DNA from: Pempheris klunzingeri
Lineage: Eukaryota; Chordata; Actinopteri; Acropomatiformes; Pempheridae
NCBI RefSeq assembly: GCF_042242105.1
Contig: NC_092025.1
Span: 14,374,309-14,438,308, forward strand
DNA length: 64,000 bases
Direction of reading: 5' to 3'
The notes under the pieces are model-generated. The model saw only the letters and a program-made list of their open reading frames with translations. It ran no database searches and was not told where the DNA came from. Within the stretch, counting starts at the first letter, position 1, and each line of letters opens with the position of its first letter. Positions 1-64,000 of the stretch are shown one piece after another. A program made the position numbers and the translations under genes.

Positions 1-2530
1 TTTCTTTATCTTTCTTTTTGTGTCCTTCCTTTTTGCTGGGCTCAGCTTAAACCCTGTCCCTGCGTCCTTACAAAGTCACTCAACTGGATAAAGTCATTTA
101 CCTGGATGAAGAGGAGCGAGAGAGGGGAATAGACAGAGAAAGGAGGGGTGGGCCGGGCAGGGCAGAGAGGAAGTCTTTGACAAATACTGCATTTGTAGAG
201 TGAAGCAAAATGGAGGGAGAGCAGAGAAACTGACTGATCAAGTGAAGTGCACAGAGAGCGCAGAGTTGAAGCCCAAAGACTTTGAAAAGACAAGTTCCAA
301 CTTGTCTTTTTCAATAACAACAGAACATTGTGTCATTTCTCTTTATTCATGTCCCCAGAAAAATAGAAAAAGGGAATGGTTGAAGAAAGAAATACTACGC
401 AAGAGAGAGAGAGAGAGAGAGAAGATCGCAGCAAAGGCAGATTGAATACTGTTAAAGTAGCAAAGGAAAGATCTGTAACTATCAGTTACATACAGAAGTG
501 TATATTTAATTGAACATATGATGCAGGACATTTTAAAAGATGATGTGCTCTTTAACACTGAAATTGTGATAAGCAAAGTGACAAAGACTGAGGCGTGTGT
601 GGCCTGTTTGGTGTGTACATGATCATTAAGCCCAGCATGTGGTGAAATCAGTCACTGAAACTGCACTTAAGTTAAGATCCATTCCTTTTGTTCCATTCTT
701 TCTCCTTCTCTACATGATGTACGTTATCGTTTCTATGATTTGGGTTTTCTGTCCATTTAAAACATTTGATGGCAGCACTTGTTTAATCTCACTCAGGTCA
801 TAATCAGATGACATTTCTAAGATTAACCAAAAACTGTAAGAACTAGTCCAACATCAACACTGGACCGTTTAAACCTAGAGACTTCTTTTGTAGCCACATT
901 AGCTCCTCGGCTCGTTACAGACTGTATCTCTACGCCCTGAAATTTTGTACAGACATTCACCATCCCCAGAGGATAAATCCTAAGGACTTTGATGATCCCC
1001 TGACTTTTCTAGCGCCACCATTTGGCCAAAGGTCATTCAATACTACTGGTGTACGACCAAATACCTACAAAACTAACGCCATTCCCATCAGCCTCAGCTG
1101 TACTTTGTGTTTAGTGCTTATTGATAGGATGCTACAATGCTAAACTAGGATGGTTAGCATGGCAAAAGTTATGACGCCTGCTGAACATGTTGAGGTTAGT
1201 ATTAAGCTCTGAGCAGCAGTGTGCCTAAGTCTTACAGTCTCACAGGGCCACATATACAGCACACATACGTACACCAGCTATGAACATACAACACATGAAG
1301 TGAATGCTGTCAAAATGAGTCAGGTCAACATACTTTTATCCTTGAACACACAGCTTTCCTGATGCTTTAATACGTAACTCCTCAGCCTCCATATACAACA
1401 TGACAGTGTATGGTACACTGCCATGTCACCTGACATAACAATGTCTCATATTTTGATGTCACTGTTATGTAAAGGCGGCTGCTACACTGCTGACACAGTG
1501 AAATACTGTCATCAAGAGTGTACAAAACTGAACTATCTATCTATCCGCTTGTCTGTTGAATGTTCTTTATTCTATAAATATTAAGCGTTAAATGTTAACA
1601 ATAGAAATGCCTATTTATAGTCGCCTGTTTCAAAAGTATTTATCTATTAATTTATTTGATCTGTGTGGATGAGAGTGTCGGGTGCTAATCATAATCACAC
1701 TTGTCACACAACTATACATCAAGTCTACTGGACATAATCAATTTCTCGCCTCACTGTCTTAAATCTGGCGCATTAATCACATTTATCAAGATATATAGGA
1801 AGAGAGGTAAACGATTACTTGTTATTGAAACAAATAATCATCATTAAAATCTCTGCTGTCTGTTCGACTCCAGGAATTTACACGTTTGATTTAACATGCT
1901 CACACACGTTCGCACTCTCCTGCTTTTTTCATGTTTGACCTTGGTTCCAAAATCCCTGTGATCTTAATGTAGACCTTTAGTTAAGAGGGTTGATGAGCTC
2001 CAAGCAACAGAGAGACACTGACTTCACAGGTCGATCATCGTTCCCCATGGATTATTAGTCACGGTGCTGATGAGATTAACATTGCCATGCCTCTCTGTTA
2101 TATCTCTCCATGCAGACCTCTGCCAGACTCGCACGCTTTGGGGCTTTTATAAAAAAAAAAGAAAGCAGCAGATGAGATAGTCTAGATTCTTTCTCATGAG
2201 CCCAGGGACGGTGACGCCTTACTTTAGTTATACTTTCTCAAACTTTAACATGGAGCAGATGCACAATTTACAAAAGCTTCTTTACAAAGCACAACAGGGA
2301 AACATTTCCTCTGTTTAAAGTCCGACACAGCGCTGCATGGAATCAACATTTGCTGACAGTGATGGTAAAATGTACTGACGTAAAGAACACAGCTAACTCA
2401 CCATTTTTATTTGACCTTTTATTAATGTTTTGGTTGGTTTTCTATGCCTACAACAATCACATGCATGGTTAGATACCGTCGCTTCCTCTTTTGCCCATTT
2501 ACTGATAAACTGGCCGGGTGTCAAATGATG
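1..2530. other. gene-free flank downstream of the TPBG-family gene
   Basis: No open frame here has recognisable protein content. The stretch is moderately AT-rich unique-looking sequence with a short GA tract near 403-423 and one dispersed-repeat fragment near 935-1040, annotated separately. An AT-rich block around 1555-1800 has several homeodomain-like ATTA/TAAT cores, but I cannot show that it is functional. Confidence 0.5.
935..1040 (+). repeat. dispersed repeat fragment (family 1, 'CCCCAGAGGATGAATC' type)
   Basis: The segment contains a CCCCAGAGGATAAATCC core followed by a GATCCCCTGACTTTTCTAGCG block. Related blocks occur in the window at 13797-13904 with 14387-14545 (inverted), 15950-16245 (direct) and 61197-61640 (inverted). 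I recognise it as a repeat common in percomorph fish genomes but cannot assign a named class. Confidence 0.55.
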
Positions 2531-3101
2531 TACAGTGCTTAACAAATTTATCAGACCACCACCCAGTGTAAGGTGTTTGCCACCGCTGCCCTAAATTAAC
2601 AGTATTGCTGATTACCAAAATATTTTTTTAATTTCTGTAATGGTTAATCCACCAGTATGTGTAAACTCTTTAATCAAAATGATGTATTTGAAATGATGTA
2701 AAAGGAATCTGGAGTAGTGGAACTGCTGGACTGGCCAAGTCAAAGTCCAGACTTGAATCCTATCGAACAGATCTGGGATTTATTGAATTAAAAAATAGAT
2801 CACACACAAATGTAATCCAAAGCAAGTCTCTGGGAACAGCTAGGAACTATTTGGAACTCAATAACAAAAGAGACAGTCGAAAAGTACATGAAAACAATCA
2901 GGGCCAAAGGAGGTCAAACAAAATATTAAGATTTTTGGTTAAAATATGTGAATAAGGACTATTTAGTTGTTCCTGTTTGTTATTTGCCTAATAAATAATA
3001 ATACAATGTTTAATTTGAAACAAGTTTTTGACAGATTTCTAAAATATTTGTGTTTTCTCGTTTTTATGACAGCTGGTCTGATAAATTTGTGAAGCACTGT
3101 A
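2531..3101 (+). mobile_element. internally deleted Tc1/mariner-type DNA transposon
   Basis: The element has terminal inverted repeats of about 28 bp (CAGTGCTTnACAAATTTATC and onward at the left, its complement at the right) and is flanked by TA on both sides at 2531-2532 and 3100-3101. TA is the target duplication expected of Tc1/mariner. The body is only 567 bp against about 1.3-1.6 kb for an autonomous copy. The only coding matter left is the carboxy end of the transposase, so most of the catalytic region was lost by deletion. Orientation follows the transposase relic. Confidence 0.85.
2717..2929 (+). pseudogene. Tc1-type transposase C-terminal relic, two in-frame stops
   Basis: One frame reads the DDE-family signature DWPSQSPDLNPIEQIW near 2729-2776, where the second catalytic Asp region of Tc1 transposases lies. 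It continues through LWEQLGTIW and ends with AKGGQTKY and a stop, the usual Tc1 terminus. The frame is interrupted by TAA at 2789 and TAA at 2813. The N-terminal helix-turn-helix and most of the catalytic core are absent, so the copy cannot make an active enzyme. Bases come directly from the sequence. Family assignment rests on these motifs. Confidence 0.8.
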
Positions 3102-3839
3102 CATGGGTGTTTCTCAAAGGTCAAAGGTCATAAAGACAAGTCTGGTAACTTATGCCATGTAGTTGTGATGATATATGACAGTTTGCTCTGGTATCCACTT
3201 GCTTGCATGAACATGGCACTCCGGCATACATACCAGCTTCCTTGCCTCACCCCAGTCTCCTTCTCCACCCCTTTTTTGTTCTCTCACCCTTTGCAATGTG
3301 CACTCCCTCAGCAGATTAGAAACAAGAACACCTTGCTTTCCCTGCAGGGTTTCCTGAATGTAGGCGTATTATTACTTTGCAGCAGTTTGCAAGGGCTGCA
3401 CTTCTTAGTAATTACATTAATTCACTATTTCATTCCAGCTGTTCAAATCATAAATTCTAAATACCTTTACTGTATATTTGTCACTTGGTTAATAAGATAA
3501 ATAATACTAAGGTAGTCTGACAAGCTGATGTAGACCGCTCAAGGTGACATTATGCATGAAAGCATTCCTGTCTTGAGCAGATCCTTATATACAATATGTA
3601 CAATCCTAAAGTGATGCAAGATGACTGTCTTTGGCTCAGTGCATATCCCGCTGTGAGGGAGATACCACCTGCAGTTCATTGGTCAGCTGCTGAAAATGAT
3701 GACACTGGCTTTAAAAACGTGTGATTCTGACTGTGACAGGACACTGAAAGGGGAATAATCCCAGTCTTTCTAACAAAGTACTTTACTCCTGAAACTGTGC
3801 CCCCAGTGCCCTCTCACTGCGCACTGATGGTTCAGTGGG
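3102..3839. other. intergenic sequence, probably including the TPBG-family 3' UTR
   Basis: I see no conserved coding content. The part next to 3840 should hold the 3' untranslated region of the minus-strand gene, but I did not find a clear polyadenylation hexamer. The open frame at 3165-3500 (+) has no recognisable domain and looks like chance. Confidence 0.4.
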
Positions 3840-4913
3840 TCAAACAGCCACGTTGGCCAGCCTCGGGTCTGAGTCCTGCTCGTAGCGGTAATGGTACACC
3901 TCCATCTGGTCTCGGCACGCCTCTCTGATGTTGTTCAGCCACCGTTTGATGCCTCCCCGGTTGAGATACAGCACCATCAGAAACACCACTCCGATCAGAG
4001 CCAACACTATACCCAGGAACACGTATGAAACCGCCTCGAGGTTCTCGTTCGTACAATCCACGTCCTCTCCCCGCAGCTTCTCCACAGGGACATCCCTCTT
4101 GGCCTCCGGCTCGCTGCACAGGAGACGCCCTGCATCCGGGCACTGGGATGAGTTCTTCAGCCAGTAGTAAAACGGCTCCAGTTCACAGTTGCACCGAAAA
4201 GGGTTTGAAGACAAGTAGACGCGTATGCGCCTTTGCTGGTACAAATTAGTTACGTTTTCCAACCCGATGCTCTCTATTGAGTTATTTATCAGCACTAACA
4301 CGTGGAGATTATATATATCTAATCTCATCAGGGGTATAGACTCCAGACTGTTTCCTGCCAACTCCAGTATATGGAGGTTGCGCAAACTTTGTGTGCTGAG
4401 GGCATTGGAGAGCTGCGCCGTGGCCTCAGGCATGATAGAGTAATTTAGGTAAAGAGAGCGCAGCTCTGGCAGCCCGTGGAAAGCCCTGGCAGAGATAGAC
4501 TCCAATTTATTGTGGCTCAAATCCAGCAAATGCAATCGGGGTAGTCCCAGGAAGGCGTACGGCTCAATAACCTGTATCCCGTTATGAGACAGCCAGAGTG
4601 CCGTCATTTCCAACTCCGTGCCATTGATCATGAACGCACCACGCTGTAAAGTTGAGATGTTTCTCCCCTTGACTATCAAAGTGGACGTCCACTCCGGTAT
4701 GTCTCCCGGCACTTCAGGGTCCTCCCCATCACGACAGGACACTGTCCTCGAGTCTCTGGCACAGATGCAGGACGACGGGCAAACATCATCCGTCCTGACA
4801 GGCGAAAGCAACAAACACGCCACCGCTGCGTAATACAAGCACCACTGATTCCAAATAGAAAAAACACACTTTGAGTTGTCGGCACAGTAAAATATCCACA
4901 TCTTCACCCCCAT
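3840..4913 (-). CDS. tpbg: trophoblast glycoprotein (TPBG/5T4/WAIF) family leucine-rich repeat membrane protein
   Basis: This single-exon gene encodes 357 residues. The start at 4913 is chosen because it is an ATG in strong context (AAAATGG); the frame extends further upstream only through a TTG. A hydrophobic signal segment lies near residues 24-38. An LRR N-cap follows with Cys 45, 49, 51 and 60, then several LRRs (about 105-230) and an LRR C-cap with Cys 241, 243, 258, 266 and 287. A transmembrane helix spans about 295-317. There are six N-glycosylation sequons (Asn 85, 97, 157, 210, 220, 254). The transmembrane segment and tail (VFLGIVLALIG, then ACRD..E.YHYRYE and DPRL) are close to human TPBG, a cell-surface Wnt-signalling modulator. 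That, and the missing introns, fit the family. The ectodomain is shorter than in human TPBG (420 residues) and the tail ends NVAV instead of SDV. Which paralogue (tpbga, tpbgb or tpbgl) it is remains open. Confidence 0.9.
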   Translation of the reverse strand: MGVKMWIFYCADNSKCVFSIWNQWCLYYAAVACLLLSPVRTDDVCPSSCICARDSRTVSCRDGEDPEVPGDIPEWTSTLIVKGRNISTLQRGAFMINGTELEMTALWLSHNGIQVIEPYAFLGLPRLHLLDLSHNKLESISARAFHGLPELRSLYLNYSIMPEATAQLSNALSTQSLRNLHILELAGNSLESIPLMRLDIYNLHVLVLINNSIESIGLENVTNLYQQRRIRVYLSSNPFRCNCELEPFYYWLKNSSQCPDAGRLLCSEPEAKRDVPVEKLRGEDVDCTNENLEAVSYVFLGIVLALIGVVFLMVLYLNRGGIKRWLNNIREACRDQMEVYHYRYEQDSDPRLANVAV

Positions 4914-5206
4914 TTTACTCTCAAAGCAGATCTTTGCCGATGTGTCTTGCAAAGAAGGTGACCGACTACAATCCTCTCAGACATGTAAAGTCGAATCAGT
5001 CCGGCGTGGGTTACTTTGAATCACCAGAAGAGGAAAAACGCTCTTTCCACGATCATCTCGGTGCTCTGTGTCTCTTTGCGGCGAAGAGAGTGAGTTTGTT
5101 TGGGAGGAAATTTACGCATGAGAACGGCGCACAACAGCAGAGCAGAGTGTGGCTGCGTGGAGAGCTGCTGATCCGCGCTCCCTTGGTGGTATTTTTGACG
5201 CCTGTC

Positions 5207-5209
<3 letters not shown>
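4914..5209 (-). promoter_or_regulatory. presumed 5' UTR and proximal promoter of the TPBG-family gene
   Basis: This stretch separates the start codon from a long GA microsatellite. It contains scattered CpGs, and no competing reading frame is convincing. Placing the promoter here is inference from position only. I did not identify a TATA box. Confidence 0.35.

Positions 5210-5261
<52 letters not shown>
5210..5261. repeat. (GA)n microsatellite upstream of the TPBG-family gene
   Basis: About 26 uninterrupted GA/CT dinucleotides lie roughly 300 bp upstream of the minus-strand start codon. On the gene's strand the tract reads CTCTCT, a pyrimidine run that can form H-DNA or bind GAGA-type factors. 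A regulatory role is inference. Confidence 0.95.
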
Positions 5262-5265
<4 letters not shown>

Positions 5266-6889
5266 CTAGACTATACACATGGTCCCAAATCATCCTAATC
5301 TATAGGCATGACCATCATCATTTAAAAAAAGATGTGTATGGTAGTTACAGGTTAAAAATGATTTTAATGATCACTGTCTTGCTGTTGTGGCGTCTGTTCT
5401 GCCCACTGGGAAAACCTCCACACCCAGTTCTCCAAGTTTGAACGACAGATGAGCTCATTCATCGCGGCCAGATGCTTTATAGGATAAATTAACTCCCAGG
5501 GAGTTGGTCGATGATTCCTTCCCACATCCATTATTCCATTATTACAGCCGCAATTTACCGCATCTTACATTTAAATCAGTTGCTGTAATTATGTGCAGGC
5601 AGCGGAACCTGTTTAATGGGGCTTTGGTCGGTTCTTTCTTGTTGATCCCTTTTCCGAAGACAGAAAACTCGCTGTCGGAGAGTTGGTCACGCTCCCCACG
5701 TCTACAGGATAGAGTTGGCAAACAAATCAATAAGCCTAAATACACAAACCGCGTCCAGTCGTGAGATTTGCATATGCATTTTCTGCTGGACTGACATGGG
5801 ACCCTCTCACTAGTTAACCGGAAAGAAGGAGATGAAACAACAATTAAGTCTGGAAGTAATAAGGGTGAAGTGAATTATTGTCTAATTAAACAATGTGATG
5901 GCTTGAAGGGGCCATGGCACAGTGTATCTTTTATCTGGAGTGGAACCAATGGCAATATTGTATTATGCTGGTATGTTAGTGGTCAGCAAGAAAGGAAGAG
6001 AGACAAAGATAGAGATAGAGATAAAGTCTGCAGAGAGATTCAGCACCACAGAGTACAATGAAGGAGAAACATGTGTTGTTCTGTATTCAAAATGAAGCAA
6101 GACAAGAAGAATCCTACAAATAGAAAGATAAAAGGACAGAAAGACAAGAGGAAACTGCTTTGGGTGTTTTTTTAAAAAAACCATCAACAAATACAATATG
6201 AGCAGAGGAAGAAAAGAAAAAAGGAAAGACGGGGGCAGGAAAGAAGTCAGAGATGCAATGTTCAGCACCATGGATAGCTCCAAATGGCACAGCAGTGATG
6301 AAAGATTGAAGGAAATTAAATAAAGGAGCTGGAAGGAAGAAAGAAAACCTGTTTAGAACTAAAACAGAGAGATGCAGGACCAGATAGCAGAGAAGAGTAA
6401 AGCACTGGTGGAAATAGTTAAGGAAAGAAAGAAGGGCCAAATGCTGCTTACTTGTATCCATCCCTCCCTGTCACATGTGGTCATGTGTGGGCTCACCTGA
6501 CCACAATCAGCAAACCAAGCTACTCTTGGTCTACTTATTTGGAGCAGACGCAGAGTGACAGTAAGCTGTAACTGGTCATTAAACGTCTTCAGTGACACCT
6601 AGTCACAGTCACAATGAGCACAACTATAGGACGGTTCTTCTGTCTCACTCTTTCTCTGTGTGTGTGTGAGTGTTTACTCAGTGAGTGAGAACACACAGTT
6701 AGACAAAGAGCACCAGACCATGGCGTGTGTGCTCTGTCCTGATAAAGCCAAAAGCATATCTGCAATCAGCCTTGCGTCCAAAGTGTCAGCCGTTTCAGTT
6801 TTCTACAGGCTTCTGATGACATTTCTCTGAACGGCACAGAAAAGGGAAATGTGTAATGCGTAATGCAGTGACTAGGATGGGGTGCACCC

Positions 6890-7115
6890 ATTAAAACCAC
6901 AGCAGCACTGGTGAGGTTGGGAACTGATGTTGGACAATAACCTCTCTAGGTCTCAGTGCATCCTGAGGGTGTTGGGTGAGGTCTAGGCCAGCAGGCCAGG
7001 CAAGTTCTTTCACACCAAATGGGTAAAAATCAGGGAAAATGTCTCTTAATTTGAGCTTACAAAAGAACATAAAACTGTCTGTGTCCACAAACATTTGGCA
7101 CAATAGTGTATATAC
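6890..7115 (-). repeat. degenerate DNA-transposon-derived repeat
   Basis: Segments such as ACTGATGTTGGACAATAA, GGTGTTGGGTGAGGTCTAGG and GTCCACAAACATTTGGC resemble a non-autonomous Tc1-like element common in fish, read in reverse with large internal deletions. No intact termini or target duplication are visible. The assignment is from memory of the family and therefore moderate. Confidence 0.45.
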
Positions 7116-7831
7116 AGTATATTAATTCTTGTCGCAAAGTTATAGAATCACAGCTGACTCAGTGATGCTACTTATATCATAAAGGAATAGGAACAGAAAT
7201 ACGAGTGTTATCGATCCTCTCATCTGACACTCAGCAAGAAAGTAAATAAGCATATTTCCCAAAATGACAAGGACAGCGGGAACCATAGAGGACATTTAGG
7301 CTTAGTGTTTGTCTGGATTTAACAGGGGCCATTGCACCGGGGAGTCTTGAGCTGATTGCAGTTTACTGTCATGCTCAATAGCACTAAATCTGGAACGGAT
7401 GGACAGAAACGGCTATGGTGGGGATGTAAATATAGATACCGGGAGAAGGTGAGAATGAGAAACTGAGACAGAGAGACAACAATGCAGAGAGAGGTAGAGA
7501 ATGATGGCAAATGGCCTCACTGCTGGTGCCACTGATAAGCACAAAGGGCCATATTAACATCAGGTTGTTTTGCTTATTAAGGCATATGGGATAGTTTTTC
7601 CTCCTCCAAACAAACAAGGACATCTGCCCAGTCCTTCTCCTCTCCTCTCAGGACCCGCTCCACAGGTGTCTGCTCTATCTGCTGGTGCAGAGGGCTGATT
7701 TAGTGCTGGCTGCTATTCACAGGCTGTTGCTGGGATATTGTTATGGTGCCCTCCTCATGGCCTTCAACTTGACACTGAACCTCGTAATTGATTTACTCAA
7801 GGCTGCCCATCCCTATCTCCTGACTACAGTG

Positions 7832-7836
<5 letters not shown>

Positions 7837-7861
<25 letters not shown>
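7837..7861. repeat. (GT)n microsatellite
   Basis: An uninterrupted run of about 12 GT units in the intergenic interval. Confidence 0.9.
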
Positions 7862-7862
<1 letters not shown>

Positions 7863-9539
7863 AAACTCGTGGGTGAGTGACCAGTTGCCAGTAACCTTGG
7901 CAGTGGAGTTTTTGCTCTTATCCTTAGGTGTGTCAGCTCTGGTGTACATGCTTAATTAGCTGAGATATACTGTTGTTGTGTTGGTACGTATGCATGATTA
8001 CGTTTTGTGTGAGCTGTTTGCAGAATTGCGTGTCCACTCCGAGTTGCTCCTGCATTCCTCTCTCACATTTTTGTTTTCTACTTTATCCTCTCTGAGTCAT
8101 TCGTCATTTATTAACCTTGTTTTAACGGCCAACCTGATCTGTCCTTCATCCCCCCCTTCAGCGGGTATATGACTGACACATGCTGGACTTACTCATAACT
8201 GAATATGATCCAATATGGCTCAAGTAAAGGACACAAGCATACATATGCCATGTAAAGATGGTAGAAACAGCCAAGCCCTGAGGCTTGTCGGTGCAGTTGG
8301 TTTTAAGTTTAGATCTCTCATCGTGCACCGACATTATCTGCACCTTGATCATCTCTCTGGCACAATATCACACACAGAGAATACTGTGTGAAGGCATTAG
8401 AAAATACTAACATTTACACATTTTGAGCCTTCTGTTTGAGTGCGCATTTACATTTTCTTGTTGACAGTGAGCGAAACAGGAAGGGATAAACAAGCTGTTT
8501 ATGCATAAAGTAGAGACGGACACTTTATTATGTTCAACTGTGCTCATAATGCTAATGATGCCAGTGTCGAGAGATGCTCACATTATTCAAATAATGCCCG
8601 AGGCAGTACTACGAGGTTCTCCTCCATTACACTGCAGTATGTTGTGAGGTTTAAAGCAATTTTATCCTTTTCCCCTTTCCAACTTCTCCCATATTCATGC
8701 TGCACTCAGAAACCCAGCCCGAAATCATGAGCTTTAAATAACAGATAGTTTTTTTAAACACTATGACAAACTGCTTTCACCTTCCCACAGAATTACATCT
8801 TCAATGAATTCCTTCTTTTTTTTTTTTTTTTTTACCTTTGACGGATTAGCAATGTTCATTTATGTTTCGCATGAAAACCACTTAAAGCTGAGAAATAACT
8901 TTGAATAAAAATGAAAATGCCTTTCCGTCTCTGTAGAGACACAGAGACATAACCTTGTTAACTATGAAAGTGACTCAAGAAGCTTTGTATGTGCAGGATC
9001 ATTAGTGGCCAGTGCCACACACACTTACACTGCTGCTGTCCCTCAGATGTGTGCCAGGGGACGTACTGTGGTACACCAGAGTGCTCTTGGGTAATAGTAG
9101 TTTCATCTAAAACCTTCCTTAATCTTTCTCCTTGCACTGTGTGTATGCATGTTTTATAGTGTCCGTCACTTAAAAAGGCAACCGGGGTGAGAAGCTGAAG
9201 GACTCTGCAGCAACTGTCAATAATATGATTTACACACACACACACTACACGGAGTGTGGTGTGGAGGAGTGTAGGCGTGCTGAGGGCAGCTCTGCGTCCC
9301 CTCCGGACAAACCTGCTGCAAAATACCTCAGAGTTGAGAAGGCCAGTAAAGATAGTAACACATCACCAACCTCAATCTTTCTATCTCTCTCTCCCTTACA
9401 TACCAAATGCAGTCTATCGCCTACCTCTATTTGTCTGGTCAACCTGTCCTGTCCCTCAATCTGCCCATCTGTCTATCCGCAGACCTGCTCCTTAAACAGT
9501 ACTCCACCACCGGATGAATAAGAGATGAGGGGATGAACG

Positions 9540-9573
9540 AGGAGAGGAGAGGAGAGGAGAGGAGAGGAGAGGA
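9540..9573. repeat. (GGAGA)n pentanucleotide tandem repeat
   Basis: About seven copies of a purine-only 5-bp unit, directly readable. Confidence 0.85.
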
Positions 9574-12500
9574 TGGAGTTGAGGGAGAAGTGAAGAAGTC
9601 CGGTCAGAGCTCTGTGGTGATGAGGGTGTAAATGGATCTTGAGGAGATGGTGTCACCTGTCCCGGGACCATTAATTAGTCATTTAGACTTGTAATGGAGT
9701 GAGCTGGAGCCAGACAGACACAATGCCTAGTTACTCAATCAGAGGAGTTAGCTGTGGCTGCTGATTAAAGTATAGAGCGATCAGAGGAATCACTCAGTCC
9801 ATGTCATGATATAACTTATGGCTAAACACATGCAGATGCAAGACTGACATATGTTCTCTTTGTTGGATTGAGAGATTTTCTGAGACACATGAAAGATTAT
9901 ATGCAGAATCATTTATATGTCAATGATTTAGAGACATGGAAACATTCGAGATGTGATCAGTAATTGCAAAGTTGGCACATAAAAACAAACAAAGCAAAAT
10001 AAAAGAAATCAGTAAAAACACATCAAATCTGGTGGTAACATGACAGAGCTGCATGTAGGTTATATAAGTTCCTAACTTGTTCTTGGTCAGTTCTTTTTTA
10101 TATATGGTACTATTATGTGATATAAAATAATGTATTTAATAATAATGTAATAATAGATACAATATGGTACTTCATTAACCATCTTACTTAGCTGCATATA
10201 ATGAATAGTTATTATTCCATTTCAAGGTTGCAGATGATGTATGTTTTCAAACCATTCAATCATTTTTCACATTACAGACCTGACTGGTGGTATGTACATT
10301 TCTGTATTCTATCACATTTCCTCAGTTGTAATCCACAGTTCTCAACCTCTTAAAATTTTGGAGACTGAATGTGATATGATCTGGAAATCAATAGTTCAGA
10401 GGAGGGCCGAAGATCATATTCACACACTTTCCTTTCTTCTCTAAATAGATATGCAGCTTTTTTGAATTTATTACATGAGCATGTCATTCAACCTCACTTG
10501 CACAAATCATTCTTTTTTTGAAAGAAGAAAGAAGAGGTCATTTGGCTCCAGAGTTTAAGACATGGCTTTTGAAAAGCGCCTACACCAAAAAGTTTTGAGA
10601 TATTAGTTAGTTAGTTTGTAAAGAACATTGATATATAATGTCATATTATGATCATGCTGCAATCAATTGATGTGGATACTGATCTGCTAAGAGGAAATGT
10701 ACTTACAATTTACTTACAAAGTCAATACAAAGACTCTTTGATGACTTTGATGGGAACAATATGAACAGAGAATCAAGGTGATACGCATGTAAAAAGTAAG
10801 ATATTTATGACTCTACTTATTTTAACCCCCAAAAGTTCCAGCGGCTTTGCACGGTTAGAATTACACAATAATGACTCCTCCAGTAGCTGGCTGGATTAGT
10901 TTACGTCTCTTCCTGGTTCCATAATGAACATTAAGTTTCTAACGATCACGTAACAAACAAACGATATGGATTCTTGGCTTGCAATGTGTCTATTTAGATT
11001 GAATTACAAAACGGTTGATATCTGATGTTCAGGTGACCGCTGTTTGTCCTTCTGGCTGTCATTGACTGACGACACCGAGGCCCCATGGCAGTTAAGACAC
11101 TCCTGCTGAAGGGTGAAGTGTATCGGTGACACCTTGGAAAGTGAACCAACTGCCTGAGTCAGGGCAAGACGCTGGCCAGCCGCCAGTCCTGTTAGAAGGG
11201 GTTAATCAGTTCCACGGGATTCTGTTTCAGTGCCACTATACGGATAAAATGTTTTGGAAAAAGGAGAATTGCTTCCATTTGCTATTAGATAATTGAAAAG
11301 TTTTCTTTCTTTTATACAAAATGTACTCAGTTCCTCATTTCAGCTTTATAACACGAAGGCCCCAAACAATAGATGAGCAAAAATAGGATTTGTGAGTTTT
11401 GGTCACGTTTTATTACATTGATACGATAATACAATGTCCAACTTGCAGCTACATGACCTCAGGGTGTCAGTAGAACACCCAGTAGGACTGGGGTCAGAAT
11501 GAACACTGGTCAGGGGCAGGTTTATATGGGTTTGGTTAAAGTCAGGAGTTAGAGTTTCCAGAGTCCCTAGAGGTCATCAGATAAACGTGGGTGACGGTGT
11601 GTTGTAACTAACCTCATCCTTAAATACCAACAGTCGATATTCGCCAATGCAGCGAAATATGGTAATTTAGATGGACAAACAAAGGACTCTACCGATATGT
11701 GTTTCCAGAACAGAGTCATACATGTCCATTTGCATGCTGATCGTGGTCTGGCCAGCCTGACGTGCCTCAATCTCTCTCAACATACCTTGGTGCTGTCAGG
11801 CTGTCCTGAAGGGGCAAAGCAAGAGATGATATTTATGTTTGGCAGTCGCAGGCAATCAGACTAGTAGTACCCTCCATCCATCAGAAACTACACTGCTCAT
11901 CACTTCTACCCACAGACGGGGTGAACTTTCCATCTCAAACCCCTGCAGTCGTGTTCTGAGCCCAGGGCAGCGGGACACTGTGCAGATTGACGACCAGCAG
12001 TCGGAGTCAAGTGCTCTTGCCTCTCATATATTCAACTACTGACGTACTTATAGGTGGCTATTTCCATTTACTCCTAATTCACACCTCTACTCCACTGCAT
12101 TTCACATGAAGTATTGTACTTTTTTTACTCAATCTGACAACTGTATTTGTAACTTTGCATTCAAAATCACAAAATTGTGACCCCTTACTAAAAAGGATTG
12201 TCTGATCAGGGCACTAGTTACATTTCTTGTACTGCTCAAAGCTCAAAGCAGTTCAATTATCTAATATTTCACAAAAAAAACAAATATATTTTTTAAAAAG
12301 TACAGAACATGAATACAAATTTGTGTAGCAGAACTTGTAGTTTTTTGTTCTTCTCTCCCGCCCCATTAATCATTTCATGACCTCCCAGATGTATTTGGTG
12401 TTACTTTGGGGGTTGACTTACGACTAGGTTGGGTACTTTGGGACTAAACGACCAAACTGTATATAAAGTTGCTATAAAACTCTGACTCATTAACTCACAT

Positions 12501-13796
12501 TGCCAATCTATTAGTGTCATATATATTATGATATATCAGGAGGATCAGGAAGCATCATCCGTGCTAAAGTGTTCTTGAACACGACACCACATCCCTTCCT
12601 GTTCTGTGGTTGATCTTGGACTCTTCTTGTGAAGGGAGAAAGTGAAAAGGAAATTTCCCTACAGAGAGTAATAGAGGATCACATTACACATTAAAGGGAA
12701 GGATAACCGATGAAGGAGAAGCATGAGCAGTCAAAGAGGGAAATGTCTTCATCATCCATCCACATTTCACCATGGTGCTGAAAATACTCGTGCCATTTAG
12801 GCTGAGAACAGAATGGGACATTTGCAGAGGAGGCATGGATAGATGGACAAGGAGGAGGAAGAGATGATCTTACATTTATTATGGTGGAGCTTATTAAAAG
12901 GGGGAGGTCATTATTTTTATCTGGAGAGTAGAGAGAAAGACAAAGAACTATTCTTAGCTTTTACCCCTTTGGCTCAATGAGACAGATCTGAAGTTTTATG
13001 TGAGCCCGTTTTAGATCCCCAAGCCAAACTCTGCCAAACTGCTGCTTCTTCAAACACATACAAAAGAACAAAAATTTACCTTACCTTACTATCATTGGTT
13101 TGTTGGATGAATATACTTTTATTGTAGTTTTAAAAAAAGAAAAAGAAAGAGTTGCAGACCTTTTATTATTCAGCTAGATATTTAGTACCCCAGGCGGCAG
13201 AGGGGAATGCTTACCCCACAGAATATAAAATAGGCCTAAGTAAATAAATAAATTTCCCCAAGGACGACTTTCTCCTCAGTATTTCTTATTTACTTTTTGA
13301 GGTTCAAAGTATGTCACCTGGGTTATTGTTCCCTAGAGCGTATGAATAATGTCAGCAATATTCAGCTTTCATATCTGGGAACATCATAACAAGAGAGGAG
13401 ACACTAGTGAGGGGACGGGAGAAAGTATCCCTCCATAGAGTATGTCAAGGATGGAAATGTGATGATAATGAAACTAATCTTATGCAAAATGAAAACTTCA
13501 CTCTGGCATTTAAATGACAAAAATCAGCTGATATAAGGACGGTCAAACATAACTTCCCAAACTCCCACACAAAAAAAAAAAAGAAAAACAAGACTAAGAG
13601 TGTGCAGCCATCCGAGTGGCTCTGTGAGGCTACACAGTGATGCTGTGAGCTAAATGCTAACTTTAGCATGCCAAGCACATACATGATCCTCACGAGCTCA
13701 CAATGACATCGATCACTCGCACTAATGAATGTCATTAGTTTCACACGTACTTGGTAACAAACCAAAAAACCCTAAAAATATTGAAAAAAATCATTT

Positions 13797-14545
13797 TGAT
13801 GGTGCTAGACGAAAAGTTCAAGGATCACCAAAATTATCATAAATTATCCAGAGGAGGACACGAATGTGTGTATGACATTTAATGGCAACCTATCCTACAA
13901 TTTTTAAAGGTCCCACATTATGCAAAATCCACTTTATAATGTCTTTTCAACATTATTGTGTGTCCCCTGTGTGCCTGCAGATCGCCAAACTATGAGAAAA
14001 GGCCATCCTTTCTCTGTTTAGATTTGGATCCCCTTATGATGTCATAATCTGTTATGTAATCTCTTGAGCATGTGACCTCCTCCAGCCCATCAGCAGGCTG
14101 ATTGTTCCCCTCTCACTGAAAATGTCCTGAATCCGACTATTACCTCACTTACGTCAGCCCCCGGTAACATGAAGATGTCAAAGACAAGAGCAAAGTACGC
14201 AGATTGTTCCGTTCTTCTAAAACAGAGTGTTCAGACAGAGGCTGGAAATTATACACACAGCTGTAACCAGTTGCTGCAGCAAAGTCTTCTATGAGAAAAA
14301 TAATGTGTTTTTTTAACATTAAACCATGTAAACCTGTTCTGGTAGGACCTCCAAATACAAGTATGAACTTCAAAATGAGCAGAATATGACATTTCACTTA
14401 AAGCCACAAATATAAACCTCATAGTGGCGCTAAAGAAAAAGTCAGGGGATCACCAAAGAAACGGGAGTCATCCTCTGGGGACCGTGAATACCAGCCTTCA
14501 ATTTTATGCCAGTCCACGTAACAGTTGTTAAGGATATTTCATCCT
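13797..14545 (-). repeat. dispersed repeat family 1 copy, split by a younger insertion
   Basis: The left part (13797-13904) and right part (14387-14545) read as consecutive pieces of one reverse-oriented family 1 repeat. The left ends in ATGGCAACCTATCCTACAATT. The right resumes at GACATTTCACTTAAAGCCAC and continues to the GTCATCCTCTGGGGACC core. A different repeat sits between them and explains the break. Confidence 0.55.
13905..14386 (+). repeat. dispersed repeat family 2 inserted inside a family 1 copy
   Basis: The element opens with AAAGGTCCCACATTATGCAA and closes with AAATGAGCAGAATA; the left end and the inverse of the right end are related, suggesting short terminal inverted repeats. 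The interior has long AT-poor blocks such as CCTCCAGCCCATCAGCAGGC and GTAAACCTGTTCTGGTAGGA. I know this as an abundant non-autonomous fish repeat, perhaps derived from a DNA transposon. The right tip appears truncated. Confidence 0.55.
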
Positions 14546-15949
14546 CAGAGCCACGGCGCAACAGCGTTTGGAATGCCAATCAAATGCTTGCCTTGAATGG
14601 TTTGATGTGCTTACTCACGGATGAGTGTGTGACTGTGTTGCAGCAAGGTGAACTGTTTTAGGAGAGTGATTGCCAGTGGGTCTGCAGGCCCAGCTGACCC
14701 TCACCTTGTCCAGCAGCGTACACACCTCTCATGCACACTTGCCAAATTTAGCAAGCCCCCCTCTCTCTCTCACACAGCTGCAATTACACCAGCCCTCAAA
14801 CACATACATCACGATTTTCATTTAACCCACAAGCCTTTCTAATAATGATTTGGATGTCAATATTGCAAAAGCTAATGCGCGTTTCTATTTTTTCTCCAAC
14901 AGAAATCGAGAACGGCCGAGTCTTTCCAAAATGTTTTAAATACATCATTGTACTTAACATTCAGTCTTGAGTGGCTATTATTTACTGTCAGACATTTCCA
15001 TAATAGTCGGCAATAACCTTGCCTGTGTGAGAGAGCGATGGGGATTTTATTTTTACATGAGCACCAGCTACATCATTTGCATCATGTATCAGATGTCCTC
15101 TGCTGTGGAGAGAGGGGCTGAAAGATAGAGCGTTGAGGAGACTGACTAAAGGAGCAAATCCACTTACAGGCAGATGCCGACATCGGAGAGTTCGAGGGGG
15201 TCGGAGCTCTCGGAGTGTAGAGCGAGGGGCTCATGTAACTATCAGGGTGGGAGGAGGGCAATTTTTTTGTCCGATAAAAGTGAACATGAGACCCACCAAA
15301 TGGGTCAGCGTGCGAGGCTTTGAGGTGCAGGGGGATGGATAAGTGGTGAGAGAGAAGTCAGTGGGATTGTTAATGTGTAAGTAGCAAGATGAAATTAGAT
15401 TATGATCACAAACAACACTAACAGTAACCCAAACAATCAAACCTGTAAAACTATGACAAAAAGCTTAAAGGTTTTAGCATGATAGCAGTGCTCACCTTTA
15501 CATTTGAGTGGCTGAGCTTGGCCTTCATGCTCTGGGGGGCAGTGAAGTGTTGGGCATCTGCCTAACACTTCAGATAAACTATGCCTACAACACTAAACTC
15601 CAAAGGGGAAAAAAAAAAACAGAAACAGAAATGCAGAAACACACGAAACGGCAAGCAAAGTGACACAATTTTCAAGAAATCAAGATCAAAAATCATGATC
15701 AGTTTATTGGTCATGAGGAGTTCCTGAAAATATTTGTGAAAACAGTTGTATGATGTGCCCTGAGGCTCTGGAGGAGCTTTGTCAAGTAAGAGAAAGTAAC
15801 CAGAGTAATCCGAGTCATGCAGGCTGTACATTTTTGCAGTAGAATCTGTTTTAGACTCTGGGAGCAAAGAGTTTAAAACATGTTCTTTTACTGGAATTAC
15901 AGGATACTTGATTTTTTGACTGTGTACCATTATTTTTAGCCACGCATGG
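14546..15949. other. gene-free intergenic sequence
   Basis: I see no supported gene, RNA or well-defined repeat. The open frames at 14648-14842, 15133-15342 and 15562-15930 have no recognisable domain. Confidence 0.4.
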
Positions 15950-16245
15950 CTGGATGAATGGTGAAGTTCATTGTTTGGTCGTTCAGTTCACCACTTTGAT
16001 CCAAACTGAAATTTGTCGACAGCTGTCGGAAGAATTGCCATTAAAAAAAAATGGCATTGACTTTCATGGTCCCCAGAGGATGAATCATAATGTCTTTAGT
16101 GATCCTGACACTTCCTGCGGCACTGCCAGCAGGCTGACATTTGTGGCTCAGGGTGAAATGTCTCAACAAATGCTGCACAACAGACATTCGTGGTGTCCAT
16201 CCGACATCAAATGGATCAATTAGTTCATCTATTCAATGGTTTGGT
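15950..16245 (+). repeat. dispersed repeat family 1 copy
   Basis: The sequence contains GGTCCCCAGAGGATGAATCA near 16070, then a block like GTGAAATGTCTCAACAAATG near 16153. Both blocks recur, inverted, in the copies at 13797-14545 and 61197-61640. Confidence 0.55.
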
Positions 16246-18124
16246 TTTCTTTACAGTGACAACTGGAGCCTCAAAGAACCGATCTTGTTTAAATCTGTTT
16301 CTTGTGAGAACTTAACAGTCGTGCAATGAAAAATTGCCTGATTACTTAATGATTTATGAATGGAAATGAGGTTACATTATTGTACTTTGTGTTCATTAAG
16401 AGGAAAACACTCAAGTAAAAAGTTTGTAGTTTGCCGAGTTCTGATAGAGGAAGCACATGATGATGATGACGATGATTTTGGTGATTTTCTTAAAAGAATC
16501 GCTGATGTTCCTAAGTGCTGGAAATGTTAGCTAGGTGTGCACTTCACACTCAGTGTGTTGGTCTTTTCTTTCACTTTACTATTCCAGCCACACCCTCACA
16601 CTGAAGGTCGGAGTTCATTGTTATGGTTACAGCTGTGTGTATAATTCATGTGGGGGTGACCAGCGGCTTCTAGGAGACATGTTGAGTCAGGCCAACTCAG
16701 CTGTTAGTAACTCTGTCGGTCTGTGTTACAGATATTGACGCAGGCCTGGTTACAGAATACACACGCGACAGCTTTTTGTTTGCGGTCTGGCCAATTTTGA
16801 TTGCATTATGTATAGCAAGACATCTGATAAGCCAAGATCACGGCCACTAGAAATGGCCTCAAATGGCACTGGACAGTCAAATAAGGAAACTGTGATCTGA
16901 TACTGCAGCAGCAAGGAGACGTCTGCAGACGTATTCATGCTGGCTGTGTTTTTCTAACTCCTCCTTTTTGCTCCCAATGTCACAATATTTAGTTTGCTTG
17001 TTGCTTTTCCTTTTGAGTACGAGTTAACATTTACTCCACAAGCTCCTGACTAACATAGCAGCTTGCAAAAATGGAACAACAAGCAAACAAGCAAATACAA
17101 ATAGGCCTAACTCATGAATAAGCAGTTTGTGTGATTTTAATTGTACAGATTGTGTGTGCGCAGAGCAAAGACAAAAGGAACAACTGGGACCTGAACTAAC
17201 TGGTGACGTTTGTGTAAAAAAAAGACCAATGAAAATGGTATCATAATATAATATCGTAATATCGTCAGTCTTTCATCAGCGTGTCTAAAGAGGAATGTTA
17301 CTGGATTTCAACCCTCAAATGCTGCATCTTAATTATTTAAAGGATTACTGTGACATCTATGTTATTACTAGCACTACATTAGAGGATGTTAAGCTACATT
17401 AGTGCACATCTCTTATTGTGCGCTGTATCGCTTTATGTCTGTGTGAGCAATGTTATATCTGCCTCTACATTTGCAGATTTTAAGCTGCATCAGTGACTCT
17501 CCCGCTGTAAGAAGACATTAGCCGGCATGTCGTGGTAAAATTATGTTAACATACAGTAGCTCATTAGAGGACTCACGGTACACAAAGGGGAGTGCTGAGG
17601 ATCTTCTAGGAGGGATTTGAGCGTGGAGTGGGATTACTATATCAAGTTCATTTGAGTTTAAAAATTAATTGTTTGCAAAGTGGCTTCTGACGGCACATCA
17701 GCATGAATCAGTCATTTATTCTCTTATATATGCCAAGAGAAAGTGTTTTGTTGCTGAAAATGCAGCACGTGATGTATATGACATAATGTATTTCAGTAGA
17801 TAAATATAATGGTTAATGGTACAGCATCCTGAAGTATGTTTTGTATAGATTGTAATGCTTTGTTTGGTAAAAAAAAAAAGAAAGAAAACAAAGACAAAGA
17901 TCTGAACATTGAATGATTGAAGTTGTTTAAAGCCTGCCAGTTTGCTACTATATGGTAAAATGTAGAAAAATGAATAAAAAACACCAATAATTACACAAAA
18001 TAAAATAATCATGGATCATAGATTGTTGAATGATTTTGCAGATACAGGTTTCCATTTGCAGCACTGATTTTATATTTGCTTTTAATATTTGTGTTCTTAA
18101 GAAGGTAGTTCAAACTTTGTGGCT
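16246..18124. other. gene-free intergenic sequence
   Basis: I see no coding exon or RNA gene. The stretch is AT-rich unique-looking sequence with a short A run at about 17869-17879. Confidence 0.4.
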
Positions 18125-18425
18125 AATCTCAGCTAGAGCTGCTATTATCCAACTATTTTGATAATCTCTTTAGCATTCAAGTCATTTTTCATGCAAAAAT
18201 GCCAGACAGCTGATGGTTGCATGTTCTTAAATGTGTTTTACGTCATAATAAATTTAAAAAGCTGGGGGGGGGGTTTAACTGTTTGCAGGAAAACATCATG
18301 TGTCCTTGGGCTCTAGGACATTGTGATGGACATGTTTCACTCTTTTCTCATATTGTATAGACCAAACCACAAATACATCAGCATATTAATAGAGGATCAA
18401 CATAATTGTTAGTTGCAGCCCTAAT
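18125..18425. repeat. dispersed repeat family 3 (GTTAGTTGCAGCCCTAA terminus)
   Basis: It starts with AGCTAGAGCTGCTATTATCC and ends with TTGTTAGTTGCAGCCCTAA, near-complementary ends typical of a palindromic short element I know from fish genomes. A diverged partner lies at about 48612-48800 in rpa1 intron 13. A run of ten G interrupts the middle. Confidence 0.5.
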
Positions 18426-19563
18426 CTCAGTCAATAGAGCAAAGCCCCCCTAGAATCATCCCTGTGATATTGTCTTATTCTTTTGACTCAAAGGTGACCC
18501 CAGTTTCGATCCCGCAGTTCAAAAATGGTCTTTCGAGTTCACCTTTACGCAACTCCTCAGCTGATTTCACCAGCTGCCTCTCTGAGCTTTTTGCCTTGAC
18601 CTTGACTTTCTGTAAGTACATATCCACGTCTGTCAGATTGGCCGCCCTCCAGATACTGGTGATCTCTAACTGTCAGATGCCTCAGGAGCTCCAGCTGTGG
18701 TCGAGATTTTATTGTCTTTGCTCACCAGGAGCTGTGAAACCAACGGACCTCTACAGCAGAGCTCACAGCGATCTGACCTCTCATTTTCTGGCCATTTATG
18801 TGGCACACTAGCATTTATTCCCCATCCACCAGTTACATAAAAGGGGACTTATTGACTACAAGCTGAGAGAGGGCGGAAAAAAATCCTTAACACTGTGCTT
18901 TAATAGGGCTGGCTCATAAAGATGCTTAAGTTGAAGGTGTAAAGGTCTTGGAGGACATGGGGTGAGAACTGTAGGTTCAAGAGTAAGCATTACATCCTGC
19001 TTTCCAGCCATCCAAGCATGAAATTGAATTTGTCAGTGGAAAAGTGCTGCCACCTAAAGGTCAGAAGGCTACCTATACGTCTATGTAGTAGATGAGGGTA
19101 TTTGCAGATGTTATAGACTGATTAAATTGCTACAGTCAAACCTTTCTTGACAGCAGTCGTGAAAAACAACACACATTTGTTCAGTTTGATTTAGAAAAGG
19201 ACATGTAACCTGTGAGTACCTTGTGGATAAGTTGCCTCACAGTGCAAGACTTCCACTGAAGCATGAAATTGAAATTATTGATGGATACATTCTGACACCA
19301 AGAGGTCAGAGAGCCACAATCAACTGCATGTATACCTGTGGCCATTTGGTAGCTGTGAAGACACGCGTGCTGCTACTAAAACAGTATATGCACGTACTGT
19401 ATATCAATATAAAAGCGCCTGTTCTCACAGAGGTGCTCAGAAACAGTAATATATTAAAAGCACACAAGGCCCACAATTAAAAAAGATCACAGATTTTAAT
19501 CAGTTTTCAGCGTTCAAAATAGTAGCTATACATAATTTTTTTTTCTGTTGTGTATGTGTAAGA
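18426..19563. other. intergenic sequence and smyd4 3' UTR
   Basis: No separate gene is supported. The last part is the expected 3' untranslated region of smyd4 on the minus strand. A minus-strand ATTAAA at 19495-19500, 64 bases beyond the stop codon, is a plausible polyadenylation signal. Confidence 0.45.
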
Positions 19564-22500
19564 CTACCCTCGTAGACAGTCCTCCATAGCTTGCAGCTCC
19601 TGTAGATCATGACAGTGAGGGCCACAGTGAAGGCTGAGGAGATGTCTGACCTTGGGTATGACAGAGAGGGCCGCGCCTCTGGCACCACTAGGAGAGGAAA
19701 GAGAGGAAAGACACTGAGGTGTTATTTCTACCAATAAATCATAAGATAATAGAAATCAGTAGTACAGTTAGTATTAGTTGCATGCCCTGAGAATTTACCT
19801 CACTGTTTAAACAACTTACTCACCCATTGAAGTGCAGCTGAGCTAATTTAAAGAGCTGTCGGCCCAGTTCAATACTGTCTTCTCCGTACTGGGAGCTAAT
19901 AGCGACGGCACTTCGCTCCAGATGGGAGGCTGCCTTATTCCAGTCACCTACAGGAACAGCAGAAGAGAAACGGAGAGCGATAAGAGGACTGCTAAATCAT
20001 GACTAAGTAGAGCTAAAGGTCAGACTGATTTATCTGACACCCCTGGGTGTCTGAGAATTCTGTGCTTCGTTTCTTGGCTTTAGCTGCATATCTGAAATTA
20101 AACATGTTACTATAAAGCACTTAAGCTAATGATCACACCTAGATGTGTCACCACTGTTCTTGTTCAGTGGCTGTTACTACGTTATTACGACTGCCACATA
20201 ACGAAAGTGTCAGGATGGTTATTTCTGACCTTTAAATAAGTTCCTCCACTGCTGCAGTGTTGATAATGTCAATAATGGTTTTTCTTATGTCTATTAAATG
20301 GCACATAAAGTTAACGCTGTTTCTCCATACTGTTTGTACATTTTGATTACAGTTTATGTTTATGTTACTGAGAAACCACTTCTATCAATGGTACATTGGT
20401 TTAAAAGTGAATCATTTCATCCTTAATCTTTAATTAATAATTAAGGAAGAAATGGCATAGTTTTTCTATTCTGAAGTCGTTAAAATGATAAAATTATTTT
20501 AGTATCAATTTTGGACACTTTCAAATGAATGAAAATACAGTCACAGTAAACCCATGGTAACAATACTTCTCATCTTTATTTATACATAAATATATATATA
20601 GTTGTGTTTACAGTATGATTTTAAATAAGCCTGAATGACATTCATCAGATGTCTTGTTTGTGTTTGTATGAGCCATGTGGTCATGGTGATATAAATTCTG
20701 CTTTCGCCCTTGAAATTTAGTGATATATATATATACACAATTAATGTGTAGTAATGTACTGGCGTGATAATGGTGGTGAACCCACTAAGTTTTCTCGTGT
20801 TTTTTTAAACGTCTGCAATGGTTTTTGAAACACCGCAAGGAGAGAGATGCACTTTTTCCATTAATGGACACGTAAAAAACCTTTGGGTGGGTTTGTTAGT
20901 GGAATTTATTAACCAGATACGCAAATTTTCCTATATTGCTATTGTTCTCACCCATTGTGGCATATGCTCTGGCCATGGCATCTGCCAGCTCCCCCTGTAG
21001 AGGGTGTGTCTCTGCCAGGATCAGTCCAGACTGACTCTGGGTCCTTCTCAACTGTCGCAGAGCCTCATCTAGGGGGGGGGGCACAAGAATAACATGGTGA
21101 TGTAACAAAGACCTTCTGAACAAATGTCAATGATACATCACTGCACACTGTATCACAGCCACCTGGTCTCTCTCTCTCCATGAGGTTCACAGCAATCTCC
21201 AGGTCGGCCCTGATCTCCTGCAGCTTGTGGCTCACTTCAGATGAAGACATACTATGACCACAGGATGAACACATCAGTCCTATTCCTCTGTCCCCACTGC
21301 TCTTCTGAAAATCATATCAAGTGTCTCAAAAGTCAACAGTCGTAAGGTAAATCTCAAAAGAGGAAAGAGGAATCATAAAAAACTACAATTAATCACGTAT
21401 AACTGTAACAAAAACACTAACGAACACCTACTTTGAGAGATTCTTTGCACTTGCCACACAGGAGTCCAGACTCATGTGGACTGCCTCCCCAACCCGACCC
21501 CTGCTGTGTGCCCTTGGTACGATCCTCCTGCTCCTCCTTCTGCTGAGTGCAGGCCTCACACTGACACAGGAAGTAGTACTGTTCCTGCAGGAGACGCTGG
21601 CGTTCTTGGGTTGCCATCCTACTGCTATGAGGACCTGGGGGAGGGAGGGCAGAGTTTGATGATAGCACAAGTTATAACTCACAAGATGAAAAAAATGACA
21701 CATTTTCTTACCATAGCAGTGCAGGATCTCTTGTCCAGGATTGATAACTTTAGCTGCTCTGACAGTAGCAGTGACTCCGCCAGCTGTTCTGTACTCTGCT
21801 ACACTCTCACTGCAGTCTGCAGACAGATCTGAACCACTGGTTCCAGTGCTGAACACCAGGCTGGTGTTGGGACAGCAAGAGTGATTCAGAAGGCTAAGAG
21901 TTGGGAAGATTGCAGTAGCGATGCGCATTTCCTTGCTGGACTGCACCGGCGAGTTTGCTGCTCCTGTGAGAGGCAAGAGCTGGAAAGTTAAGTCCATTGG
22001 GTGACTCAGGAACAGTCACGCACTTACTGACAAAGCAATAATGTTTCTATCATGGATTGTACAACAATATAACCATGAATACAAGGACAGTAGAGCTTAA
22101 TCAACTTGTTAATAACTATTCATCTATACCAATTTGGATAAATAGTTAAATATTTGAGCAAAAATTAGTTGGTTCTAATTTCTCAACTGTCAGTGTTTGT
22201 GATTTTGTATATTAAAGTGAATACCTTTGACTTTTGCACTCTTAGTTACACACAACAAACAATCTGAATATGTCAAATTGTGCTCTTGGAACTTGAGATT
22301 GCCATTTTGTGTAATTCTCTGACCTGTATCTTGCAGCATGAGGATTGCCTGGGCATTACACCTCAGCTGCAGGATGTGCCTCAGAGCTGCACTTCCCAGC
22401 AGCCACTGCTCCCCATTCCCATCTGCGGTACCTTCCTCCTCATCTGGCGACTGGCTGTTTGCCGCTGAGGGTCTGCAGAGGTCCGAAGATGCAGATGGAG

Positions 22501-25476
22501 GCCCTGCCCGGCTGAGCTTTTGGTAGAGTGTTGCTATGGTAACCGCACACAGGAAACGCAGCTCAGGGCTGTGGCGGTTCAGGTGGTGCAGGAGGTGAAA
22601 GACATTCAGGTACGAGTTGCTGTAGTGTGAAGCATGACATGGATGGGAATCACTGGACTCTCTGTTTAGATCACTGAGCTTGGACTTTGTGTGCTTGTCT
22701 CTGATTGGATCCCTGGCCTTTTGGATGTCTTTTAACCCCGCCTTGAGTGCGACCCTAAGCGCGAGGTGTGACATCACACCCATCACCATCAGATCTGCTC
22801 CCAGTGGACACTCCCAGCGGTGATGTTCATCCCAAGCGTCTCGCTGGCAGGATGCTGAACAGTATCGGCTGTAACTACACCCCTCACACGGCACGGGACA
22901 CAGTGTTTCAGTCAAACATCTGTGACAGCGCCGGTGCTCCGTTCCAAACAACACTCCTCTCCCTCCGTCCTGCCTTCCTCCCTTCCCCGTCACCTCACCT
23001 ATCCCTGGTATAAGGACACAGCAGTATGGCTCGTCATTAAGAATCACCTCTCCAGCTGCTATTCCCTCTGCAGCCACCAGGTGTCGACCTTTCTCTGGGC
23101 TGAAGCTAACAGCCGCTTGAGGACAAACCCCAAAAGAGAGAGGTCCAAAAGATGACCTTTTTACTCTGTCTAGACCTTTGTGATTCTTTGAGGCAGGATT
23201 TTCCTCTTTAGCCTTTAGCTCCACAGAGAGGTGGTTTAAGCACTGTGTGCGACGGCCCTCTAGTTTGTGCAAAAGATGAGAAGGATAGTCGTTCTCCAGA
23301 GCTTTGTCGATGTCATCAAGGGATTCCTGAGAGGGGAAAAAAAAGAAACCACAACAAAACTCAAGACTTTGAGCAAAATATGAAGGTCACAGACATTTTA
23401 AAACTTATCTAAGTCAGTATTTTAGCATTAAAATGTTGGGCTAAAAGTCTCGTGATGTGTACGGATCTAAACCTGAACCAGGAGATGCTGACCTGAGAAG
23501 ACTGAGAGAGGAATATTTAAGTAATTTCTATGGGACAGTAAGAGAGGTGTGGCTATTTTGGCATAAGTGGTGACAGGAGCTTCATCACTGGACATAAAAT
23601 GATCACTTAACTGATTTTGACTGCACATTAAAATTCATCTGTAGGGTCATTTATCTCTAGACAAGCAGCAATAACAGCCATTAAAGAACCCGGGAATGTG
23701 TCTGATATGCCTTGTTAGAGTCAAAGAAATTGAATAGTCAAATGAGGTGGAGTTAATTAGCCAATCATTAGGCCAATACACTTCAAATAAGACATCATAC
23801 AAGATGAACCCCGAATACCAGAAGAAAATGGATCCCTCAATGATTATAGTATCTCTCAAGGAAAAAGCTCCTGAAGTGAAAATGGGCTAAATGACAGAGG
23901 TAAATATGTCCTTTGGATGATGGCTGCCTCCTGACCACATGTCTGCAGACAGATAGGAGTCAGAGCTAAATGTCTGTCCCCCAGTATATAACAGGGATTA
24001 TATATTTCCTTTGAATCCTGAGACATTATCATAAAGTCACTTATTATGTTTTCTTGCAAATCTCCTAGTATTTGTGTAGACTTAAGTTTAAACAGCATGT
24101 TAGCATGTGTGGACACTGTCTACAGATAATTAAAAAAAGCTGATCACTTTTCCTTGCCAGACACCTGCAGTCAAGTGTTGTTCAAAAAGACACAATCTGT
24201 TAAACACCTACAGGCGTGTTTCCAGTCAACAAATAAGCGTCAGAACTGTTTTAAACAGGTTTTTAATGATACGACAAATATGACACTACCTCATTATTTA
24301 ATTGTTGAAAACGGCGCCAACTCACCCGGTAGTGCTGCAGATGGTAGAGCGCAGCGGAGCGGTTGGCATAGCACAGAGACAGCTGCTCCGAACTTTGGGG
24401 AGCACAGCATACGCCCTGTCATGACAGGAGACAGAGAAGCTGGATGCTGATGCATACTAATTGGGGCTGAGTAAAATGCCATGTTTAAGGCGTACTGCTA
24501 TATAATCCTGAATGCAGTTTTACACCACTGCTCTCAAAATACAAACAATTTATATTTACAGTCAAATTGGACTTCAAACCAGTTTACTAAAGATATTATC
24601 TTTAGTAAACTGGTTCGAAGTCCAATAATATATTTTTACAATTTATACAACTGTATTATTTTTTACTATCACTACATTACTTATCATGTTCAGCCACCTT
24701 CTACAGATCCAATCAACTAAAAAATATAAGAATATAATACATAAGAATATACTTAAGAGGTAAAATATAAATAAATAAAAAGGTCAGATACAAATCATAC
24801 ATTAATCAAAAGTTTGCTGGCATTTTGATTGAAATGGTAGATTTAACATAACCCAGTGTTTCATTATAGTGTCATTGAATTGTATACTTCCTGGTTGATT
24901 CATTCACCTGGGAGTAGTGCAGAGCAGCTGTAGTGTAGTCTCTGGTCTTGAAGCTAGAGTTGCCCCTCTCCCTGCATGTGGCTGCTTGCTCTGTGTCCTT
25001 CTGAACAGAGAATCCTGCAGAAGTCGACTGCAGGAAGTCCACATCATCTTGGCTGTGAAATAGACAGAGACTATTAGAAACAACAGAGAAACCTTCGCTA
25101 TGATCAACAACTAAATCAGTGCCTCTGTGTTCAGCATGTTCCCCAGCAGCAGAAAAGTTGGGGATTATTGTGTACTGCATTGAATACAGCATGCAGAGGT
25201 GAGACAAGTGGTCCGATCAAAAGCAATGCAATGTCCCCACGTGCGGGTTTTACATGGACCTTTGTATAGATAATAAATATGACTGATCACAGATGCTGGA
25301 GAGCCACAAGCATGCAACTACAGACGTAAGCTAGCTACTCACGTTGCCAGAGTTAGCGCCGATTTAAAAACATCATCTATTTCAAGCTGGGATGTAAAAT
25401 GATCCTTTAACTCGGGGTCGAGTCCGGACCATTTCTGTGCGACGTGCTCTTGCCACTGGACACACGGAAGATCCAT
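19564..25476 (-). CDS. smyd4: SET and MYND domain-containing protein 4 (SMYD4)
   Basis: Ten exons join in frame into 777 residues (human protein 804): 25343-25476, 24908-25052, 24326-24415, 22324-23326, 21712-21963, 21432-21634, 21163-21304, 20952-21068, 19824-19947, 19564-19687. All introns are GT-AG. A second in-frame ATG at 25479 directly precedes the chosen one (MMDLP). TPR-like helices lie near residues 70-140. The SET domain is split: its first part (GRHLVAAEGIAAGE, 203-216) precedes a MYND zinc finger with Cys 257, 260, 270, 273, 279, 283, His 292 and Cys 296. The catalytic half carries NHSCCPN at 484-490 and ends EILHCYG. Post-SET cysteines are 565, 567, 570, 601 and 604. A C-terminal helical TPR-like region follows. 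The family comprises putative lysine methyltransferases; SMYD4 has been linked to zebrafish heart development. It is divergently paired with rpa1. No frame damage is seen. Confidence 0.95.
24566..24626. repeat. near-perfect 30-bp inverted repeat with 1-nt spacer
   Basis: The left arm 24566-24595 and right arm 24597-24626 are complementary apart from one mismatch (A in the left arm, C by complement in the right). They are separated by a single T. It lies in smyd4 intron 2 and could form a cruciform in DNA or a long hairpin in pre-mRNA. Confidence 0.9.
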
Positions 25477-26090
25477 CATGAACTACAGCTGGACCACATG
25501 GGCACCCGAGGACGGCTTCAGGGTCTGTTTTCAGTCTGTTTCACTTCAGCAGTGAGGAGACGACTGTCAAGAGCAAATGGATTACAACGCAGTTTCCGAT
25601 GCAACCTCCAAAAAAAAAAAAAAAACATGTAAACACATCTCTGTCAAAGGAAACCCCAGTGGGATTTATCTCTATAGTGCACTGTCATTAAGCTTAAAGC
25701 ATCTTAACACTTTCTTTTCTCAAATGTCTGTGGATGAGTGTAACAAATCCACAATTGTTCACATCCCATTTAGCTTTAGTTTCATATTTCACGTTATGAA
25801 TATGGTGTCTTTACCATAGACGGCATAAAATATCACATAAATAAATTTATACACATAATACAATGTAAATAACAATCAAATGTAAATCTCGAGGAATATT
25901 AATTGATTTATTTTGAAGGGCATAATTGTGTCACATCCGGTGTACTCTAAGTGACGTTGCCATGACGTACATTTTGCACTCGTGAAAGTATCGTTTGTCT
26001 CGCAACTCTCGCGGTAACTCGAGTACCTTTAACTTGGCGACGCCAGAGGCTGGAGTCTGCTGCCTTTAGGTGCCACTTCACCCAAAAGAC
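25477..26090. promoter_or_regulatory. shared smyd4/rpa1 bidirectional promoter interval
   Basis: The two start codons point away from each other across 614 bp. The rpa1-proximal 170 bp is CpG-bearing and carries recognisable sites: an ETS-like ACATCCGGT at about 25933-25941, two CREB/ATF-like TGACGT cores at 25952-25957 and 25963-25968, a TCTCGCGG element near 25997, and an E2F-like TTGGCGA near 26034. The smyd4-proximal part is AT-rich with a poly(A) run near 25611-25625. I see no TATA box in a useful place. Sites are read from the sequence. Their use is inference. Confidence 0.6.
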
Positions 26091-29000
26091 ATGAGTTTAC
26101 AACTCACAGAAGGGGCAGTCGAAGTGAGCATAAATGTTATTGTAACCGAACTACGTTTTTTGTTTTGTCTTGTCTTGCCTTTTTGTCTTGAGGCTGGTAT
26201 TGCGTACAGGTGCTGCTAGCTGCGTCTATTAGCACTAAGCTAATGTTATATACACACGATTTACATGTCACAGCTGTACCTGCAGCACCATTTATATCTG
26301 AGATTGTTTTAGACTTCTTCTCTTTTAACAAAGGTTTGATTCTAAGTTTGTGTGTTAATGTGGTGAAATAACCGTAGACTTGCTTCATCAGTTATGTGGT
26401 GTGGCCACTTCGTAACATTGTTGGGTCTAGACAATTGATGTCAACAACATGACTGCCTGACATAGACCTAGTTCTGTTTACTCTGAGATACTTTCCTGCT
26501 AGGGGCGTTAGAAAATCACTTCAGTAATCTCCAGTTAATGTTAACTGTAACTTTGCATTAGCAGCAGGGTAATGTGATGGGACAGGATGGGGCCAGGCAG
26601 TGGATACTAACAAGTCCATGTGTGTTATTGTCTAGGCCCTGTATGAAGGCTCGGAGGTGAACGATCCCGTGCTGCAGCTGCTGGTGAGTAAATTGAAGGA
26701 GTCCAGCTCCTCTGTCACAGATTAGGTAACTGCATATATGATGCTGATGGGATGTTGTACATTTCGATTGAGTAAGTAGTTATGGATAAAATATCGTTAT
26801 GGAGTTTCCATGGAGTCTATTTTTAAGATATCCTCTCCAGACTTGCTATAAAGCATACAACAATAATCTGCACAGAATAAAATGTTCTGTTTGTTTGTGA
26901 TGGGCTGTCCACATTGTTGTCCCTCCATTAAAAAAATTACAGAATCCACAAATATGTAAATATGTTGATATGTGTTGTCTCCTACATCTGCCCATTCTCA
27001 GTATATGTGGACTGGAAGTTTTCACATCCCACTTGTGTAAAATGTAAAGATTTTCAATGAATGTGAAAACAACCTCTGTTGTTTTGCTTCTAAATCCTCT
27101 TTTCCTCTGTGTTTAACAGAACATCCGCAAGGTCGGTAACATCTCTGGTCCACCCAGGTTCCGCCTCAAGATGAGTGATGGTCAGCACTATTTGGCTGGT
27201 GAGTATCATGCAGGAGTAATATCATACATTATAAAATACTAAAGTAGTGCAGGAAAATTTGTACGTCAAGTACCAGTGATAGATAAATCTGTTGAATCAT
27301 GTTTTCTAAGGTGTACGTAAATACATTTGAGTATGTATGTTTTTGTGTATGTAGCCTTCCTGCTGGCCACACAGTTAAACCACCTACCACAAGAGGACCT
27401 CCTGGAACCTAACTGTGTGTGCAAGGTGAAAAAGACCACCGTCAGCACATTGTCAGATGGCAGGTGTGTGTTTTTATGCCTCTGTAGTGGCGAAAGTCGT
27501 GGTTGGAGGCATTATGTTTTTGGGTTGTTTGTTTGTCCGTCCCATTCTCGTGAACGCAATATCTCAGGAATGCCTTGAGGGAATTTCTTTTAGGTTACAG
27601 TGACCTCACAAAAAATGGTTTTGGCCATGACTCAAGAATTCTCTAATTATGACAACATTTCACAGAAATATCTTAGGATTAATAAAGTTATGACATATGT
27701 CTAAAAGGCCACAGGTCAGCTTCAGTGTGACAAACGTGTGTCTTTTCACTCTTCAACGCCATAACTCAGGAACAGGACGAGGAGAGATTGTGATCATATT
27801 TCATTTTTGGTGTGATACTTAATTGGTGACAGATATTGATGTAAGCTACAACTTGATTGTTGGGCGGAGGTATACAACCGCGAGCTTGCTTCCTCCCCCC
27901 TCCCCATTTAACGTTATTGTTGCCTTGTGTTCCAGGCGTGTGGTGATTGTATTGGACATGGAGATATTGCAATCGGCTGAGGTAGCTGGAGGGATGATTG
28001 GAAATCCCATTCAATACAATACAGATGGTATGGTTCCTTTAAGATTAACATGCAATGAAGATAGAAAAAGCAATCAACAGCTCCCGTAGGTCCCTTATGA
28101 TGTTTGTACAACTTGCAGGTAGCACATCATCTCCACAGAAATCAGCCCCAAGTGCCTCTGTTTCATCATCCCCTCCATCTGCTGCAGTACCTGGACCCTC
28201 CTATAAGAACAACAGCAGTGAGTGTCATGTCAAAACTTTCTTTTGTGTCATTTTATGCTTCTGTTTGAATAATTATCTTGTCCTCTCAGTCATAACACAT
28301 AACTGGTGTCACAATCTTGTGACAATAATTAATGCCATGAAAATGATAAACATGCTGTTTTATTCATTCAGTAATCACAGAGTCTCTGAAATATTTTTAC
28401 TTGCTGGTTCTTCTGGTCACTTGTATGGCAGAAGCAGCTTTTTGGTTGTTACCTTCTCATTCTCAGTAAGAGTTACTAAAGACAAATGGGATTAGTGTTA
28501 AGCAGCATCTTATTTTGCAGTGTCAGTGGACACCCCTACTAATTATTAAGTTCATGGCTAACAGGTGTATACAGTAAAGCACATGTCCATGGAATCTCCA
28601 TTGACAAACATTTAGAATTTAGAGTGGGTCGCAAAGGGTACAGTAACTTTTAACATGGCACTGTCATAAGATGCCACATTTGCCAAAAGTAAGTTCATTA
28701 CGTTTCTGCCTCGGTCAAATGCCATTACTTATGAAGTAGGAGCAACAACAGCTCAGCAACAATGTGGTAGACCACACAAACTCAGAGTGCGGACGAGTGC
28801 TAAAGTGCGTTCTATGTAAATAGCACCTTTCATCTATCCAAATGGTCTCTAGAAATAACATCAGCGCATTAACTGTGCGCCAGGAGCTTCATGAAATGGG
28901 TTTCCATGGCTAAACGGCTTCACGCAAGCATCACATCACCATGTGCAATGCCAAGCGGAAATGTGTTCTTTGGAGTGATAAATCCAGCTTCACTATCTGG

Positions 29001-32000
29001 TCTGATGGTTAAAACAAATTTGGTGTGGAGCAATGTTTCACGACCCTGGTTCTGGGCGCACACTACCCTGCATTGTTATAGTTTGTTTTTTTGGGGTTTT
29101 TTTTCCTGGCAGAAAAGTGCTTTGTTTCTGTGACAGCACATCACCACTCTGATCACTGCTGCATGCTGTTGAATGATAGACTAACATTGTCCCTTTGCTT
29201 TTTTTGAACTTTTGTAGCCATTTGTTTGACATTGCTTTTTCACTATGACCACCAACCAGACTTTGTATGGATGAGCTTAATAATGGTAATGTCTTGTCAA
29301 CGTTCAATCTGACAGCCAATGTGGGTGTGTGACACGATCTGTGAGAAACGACAAGAAAAGGCCCTGGTGCCGACACCACAAAAGTTATCTTAACTGAAAA
29401 GTTCAGAGATTTTCAAATAGAAGCGCTTGGAGCGGCTGTGCCAAAAATGCAGAGCACACTGAAAGCTATCTCCTCATTGGGGACAAATTTGGAAAAAAAA
29501 CGTCTAAAACATGCAGAGCAGGGGGCCCTCAGGATCTCGGTTGGGAAACGTGAGTGTGGAGGAACTCGATTGGCCTGCGCAGAGCCCCGACTTCAACCCT
29601 TTTGAACACCTATGGGAGGAAGTAGAATGCCTTCTGTGAGCTAGGCCTTCTCCTGACATCAGTGCCTGACCACACAAATGGTCTAAATTACCACACAGGC
29701 CAAAATCTTGTGGAAAGTCTTCCAAGAAGATTGGTGGCTGTTGTAAATGCAATGTAGTGTCCAGCTCCATATTAATGCCCCTGGTTTTAGAATTGGATGT
29801 TCAACAAACAAATATAGGTAATGGTCAGGTGTCCACCAATGGCACGTGAGACTGAGATATCTGAATAAATCTTTTTTTAACGTAATAAAACAATGCAACA
29901 AAGCATATTATGTATCACATAGATTAATATTAATTTGCTATGCAGATTATAGTCATGCAATACCTCACTAACAAACTTTATTTAGAAAAGGTGGATATAC
30001 TGAGCATTAGGCCTTTGCTCAACCTTAATACAGTCTTGTCAACTAAAAGTCAATTTACTGTTGTTCTGCAGTCATGCTGGAGTGGAGAGAAATGTAGCAC
30101 CTATGGAGGACCACACCATATTGATGAATTATAATATGAAGTCAGGGAAAGGAGTATGGATCATTTTCAAGTAGTAACTAATTCGGCGCCATTTTAGACA
30201 TTGTAAAATGTTAGCTGCTCAGATAGATGATAAATCATTGGTGCTTTATTTTAAGCAACCATATGTCTGTCAGAGGTCATTCTTTAGTCTCAAAAGTTAA
30301 CAGCAACCTAATGTTTTGTTAATGATTTACACTAGTCATTATCTGGTGTGTTGCACTGTGGTTAGCATTGGACAGTAGTTTCAGAATAACAGGAAATTCT
30401 GAGAGTGGGCTAAATTGTTTTAAGTCTGGGCCAAGACAGACAAGACACACAAACCCTCATCTGACCAACAGAGGGAGCCATGTACCCTTTGAAGGCTGCT
30501 GATGAATGATTTGCAGTCCTCTCACTGGGTTTTCTCTTCAATACTGTTGTTCTGCAGCCATAATTTGGGACCAACAGAGTCTTCTGTTGTTCAGTTTTCA
30601 GTCTCATTTACCACACCACACTTTAACCAGAACACCATGGACTCAAAAGTAAATCCTGGGTTAAGAACATCATGAAAGGGGATCGAAAGCCACATGGTGG
30701 TTTTTAACCAGTTGCAGGTTGCCTCAGGAAATACCACAATTAATGGAAGACTGCAGTTCCTCTTCGTGCACTTTGATCATGTTTACTGCTCACCTATCAG
30801 AGCAGAAAACAAATGTTATTGCCCACTGGCCACTGTGGCTGGTGGAAGTCCATTACTCTCACCTTTCACTGTTTTACCATCAGCCAGATTTTTATAAGAA
30901 AATAGGACCCTTAAATGGTGGTTGGATTTCTGCCAAAAAGGCTGGTGCCATGTATCATGCCCAAAGTAGCCAGTTTTATTGGATGATATTTTATTAGCTT
31001 AGCCTTTGTTTCACTCAGCTGTTTTATACCACCAACTGCTCTCAGCATCAACATTGATTTTGTTTTGTGTCAGAAACATACCCAATAGTCCTCCTCAGTG
31101 GAGGATGTAGGCATGTGGGTGGATAATGAGTGCTTGGTATATATTGTGTGTTTGTGCATGTGTAGGTGTGTGTCTGTATGTGTGTGTTGTGACTGAGGGA
31201 GCTTGTGTGGGCCGATGGCTCCTCCAGTTCATGGCTTCATGAATATTGTGTTGTGGACTGAATCCCCTTGCAGCGCTGCACAGACGGAGAGAGAGGGAGA
31301 AAGTCAACTAATTTGACTCAGCAAAGATGAGGCTCTGCATTAAGTAGTTCATCAGACTCTTTACTGGTTGTATCCTTTGAATCATGGTACCTCGGAGATC
31401 CCGCAAGATACAGAAAACCTGCTGCTCTATTTAATTGTCTTGGTGATGAATTGGTCCTGCGTTCATCGTTTGAGTGGGGAAAAAAAGCTTTATTTATAAA
31501 GTCTGAAAGTATTTTCTCTCACTGAATGAAGCCAAGTTTTTGATTACTTTTCAATACTCTTGTAAAGTTTTAGTTGGGTGAAAAATTTGTGTCCCTTCAC
31601 ACGATTGCTAAATACCCCAAATGAAGTGTTTCTAATGAGCTATAGGCAGTGTAATGACTACGGAGGCTGCTGTTTTATTCAAGGGTCTGGTTTCAAGCTA
31701 CTGAAGACTTTACAGTCCTTGAGAAACATACTCAATCCCTGGGTGCTTCCATTAGGCTGACGTGGCTCCTTGCCTCTTTCACTTGCCTTTCTTCCTCGTG
31801 TTTTGACTCCTCCCAATGGGAAAGTGAGCAAGTGCTAGATCTTGGGGAGACGCTAGGAAGGGACGCACAGCCAGGGGAATTGTATTTGCAGGACATACTC
31901 ACTTACTCCAGCGTCATTTTCACAAGATGGCTACTACTTAAGCACAGCATCTCAGCATTTCCATTATGTGCAGAAATGAAAGGATGTTTTAAACAACTCC

Positions 32001-35000
32001 AATAGCAATTATAGATCTACTACTCCATCAGTGCAACACCAAATGACGTTTGTTTATTACAGAAAGAAAAAATCTGTAATTGGTCTGTGAAAGAATACAG
32101 GCGGAATGAGTTCGTCATATTCAGGTTCAGGCTGGATATCACAGGACTAATAACGTTAATTGTGCAGCTGTTAATTTTTCCTGAATAAGCCAAGATACAC
32201 TTGGCAGAAAAGAAGAAGAGGAAAAAGATGAGACAAGACTTTGGCTGATTCATTAATGAGTCAGATTAAAAACACATCTAATCATTTTTATTTCCTGGAT
32301 AAGCATGAATAACATAGCTGCCACTGCTAATGTTATTTGCTTGTATTGGTAGATTGTTCAATCAATAGTATTGATAAGATATTCCTTTATTAGTCCCACG
32401 ACAGGGACATTTACAGTGTCACAGCAGACACAGGGAGATATAAAAGAATATCTACATTTACGGTAGAGGAAGTTTAAAAAATAGTAATATAGTAATACAA
32501 GTATATAGTGTAGTGTACAAGTGGGAGCTAATACAAAGTATTGCACATTGTGGGGTGAGGTGAAGAGATGAATAAATATATTGCACAGTAGGTGTACATT
32601 ATAGTGCTGTTATTGTCACTTTTGGTGCAGTGTGGGCCAGTGGGAGAAGTGCTGGTTGAAAAATCTGACAGCTGCCGGAAGGAAGGACCTGCGATATCAC
32701 TCCTTCACACACTTAGGGTGGAGGAGTCTGTCGCTGAAGGAGCTCTCCAGTGCTGTCAGTGTGTCCTTCATGGGGTGGGAGTGGTTCTGTCTCATGGATG
32801 ATGGCTTTGCCATCATCATCATCATCCCCTCTCCCACCATCTCCATTGGGTCGAGGGGGCAACCCAGGACAGAGCTGGCCTTCTTGATGAGCTTGTCCAG
32901 TCTCTTCCTGTTCACACCTGCGATGCTGCTCCCCCAGCAGACCACTCCATATAAGATAACTTATGCCACAACAGTCATAGAAGGTCTTGAGCAGTGCCCA
33001 TTGCAATCATGCAATAATATTACAATATTGCTGTTCTTCAGCAGTCCAGTATCCCGCTCCTTTACTGTCCGATCAGATCAGCTGACCAATCAGAGCAGAT
33101 TCTGATTGAAATGGTGTTGCTGTCCAGTAAAAAACGTCCACATAGGATACACACGTGGTTCCTCATTCTTTATCTTCTCAGAGACACATTTAAGCATTGG
33201 ACCATCCTTGATGATGGCAGACCATAATCAATTTCCAGGTCACGGTTCCAGAAACAGAGGAAGGGAGGAAATGTAATGAGCTGAATGGAAAGCACCCCCT
33301 ATCAGCTCCAGGCATTCTGTTCTGTTTGAACCCCGACCTTTGACATCCTTGGAGTTGGAGGATGTGGTCAGAGAACTTTTTTCCTCTGTCAGCAGAGTTT
33401 CAAGAAAAAATGTAAATGTTTTAAGCATTTAATATTGTTTCAGCAAGCTTCGTAAGATCTGCCAGTCACGAGTGGCATTGTACTGTCTTAATTAAAAATA
33501 CATCAAAATTGGAGCCGCAGTTCTGAAATATAAAAAAAAAAAAAAACTTCTGCAGTAGGCGGACAGTCAAAGGTCATGACACAGTAGTCATCGACGTTCT
33601 ATGTTTCTATTTAAATATTCAGCAATAGCTGTCCTTGAAATGGACTACATTCAAACTGCTTCGCAGATGATATTTAAATTCCAAAAAGAGATCTGCACTC
33701 GCTGAAGTGCAGTTAAAAAAAATATTCATTATTCATCACTAACCATTCTCTGCAGGTTTCCTTTATCCTCTCAACCCCCCCCACCCCACCCCCTCACTCA
33801 CACACTTTTACACACTCTTTCTTATTCACTTTCTCTATTTATAGCTTTTTTTCTTGTCTATATATTCTTTTTTCCCCTCTTCCTACAGTATCCTCACCAC
33901 CAAGCACTCTTTACAAACAGGAGCTGTTGAATACGTTACCGACATACATATTAGGACTCTGTAGTGATCTTAATCACAAAAAATGAGGATCCTCGATAAA
34001 CCTTTTATGCACCAGTCTTTGCCATGTTCCTCATCCTCACCTATCATCTTCCCTTCTCTTCTTATGCTACCAGCTCCTTCCCTCTACCACTCCATCCGGA
34101 TAGCGTGCATATGAATATTGATGTTAATTACCCCTCGCCTGAAAATAGCTGTTCAATCTGTGATTTCCCCAAGGAATTTACACACACGTGCACGCACACA
34201 CACAACCGCACACACCTGCAAAGGAGGGTATCATACAGGCATGTGTTTGTTGTGCTCCTGAGCAGGAGCTTAAATCAGGGGAGTGGTCTCTGTGGAATTG
34301 CATCTTTTTATCCCTGACAATTCTTTCCTCAAATTCTGTTGCTCAATATGGCACATCATTCGTGCCAAAATGAGGCATTGCATAAAATATATTTTGACAA
34401 CAGCCAACTATGTAGCCTGAGTCACTGTTGATGGGGCTGATGCTACTTATTAGTGGGAGGTGAGATAACATCTTGTGATTATGTGGGCTGGTCCGGACTG
34501 TTCAAGTTTTCTGGCATTGTCCTTTGGAAAAAAAAAAAAAAAAAAGATAAAAGCTGAACAGTTGTTTTAAAGACAAAGTGAACTTATTCTTGACTTTTTT
34601 TGTAGTTTTTGTGTCTTATCTATGTATTAGAGATTAGGCCTGAGTTGAATAAGTACACACCTCACCTAGATAGAAATAACATCAGCATTTGACAATAAAA
34701 ATTCAACCTTTTAGAGGCCAAAGTACACATGCACAATTTAAGTATTACACAATATAATTATCGATTATTAGAGGCATCTGTGAGAAAATACCTATAACCA
34801 TAGACACCCTTCCGTTGTTGATGTATTTATGTACTGTACAGCTTGTTTAAACTGATCATGTTTCCTTTTAAGATAAGAGCAATACCCACTAAACTATATA
34901 TAAGCTGAATATAAAATGGTCATTACGCATGAACGTAGTTAAGAGACTAGTATTTACAGGTTCTGTCTGTTGTCTTGCCCCCAAGACTGATAACTGATAA

Positions 35001-37730
35001 CTAATCCTAATTATTCTTTTTCCTATGACTGAAAGGCACAAGCACAGTAATTATGAAATTAATAATTGATTGGCAGTCTTACCCAAGAAGAAAAACACAG
35101 TTTCATTAATTGGCACAAACTGATGTTAACGGAGAATTGAGGAACTCTTCAGAGAGATCTGCAGGGAGAGTTTAACTTTCTCAGGCATGTTATCATTTTG
35201 GCAGCTGCTCATATGATCAGATAACAGTGCTAACATTAATGGTGAAATATTTGGGCTGGGTGTTTAATTAAGTTTGTCTGCCTAATGGAAAACTGGTAGG
35301 TGTTCTACCAGTTGCATCAGTATCAGCACCTCAAATTGTCTACAACAACTACAGTTATGGATAACTTTGGCATGTACGTGAGGTAATAAGTATGTGTATA
35401 AATGAACATAATTCGTCCGGACATTAAAGTGAACCACACTGATTCACTTTTCAGACTGCTACACCCAAGGTGTAAGAAAAGGCACTGCCGCAGGTTCTTT
35501 GTTCTGACGGCAGTCAGCGGCATATTATGTAACACTGCTGCGGTCTCTGTCACCATCACCCACCACATACAACACTCACGACATCACAGCTACTCTGTCT
35601 CAGGCTATATATCCTATTTATTCCTTTAATACTGTAAAACTATCCTGTGAATTTAGTGCTTACATCGTGCGCAGTCCAATCTCTTACTATGTCTGTAAAA
35701 TATATTATATACGTTTTATATTCTAAACTGTTCACACCATATGTGTAATCATAGTGCTTTAATAAGGAAATTTGCTCGATGTGGGATCAATAAAGTTTAT
35801 TTTACAGATCAAAGTCTGTTTGCAGATCTGGAGCAGCATGAGTGCATATATTAAAAAAAACAAAAAAAAAACCTTTTGCTGCTCAAGAGGGGCTGTGTGG
35901 GGTCTGATAGATCGCCTCAAGTGATGTCACCTGAGTCAGCATCTGTTGGGTCTGAAAAAAAAAAATGGAGGTGTAGAGTTGTAAAGAACTGGTAGGTTTT
36001 GTAACCAGGATGATGGAATACTCAATTATTAAATTTCATGTAACATTAGTGTTATATTATTGTATCTCGCTTTGTTTGCCAGGAGCCTTTTCTCCTCCAC
36101 GAGGCCGTGGAAGAGGTTTTGTGGGAGAGTCACCGATGAAAGCTTCGCCCTCAAAGTTTTCACCCATGAAAGCTTCGCCCTCGAAGTTTTCACCCATGAA
36201 AGCTTCGCCCTCGAAGTTTTCGCCCACGAAGTTTTCGCCCGCAAAGTTTTCACCTACGAAGTTTTCACCCATGAAGGCTGCCAGCTCTTCTCAAGATTCT
36301 TCAACAAATGTGATTCCTATTGCTAAACTCAACCCCTACCAAAGCAAGTAAGTTTATGTGTGTCTGTTGTATGTCTGCATGTGCCTGCTCTCATGCACAT
36401 TACATGTATGGGCTCCTTAAAAGAATTTAAAGAAGACTTAAATTCTTTAATGGATAGTTTCAACTGAACCTGACTTCTATGTATTCCTCCCAAATTCCAA
36501 GCAAAAGCTTTACTGTATACATCCATGCTTTCACTTTGACCCCCCCCCCCCTTCTGCTCATTCATCAGCTAAACTATTTCCTCTCATGCTGTGACTCGAC
36601 TTCCCTGTTTGCTGCCATTTCTGAGTGGCACTTTGGGGCATGTTTGGAAGAGTGTGTGTGCTTGTGTGCGTGAGCATTCATTTTCTGTATCAATGCATGT
36701 GGCTGTGTGGATTTGTGCGTGTGCATGTTAGTCAGCCCATCTGCATGGAAATGAAATGAAATGACCGATCTTGCCTCAGAAATGAACACTTTAGCGGCAG
36801 GTATTGCCGGATCTCTTTTGGTCTGCCGCTGAGGTTTTGATTCTGTTATTTGGCCTGGTGGGGATTTGGCCAGCCTCGTTTTTACCCCTCTTCCCTCCCT
36901 CTCACAATTTCTTCACCTCCTCCAGGGTTCCATTTTACTTCTGTTTTTTTTCTCCACACGTGTCTTATCGTTTCATTTGGCTTAAGTCTCTGTGTCTGAC
37001 CTTAAAATTGGCCACAAAAAGACAAGAGGAGAGTATAGCAAGATGTAGTTCTCCAGATTGGAGTAAAGGTACCCCGTCAACTCTGTCTCCATGTTTGGGC
37101 TCTGATAACATATCCCTGTTCGAAATTGCAAGCTGTAAAGATAACTGTGCCTCTAGGTGTTGTAATAAACTGATGACTGTTCTAACTTTGAAGTTGTGGA
37201 GTACCTACAGTGAGTAAAACAGATGACTTCAGCAGCTGTTCTTCTGTGTATGTTTGTGTGAAATGAAAAGTGCGGGTGTGTGCCTGTTCGTCTGTGTGCG
37301 GCACAAAGTGTTACATACAGTAGATTATATAGGCATGCTGTACATGTGCACGTGGTCTTTTATGGTCGGTAGTGTGGCTTTCCCATCCCATTCTCCTGGT
37401 GTTAAGTAATAGCATCTCGAGCAGACTATAATTGGCTTTTGGCTGCCATAAACCTTGGTGTAGCAGTCTTATCCATACTGAGCAGGGAATGGGGTTCACT
37501 CTGGGCCAGCAGCTGCTCTCATGATAGAGGATTTAATTGCAGGCAAAGTTATGGTATGAATATCCTCCACTGCACAATTATCAACGCAGTCATAAAGCTC
37601 ACTGCTGCATAAACTGCCTAGCTTGGCTGGCTGTTGTTAAAAACAGAACAAGAAGCACATTTTAAATGCATCCAGGAGTTGGCAGATGTACAACACCTAG
37701 TTCACTCTTTGAAAAGAAAGTTGCTGGATG

Positions 37731-37764
<34 letters not shown>

Positions 37765-40700
37765 CTGTTCATGGAACTTTAAAAAGTCTGAGAAGACACT
37801 CATCCAATTTCCTTGGGAATTGTTCTTTTGCACAGTTGTGTTTCACATTGGTGACTGATGTGAGCTGAGTTGGAATGCTCATTAACAAAAAAAGGAAGCT
37901 TTTTGAAGCATCTCTGCAGCATTCTTTACTGCTTGTACTGACCTTTAGACTGCAGTTGTTCTACTTATACATAACTGTTGTCCAAAAAACATTCTCATGA
38001 TTATTTTCTTAGCAAAGGAAATACATTAAGTGTTCCGTATGCATTCACGTCCACGAAGTCTGTTGATGGATATATTAAAAAAAATTAAAACATGATGGAA
38101 GGCATTTGTGTACATTTCAAGAAATACATTTGCAAAGCTTAGATTTTTGCTATTGGGCATATTTTGATTGAGGTATTCTTAAGTGTGAAATATTGGGACA
38201 ATTTATTTATTTTATTATATCTTGTCATTTAGATAATTTTGTTGACATACACTTTGTAAGTTCTGATTCGTTATATGTCCACTGTGTGTAAATCAATAGG
38301 TGGACTGTCAGAGCCCGAGTCACCAACAAGTCCAGTATCCGCAACTGGAGTAACTCTAGAGGAGAGGGCAAGCTCTTCTCCTTTGAAATATTGGATGAGA
38401 GTGTGAGTACAGGCCTGAATATCTGTCTTTTTACGTGCATGCATGTCAACACATGTCACACATGGCTGTTTTCCATTTTATCCTTAAAACGAAATGTTGT
38501 TTAATGGAAATGTGTTGGTCAACAGGGAGAAATCAAGATCACAGCCTTCAACAAGGAAGTGGACAGGTTTTTCTCTCTAGTGGAGCAAGGCAAGGTGAGC
38601 AGATCCCACTCACCCATATCCATCCTCTCTTGAAGTGATAAGAGCTTCTTGCAAACTTTACTTAAAAACCATAACTTTTGTTCACATCACACACATAGCT
38701 TATTGTACCGCAAGGAAATGTTTGTACTTCAGAATGAGTTTCCAAATGTGTTTTCCATTTAATTTTGATGACGTTGACTGAATATCCACTTGACTATAGA
38801 CAGCCAATATCTTAACACTATAAAAGATTCATAGACTACTTGCAGTGTAAGCCTCAGTCTCAGATATCCATTTTATATGCACGTAACACTTCAAACAAAT
38901 GTATCATTGGTAAAATAGTTCCTGATAAACCCCTCTGCAAAATCCTCTCTTGCCCGCAGGATTTCTGGCCACTGAATTAGGCGGAGGCAAGTATCAGAGG
39001 ATTTGTGGAAGGGATTTTGAAGTCATATTTTACTGAAATATAAACAGTATGTTTGAGACATATTGAGCATATTGAAGCGGAGAGTGTGCTGCTTAGAACA
39101 GTGTGAGAACCTGTCAAATCTGATGTGTTTTTATTGTTTTGCTGTCGTTTTAAGTGTCTGGTTGTGTGCATTGTTGTTGTCATCTGCATGGCTGTTTTGC
39201 AGGCTGTGTTCTCCATGGAGAATGATTTTCTAATGTTTCTCTACTGGCATCAGTAACGCAGAGAGATTATGATTTTATTTCATAATTGAAGTACTCCTGT
39301 TAAAGGATAGGCGAGGATATATTCAAGTCTATTGTCAACAACTTATGGGTCACTGTAATCACTCCTCTCCATACTGACAGAGAAATGATCTCTCCGTGGT
39401 GACTGCAATGGAGGAAATGGGGTAAAAAGTCTTTGTTCTGTGCAAAAATTCATTCTAAAATTTGGCCACAGTGAATGTGAAGCTTCAGCGGTCTGAGTTA
39501 GCCCAATTAAGTCACTGTCTTCATCCTGGTAGTCGTATATAGGTTTACTGCCAGTGTTGTGCCTTGGCATTGTATTTGTCAGCATGTATGAGCCGTGGCT
39601 CAGTTAGGAGATGATGAGGAGAAAACGAGTCCCATTCTGAAAATTAATTAAGAATGTACCTTCTCTATTTGAAATGCTGAAGCTTCATATTAGCTTTGGC
39701 TGAGCTTCTCATACATTTTTGCGTCGAACGAGGCCACTGGATTCTGTCATGGCCCAAGAGGATCTCCTCTAGGCAAGGAGGACCACTCACAGCTGCCAAT
39801 AACACTGTGTATATGGGCATATGAATATTGAATTCAGATTGACTTGAAAAATTTCAGATCTATCCATAAAGTTTTTCTTTTTACATTTATAATATAGTCA
39901 CACAAAAATTATATCCAGGCATTATGAATGAAATGTTCCCACAATAACTGGTATCAAAGAATCTAACATTTGTTAATAGGATAATTTTTCCACCAGCAGG
40001 CCGTGATTCAAGAACTCTGACCTTGCTGGAGCAATTCAAAAGTATATAGAGTAGGTTCCTTTAATGTAATTATGAATAATAAGGAATAATTCCTATGCGT
40101 CACCCTAAAATGAAACCTATGAGCTCAGTTTTTCCGCATGGGAGGTCAAATATTGTAACATTTCCAACATTGAATTCTAGAGAGAGGTCTTTAACAACCA
40201 GGGGACTCAGGGACTGGCTGAAAGAATAAACAACATACTATTGTTTATGTAAAAGAGACACGTGGTCTTATCAGTGTGTGTTGTTTGTGTGAAAATGGGT
40301 GGCCCTCAGTCTGAACACCCAGAACATGCCCTTTGCATGTTCCTGTATACCTACGCAATTACAGACAGGTTAACACATGTTAAAGCTCATGTTCAACTCA
40401 GTCTGGCCCACAGAGCTTAATAACTCAATTAACCCCGGCCATCATTTCACTAGTCACACGGGCTCAGGTATCAGCCAACGGCAGTGACTCCCAACACAGG
40501 CCCAGATCCAATTTGTGCCCTCTGCCCTCCAAAGATAAATAAAGGAATGAATCTGTCTTCCCTTCGTGATCTGAGTATTGACAGAACAGTGAGTGGGTGT
40601 GACTGGCTCAGAGCGGCCAGAATGCTTATCACATTAGTTTCATGCTCCTATCTCTGTGTGGGGTAAATCAGAGAAGAGAAGAGAAGACAAACTCAGAGAG

Positions 40701-43700
40701 AGAGAGGATATTGGAGAGTTGGGAGAGTAAATGAAGACGTGTGCCTTGCATATTGAGTTTAAATTGTGCTGTTTAGCAGACTCGCTCTCAGCTGCTTCTT
40801 ATTTTCTGGTGAATTAGAGAAGTGATGGGGCTGATATGACACCACATCTTAGTTGGACCTGAAGGTCTTTCCACTCTTATTAAGAGGTTTTGGTGGAACA
40901 GAAGCTGTATTGTAATAATAATTTCCCTTGCAGGATCAATGAAGTGGTTGCCCAATTCGATCAGCCATAGTTGCTTCAAATTCACAGGAAATAACCAGTC
41001 TGATTAGGTCTAATTTTATAATGCCAGTACACCTTGCTCTCCCATTCTCTGTAGGTGTACTACATCACTAAGGCTACACTGAAGGTGGCCAACAAACAGT
41101 ACACTGCAGTGAAGAACGACTATGAGATGACCCTTCACGCTCATTCATCCATAATACCATGCGATGACGGTCAGGGCATCCCCACATTGCACTGTGACTT
41201 TGTGCCCATCGCAGAACTGGAGAACAGAGACGCAGACGCCATCGTTGGTAAGAGAAAAAAGTGAATTTATTATGTGTTCATTTAATCATACCATTTAATC
41301 GATAAAAGACCAACTTAAGTGAGTGAGCAGGAAGAGCTTTAGTGCCAAGGACAGTAAAAAAAAAAAGATGAAGACAAAGCCTCACAGAGTTGGAATACAT
41401 ATCACAAGCTCAATTTTTGCAATCAGGACTCAAAAACATTAGTACTTCTCTGATTCAGATAGGTATGTGTCAAACCAATCAGCAATCTGTGTCGAGGGCT
41501 CACATAATAACATGGCCCACTCCCTCTCCAAACTTTGTGAACAACCACTGAAATGAGGTGTTAAAGATAGAAAATGAATTGTGACTCAGAGAGAGTGTGG
41601 CATATGTTTTTTGCAAAAAAACATCCATCAGATATTGATTTTTGTTGATAGTTGAGAGATTTTACCACATTCCTGAATGGCTGGCATGTACAATACATCT
41701 ATTTTGAAAAGCAGTAGCAAGGACCAACAGCTCAGGGAGCGATGCATTAGTCCAGTCAGGCGAAGACAAGGTTTATGTTGTAGTCTGTGTGAAGAAAAGA
41801 GCTGTCAATAAACTTTTGCGATACACCTTACTTGGATGTCTCTGTGAAGAACAGCATTGGCTAGAACACATTTGGCCTCATGCAAGAACATTTTTGCGTT
41901 TCTATCCTAAACCTTTCATAATTTTTCCTCTGAATTTTCTTAACGGTACAAAATTGCTGGTTTCACCCTGATGAATGCAAAGATGTATGCATACGGGACA
42001 TTTTTGAAATTTAAGTCCCAAAAATGCAACCAAGGAGTAAAAGAAAAACAAAAAACTGTGGAGCTTCAAGCCCTGCTTTTGGAAATCATCAGATAACAAG
42101 TTCAGCCAAGTCAGCAGTGGTCTTAGATGACCTGTTAACCATTAAATATTAATGGCATATACAGCTGTCAATAACATGTAATCAGAGCAGCGCTGTACTG
42201 TGACAGAAATAAAGGGCAAATTAGTTAACAGTCAGTGACTAATATGAAAGGTGGTCATGTGACAGTCAGGGAGATATTAGATGAAATAATATCATAGCAG
42301 GTAATGTTGCAGGAATATACTTGACAGCTACCTGCGTAACAACCCTAAGGCAGCTGTGGGAGTATTATCCAACAATTAGTATATAAGTATATGCCTCAAA
42401 TTTTCAAAATCTAAAAAGCCCGGCAGCCATGATGATATGATTATGTACAGTTTATTCCTTTGGCATTAAGTTTGTCTCGTTTTTTTTATTTTAGTTCATT
42501 CAATATTCTTTTCAAACTCCAAATTCATTCAGATTGAGGCATTAAGGATTTCAGGTCCAATTATGTTATTTTCCCTATGTGGTGACAGTCAGGCTTTCTG
42601 TAGATGACTTAGGTTAGTTGCTGCCAGTATTGGAACACTTTGGGTTATCAGCTTGATCATTTCTAACTGCTCAATCAACCGAGACAATTACATGTTATAG
42701 ATATTAAAAAATAGACAGGCATGTGCCAGTCAGTCATGTACCAGGTGTCCTGGAAGAATACATTATGACAGGGTCAGAGGCAAGGTTAATTCAGGCATAT
42801 AGTAAAGTAAGGAGAGATAAAAAAGGATAATGCTCATTCCACTGTTGTAATGAGGGTAAGTTGCGGTTCCTGCCCTCTATGCCTGACAGGAATGTCTTAT
42901 CTCTGCGACAGGTAAATTGGGATGGTCCAAATGTAGATTGGGGTTGGAATCAGTGATTCAACAAGGTGCTCTGGGCAATCTGCTCAGTATTATTAGTGAG
43001 ATGATGCACAGGCATGACAGTGATGTTTCTGTCATTGTGGCAATGAGGATGTAATTTTTAAAAGCTCCTCTTGGTCTGTATGCACGTTTTAAGGGCGAGT
43101 ATCAAGTTTTCAGTAGTGTGGATTCATTATTATTATTATTATTATTATTATTTTGGTATCTCTTCTTGAACTATGTTTTTCTACCAAACCTTTAGACATA
43201 ATTTAACATTCAACCTCTGTTGGTAAATGAAAGCAAATACAGGAGGCCATATAAGAATTTCACTCAGCATTAATAAGACAGGAATAAGACAGAACTATCT
43301 CATCCTAGAATAAATAAACAAGATTACAAATATGACCAGACATCCGGTACTGGGCGATCAATCACAATTCAGTCTATTATAAGAAAACAAGTTGACTAGG
43401 TGCTGTAAAACATTTAATAGAGGAATAAGTATCACAGTTACAGTGAAATTTAAAATGCAAGTTCACACTAAATCTGTGGGTTGAGATGTTCTAGCCATTC
43501 CATTTCTCACCGCACCATCAGCACAGGTCCATTTGGTCTCTTGCACTAGTTATCACATGGCCAGATGTGTTTTTTGCACTAATGTACAGCAAAGGGTCAA
43601 GAAAGCATACAGCAACTGCTGGATGGCAGCACAAGCAGAGCTATTATTTATTTTAAGTGCTGGACACGCCATATTAGAGAACAGATTAATGGTTGTAAAG

Positions 43701-46700
43701 AGGCGTAAACAACATACTGTCACGTACAGAGTGTACGATTTATATAGGGTTACACTCTGAGTAGTAATACTGCATGACTACATAAATGTAAACTATGAGC
43801 AACACAAGGCAGCACAGAAACACACAACACAATTTAGAGATGCAGTTTACCTGGAGGAGTGTGTTTGTGTTGGTCGCAGAGAGGCAGTGTTACATGTCCT
43901 GTGTGTCATCTGTTGTCTCTCCATTCACTCCCTCTCCATTCCCTCTCTCCCTGCTCCTTTGTTAAGTAGGGGATTATAACATGGTAATGAGAACTGTCAG
44001 CCTGTTCCTGTGGTGATAATGGAGTTCAGAGGTGGATGACATCGTCTCAATCATAATGGAATTAAGGAGGGCTGAGAGAGCACAGACAGGGAGCAATGGA
44101 GGAACGGCAGAGGAGGGGGTAGAGTTTAGAAAAAGGTTAGCAGCAGTAGAAGACGGTAGGAAGAAGTTCAGAGAATGGCTGGTGTGCAAAATTAATATTA
44201 TAATTTTGTCCACAACTTCTATATTACACATGGGCACTAGTTCTGATGCTCACAAACACTCAAAAAACACTGTCGGTTTTATTAGTAAAGAAAATACATT
44301 CAACATGTTTGGCAGTTTCCCAAGGATGCACACAACGCGTTTTAGTGAGTAACATTAGCTGTAAACAAAATGTTTTTTCTGTATGAGAGAAACTCCAGAG
44401 GTAAGCTATTCATCATATAAAAAAACCCTCTGCTGCTTACAGCTTTGGCTGCTTGTTGTTGTGTACATCTATCTGTACATCACATTCTCATGATATCTCA
44501 GCAACACCTTGAGGAAATTTATTCAAATTTGGCACAAATTTCCACATGGACTTAAAGATGGACTGATTAGGTTTTGGTGGTCATATGCCAAAGGTCACTT
44601 TGACCTCAAAAAGCACGTTTTTGGCTATAACCCAAGAATTAATATGCTAATTGTGACAATATTTCACACAAATGTGTAATTGGATAAAATGATGAAGTGA
44701 TGACATTTAAAGTCCAAAATGTCAAAGGTCAACTTCACTATTAGGCCATAATGTTCTGCCGAAACACTTTTCTTGCTGTTCATCGCCATAACTCAGGAAC
44801 AGATGGGGAGATTGTGATTATACTTCACATTTGGTTGGATGCTGAATTGGTGATACTAATCTTGGGTACGGACAGACATGAATGTAAACTGCAACTTGAC
44901 TGGTTGGCAGAGGCTTACAACCACAAGACGCCAGTTCTAATTTTAATGACAATAGGTTGTAAGACCATTATTGGAAAAAAAGAGGACTTATAAGTCATCA
45001 ATGCTCATCTTTTGATTGCAGTTTGTCTTTTCTTTTCTTTTTCTTTTTTTATGAAGAAATGGACTGAAGGTTCAATTCATTGAATTAAAATTAATGCTCT
45101 TATCTTCTGTCTTTTTGCACAACTTCTTGATTTCATTTGTATTTGTGACTATCCCATTTGTTGTACAATAAGCGCTTTTATAAATAAATTTGACTTGTTC
45201 TGATTTAATGTTTAATAATAGTCATTGGAGACCATGCTCTTCACCTTCTTAGAGCTCAGCAGTCACTGCTCTCCAGTGCAGTAATCCTGTATGAAGGTTT
45301 TAGGCCTTGAGCATGACAGGAAACATGAATGAGGAATGAGTGTGTTTGTTATGATTTGGAGTGTGGGCCTGGGTGTTAGCCAGCCTGTTATGACATTTAT
45401 GTTAGTCTGCTGTGACTTGGCAATATCAGAGGGGTGTCAACTCTCTGCTGTGTCTTTAGTGCTTATGATGCGATACCCCACTTCATATTTTGTATATCCG
45501 GGAGGAATTTTTACACATAACGCTCTTCACCTAATGCACTATTGTATCCTTTTTCTTACCTCATTTTAAGCATATGTGTTACCTGTGTTCCTGAGCTATC
45601 TATAGATGGAGATGTAAAATGACTCCTACCTGTCCGCAGATGTGATTGGAGTGTGTAAAAGTGCGGATGATGTATCCCGTATCACCACTAAGACCAGCAG
45701 AGAAGTCTCCAAGAGGGCCCTCAACCTAATAGACACAACTGGCAAAGTGGTCACAGCCACATTGTGGGGAGGGGAGGTAATAACTATAATCTTTCTCTGT
45801 CTGCCTGCACCCCCACCTCTCTCTCCTCTTTCTCTGTACCTAGGGATGGATTTGCAATTTAACATAAAAACATGAAGAGCATGTTCTAATTAATCGTGTT
45901 TCTGAAGGAGCCCATCTGTGTATGTGCCTACATATCCTATCAGTGCACGCATACATAGCCGTTTGATTGGGTTTTCTGGGCTGTAAAATTTGGATCGGTC
46001 AAATCATTCCTGTGACCTTCAGGAGTGTTTTGGACTAGAGTCCCTGATTTGAGACGGAAGGCTAAATAACTCTCGAATGTGCATGAAATGGCACTATTCT
46101 TCTCTAAGCTCATTCAATCTGCAAGAGCTAATCCCTTCTCTTTGCCAAAATCCAAAAATGACTTTCAAATTAACTTGTAGGTTGTCCAATTATAAAAGCA
46201 AACCATACCACATATTACATTCTGGTCTCTCCAAGTTGCAGAAACAGGCTCAACATACAAGTAACAATAACACAGCTGCTTTTGTCGTGTCTCGTCCTCC
46301 ATCTTTCCCTCCTCAATTACTGTTTTTGACACAGTGTTTTTTCTCTCTTCAGGCAGAGAAGTTTGACGGCTCTGGGCAGCCTGTGGTCGCCATCAAAGGA
46401 GCTCGCCTGTCAGATTTTGGGGGCAGATCTCTCTCTGCTTTATTCAGTTCAACAGTCATGGTCAACCCAGACATGCCGGAGGCCTTTAGACTGAGGGCCT
46501 GGTGAGTCACACTCGTGTGCACGCATCTAAAGCTCACACACACATTCATTAATACATACAGAATAGTCACCGGCACCACACAAGACATGGCAGGTGTAAA
46601 CAGATAGATAAATCACTCTGCAAATAGATTATATCTTTTTGTTGTAATGCTTATGTGTAAAAAATCTATTATAAATGCCTAACACAGAGCATGTTCACTC

Positions 46701-48201
46701 TCACACACACACACAGATGAACAAACCTATGTACAAAGCCCTGACAATCACATGTCAGGAAACGTGGTGACATGTCCTCCTTCAGTCCCAGCGGGGCTCT
46801 AGACGGGATGTAGACGGGATGTAGACAGGACTGGATGGAAGCAATAACAGAAAAGAAAAGCAGAACATAGGTATTTCTAGATTCCAGATCTGAAGTGCTA
46901 CGTTATGCACATTGAAAGACGGGGACACAGAGAGCCACATCAAACTGGATTCTTAATAGCAGTTCCTGTGGAGGGATTTTAAATTATTATGACTCATTCA
47001 CTCATTTAGGCTGTTCCCAAGTCTGGCCACCACAATTGTATTTTTCCCCCTTCTGTGTGTGTGTGTATGTTCATATCAGTGCGTCAGTGTGCATATGATT
47101 GCCTGGTTGTTACACTGAAAGCTATTCTTAGGCAGAAAATTGCATCAAACAGCGTACTCAGAGCTTCAAAGTCTGAATATAGTAAATAAAGGGGAGTGTT
47201 TGCTAGTACCTGTGGGCATTATTCTGCTCACTCTTTCAGTCATTAATTGTCTGGTTTATAAATGTGGCTAACTGCTCCATGAACAATAGCTTTGGCCATT
47301 TCTGTGTGTCTGTTGCATTAGTTATGAGTTACATGTGTGTGTGAGAGAGAGGAGGGGCAGGCTCCATTGCTTCAGCTTTAATCTTGGTCTTATTAGTCTC
47401 TAGTCAATACACCATCTCATCCTGACTTTCAAAGGGCTAAATAACTAAAAAATAGTGCCCCTCCTTCCTTTCATTCCTCCTTCAGTCCTTCTCTAATCCC
47501 TGGCTTTCCACTCGATCTCTACTGCTGTTTGGTCCTCTCTCCAGTTTTGCATGCTGACAGCAGTGAACAAATGACAATGTATGTATTCAAGGAGTGGACA
47601 TGCTGTTTTCCATTCCTTTCTAACATTTAGGTCGGTGCTTTACAAAGACAAAGAGTGCCTGTCTGACTCTAGCTCCTGTGGCGATGTGCTGCTTTGTTGG
47701 ACTGTTTTGACCAGGCTTGCTTGCATAATTGAAGGAAACTGATGAATTTGGATGATGCCTTGATTAGATTGCTTTGCTCGGCTAGAATACAGAGCGGGAG
47801 TCACACTGATGCATTAAGATATTAAAGGGAATATTAAAAAGGTAGATAAATGAATAGATGGAGTGGGTAGACAAAAGGAGAGAGACGAACAAGTTTTTGT
47901 TTGCCCTTACCCTCAATGAAGAAACTGTGTATATGTACAGAAAATTATGTAAATAGAAAAAGCAGGTGCAGTGCATAGTACAGTGCAGTGTCTCCTTCAA
48001 AATCTGTTAATGTAGCACAACAGCCCATACAAATGCACTTACTTTCACAGCCTCTTTTTGACAAATCAGTCAACTCCTGCACATGTTTACTGGTGACTAA
48101 TATTGGTGTTATATCTTGTGTAGTTTAATCAGTTCAGTATCCAGGCATCACATCACTTTTTTACGGTGTCCCCACACTCTAAATAATGCGTTTTATATTT
48201 C

Positions 48202-48232
<31 letters not shown>

Positions 48233-51200
48233 TGTATGTATGTGTGGTTTGGTGCACACACGTGTTTGCACATTTATTTGAACATATGTTCTGTGTGTTT
48301 TTAATGTCCACACTACAGGTATGACCAGCAAGGCTATGCACTGGACAGCCAATCCCTGACAGAGACGTGGTCAGTGGGGAGCAGAGCAAAGATGAACTGG
48401 AAAACTCTGAGTGATGTTAAGAATGAGCACATGGGACAAGGAGAGAAGGTGAAGTGCATACGTGTGCATACACGTGCATACATACATGCATACATACATG
48501 CATACATACTGCACATAAAGCCTCACACTAATAAATATCAGAATAGTCAGACATCTAAAAACTGGGGCAGATGAAAACAAAATGTTTTTCATTAATTGAT
48601 TTATTCTTTTGATCTGTAAAATGTTATGAAATAGTTGGTGACTTTAAGTTTCACCTTCAGTTTTGCCCAACCAGTTGTCCAAAACCCAAAGATATTCACT
48701 TCATAATGATATGGCATAAGGGATTGTTTGCAATTTTCTGCTTGAAAACAGTTGCAGATTAATTTCATGATTCATTTTGCGATTCAGCTCTACAATGAAA
48801 CTAAATCTGCTAAATCTGTCCATAAATCAGATTACTTTGTTATTCAGGGCATTGGAACTCATACTTTATTAATACACTATGAAAGGACCTAGTCTTCAAA
48901 AAATAACTTGAAGACTAAGTAAGTGGTGGAAATTGCAGGCTGTGAAGAAGGTTTTATGTCTTCATTCCACTGAATGTGTGTTGCGTTGACAGTATTTCTG
49001 TTTCACTGGCTCTGGTTGTAGATTGATTTATGCACTTGCATGGTTCAGTGTGGTCCACAATGAAATAACCAGAATAAGAACCTTTTAAAGAGAACCACAA
49101 GTGACCCCAATAATTTTACTTGTCTTTACTTATGTTTTTGTATGGCTGTGTAAGTTAAGTTTTTACTTTTGAGTTTTAGATTTCTTTACTTGCTTGCAAT
49201 TGAGTCACAGAACAGGGGATGTAGAGCAGATCAGATGAAAATCTGATCTGAAGCCTTCCGGTGTAAACTGCAACAAGTAAATCTTGTAATTTGTGTTGCA
49301 GTTTCTGAGCCGGTTCTTTATGAAAACTTTGTCTGTAAGCAGATTGATATGAGTCAGAAAATCCTTCTCTCACTTAGGCAGCTGGCTACTTAGAAGACTG
49401 AAAGACACCCCTGCAGATGATGTAACATCAGCATAGCTATGTTGCAGCAGAGCTTGATATCAGAAAATCTTTCAACATTGTAAGATGAAAACCGTAAACA
49501 CTGGGTTTTTGTGTCAGACTCTGGGTATTAAAAAGTCAGAGCATGACTGTTTTGCACCAAAGGTTTGCAGTCACTCAAGGACATATATTATTTTGACGGA
49601 CTTTGACGTCAAGAGTGTGACTCTCTCATTTTCCTGTCACTTACCTGCTCTTAATACACTATCATCATGTTTTTATGCTTTTATGTTTTTCTAGCTGCAC
49701 ATACACTGTAACCTGTAGCTGAAATGACCTGTTCATTGGACAAATCACTTGAAAAATATTGGATTCCACAAAATAGTAACTGGCATCATGATATGCTAAA
49801 AACAAGCACTTTTATTACATAATACATGGTAGTTAAGTTGTAATAGTTGTTTTTTCATGTAGAAATTACACAGAGGGCTTCTTATTTAAACCTGTCAGAA
49901 GATTTTCTGTGAACCAGCCAGGATTTAGTGATTTTTTTTTTTTAAACTGACTGCTTCTCAGTCTCATTTGAATATAAGAATTTAGACAAACACAAATCCA
50001 CAGTCAGTCTTCTATTCATTGTAAATAGAGCAGTTCTAGACTCTGCTTTGCTGTGACTTCATAGATTAGAGTCATGGCTCTCTTGTTTTAGCTGTGGGAG
50101 GGTGATAATCACATACTAGCAGTACTGATCGAACTGCAGTCCGCCATTGGAGGAGCACGTGAGAACTCTGAAATTAAACTGTGTACCATTTTAAGAAGTG
50201 TCATCGCATAAAATTATCATGCTTTTAACTAAAAGTAGAGTACATGTAAGTGGTACGCGCCACTCTCTAATTAATTAGGTTTATCTCCGACTAGTCTCCC
50301 TCATCCCTCACGTTTAATTACAAGCCGCTTACAAGTAGCTTCAAAATCTGTTTCGTTTCTAATAAAACTTTCTAATTATGTGTTGGAGGTGGAGGAAGCC
50401 TATAGGGCATAACATTACCAGAAGGAAAGTAACACGGACGAGAAACGTGGGCTAGTGAGAGACGGGTAGAAAAGCGAGGCAGAGTCACTTAAACTTCATG
50501 TCACTTACAAACTTGCGTTGAAGGATGGAGAGGAACAAGGCCACAGGGAAAAAAGTAAGATGGGAGTGAAGAGTGTGGTGACTAAGAGAGAAAAGTGACA
50601 GGGGGCATTGAAAAGAGGATACAGATAGGAACGGTTAACTGGCAGATGTGGAGAAAGAAGTTGAAAGGTGAGAATGTGTAAATAATTCAAGATCAGATTT
50701 TTTTTTTCCTCCTCTTTTTCAGTTTTTTTTCCCCTTCCCTTATTCTCTTTGTCTTCTCCTCTTTTCTGTCCCTGCACCCTGTGTACCCCCAACTGTTTGT
50801 GTAATTGAACGGCTTTAAGGAGGTTGTCTATCACTTACTCTGAGGCTGCAGCTTTAGTAATAATAATGGAATCCAAATCATTAGCTTATAGTTTCAAGGA
50901 ACCTCATTTGACATTCTACCTGTTTGCCACCATGTATGTGCGTGACTGACTGTTTGTGTATCCATGTGTTTGTGTTTGTGTGTGTATATGTGTGTGTTGT
51001 ACAAGCCATTTCTAATTAATGTAGCGGCGTGTGTGTGTGGTTTTGGGACAAGCATTAAAGTTGGCATGTGCAGCCACGTCAATTATGTGAAGTAGATTTT
51101 CACTTGGTTGCCCTTCCACATACAAATTTTAATTGCATTTAGGTGCCAGAAGGTGACACAGGGATTTGGTGTGATAAGAATGAAAACTATTTTCAGAATG

Positions 51201-52737
51201 TTGGATGTGTGTGTTTGTGTGCATGTGTATGAATCTTTAGGTAAGCCTGCACACACATTTTTGTGTTTGTGTGTCTGTGAGCGTTTTTGTGTGCAGCGTT
51301 AGTCATGCTGCTCTTCTAGGTTCTCCTCAGTGTGCTTAAGGTTAAGACTTTGCCCCAAGGCTTCTGTGTACACACTGGAATACAGAGGGAGAAAAAAAAA
51401 AAACACAGGAGGAGAAGGGGAGAGATGATGACAAATGCGGGGGGAGTATATAGAGTGGTCTAGTTGTGATGGAATCACTATTGTCCAGATCCTGCTGACC
51501 TCTATCTTCACATACTCCGTAGCATCTGCCAACATCACGAGGCCTCAACAGGCCCCCGAAAAAAAGCATTCTGTTCACCCCGCCATGTGCACCCTCCTAC
51601 CACCTTCCCCACCCATCGCCTTCCCACCTCTCCAGCCTTCCAGCGTTCCAATCTGCCCAACTCTGCAAAATGTGATGAGGCAGGCATGCGGGCGGAAACA
51701 TGGGAGTGGAGTGTTGAGGGGGAGAGGACTGTTGCTAACGGGAGAAATTCTCCTAATTAAAGAAACCTTCTTAGTAAGTGTTTCGGAGGGGTTCTTGCTG
51801 TGTGGCATGGGTACTGGATAGATGGATGGGTGGACAGATTATGAGGCTGTGAGTCAGTGTTAGCTAGCGGGAAGAAAGTGTCAGAGAGCTCTAAGTCTGA
51901 CTGACAGTATCTGTAGAGGTCGTGGGGACACAGGACAGCATCAACCATCTCACAAGGGATGCAGAGAACACAATGGCCTTTTCACATTCAATGCTCTTAC
52001 TGAACACTTTACAGAAAGTGTGGGTTGTATAACAAAGGAACAGCATTGCTCAGCCAGTGTGTGTGAATTTGGCCAGCATCCTAGAGAGAGTCTTTGATAG
52101 ACTCATTTAGGCCAACATTAGTAATGAGTCTGGCCCAGCTCTAGCTTGTAGTTGTTGTTTAGAATGCATTTTAAAGCATTTCATTTTAAATTCTGGCTGC
52201 AATTCCAACATCTTGTTTAAGGCCTGCTTTCCCGGTAGAAGAAATACCCTCTGGTGAAGCTAGGAAAAAGGATTTCTCTGTGGTTTCTTACTTGAGCATG
52301 TATATCGTATTTATCGCTTTGTGCTTGCACATATGTGTCTGTTTATATCCGTGTGTGTGTGCCTCTTCCCAATAAGACACAGTTCATCTGCTGTGTGCAT
52401 TCTTTTTATTTATATTTATGGAAATTGAATGCTGTGCTTCTCCACAGGATGAGAGAATAGCCTTTTTTCCCCCTAGAATTAGCATTTCTTTCCTTTTTTG
52501 CTGTTGATTTTAGCAGTGTGAGTTCTGCCGCTTAAGGTGCTAATATTGGTTTAAATTACAGCAACATCGCTGCATTTTAATTTGATTCTGTTTGACTGTG
52601 TACACTTTAATTTAAATCTTTAATTTAAATTCAGAACTGAAAGAACTTTAGCTCATTGTATCTGTATTGGAAATATGTAAGTTTGGTAATATGTACATTT
52701 TATGTGTATGTGTCTGTTTGCTAGTGTATTTGTGTGT

Positions 52738-52778
<41 letters not shown>

Positions 52779-55723
52779 ATTAGTACAATTTATGTATTAG
52801 AGAGGGAGAGAGAGAGATTCGTCTCATCTCACATCTATTATGCATAGAATTCTCAAACTCCCTCTGCTCTCTTTTTAAACTGTTCCAAGATTGTTTGGAA
52901 GTCAAATAGAGATGTGTAAACAGCATGCATCTACCAGCTGGACTGACTTGTTGGCAGCAGTTATACTGAGGATGCCAAGTTTGATCTGAGTTTATTTTTA
53001 TTTTATTTAATGTTTCTCTTTTCACCCTAAGCAGCTTATTTGCATTCTTTAAACTGTTGAAGGATGTCCTGCCTGCAAGAGAGGGCGCACTTTGCTCTTC
53101 CTCACCTCTCACATTTTTTTCTGATTTGAGATTAATGGGCTTAAGTTTCACGATGTTTGCTGTGTGCTGAAAAATTCTTATTTAAGTATACCAATAACTG
53201 TTACACAAGAAAATACCAAAAGAGCCTACACACCAAAATGTTTTATTCACCCAAAGGTTTGGTGAGTGTTTTTTGCTAATGTTGCAGTGTTCGACACAAC
53301 ATTGTCATGAGCTATTCTTGCACACTTTCTGTACTGATGGCAGCCTTATCTTGTTCACAGTACCCATCACCTGAAGCTACATGATGGTCATGAATGAATG
53401 AACATGGCCTGCACAGTTGTTACCATGCATGACAACACACACTGTCGACCATTGTGGTCAGAACTTTAACATTCATCAGACCAGACAGTCTTTTTCAGTT
53501 ATCACTGATGTCTCTTAGCCCACTAGAAACATGTTTTAGGTTATGGTGGGCAGCAGAGCTACCCTTTAAGCTGATCTGCTGTGTTGGTCATCATACCCGA
53601 CCACTGTCGTGTGATTTTGACTCTTGTACTGCACTACAAGTGATTACTCATTGTGTTCTTACGACCGGAGCCACCTGGCGTCTTGTTCATCTACCAAGAT
53701 GCAGCCTCCTACATAACAAACACTTTGATGAGATGTATTGTTCCGGTCCATTCATTGCACACTTTTTCAAGATTGCTGTTTTTGAAAAGCTTTTCAACAG
53801 GCTCAGTTTGCAACAATGTATGTTTATGTGTGCCACAAGAGCAAGTCTGAGCATTGCAAGGTCTGTAAATCACACCCGTTTATATCCTGTTAATGTAATG
53901 ACATAGGTAGAAAGAGAGGAGCTACTTTTGTACGGACAGCATTTATTTTTTTCTTCTTTTTTTTACCATCCAAGATGACAAAGATGGTGCCTCAAGCAGG
54001 ACCTACTTTTAATGTAGATAGTCAATGGGGGTCTTTCTCTATAAATACTATAGTTAATAAGAATTTTTAAGCAAAGTCCATAATTTTCTATTATAAGCAC
54101 AAGAGGGGAGAAGTCACATGTGCATTTGGCAGTATTATTTACAGGATGTAAGTTCAGGGTTTACAGATACAGCCTGCAATGAGAACCCACTTTATTTTTG
54201 TATAATGGTGTAGGCTTGAACTTGGCAATTTGCTTTTTTTTTCTCATCGGAAATGCAAAAAAACAGTTTGCTAACAGTTACTCAAGTCTCTGTCTCCAAA
54301 AAGAAGGAATCGCATGGTTTTGTCCTGAAATGATGAAAACAAAGCAACTGTAAGGCAGGCACAAGGACCGTTACAGTTAGCTTTGTGTCTTTGATATGTT
54401 CCAGTACTTCAGACAATCAACGAGGCAGTCAAAGGAATACGCTGCCAGTTTTAACAGGGAAACTAGATGATCCATAACACTGGTGCCCTGACTCTTCCTC
54501 TATTAGTGGTTCCTTCCCACCGCAGTTGTCCTGTATTCTGTCAAGTTAATGCATTTTTAGTGACTTGATTAATGCTTTCCAGGACCAGTGTTAATTAGTT
54601 GTCTGAATCTACTGCTACATTGTCTTTTCTCCCAGCTCCAGTGAGAGTGACTTCACCATTGTGGTTCCAGTTGCCTAAGTGGTACACATCATTTTAATTA
54701 ACTTGAAATTTGTCCGGTCAAGATTTGGTCAAAGTGGCATGATATTTTGACCAGACAGCTGTCTTTGCATTCTCTATGCATGGCCAACCAGGTTTCCCTG
54801 AGTGTACTTCAATTTGTATATTTTATTTTCCAAACATTTTCTGTAATTAAATGATAGTGTTTAGGGCTTATTTGGTTAGGACGATTTTTTTTCCAGTATT
54901 TAACTTGATTTGCTGGTTAGTTTTCTCCTCAGCACACTATTGTGTGAGGAGGGCAACACCTGCAAATTAACTGCAGCCTCTAGCCGTTCAAATTGCAGCA
55001 CTTCGATGCGATTTGGTAGTTTTTATTGATCGTGCAGCTCAATCCCCATAATTAGATCCCTTCCTCTCCCATTTTTATTCCTTTTTCTCAGGCGGACTAT
55101 TTCAGCTGCGTGGCGACAGTGATGTACACTCGAAAGGAGAATTGTCTTTACCAGGCCTGTCCATCTGCGGACTGCAACAAGAAGGTCATAGACCAGCAGA
55201 ACGGACTGTACCGCTGTGAAAAGTGTAACCGAGAGTTCCCCAACTTTAAATACAGACTGCTACTTTCTGTAAGTATAAATTGTATACAGTGCACATCGTT
55301 AATGCTTGTTTGTCACACATACAGTGCTGCTGACTTTGAGGAATATTGTAACTTCTGTGATCACACATACACACACTCAGACATACACATGAATAATCTC
55401 TCGCCCCTTCATCATCTCTGTCTGTCTGACTCTCAGGCCAACTTAGCAGACTTCGGGGATAACCAGTGGGTGACATGCTTCCAGGAGACAGCTGAGGTCC
55501 TGTTAGGTCACAGTGCAGAAACACTGGGACAGCTCAGAGACACAGTGAGAGACACGCACACTCACATACCACACACACAAACAGATATACTACCATACAC
55601 AGTTCTCCTTAAACTAGTTTGTTCACATCTGACAAGAAAATTCGCTTTACAATTTTTCCAGGAGGCCTAACTTCAACAGACTACTTTCTGTAAACCACTG
55701 GCCCAGACTCCGTATTTACCTTG

Positions 55724-55777
<54 letters not shown>

Positions 55778-58700
55778 CCTGAGGACGAGGCTGCATTTGA
55801 TGAAGTCTTTCAGAAAGCCAACTTCACAACCCACATCTTTAAAAACAGAGCCAAGGTGGAGACGTACAACGTAAGTAGCTGTAAAGGGGAGCATGATGGA
55901 ATTTGGTACAATGAAATGCAATTTATTTTCCGGGGAATAAGAGAGCAGAATAATATGACATTCAATGGTGCTCATCATTGTCCATCATGCTGTGAGTTTG
56001 TTTTTCAATGATCTCCGCCTTGCAGGAATACTCGACCCTGATTGGCTAGTGCATGTCTGTTACAAACAGCTGTCTTATCTGAACAAATACACCAGCAGGC
56101 ATTGTGTTTCTCCCATACTCTAATAATGGTTCAGGAAAAACTGGCTTTCAAAATAACCAGAATTGCATACAAGCAGCATTGTCGGAAAAAGCAGTAAATG
56201 GTCTAATTTAGGGTCAATTTCACAATCAAACCAAAACCAGCTGCAGTGTATAGACCTAAACTGCAGGTGTGTGTCTGTGTGTGTTAAAGCAGTGTCTTCC
56301 ATTTCACAATGAGCACATTTCAGGTATGAAATTGTAATTGTAATTTAATAACTGTCAACCTCACAACATCCTGTTTTTGCCAGAATCAAGCAGCTCTTTT
56401 CAAGTTGTTTGCAAATAGTAAAAAGTATCACGGTTACAACATGATGAGATGGCAAAGCTTGCGGTGTTTACAGGTTTAGTTTAGGCATATTGTATTTCCT
56501 GATCAGCGGCAACATTCAGCATGAGCTGGTTGCAGGCAGACGTTATAGTAAAGTTTTCTCAATATTAGATAGTATAAAGGCGTGCAGAGCTTGCTTGATT
56601 AAAAACTTTACTGTGAATACTACGAAGAAAAAGTGAACTTTTAATGTTTTTCTTTAAGCCGATATGGTCGCTATACATTGTGGTGTGCTGTTTTAATTAA
56701 TTAGTTGCATGCTCTCTGTGAATTTGTACCGACAAAGTGTCGTCAGTGATTATCTTGAACTGCTGAACTGCGGTCTCAAGCATGTAAAGCCACAAAACAA
56801 GACGCGCAATATGCAATCTAATCGCAACACAATATCAGTGACACAACATGAATCCAAAATCATTTCAATTAGTATCACAGTGACGAGGGACTTGTTATGT
56901 AGCCAGTGCTCTTTGGATAATAGAAAACAAATACAGCTGTGGATTCATTGTTCTTAATTAGGCACTAATTAGTATTTAGCTATTGTCTGTCTAAGCCTAA
57001 TTAGCTTAATTATTCAGAGGCTAATTTGCTACTTGGGGCACATACCGAGAGCCTGAGCGAAATGATTGAGATGTAGGATGAGCTCTGAATGGTCTGCGTC
57101 CTGACCTCAAGGAAACCTACAAGGAATGCCATGCAGTTCATAACCCATTCTTCAGTCTCGAAAAATTATTTCAAAACTTCTCGACACAGGAATGCATATT
57201 ATCTGCAGCTGCAGTCTAATTTAACATACAGAGAATTTTGTTGAAATGAAGAAGAGTCTTCACTTGCGAAGGGAAATGAGCTTGACTGTGTGTTCACAAT
57301 AAATGCCATTCCTACTTACCACCACCAGCAGATGCAAGCAGAGGCTGCGATTTATTTTTAATTAATTTATTTATTTTCATTAAACCCACGGTACAGAAGT
57401 GTTAGTCCGAACAAACTAAACTAAAGCAAAAAGGGAGGATTTTGCTTTAGTTACAGCCTTACCAGTAGTGGGGCTCACCATACTGTATGTCCATTACAGG
57501 AAACATCATGGGATCATTCGGTTCACCACCTTGTGTGAATGTTCATGCTAAATCACATCATCCACTTAAAAGATAATATGAAAAATGAAAAGCAAGTCAA
57601 CAGTATTATAGTGGCTGCTTCAAGTGATGTACTGTACTATTGAGCATCTTTCTCACATTCAGAACAACTAACTGAGCAATTACTTTATTTCCTTGAGCAT
57701 GAATGCGGGTAAGAAATATGACCAGTTTTAGAATAACTACACCAAATTAGTTTAATATAGCAACTCAATAATGAACAGCATATTAAGGCACAATGACTTC
57801 TTGTCATTAAAGCTTGTATTTTGCAGTGCGTGCCTGTATTTGAGGCAGAGAGAGTGAGACAGATGCATTAAATTAGCAATGTTTTAACACTAAACCTGCC
57901 CAAATCTATAGCTATATAACACAGTTGTGTTCTAATTGTCTAATTAAACAGTAATAACTGTAAATCACTTCCAGCAAAAATGTCACCTGTTCATCACACA
58001 TCAAAGGTGATTCTGTACCAACATAAGATAGTACTTTATATATTCAGAGGGAAAGTAGAGGTGTGCAGAACAAGTGTTCTGGGAAATGATGTCAAGACCG
58101 TCACACAGTTACAAGATCGCACTGTTAAGTGTCCTGTACCTTTTTATAATTGATTCATTAATTAACTGTCACATTTTTGTAGTGTTGGAGTAAGGGGCAA
58201 TAATTGATCTAAAGCCCATCAGCTTTAGAACAATTAGGAACAATGTAAAATTGGTATTTGAGTGTTCCACAAAGTAGAGATAATGATCTCTGAGCAGACC
58301 CCTATTCTACACAGGGCTTATCATTGTATTCAGAAATAATTTTCAGTGGGTGTTAGTCAGAGTTTACTGTTTTATGATTCAAAAAGACGAGCACAGAACA
58401 GAGAGTCTGTGATTCACTTGTTCAGTGTGTCTTTTTACCTCAGTTCTTTCTCGTAGACTTGTAAGTGTGACACGACAAAAAGATCAGACTTCTTGCAGAG
58501 TGTTTTCATAAAAATAGAACAATCTAATGAAATGTCAGATCTTAACAAGATTAATGAAGTTACAAAATGTGTGCTTTGTCATTTTCCATAACAAGGACAC
58601 AGAGAGGCAGAACAACTGTGCTTACGATCATATTTTAAAGGTCCTTTTTGAACTTCTCTTGAACATAAAGTCAAGTTTGTATTATTTCAGGACAGAGCAG

Positions 58701-61700
58701 AGATGATAAACTACCAATTTTTAGACTTAACAAGCACATGCTCAAATCCCCAAAAGTTTTTTTTTCTGCCATCAACTATAAATATTAAACAGCACAAGCC
58801 TTGCCGTGGTGCAGAAGTCTCTGCTACTTTTCTTGATTTTCAGATTAAATTTTTTTAAAATTTGACTGTCGCAAAGTGTTGGACTACAGATTATGACAGA
58901 TTTGTTAAAAGTTAAACAAATCACCATTTTGACATAAATGGCTGTTTTCTTACTCTATTATTACTCCATGATTTAAGATGTTGGACTTAATTGATCACCA
59001 GAAGGGAGAGTCATGTAACAACTGTACAAGAAACAGTTTAAAGAGGTAGAGAACTAATTAGAAAAGAAAAAAAAAAAAGTAAATAAGATGCATAAATGTA
59101 AAGTTCCAATTTAAAAGCTATATTCATTACAGTACTTGGACCATATACATGTATCCCAGAGAGATGGGTTTCAAAATAAAATACCCCAACTTCATATAAA
59201 ATATTTGAAATGTATAGGTAGTATAATTTTTCTGTAATAATACGACTGAATATATAAATGTTACATCGATATATATCTACTATATACTATATGTTGGATA
59301 TATTGATTGTAATTGGAGTGCCACAATTGAAGAGGGGATGAAAAGCAGAGGGGTGAGATAAAAATATCGGTGCACATACACATTCATAATGTTGTACACA
59401 TGAAAAAAGGCAAACTTGTTGTGTAAATAAGGAAAATAGAGAAGTAAAAGAAGTTCAAGTTCCCTGCTTACTTTTTTCACTGCCGCATTGTAGCATCCCT
59501 GAAAGCACAAAGTACAAATAACCACAGCAATGACTGTTAATTACCATTAAACTTGCCAGAAAAATGTCCAAAATCCCGCTATGCTGTATTTAGATAAAAT
59601 TCATTCTTAACTGTCGCATTTCATTAAGGTGGAGCCCAACAAAGGCAGGAGAGCGTGCAATGAATCAGGCACTTGTGCTGCATACCTCAGTGTAGCAGAG
59701 GCACATCTCACTCTGCCGCAGGTGGAGTTGATGAAATTCAGGTGATGGTGAAGATCAGATTTGGTCTGCAGGATTGGATTCACTGAGCACAGATGCGTGC
59801 ATTTTTCACATAAGCATCCAATTTGCATTTGTTTAAAAGCCGATCCAAGATAACCGAAGCACTTAGAATTTGGGAAATTGATTGATTTCCAATCAATAAC
59901 TGGATGCAAAATTATATTGACTCCAGGTCTTTGAATCTAATCTAATAATCTAATTAGATCTGTGATACCATATTGTATATGTGTGAGAAGGAATGAATGA
60001 ATATTTTATCTGTGGTCATTTACATGACCTTTCCCTTGTGTATTTATTTAGACATATTAACTAACAACAAACCAAATATTCCAGCATGACATAAACAAAA
60101 ACATCTTCCAAAACCTAAATCTCCCACAAATAATGCTTCAGGAGATATCCAACAATGAATATACAGCAGATATACAAACACACAAACACAGCCCCCCAAG
60201 CACAAGGCACAATAAACAAATCCAAACAAGACAAAAAATTACATCTGTTTCCAGTAGTGCCAAGCACTGTATATTTAATCCAGTTCATAAACCAATAGTC
60301 TGCAATCCATATAGAATAGTGTGTGTTGGGGGGGGGGGGGGCTGTTGTCTGCTTGAGGGCTTTGGATGTGTGTGTGCTTATGTTTGAGTGCATCTGTCTG
60401 TCTGGAGTGAATTAATTGATTTTGTCTCAGTGAATACATCGGTGTCAGAGGGGACCTGTTTTTCCTGCTTTATGTTAACAGACAGGTCATTGACAGCCAC
60501 ACACACACACTCTTAACACACTCACTTTACATCATCAATCAACTGCACTCTTAGCAGGTCTTGTCAACATTGCATTCAGGGATTTTTGCTGTCCCTGAGC
60601 ATCTGAAAAGGGGTTACAAATTCTTTGAACCTTCAGCATTTCTTCTATATCCTATAGATTTCAAAGTATTTCTGATACTTCCTTCTTGAATTTGTATCTG
60701 ACAGAGCACTTACAATGGGGCTGGTGAAGATTATATCAAAGACGGGGAGTATTCAACCTCATTCACTGCACTGCCAACATGCACACACGTGTTTTCGTCT
60801 GCTGCTCCATGTTCTTTTACATGCAGGGGACAGATGGAAGATAATTCCACCTCTACACGGCTCTCTCATATCAATCACTCTCCTAAATTTAGTGCCAGTC
60901 CTCCCCTAGTGGTGAATTACAGTGTCACGGGATAATAAATACACAAAATAATGGATTAAAAAGACTTCTTGTCTAAGGAAAGTAACAGCAATTGTTCAAT
61001 CAGTGAGAATTTGGTCTTTTTCTTTTTTTTGGTCTTTCCAAGGTGTAAGAATGAATGAATGAATGAATGAAGAGCATGTCTACCAACTGACTTCAGTCCT
61101 AAAAGATGTAACAATACAGTAGTCCTGCAGTATAGTTTGATGAAACCCACTGTGTCTTTATTGAGTCAGGAATGTTAATTAAACCTGACCGAAGCTAGTT
61201 TGTAGTGCGAGATGAAAAGTGATCACCAAAGTAATCACAATCCATCAAAGGGAGAACATGAATGTGCCATAATTTATCAACAGTCCATTCAGTAGTTGTA
61301 ACGGCCACAAATGTAAACCCCATGATGACACAAGAGGAAAAGTCAAGTCTGAAGGATTCATCATCTGAGAAAAATGAATTACTGTGAAATGTTCACTTAT
61401 CCAGTAAAATATCTCAACTTCTACGGAATGGGTGGCAATCCATTCATTTTGCTGGATAAGTGAACAATCTGATGATGCCACTTGATGAAAATTGAAATGC
61501 CAAACTCAAAGGATTCATCCTCTGGGGACCATTAACAAACGTTTTGTGGCAAGACAGCCTTTAGTTAAGGAGTTATGTAAGTCTGGACCAAAGTTGTGGG
61601 CCGACAGACAGACATTACTAACCAAAGAGCCACGCCACGAGCATGTCTAGAAGCAGAAGGTTCCTTTTATAAATATTATACAGTTCTATAATTATTTACA

Positions 61701-63684
61701 TCCATTATGCAAACATCTCTGCTGGAATCCTCAGTTTTATGTAATTTTATTGTTCCGTACAGTACACTATCTCATTAATTCTCTGTAAGGTTGTGGCCTC
61801 AGTAAGAGGTGCATGTGGTGTGTGCGCGTGTGTGTGTGTGTGTGTACATGTTCTGTCAGCGTGTCGGCATCCAGAAGTTGTGTTGTTTAATTCCTCAGGG
61901 AAGAACGCAACCTCACCCCACCATCTGAAATTGAGTTGGAGAATAGGGGTGAATGTTAGGCCACTGAGTAATTGTTTTCTCCAAATGTGATTGGAATATT
62001 AGTGTACGCACATTAAATTAATAAGCTTTCTTTTCTCACAGTGCCCCGTCCTTTCGAAGACCATTATTTTTAAATAAGTTGTCAGCTGTTGTCAAGTGGG
62101 ACCTTTGTCTCGACGGCCCCCTGTATTGTTTAATTTGCCTGCTATCCTCAGGTAGATGCAAATTAAAAATACTAATAGAGGTGTTGAATCACACATGAGA
62201 TAATGGGCACGTGTTAAATCATTGATGCTGGTTATGCTTCCTGAATCCCTAATTGATTAATGAATTTTCCCAGGATTAATGTGTCACATAGTGACTCTGA
62301 TTATTGTGAAAATGTTTTTGCTTTAATGATAAACCACTGCATTATTTTATTATATTCTATGTGACCTATATGTCGCTGAAGGATAGTTTTTACCAAGAAT
62401 TGTTGAGAATGAAAGACACTGAATTGTGTGGCCTGAGCTTTTTCATAGGAAATTGGCATGCGTGTATAATTATTCGCCCCCATGTGACGTTCTATTTATA
62501 CTTTTTATTCCTGTGAAAATTGCATTCACCATAGAGGTTTTCACGGTTCCTAAGTTGGACACAGACTGTGACCAAAGTCCAGCTAGGACCAAATTATATT
62601 CAGTCCAATCAGGTGGGATAGTCCTGTTGTATTGCTGCAAGCCTGGGGTCTCTGTTTCTATTACTCAAGTCAATCTAAATGGACTTGCTGCCAGATCTCA
62701 TCATGTGGTGTGTCATAATCACTGCAGGGCAATAATAATATTTTGAGTGTACTAAGAAGTGCAGGGAAAAACCACATGTATTGTTCATTTTTTCGTCCGC
62801 AGCTGGTCCACATTTGTTGGCCAGTGTTGGTGTTCTCTCTTCATTTGAATTGGTTTTTTTCCATGTCAGATTAGCCTCGTTTGAGACTGTCTTGGAGAAG
62901 GTTATCCACACATCTGTCTTGTTTAGAAACCCTTGAATTCAACACCTCCATCCGCGTCATCTGTAGTCTACAACAGTAGCTCCCAAAATGGGTGTTGCAA
63001 GATCTCTTCATTGCACTTCCATCACCACGTTTCATATTGGATTCGCAAACAAATCAAAGCAGGAGAACTTAGAAATACATATCAAATATGCAGTTATGCT
63101 TGAGCTAATGTCGGGACGGCTCATTCTTGCCGGTGGTCATAGTGGCACACTTTTCCAGGTGTGTGATCAAAAATAGCGACCGTCAGAGTAAGACTTGCCC
63201 ATAGTGCATGCAGTGTGTCAGTCTGTGTGAACAGGATTCTTCATCCTAGTATGAACGGAAAAACAGGATAAGGACTTGCCTGTCAGTGGAGTGAGATGTC
63301 GCTCTCTCCTCACATAGGAAAATACCTATGAAGGTCTGTCATGGTTTGAATCATTTTTGGACAGTTGAACTACAGAAGGTACCAAAGACCAGCCAACAGC
63401 AGGTAGACCGTAGACCACTGGAGAACTCACTTTACACAGATTTGGGCTTTTGGTTTCTATTTACATGAATTCACTTATCATTCTCTTGCAAGATTCATTT
63501 CTTAGATGGCGCTGGTTACAGACGTTAGAAATGTCTCTCCTCCAGATGTGGCTGCCCTTAAATCATTTTCTCCCCTCTGCAGGACGAGAGTCGAGTGAAG
63601 GTAACTGTGATGGAAGTCCAGCCAGTCGACCACAGGGAATACAGCAGGAGGCTCCTCGGTAACATCCGCAGATTGGCCAGATGA
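26091..63684 (+). CDS. rpa1: replication protein A 70 kDa DNA-binding subunit (RPA1)
   Basis: Seventeen exons join in frame into 659 residues (human 616): 26091-26123, 26636-26683, 27120-27198, 27355-27463, 27936-28027, 28119-28217, 36083-36347, 38300-38402, 38526-38594, 41055-41247, 45640-45776, 46353-46501, 48319-48448, 55092-55268, 55437-55544, 55784-55870, 63583-63684. All junctions are GT-AG. RPA1 is the main single-stranded-DNA-binding subunit of the RPA trimer in replication, repair and checkpoint signalling. The protein has an N-terminal OB fold (about 1-120), a linker (121-235), DBD-A and DBD-B (about 236-480) with the DNA-stacking Trp 258 and Trp 406 equivalents (human 212 and 361), and DBD-C with zinc ligands Cys 525, 530, 544 and 547. 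The extra length over human lies in the linker, where exon 7 holds a tandem SPxK array. Promoter shared with smyd4. Confidence 0.97.
26124..28118 (+). other. rpa1 introns 1-5
   Basis: Exons 2-5 lie inside this interval (coordinates in the rpa1 entry). Introns 1-3 are short and unremarkable. Intron 4 holds a dispersed repeat at 27526-27885. No additional gene is visible. Confidence 0.6.
27526..27885 (+). repeat. dispersed repeat family 4, copy 1 (rpa1 intron 4)
   Basis: It shares ordered blocks with 44455-44930: AATATCTCAGGAATGCCTTGAGG, TTTTGGCCATGACTCAAGAATT, CGCCATAACTCAGGAACAG and GGAGAGATTGTGATCATA each have a close counterpart there in the same order and orientation. The family has internal near-repeats of the 'ACTCAGGAAC' type. 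Confidence 0.65.
28119..28217 (+). CDS. rpa1: rpa1 exon 6: Ser/Pro-rich start of the linker
   Basis: This 99-nt exon encodes residues about 121-154, a low-complexity run of Ser, Pro and Ala with a SPQK motif at Ser125. That is an eleventh CDK-type S-P-x-K site, apart from the ten-copy array of the next exon. The acceptor is CTTGCAG and the donor GTGAGT. The intron that follows is 7.9 kb. Confidence 0.85.
28526..29836 (+). mobile_element. degraded Tc1-like DNA transposon in rpa1 intron 6
   Basis: The interval begins AGTGGACACCCC and ends GGTGTCCACC, matching inverted ends. The interior preserves Tc1-type landmarks in order: CTTCATGAAATGGGTTTCC (Leu-His-Glu-Met-Gly-Phe), GTGTTCTTTGGAGTGATAAA (Val-Leu-Trp-Ser-Asp-Lys, with one frame shift) and a [18 protein letters not shown] segment starting near 29565. 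Many substitutions and small indels separate these blocks, so it is non-functional. Full outer termini and the target duplication are not clear. Confidence 0.7.
29559..29756 (+). pseudogene. transposase C-terminal relic of the intron 6 transposon
   Basis: The frame starting at 29559 reads through [18 protein letters not shown] and stops at a TGA close to 29637. The downstream bases resume a related frame (including [17 protein letters not shown]) to a TAG near 29754. The broken frame marks a dead transposase. The family is inferred from the DWPxQSPDxNPxE signature. Confidence 0.65.
32370..33010 (-). mobile_element. 5'-truncated LINE (non-LTR retrotransposon) 3' fragment
   Basis: On the minus strand, 32697-32945 encodes a run including [20 protein letters not shown] and [17 protein letters not shown], a segment I know from the end of reverse-transcriptase proteins of fish LINEs. 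It continues toward RRSFLPAAV after a stop. The low-coordinate end begins TTCCTTTATTAGTCCCAC, the family's usual 3' tail. Similarity stops near 33010, consistent with 5' truncation on insertion. The clade (L2/CR1/Rex-like) is not resolved. Confidence 0.7.
35402..35815 (+). mobile_element. LINE 3' fragment, opposite orientation to 32370-33010
   Basis: The plus-strand frame reads [21 protein letters not shown] and onward, homologous to the RLLHP-to-LPAAV region of the minus-strand LINE fragment. The segment ends with GGGATCAATAAAGTTTATTT, a polyadenylation-like 3' tail. It is much shorter than a full element. Confidence 0.6.
36083..36347 (+). CDS. rpa1: rpa1 exon 7: linker with ten tandem S-P-x-K pentapeptides
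   Basis: This exon encodes residues 154-242. An Arg-Gly stretch (PPRGRGRGF, 158-166) is followed by ten uninterrupted five-residue units from Ser170 to Ala219, with serines every five residues. The fourth-position lysine is invariant and the third position is Met, Ser, Thr or Ala. The exon then enters DBD-A at [13 protein letters not shown], which matches human VVPIASLTPYQSK and anchors the reading frame. The acceptor is TTTGCCAG and the donor GTAAGT. Confidence 0.93.
36130..36279 (+). repeat. 15-bp coding minisatellite (10 units) in rpa1 exon 7
   Basis: Ten 15-bp units encode S-P-x-K-A or S-P-x-K-F. The first six alternate in a 30-bp higher-order unit (SPMKA + SPSKF); the last four vary more. 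Because the unit length is a multiple of three, long stop-free frames occur on both strands here. They are by-products. Confidence 0.95.
37732..37764. repeat. poly(T) run in rpa1 intron 7
   Basis: An uninterrupted run of 33 T in the sense strand. It may be the A-tail of a retroposed element in reverse, but I recognise no element beside it. Confidence 0.9.
38595..41054 (+). other. rpa1 intron 9
   Basis: 2.46 kb without recognisable exon or repeat class. Open frames at 38977-39216, 39343-39585 and 40484-40666 have no domain. Confidence 0.45.
43126..43153. repeat. (ATT)n microsatellite
   Basis: About nine uninterrupted ATT units in rpa1 intron 10. Confidence 0.85.
44455..44930 (+). repeat. dispersed repeat family 4, copy 2 (rpa1 intron 10)
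   Basis: Blocks such as ATATCTCAGCAACACCTTGAGG, TTTTGGCTATAACCCAAGAATT, CGCCATAACTCAGGAACAG and GGAGATTGTGATTATAC follow the same order as in copy 1 at 27526-27885. This copy is longer and retains a middle section that copy 1 lacks. Confidence 0.65.
46502..48318 (+). other. rpa1 intron 12
   Basis: 1.8 kb with CA/GT-rich patches and, near its 3' end, an (ATGT)n tract that is complementary to repeats beyond exon 13. No exon is visible. Confidence 0.5.
48202..48242. repeat. (ATGT)n tetranucleotide repeat upstream of rpa1 exon 13
   Basis: About ten ATGT/GTAT units end roughly 75 bp before the exon 13 acceptor. Confidence 0.95.
48319..48448 (+). CDS. rpa1: rpa1 exon 13, flanked by complementary repeats
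   Basis: This 130-nt exon encodes residues 459-502, linking DBD-B to DBD-C, from the split Trp codon to GQGEK (human GQGDK). The acceptor is CTACAG. The donor is GTGAAG, which has A rather than G at +5 and so is weaker than the other donors of this gene. Its length is not a multiple of three, so skipping would shift the frame. Confidence 0.92.
48456..48510. repeat. (CATA)n-rich repeat immediately downstream of rpa1 exon 13
   Basis: Imperfect GCATACGTGT units pass into CATACATACATG units starting about 8 bp after the exon. The sequence is complementary to the (ATGT)n tract before the exon. Confidence 0.9.
48612..48800. repeat. dispersed repeat family 3 fragment
   Basis: Blocks such as GTCCAAAACCCAAAGATATTC and a terminal CGATTCAGCTCTACAATGA-like end match a family of short palindromic repeats in fish. 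The better preserved copy in this window is 18125-18425. Confidence 0.45.
52735..52777. repeat. (GT)n microsatellite in rpa1 intron 13
   Basis: About 20 GT units, nearly uninterrupted. Confidence 0.9.
55092..55268 (+). CDS. rpa1: rpa1 exon 14: zinc-ribbon of DBD-C
   Basis: This exon encodes residues 503-561. It holds the four zinc ligands in the spacing C-x4-C-x13-C-x2-C (Cys 525, 530, 544, 547) inside a stretch almost identical to human RPA1 ([18 protein letters not shown]). It is the most conserved exon of the gene. Confidence 0.96.
55729..55776. repeat. (GT)n microsatellite abutting the rpa1 exon 16 acceptor
   Basis: About 24 GT units are followed only by TTCCTGAG before exon 16 begins at 55784. 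The repeat occupies the place of the polypyrimidine tract. Confidence 0.95.
55784..55870 (+). CDS. rpa1: rpa1 exon 16, acceptor preceded by a (TG)n tract
   Basis: This 87-nt exon encodes 29 residues (598-626) matching human EQAFEEVFQNANF and onward. The 3' splice site is (TG)n-TTCCTGAG|GAC. The donor is GTAAGT. The exon is phase 0 on both sides, so its omission would keep the reading frame. Confidence 0.9.
61197..61640 (-). repeat. dispersed repeat family 1 copy with an internal inverted repeat
   Basis: Reverse-orientation blocks such as GTGATCACCAAAGTAATCACAA, TTCATCCTCTGGGGACCATTAA and GTTATGTAAGTCTGGACC identify the family. A 21-bp inverted repeat (61390-61410 with 61446-61466, one mismatch) lies in the middle and is not seen in the other copies. 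Confidence 0.55.
61827..61846. repeat. short (GT)n tract
   Basis: About ten GT units in rpa1 intron 16. Confidence 0.8.
63583..63684 (+). CDS. rpa1: rpa1 terminal exon 17 with stop codon
   Basis: This exon encodes the last 33 residues ([20 protein letters not shown] and onward), aligned with human [20 protein letters not shown]. It stops with TGA at 63682-63684. The final residues (NIRRLAR) are one helix turn shorter than the human end. Confidence 0.95.
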
Positions 63685-64000
63685 ACGTGGTCCCAGTCAT
63701 CCAAACGGCTGCCTGGTGACGTACGTGTCTTCAACTGGTATCTGACTGGTGTCCGACTTTTTCCAACAAGATAGCAGCATATCTGACTGAGGCAGCAGAG
63801 GGGCGGCCAGTGATTCATCTGATTAAATGGCAGCCAAACAAAAGACTGATATTCAGTTACTCATTTCCTTCAACAGGCCATTTTCCAACTCTGAAAATGT
63901 GATGGAAGCGACTTTTACCTTTTTAATTTATTGATATTTTAAAGCACAGGTCCGGCTGTTTGAGGACATAGAATTGCGCTTTAGACCTGCTTACATTTTT
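63685..64000 (+). other. rpa1 3' untranslated region, runs toward the window edge
   Basis: No further coding sequence is seen after the rpa1 stop. A GATTAAATGG at about 63820 contains an ATTAAA hexamer that could serve as a polyadenylation signal, but the true 3' end may lie beyond the window. Confidence 0.45.

What the first reader, a model, noticed from the sequence alone, without database searches (positions are those of the whole stretch)
36130..36279. Ten-copy S-P-x-K pentapeptide array in the RPA1 linker
Exon 7 of rpa1 encodes ten uninterrupted five-residue units, each a complete CDK consensus (S-P-x-K), with serines exactly every five residues from 170 to 215. An eleventh SPQK site lies at Ser125 in exon 6. 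The array sits between the N-terminal protein-interaction OB fold and DBD-A, a flexible linker that in human RPA1 has no SPxK series as I know the sequence. CDK regulation of RPA is known mainly on the RPA2 N-terminus, so this would add a dense multisite CDK target to the large subunit. The motif also resembles histone SPKK repeats that bind the DNA minor groove. The 30-bp higher-order unit suggests recent expansion by unequal exchange or slippage, so copy number may vary between individuals.
Basis: partly seen in the sequence, partly recalled or inferred. Interest (0 to 1): 0.75.

Follow-up and report, generated by a model that had tools for sequence, protein, structure and literature searches.

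The report
CDK-site array in fish RPA1 paralog
Many spiny-rayed fishes carry a second copy of the DNA-protecting gene RPA1 whose flexible linker has grown a repeat array of kinase-site motifs, which could make this copy switchable by the cell cycle; the motif is real and old, but its phosphorylation is untested.

Summary
The array is real: window 36130-36279, in exon 7 of 17, encodes ten uninterrupted S-P-x-K pentapeptides (Ser170-Ser215). The rebuilt protein equals an NCBI protein of Pempheris klunzingeri. Main correction: this is not the canonical rpa1. Six percomorph species in my results have two RPA1 proteins: a conventional one of about 600 aa without array, and a diverged 'RPA1-like'. 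The window copy lies beside a smyd4-type gene; a 2006 paper placed one of two pufferfish RPA1 genes with Smyd4. Of 113 hand-chosen 'like' rows, 97 have at least 5 full sites and 87 at least 3 in tandem; 118 of 120 rows of the human-query search could be scanned and have none; 24 canonical-type rows have one site in total. In the Pempheris array 14 of 14 adjacent-unit differences at S, P, K codons are silent; 30 of 30 at the other codons change the residue. Best reading: a basic, disordered, multisite proline-directed (CDK-type) switch. Phosphorylation is inferred. Neutral minisatellite drift is the main rival.

The parts
36130..36279 (+). Tandem array: ten 15-nt units encoding S-P-x-K-x (Ser170 to Ser215 lead serines); 30-bp higher-order unit in the first six
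36091..36102 (+). SPPR (Ser157), a further full [S/T]-P-x-[K/R] site in exon 7, followed by GRGRG
28130..28141 (+). SPQK (Ser125) in exon 6; SPQK or SPRK at a similar place in several array-less 'like' proteins
36083..36347 (+). Exon 7 of RPA1-like (265 nt): linker, array and N-terminal edge of DBD-A
28119..28217 (+). Exon 6 of RPA1-like: first part of the linker
26091..28027 (+). Exons 1-5 of RPA1-like: N-terminal OB fold (26091-26123, 26636-26683, 27120-27198, 27355-27463, 27936-28027)
38300..63684 (+). Exons 8-17 of RPA1-like: DBD-A, DBD-B, DBD-C with zinc cysteines (38300-38402, 38526-38594, 41055-41247, 45640-45776, 46353-46501, 48319-48448, 55092-55268, 55437-55544, 55784-55870, 63583-63684 with stop)
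20899..23386 (-). smyd4-type neighbour (ORFs with MYND finger and SET domain), divergent to RPA1-like; the last ORF (20899-21126) had no Pfam match; SMYD4 is also the neighbour in tetrapods

Best explanation
SHOWN: the window holds the array-bearing RPA1-like paralog of a percomorph fish. It keeps the tested ssDNA-contact and zinc residues, but its linker, predicted disordered, has many S-P-x-K sites in a 5-residue tandem array. INFERRED: the linker is a multisite switch for a proline-directed kinase, most likely CDK. Unphosphorylated, it is a basic tether (17 K+R against 3 D+E in 127 residues, about +14) that favours DNA or self-contact. Phosphorylated at up to 12 serines it would turn acidic (about -10 by arithmetic), weakening those contacts and changing how the partner-binding head is presented during S/G2/M, while canonical RPA1, which lacks the sites, would not respond in this way. 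Site number, which drifts by slippage, would set the size or threshold of the switch, with purifying selection keeping S, P and mostly K.
For: Ten consecutive units, 12 full sites. Widely retained: 97 of 113 hand-chosen species rows have at least 5 full sites, 87 at least 3 in tandem; 100 of 120 rows, isoforms included, have at least 3 tandem SPxK. One site in total in 24 canonical-type rows, none in 118 of 120 rows of the human-query search. Same-species pairs, sites in like/canonical: 7/0, 12/0, 17/1, 12/0, 12/0, and 2/0 in Neogobius. Inside arrays S/T is kept in 899, P in 893, K/R in 780 of 938 inner pentads; acidic residues at positions 3-5 in 44 of 2814. In Pempheris 14 of 14 adjacent-unit nucleotide differences at S, P, K codons are synonymous, and 30 of 30 at the x codons lie in codons whose residue changes; first/second codon positions vary at 0 of 6 against 4 of 4, p 0.0048. 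F238, K263, E277, W361, F386 and four zinc cysteines are kept in 105 of 105 rows (roles recalled). Linker pLDDT 24-29 per block. Precedent: multisite phosphorylation of the RPA2 N-terminal disordered region reduces RPA phase separation (PMC10113159, passages).
Against: No phosphorylation datum was found or testable here. The +3 lysine or arginine is missing in 158 of 938 inner pentads, and P0109 has 40 S-P but 23 full sites, so strict CDK consensus is not uniformly kept. Three sticklebacks and three African cichlids have in-phase runs of only 1-2 units, so a long array is dispensable there. A 15-nt minisatellite in a disordered linker can spread without selection. The codon test rests on about four distinct changes in one species, and units are copies of each other; a silent TCA/TCG difference also exists at the x codon between non-adjacent units. 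The species sample is biased: the query contained the array, which favours array-bearing relatives. The structure model is weak overall (mean pLDDT 54.6, 24-row alignment, DBD-C poorly predicted too), so the low linker value supports disorder only mildly.
Confidence: 0.5

Rival explanations
1. Neutral minisatellite: a 15-nt unit slips in a permissive disordered linker of a relaxed, fast-evolving duplicate. The kinase consensus comes from the seed sequence and is copied without function.
For: Congeners differ in total or full S-P sites in 8 of 8 percomorph genus pairs, though gene models and isoform choice may add to this; 'like' copies are more diverged from the tetrapod reference than canonical ones in DBD-A, DBD-B and DBD-C and have a long stem branch; identical adjacent 30-mers; contraction in sticklebacks.
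Against: S, P and K codons vary only at silent positions while x codons vary freely in the same units; S-P kept in about 95% of inner pentads across 95 species (partly by construction); further SP sites outside the repeat; the tested core residues are conserved.
Confidence: 0.3
2. Constitutive DNA-binding tether: the proline- and lysine-rich repeat works as a SPXX/SPKK-like basic arm that adds contact to DNA; phosphorylation is incidental.
For: Net positive linker, acidic residues nearly absent from the units; adjacent GRGRG stretch.
Against: Units have one basic residue, not the two of SPKK; the proline-directed core, S-P, is kept better than the lysine. Minor-groove binding by such motifs is recalled, not tested.
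Confidence: 0.12
3. Length device: the array only lengthens the tether between the N-terminal OB fold and the ssDNA-binding core.
For: Linker is 127 aa here against 68 in the canonical paralogs of Xenentodon and Betta.
Against: Length alone predicts no preference for silent changes at S, P, K codons nor depletion of acidic residues.
Confidence: 0.06
4. Assembly or gene-model artefact.
For: Tandem repeats are prone to misassembly; some predicted isoforms of one genome differ in array length (Sander, Etheostoma).
Against: At least 3 tandem SPxK units in 87 of 113 species rows; 8 'lgn' rows hold a whole reading frame with 5-9 sites (4 of the 8 with at least 3 in tandem) on contigs of 2.1-2.6 kb, which, against a 37.6 kb gene, I take as spliced RNA or a processed copy (inference).
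Confidence: 0.02

Closest known systems
Canonical RPA1 / RPA70 (human RPA1, teleost rpa1)
   Same: Same four domains, same tested ssDNA-contact residues (Tyr or Phe at 269) and zinc cysteines
   Different: Linker carries 12 SPx[K/R] sites instead of none; K88 of the N-terminal basic cleft is replaced (K in 5 of 105 like rows, 24 of 24 canonical-type rows)
RPA2 N-terminal disordered region
   Same: Disordered multisite phospho-target on RPA; CDK1/2 are among its kinases (PMC10113159, passages)
   Different: Different subunit; no tandem array (recalled); mixed PIKK and CDK sites
Neurofilament NF-M/NF-H KSPXK repeats (Cdk5 targets; PMC11502590, passages)
   Same: Repeated S-P-x-K kinase sites in a tail domain
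   Different: Cytoskeletal protein, not related (recalled)
Histone SPKK/SPXX motifs (sea-urchin sperm histones, H1 tails; recalled)
   Same: Repeated S-P-basic motif near DNA, CDK-phosphorylatable (recalled)
   Different: SPKK has two basic residues; the units here have one, with Met, Ser, Thr or Ala at position 3
Plant RPA1A-RPA1E paralogs (PMC4731521, abstract and passages)
   Same: Duplicated RPA1 with unique and overlapping functions
   Different: Independent duplication; no SPxK array in the passages seen; the abstract says animals generally have single RPA genes

Membership tests
RPA1 / RPA70 | Rep-A_N, OB (DBD-A), REPA_OB_2 and Rep_fac-A_C domains in order | tested here: met
   Pfam, all four above cut-off; human RPA70 match E 2.1e-234
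RPA1 / RPA70 | ssDNA-contact aromatics and zinc cysteines | tested here: met
   F238, W361, F386 and four Cys in 105 of 105; position 269 Tyr in 95, Phe in 10; at K183 Pempheris has Asn (Lys in 83 of 105); residue roles recalled
RPA1 / RPA70 | Forms a heterotrimer with RPA2/RPA3 and binds ssDNA | not testable with these tools
   -
Canonical teleost rpa1 | Groups with canonical teleost RPA1 | tested here: not met
   Separate 'like' group, support 100/100; NCBI name '-like'
Whole-genome-duplication pair (ohnolog) of teleost RPA1 | Two copies in paralogous blocks of the ancestral smyd4-rpa1 region | tested here: inconclusive
   Window copy beside a MYND/SET gene; fugu/tetraodon have RPA1 with SerpinF2-RTN4RL1 and another RPA1 with Smyd4; tree does not fix the timing (AU p 0.275 and 0.255); the canonical Pempheris locus could not be searched (tool busy)
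CDK multisite substrate | Clustered [S/T]-P-x-[K/R] in a disordered region | tested here: met
   12 sites; linker pLDDT 24-29 per block in a weak model
CDK multisite substrate | Sites are phosphorylated by CDK in cells | not testable with these tools
   -
SPKK DNA-binding repeat | Ser-Pro-basic-basic units | tested here: not met
   0 of 10 units have two basic residues

The most novel reading that the evidence does not exclude
Percomorph fishes run a second RPA complex whose large subunit is switched by the cell cycle through a selected array of CDK sites, and a coding minisatellite tunes the number of sites, so that the dose-response of an ssDNA-binding complex evolves by repeat slippage.
Probability: 0.3. 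Interest if true: 0.82.

Novelty: new variant of a known kind. Interest (0 to 1): 0.62.

Why it matters
Animals are said generally to have single RPA genes (abstract of PMC4731521). An old duplicate of the large subunit, intact in its tested ssDNA-binding residues but with a linker rebuilt as a kinase-site array, would be a natural experiment on how multisite phosphorylation controls RPA. Copy numbers from one unit (the stickleback Gasterosteus, a cardinalfish, a mudskipper) to a run of 39 in-phase S-P (the snailfish Pseudoliparis, 23 full sites) give ready-made variants for testing dose effects.

Tried and rejected
Rejected: the only-rpa1 reading (two proteins in six named species); artefact (many species); SPKK proper; the PF02095 labels on some relatives (an extensin-type plant repeat, name recalled), which I take to reflect the SP-rich repeat. 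Inconclusive: date of the duplication. Led nowhere: paper searches for an RPA1 paralog in fish returned nothing relevant in their listings; led to the 2006 synteny paper. I saw no paper on the array in the listings of searches; only open-licence papers are held. Not done: expression by tissue, nucleotide analysis of other species' arrays, genotyping, location of the canonical rpa1 in this genome.

Rows chosen and dropped: one search used one row per named species (113: 92, 21 only), picked by me from the 231 distinct rows of those two calls; other isoforms, unnamed 'lgn' rows and fragments were left out. The query contains the array and so favours array-bearing relatives; the query was cut so that proteins over about 633 aa were excluded, which favours array-poor ones. 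Mola and Neogobius rows have truncated linkers and count as having none (one search counts 2 sites in residues 105-300 of the Neogobius row). The three protein searches listed 120 each of 1337, 2266 and 2275 hits. The 24 canonical-type rows were taken by length and identity; 9 are unnamed and 13 were placed in the tree. The rows are tetrapods where named; some are unnamed; one search skipped 2 of 120. One search dropped 22 of 113 and one search dropped 5 of 30 because a script anchor failed or the protein was short. One search used the 105 'like' rows of at least 600 aa.

Full report
What is there. The window belongs to Pempheris klunzingeri: the protein joined from 17 exons with AG/GT borders (26091-63684, + strand) equals NCBI protein P0002 of that species over all 659 residues. 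It has the four RPA1 domains in order. Exon 7 (36083-36347) encodes ten uninterrupted S-P-x-K-x units at 36130-36279, lead serines 170 to 215; Ser125 (SPQK, exon 6) and Ser157 (SPPR, exon 7) bring the full sites to 12. Shuffled linkers did not come near.

It is a paralog. The third protein search showed that some percomorph species have a second, conventional RPA1 of about 600 residues. In Xenentodon, Betta, Echeneis, Seriola and Lates both copies are listed; the 'like' copy has 7, 12, 17, 12 and 12 sites, the canonical 0, 0, 1, 0 and 0; in Neogobius, whose 'like' model is truncated, the counts are 2 and 0. The 'like' proteins form one group with 100/100 support. The tree does not say whether the split predates the teleost lineages sampled: both tested groupings survive (AU p 0.275 and 0.255). 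Gene order helps: next to the window copy, on the opposite strand, lies a gene with MYND and SET domains, matching SMYD4, which flanks RPA1 in human, mouse, chick and frog; a 2006 paper reports two RPA1 genes in fugu and tetraodon, one with SerpinF2 and RTN4RL1, another with Smyd4 on a different chromosome, and ascribes the dispersal to whole-genome duplication (PMC1609119, section 11 in full and passages). The array is not mentioned in the parts I read. I could not search this genome for the canonical copy, because the tool stayed busy.

History of the array. Among 113 species rows of the 'like' copy, 97 have at least 5 full sites, 62 at least 10, 87 a tandem run of at least 3 SPxK; S-P to S-P spacing is exactly five in 972 of 1520 intervals. 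The sample is biased both ways: 92 rows came from a search whose query held the array, 21 only from a search limited to shorter proteins. 'Like' proteins of Centroberyx (Beryciformes), Myripristis, Lucifuga (Ophidiaria) and Thalassophryne (Batrachoidaria) have no array; Sphaeramia and Periophthalmus (Gobiaria) have one SPMK (lineages). Tuna (Pelagiaria), trumpetfish (Syngnathiaria) and Pempheris (Eupercaria) have arrays. On a tree of 91 'like' and 7 canonical rows built without the linker, array presence (at least 3 in-phase S-P) needs 5 changes, 3 of them forced by starred branches, against a mean of 18.4 in shuffles; that quick tree resolves deep percomorph relations poorly and puts Sphaeramia and Lucifuga among array-bearers. 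The simplest account is one early origin from a GKSPMKA-like seed, aligned by eye with GKKAPSAMPSTPGG of the canonical linker, and later contraction in sticklebacks and some cichlids. Some 'like' proteins without the array already carry an SPxK near Ser125 (SPQK in Centroberyx gerrardi, Lucifuga and Thalassophryne, SPRK in C. affinis; not in Myripristis), so kinase sites seem to have been added in steps. Lepidogalaxias has 5 sites of its own, not in a tandem run.

Selection or drift. Across 95 species with at least four in-phase S-P, 938 inner pentads keep S/T in 899, P in 893, K/R in 780, the full motif in 736; acidic residues fill 44 of 2814 places at positions 3-5. These counts favour conserved units by construction, since arrays were found by their S-P dyads. 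Within Pempheris the 14 adjacent-unit nucleotide differences at S, P and K codons are all silent and the 30 at the other two codons all lie in codons whose residue changes; by position 0 of 6 against 4 of 4 (p 0.0048). That four distinct changes at S, P and K codons should all be silent has probability 0.004-0.008 under simple mutation models. Units are copied from each other, so these numbers overstate independence, and between non-adjacent units one silent difference (TCA/TCG) occurs at an x codon too. All 8 percomorph genus pairs differ in total or full S-P sites, so slippage is probably active, though gene-model differences may add to this. Transcripts of the 'like' gene probably exist: 8 'lgn' rows hold the whole reading frame on contigs of 2.1-2.6 kb with 5-9 sites, 4 of the 8 with at least 3 tandem units; at 74-81% identity none of the 8 is from Pempheris.

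How it may work. The tested core is intact: F238, K263, E277, W361, F386 and the zinc cysteines are kept in 105 of 105 rows, with Tyr or Phe at position 269; at K183 Pempheris has Asn and 83 of 105 rows Lys. One basic-cleft lysine of the N-terminal fold (human K88) is kept in only 5 of 105 'like' rows but in 24 of 24 canonical-type rows, which hints at altered partner binding; the other cleft residues tested (R31, R41, R43, R91) are mostly kept (93 to 104 of 105). The linker is basic (17 K+R, 3 D+E in 127 residues) and predicted without structure (residues 120-228 below pLDDT 50; the model as a whole is weak). Twelve phosphates would reverse its charge. [quoted passage not shown] in the same paper RPA1 alone did not form light-induced droplets. 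A review lists four candidate PIKK/CDK sites on human RPA70, T180 among them (PMC10888239, passages). I therefore favour a charge switch by a proline-directed kinase, CDK first. Each step after the sequence is inference.

Verdict. A new variant of a known kind: an RPA1 duplicate with a tandem kinase-site linker.

Noticed in passing
window 3843-4976, - strand: Open reading frame of 378 aa with leucine-rich repeats (Pfam LRR_8); best solved relatives are the IGF acid-labile subunit and other extracellular LRR proteins; not identified further.
   Followed up: partly
N-terminal OB fold of RPA1-like, residue aligned to human K88: The basic-cleft lysine is Ser, Ala or Thr in most 'like' rows (K in 5 of 105) but Lys in 24 of 24 canonical-type rows: a second derived feature of the paralog, in the partner-binding head.
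   Followed up: partly
related proteins P0012, P0018, P0020, P0024, P0048 (Sander) and P0038, P0042, P0045, P0046, P0100 (Etheostoma): Predicted isoforms of one genome differ in SPx[KR] number (9-14 and 5-16): either splicing inside the array or read-mapping artefacts of repeats.
   Followed up: partly
P0319 (Lepidogalaxias): A non-percomorph 'like' protein with five SPx[KR] sites of another spacing, perhaps an independent gain.
   Followed up: no
window 55740-55784: A long GT run directly precedes the 3' splice site taken for exon 16 (TTCCTGAG), an unusual acceptor context.
   Followed up: no
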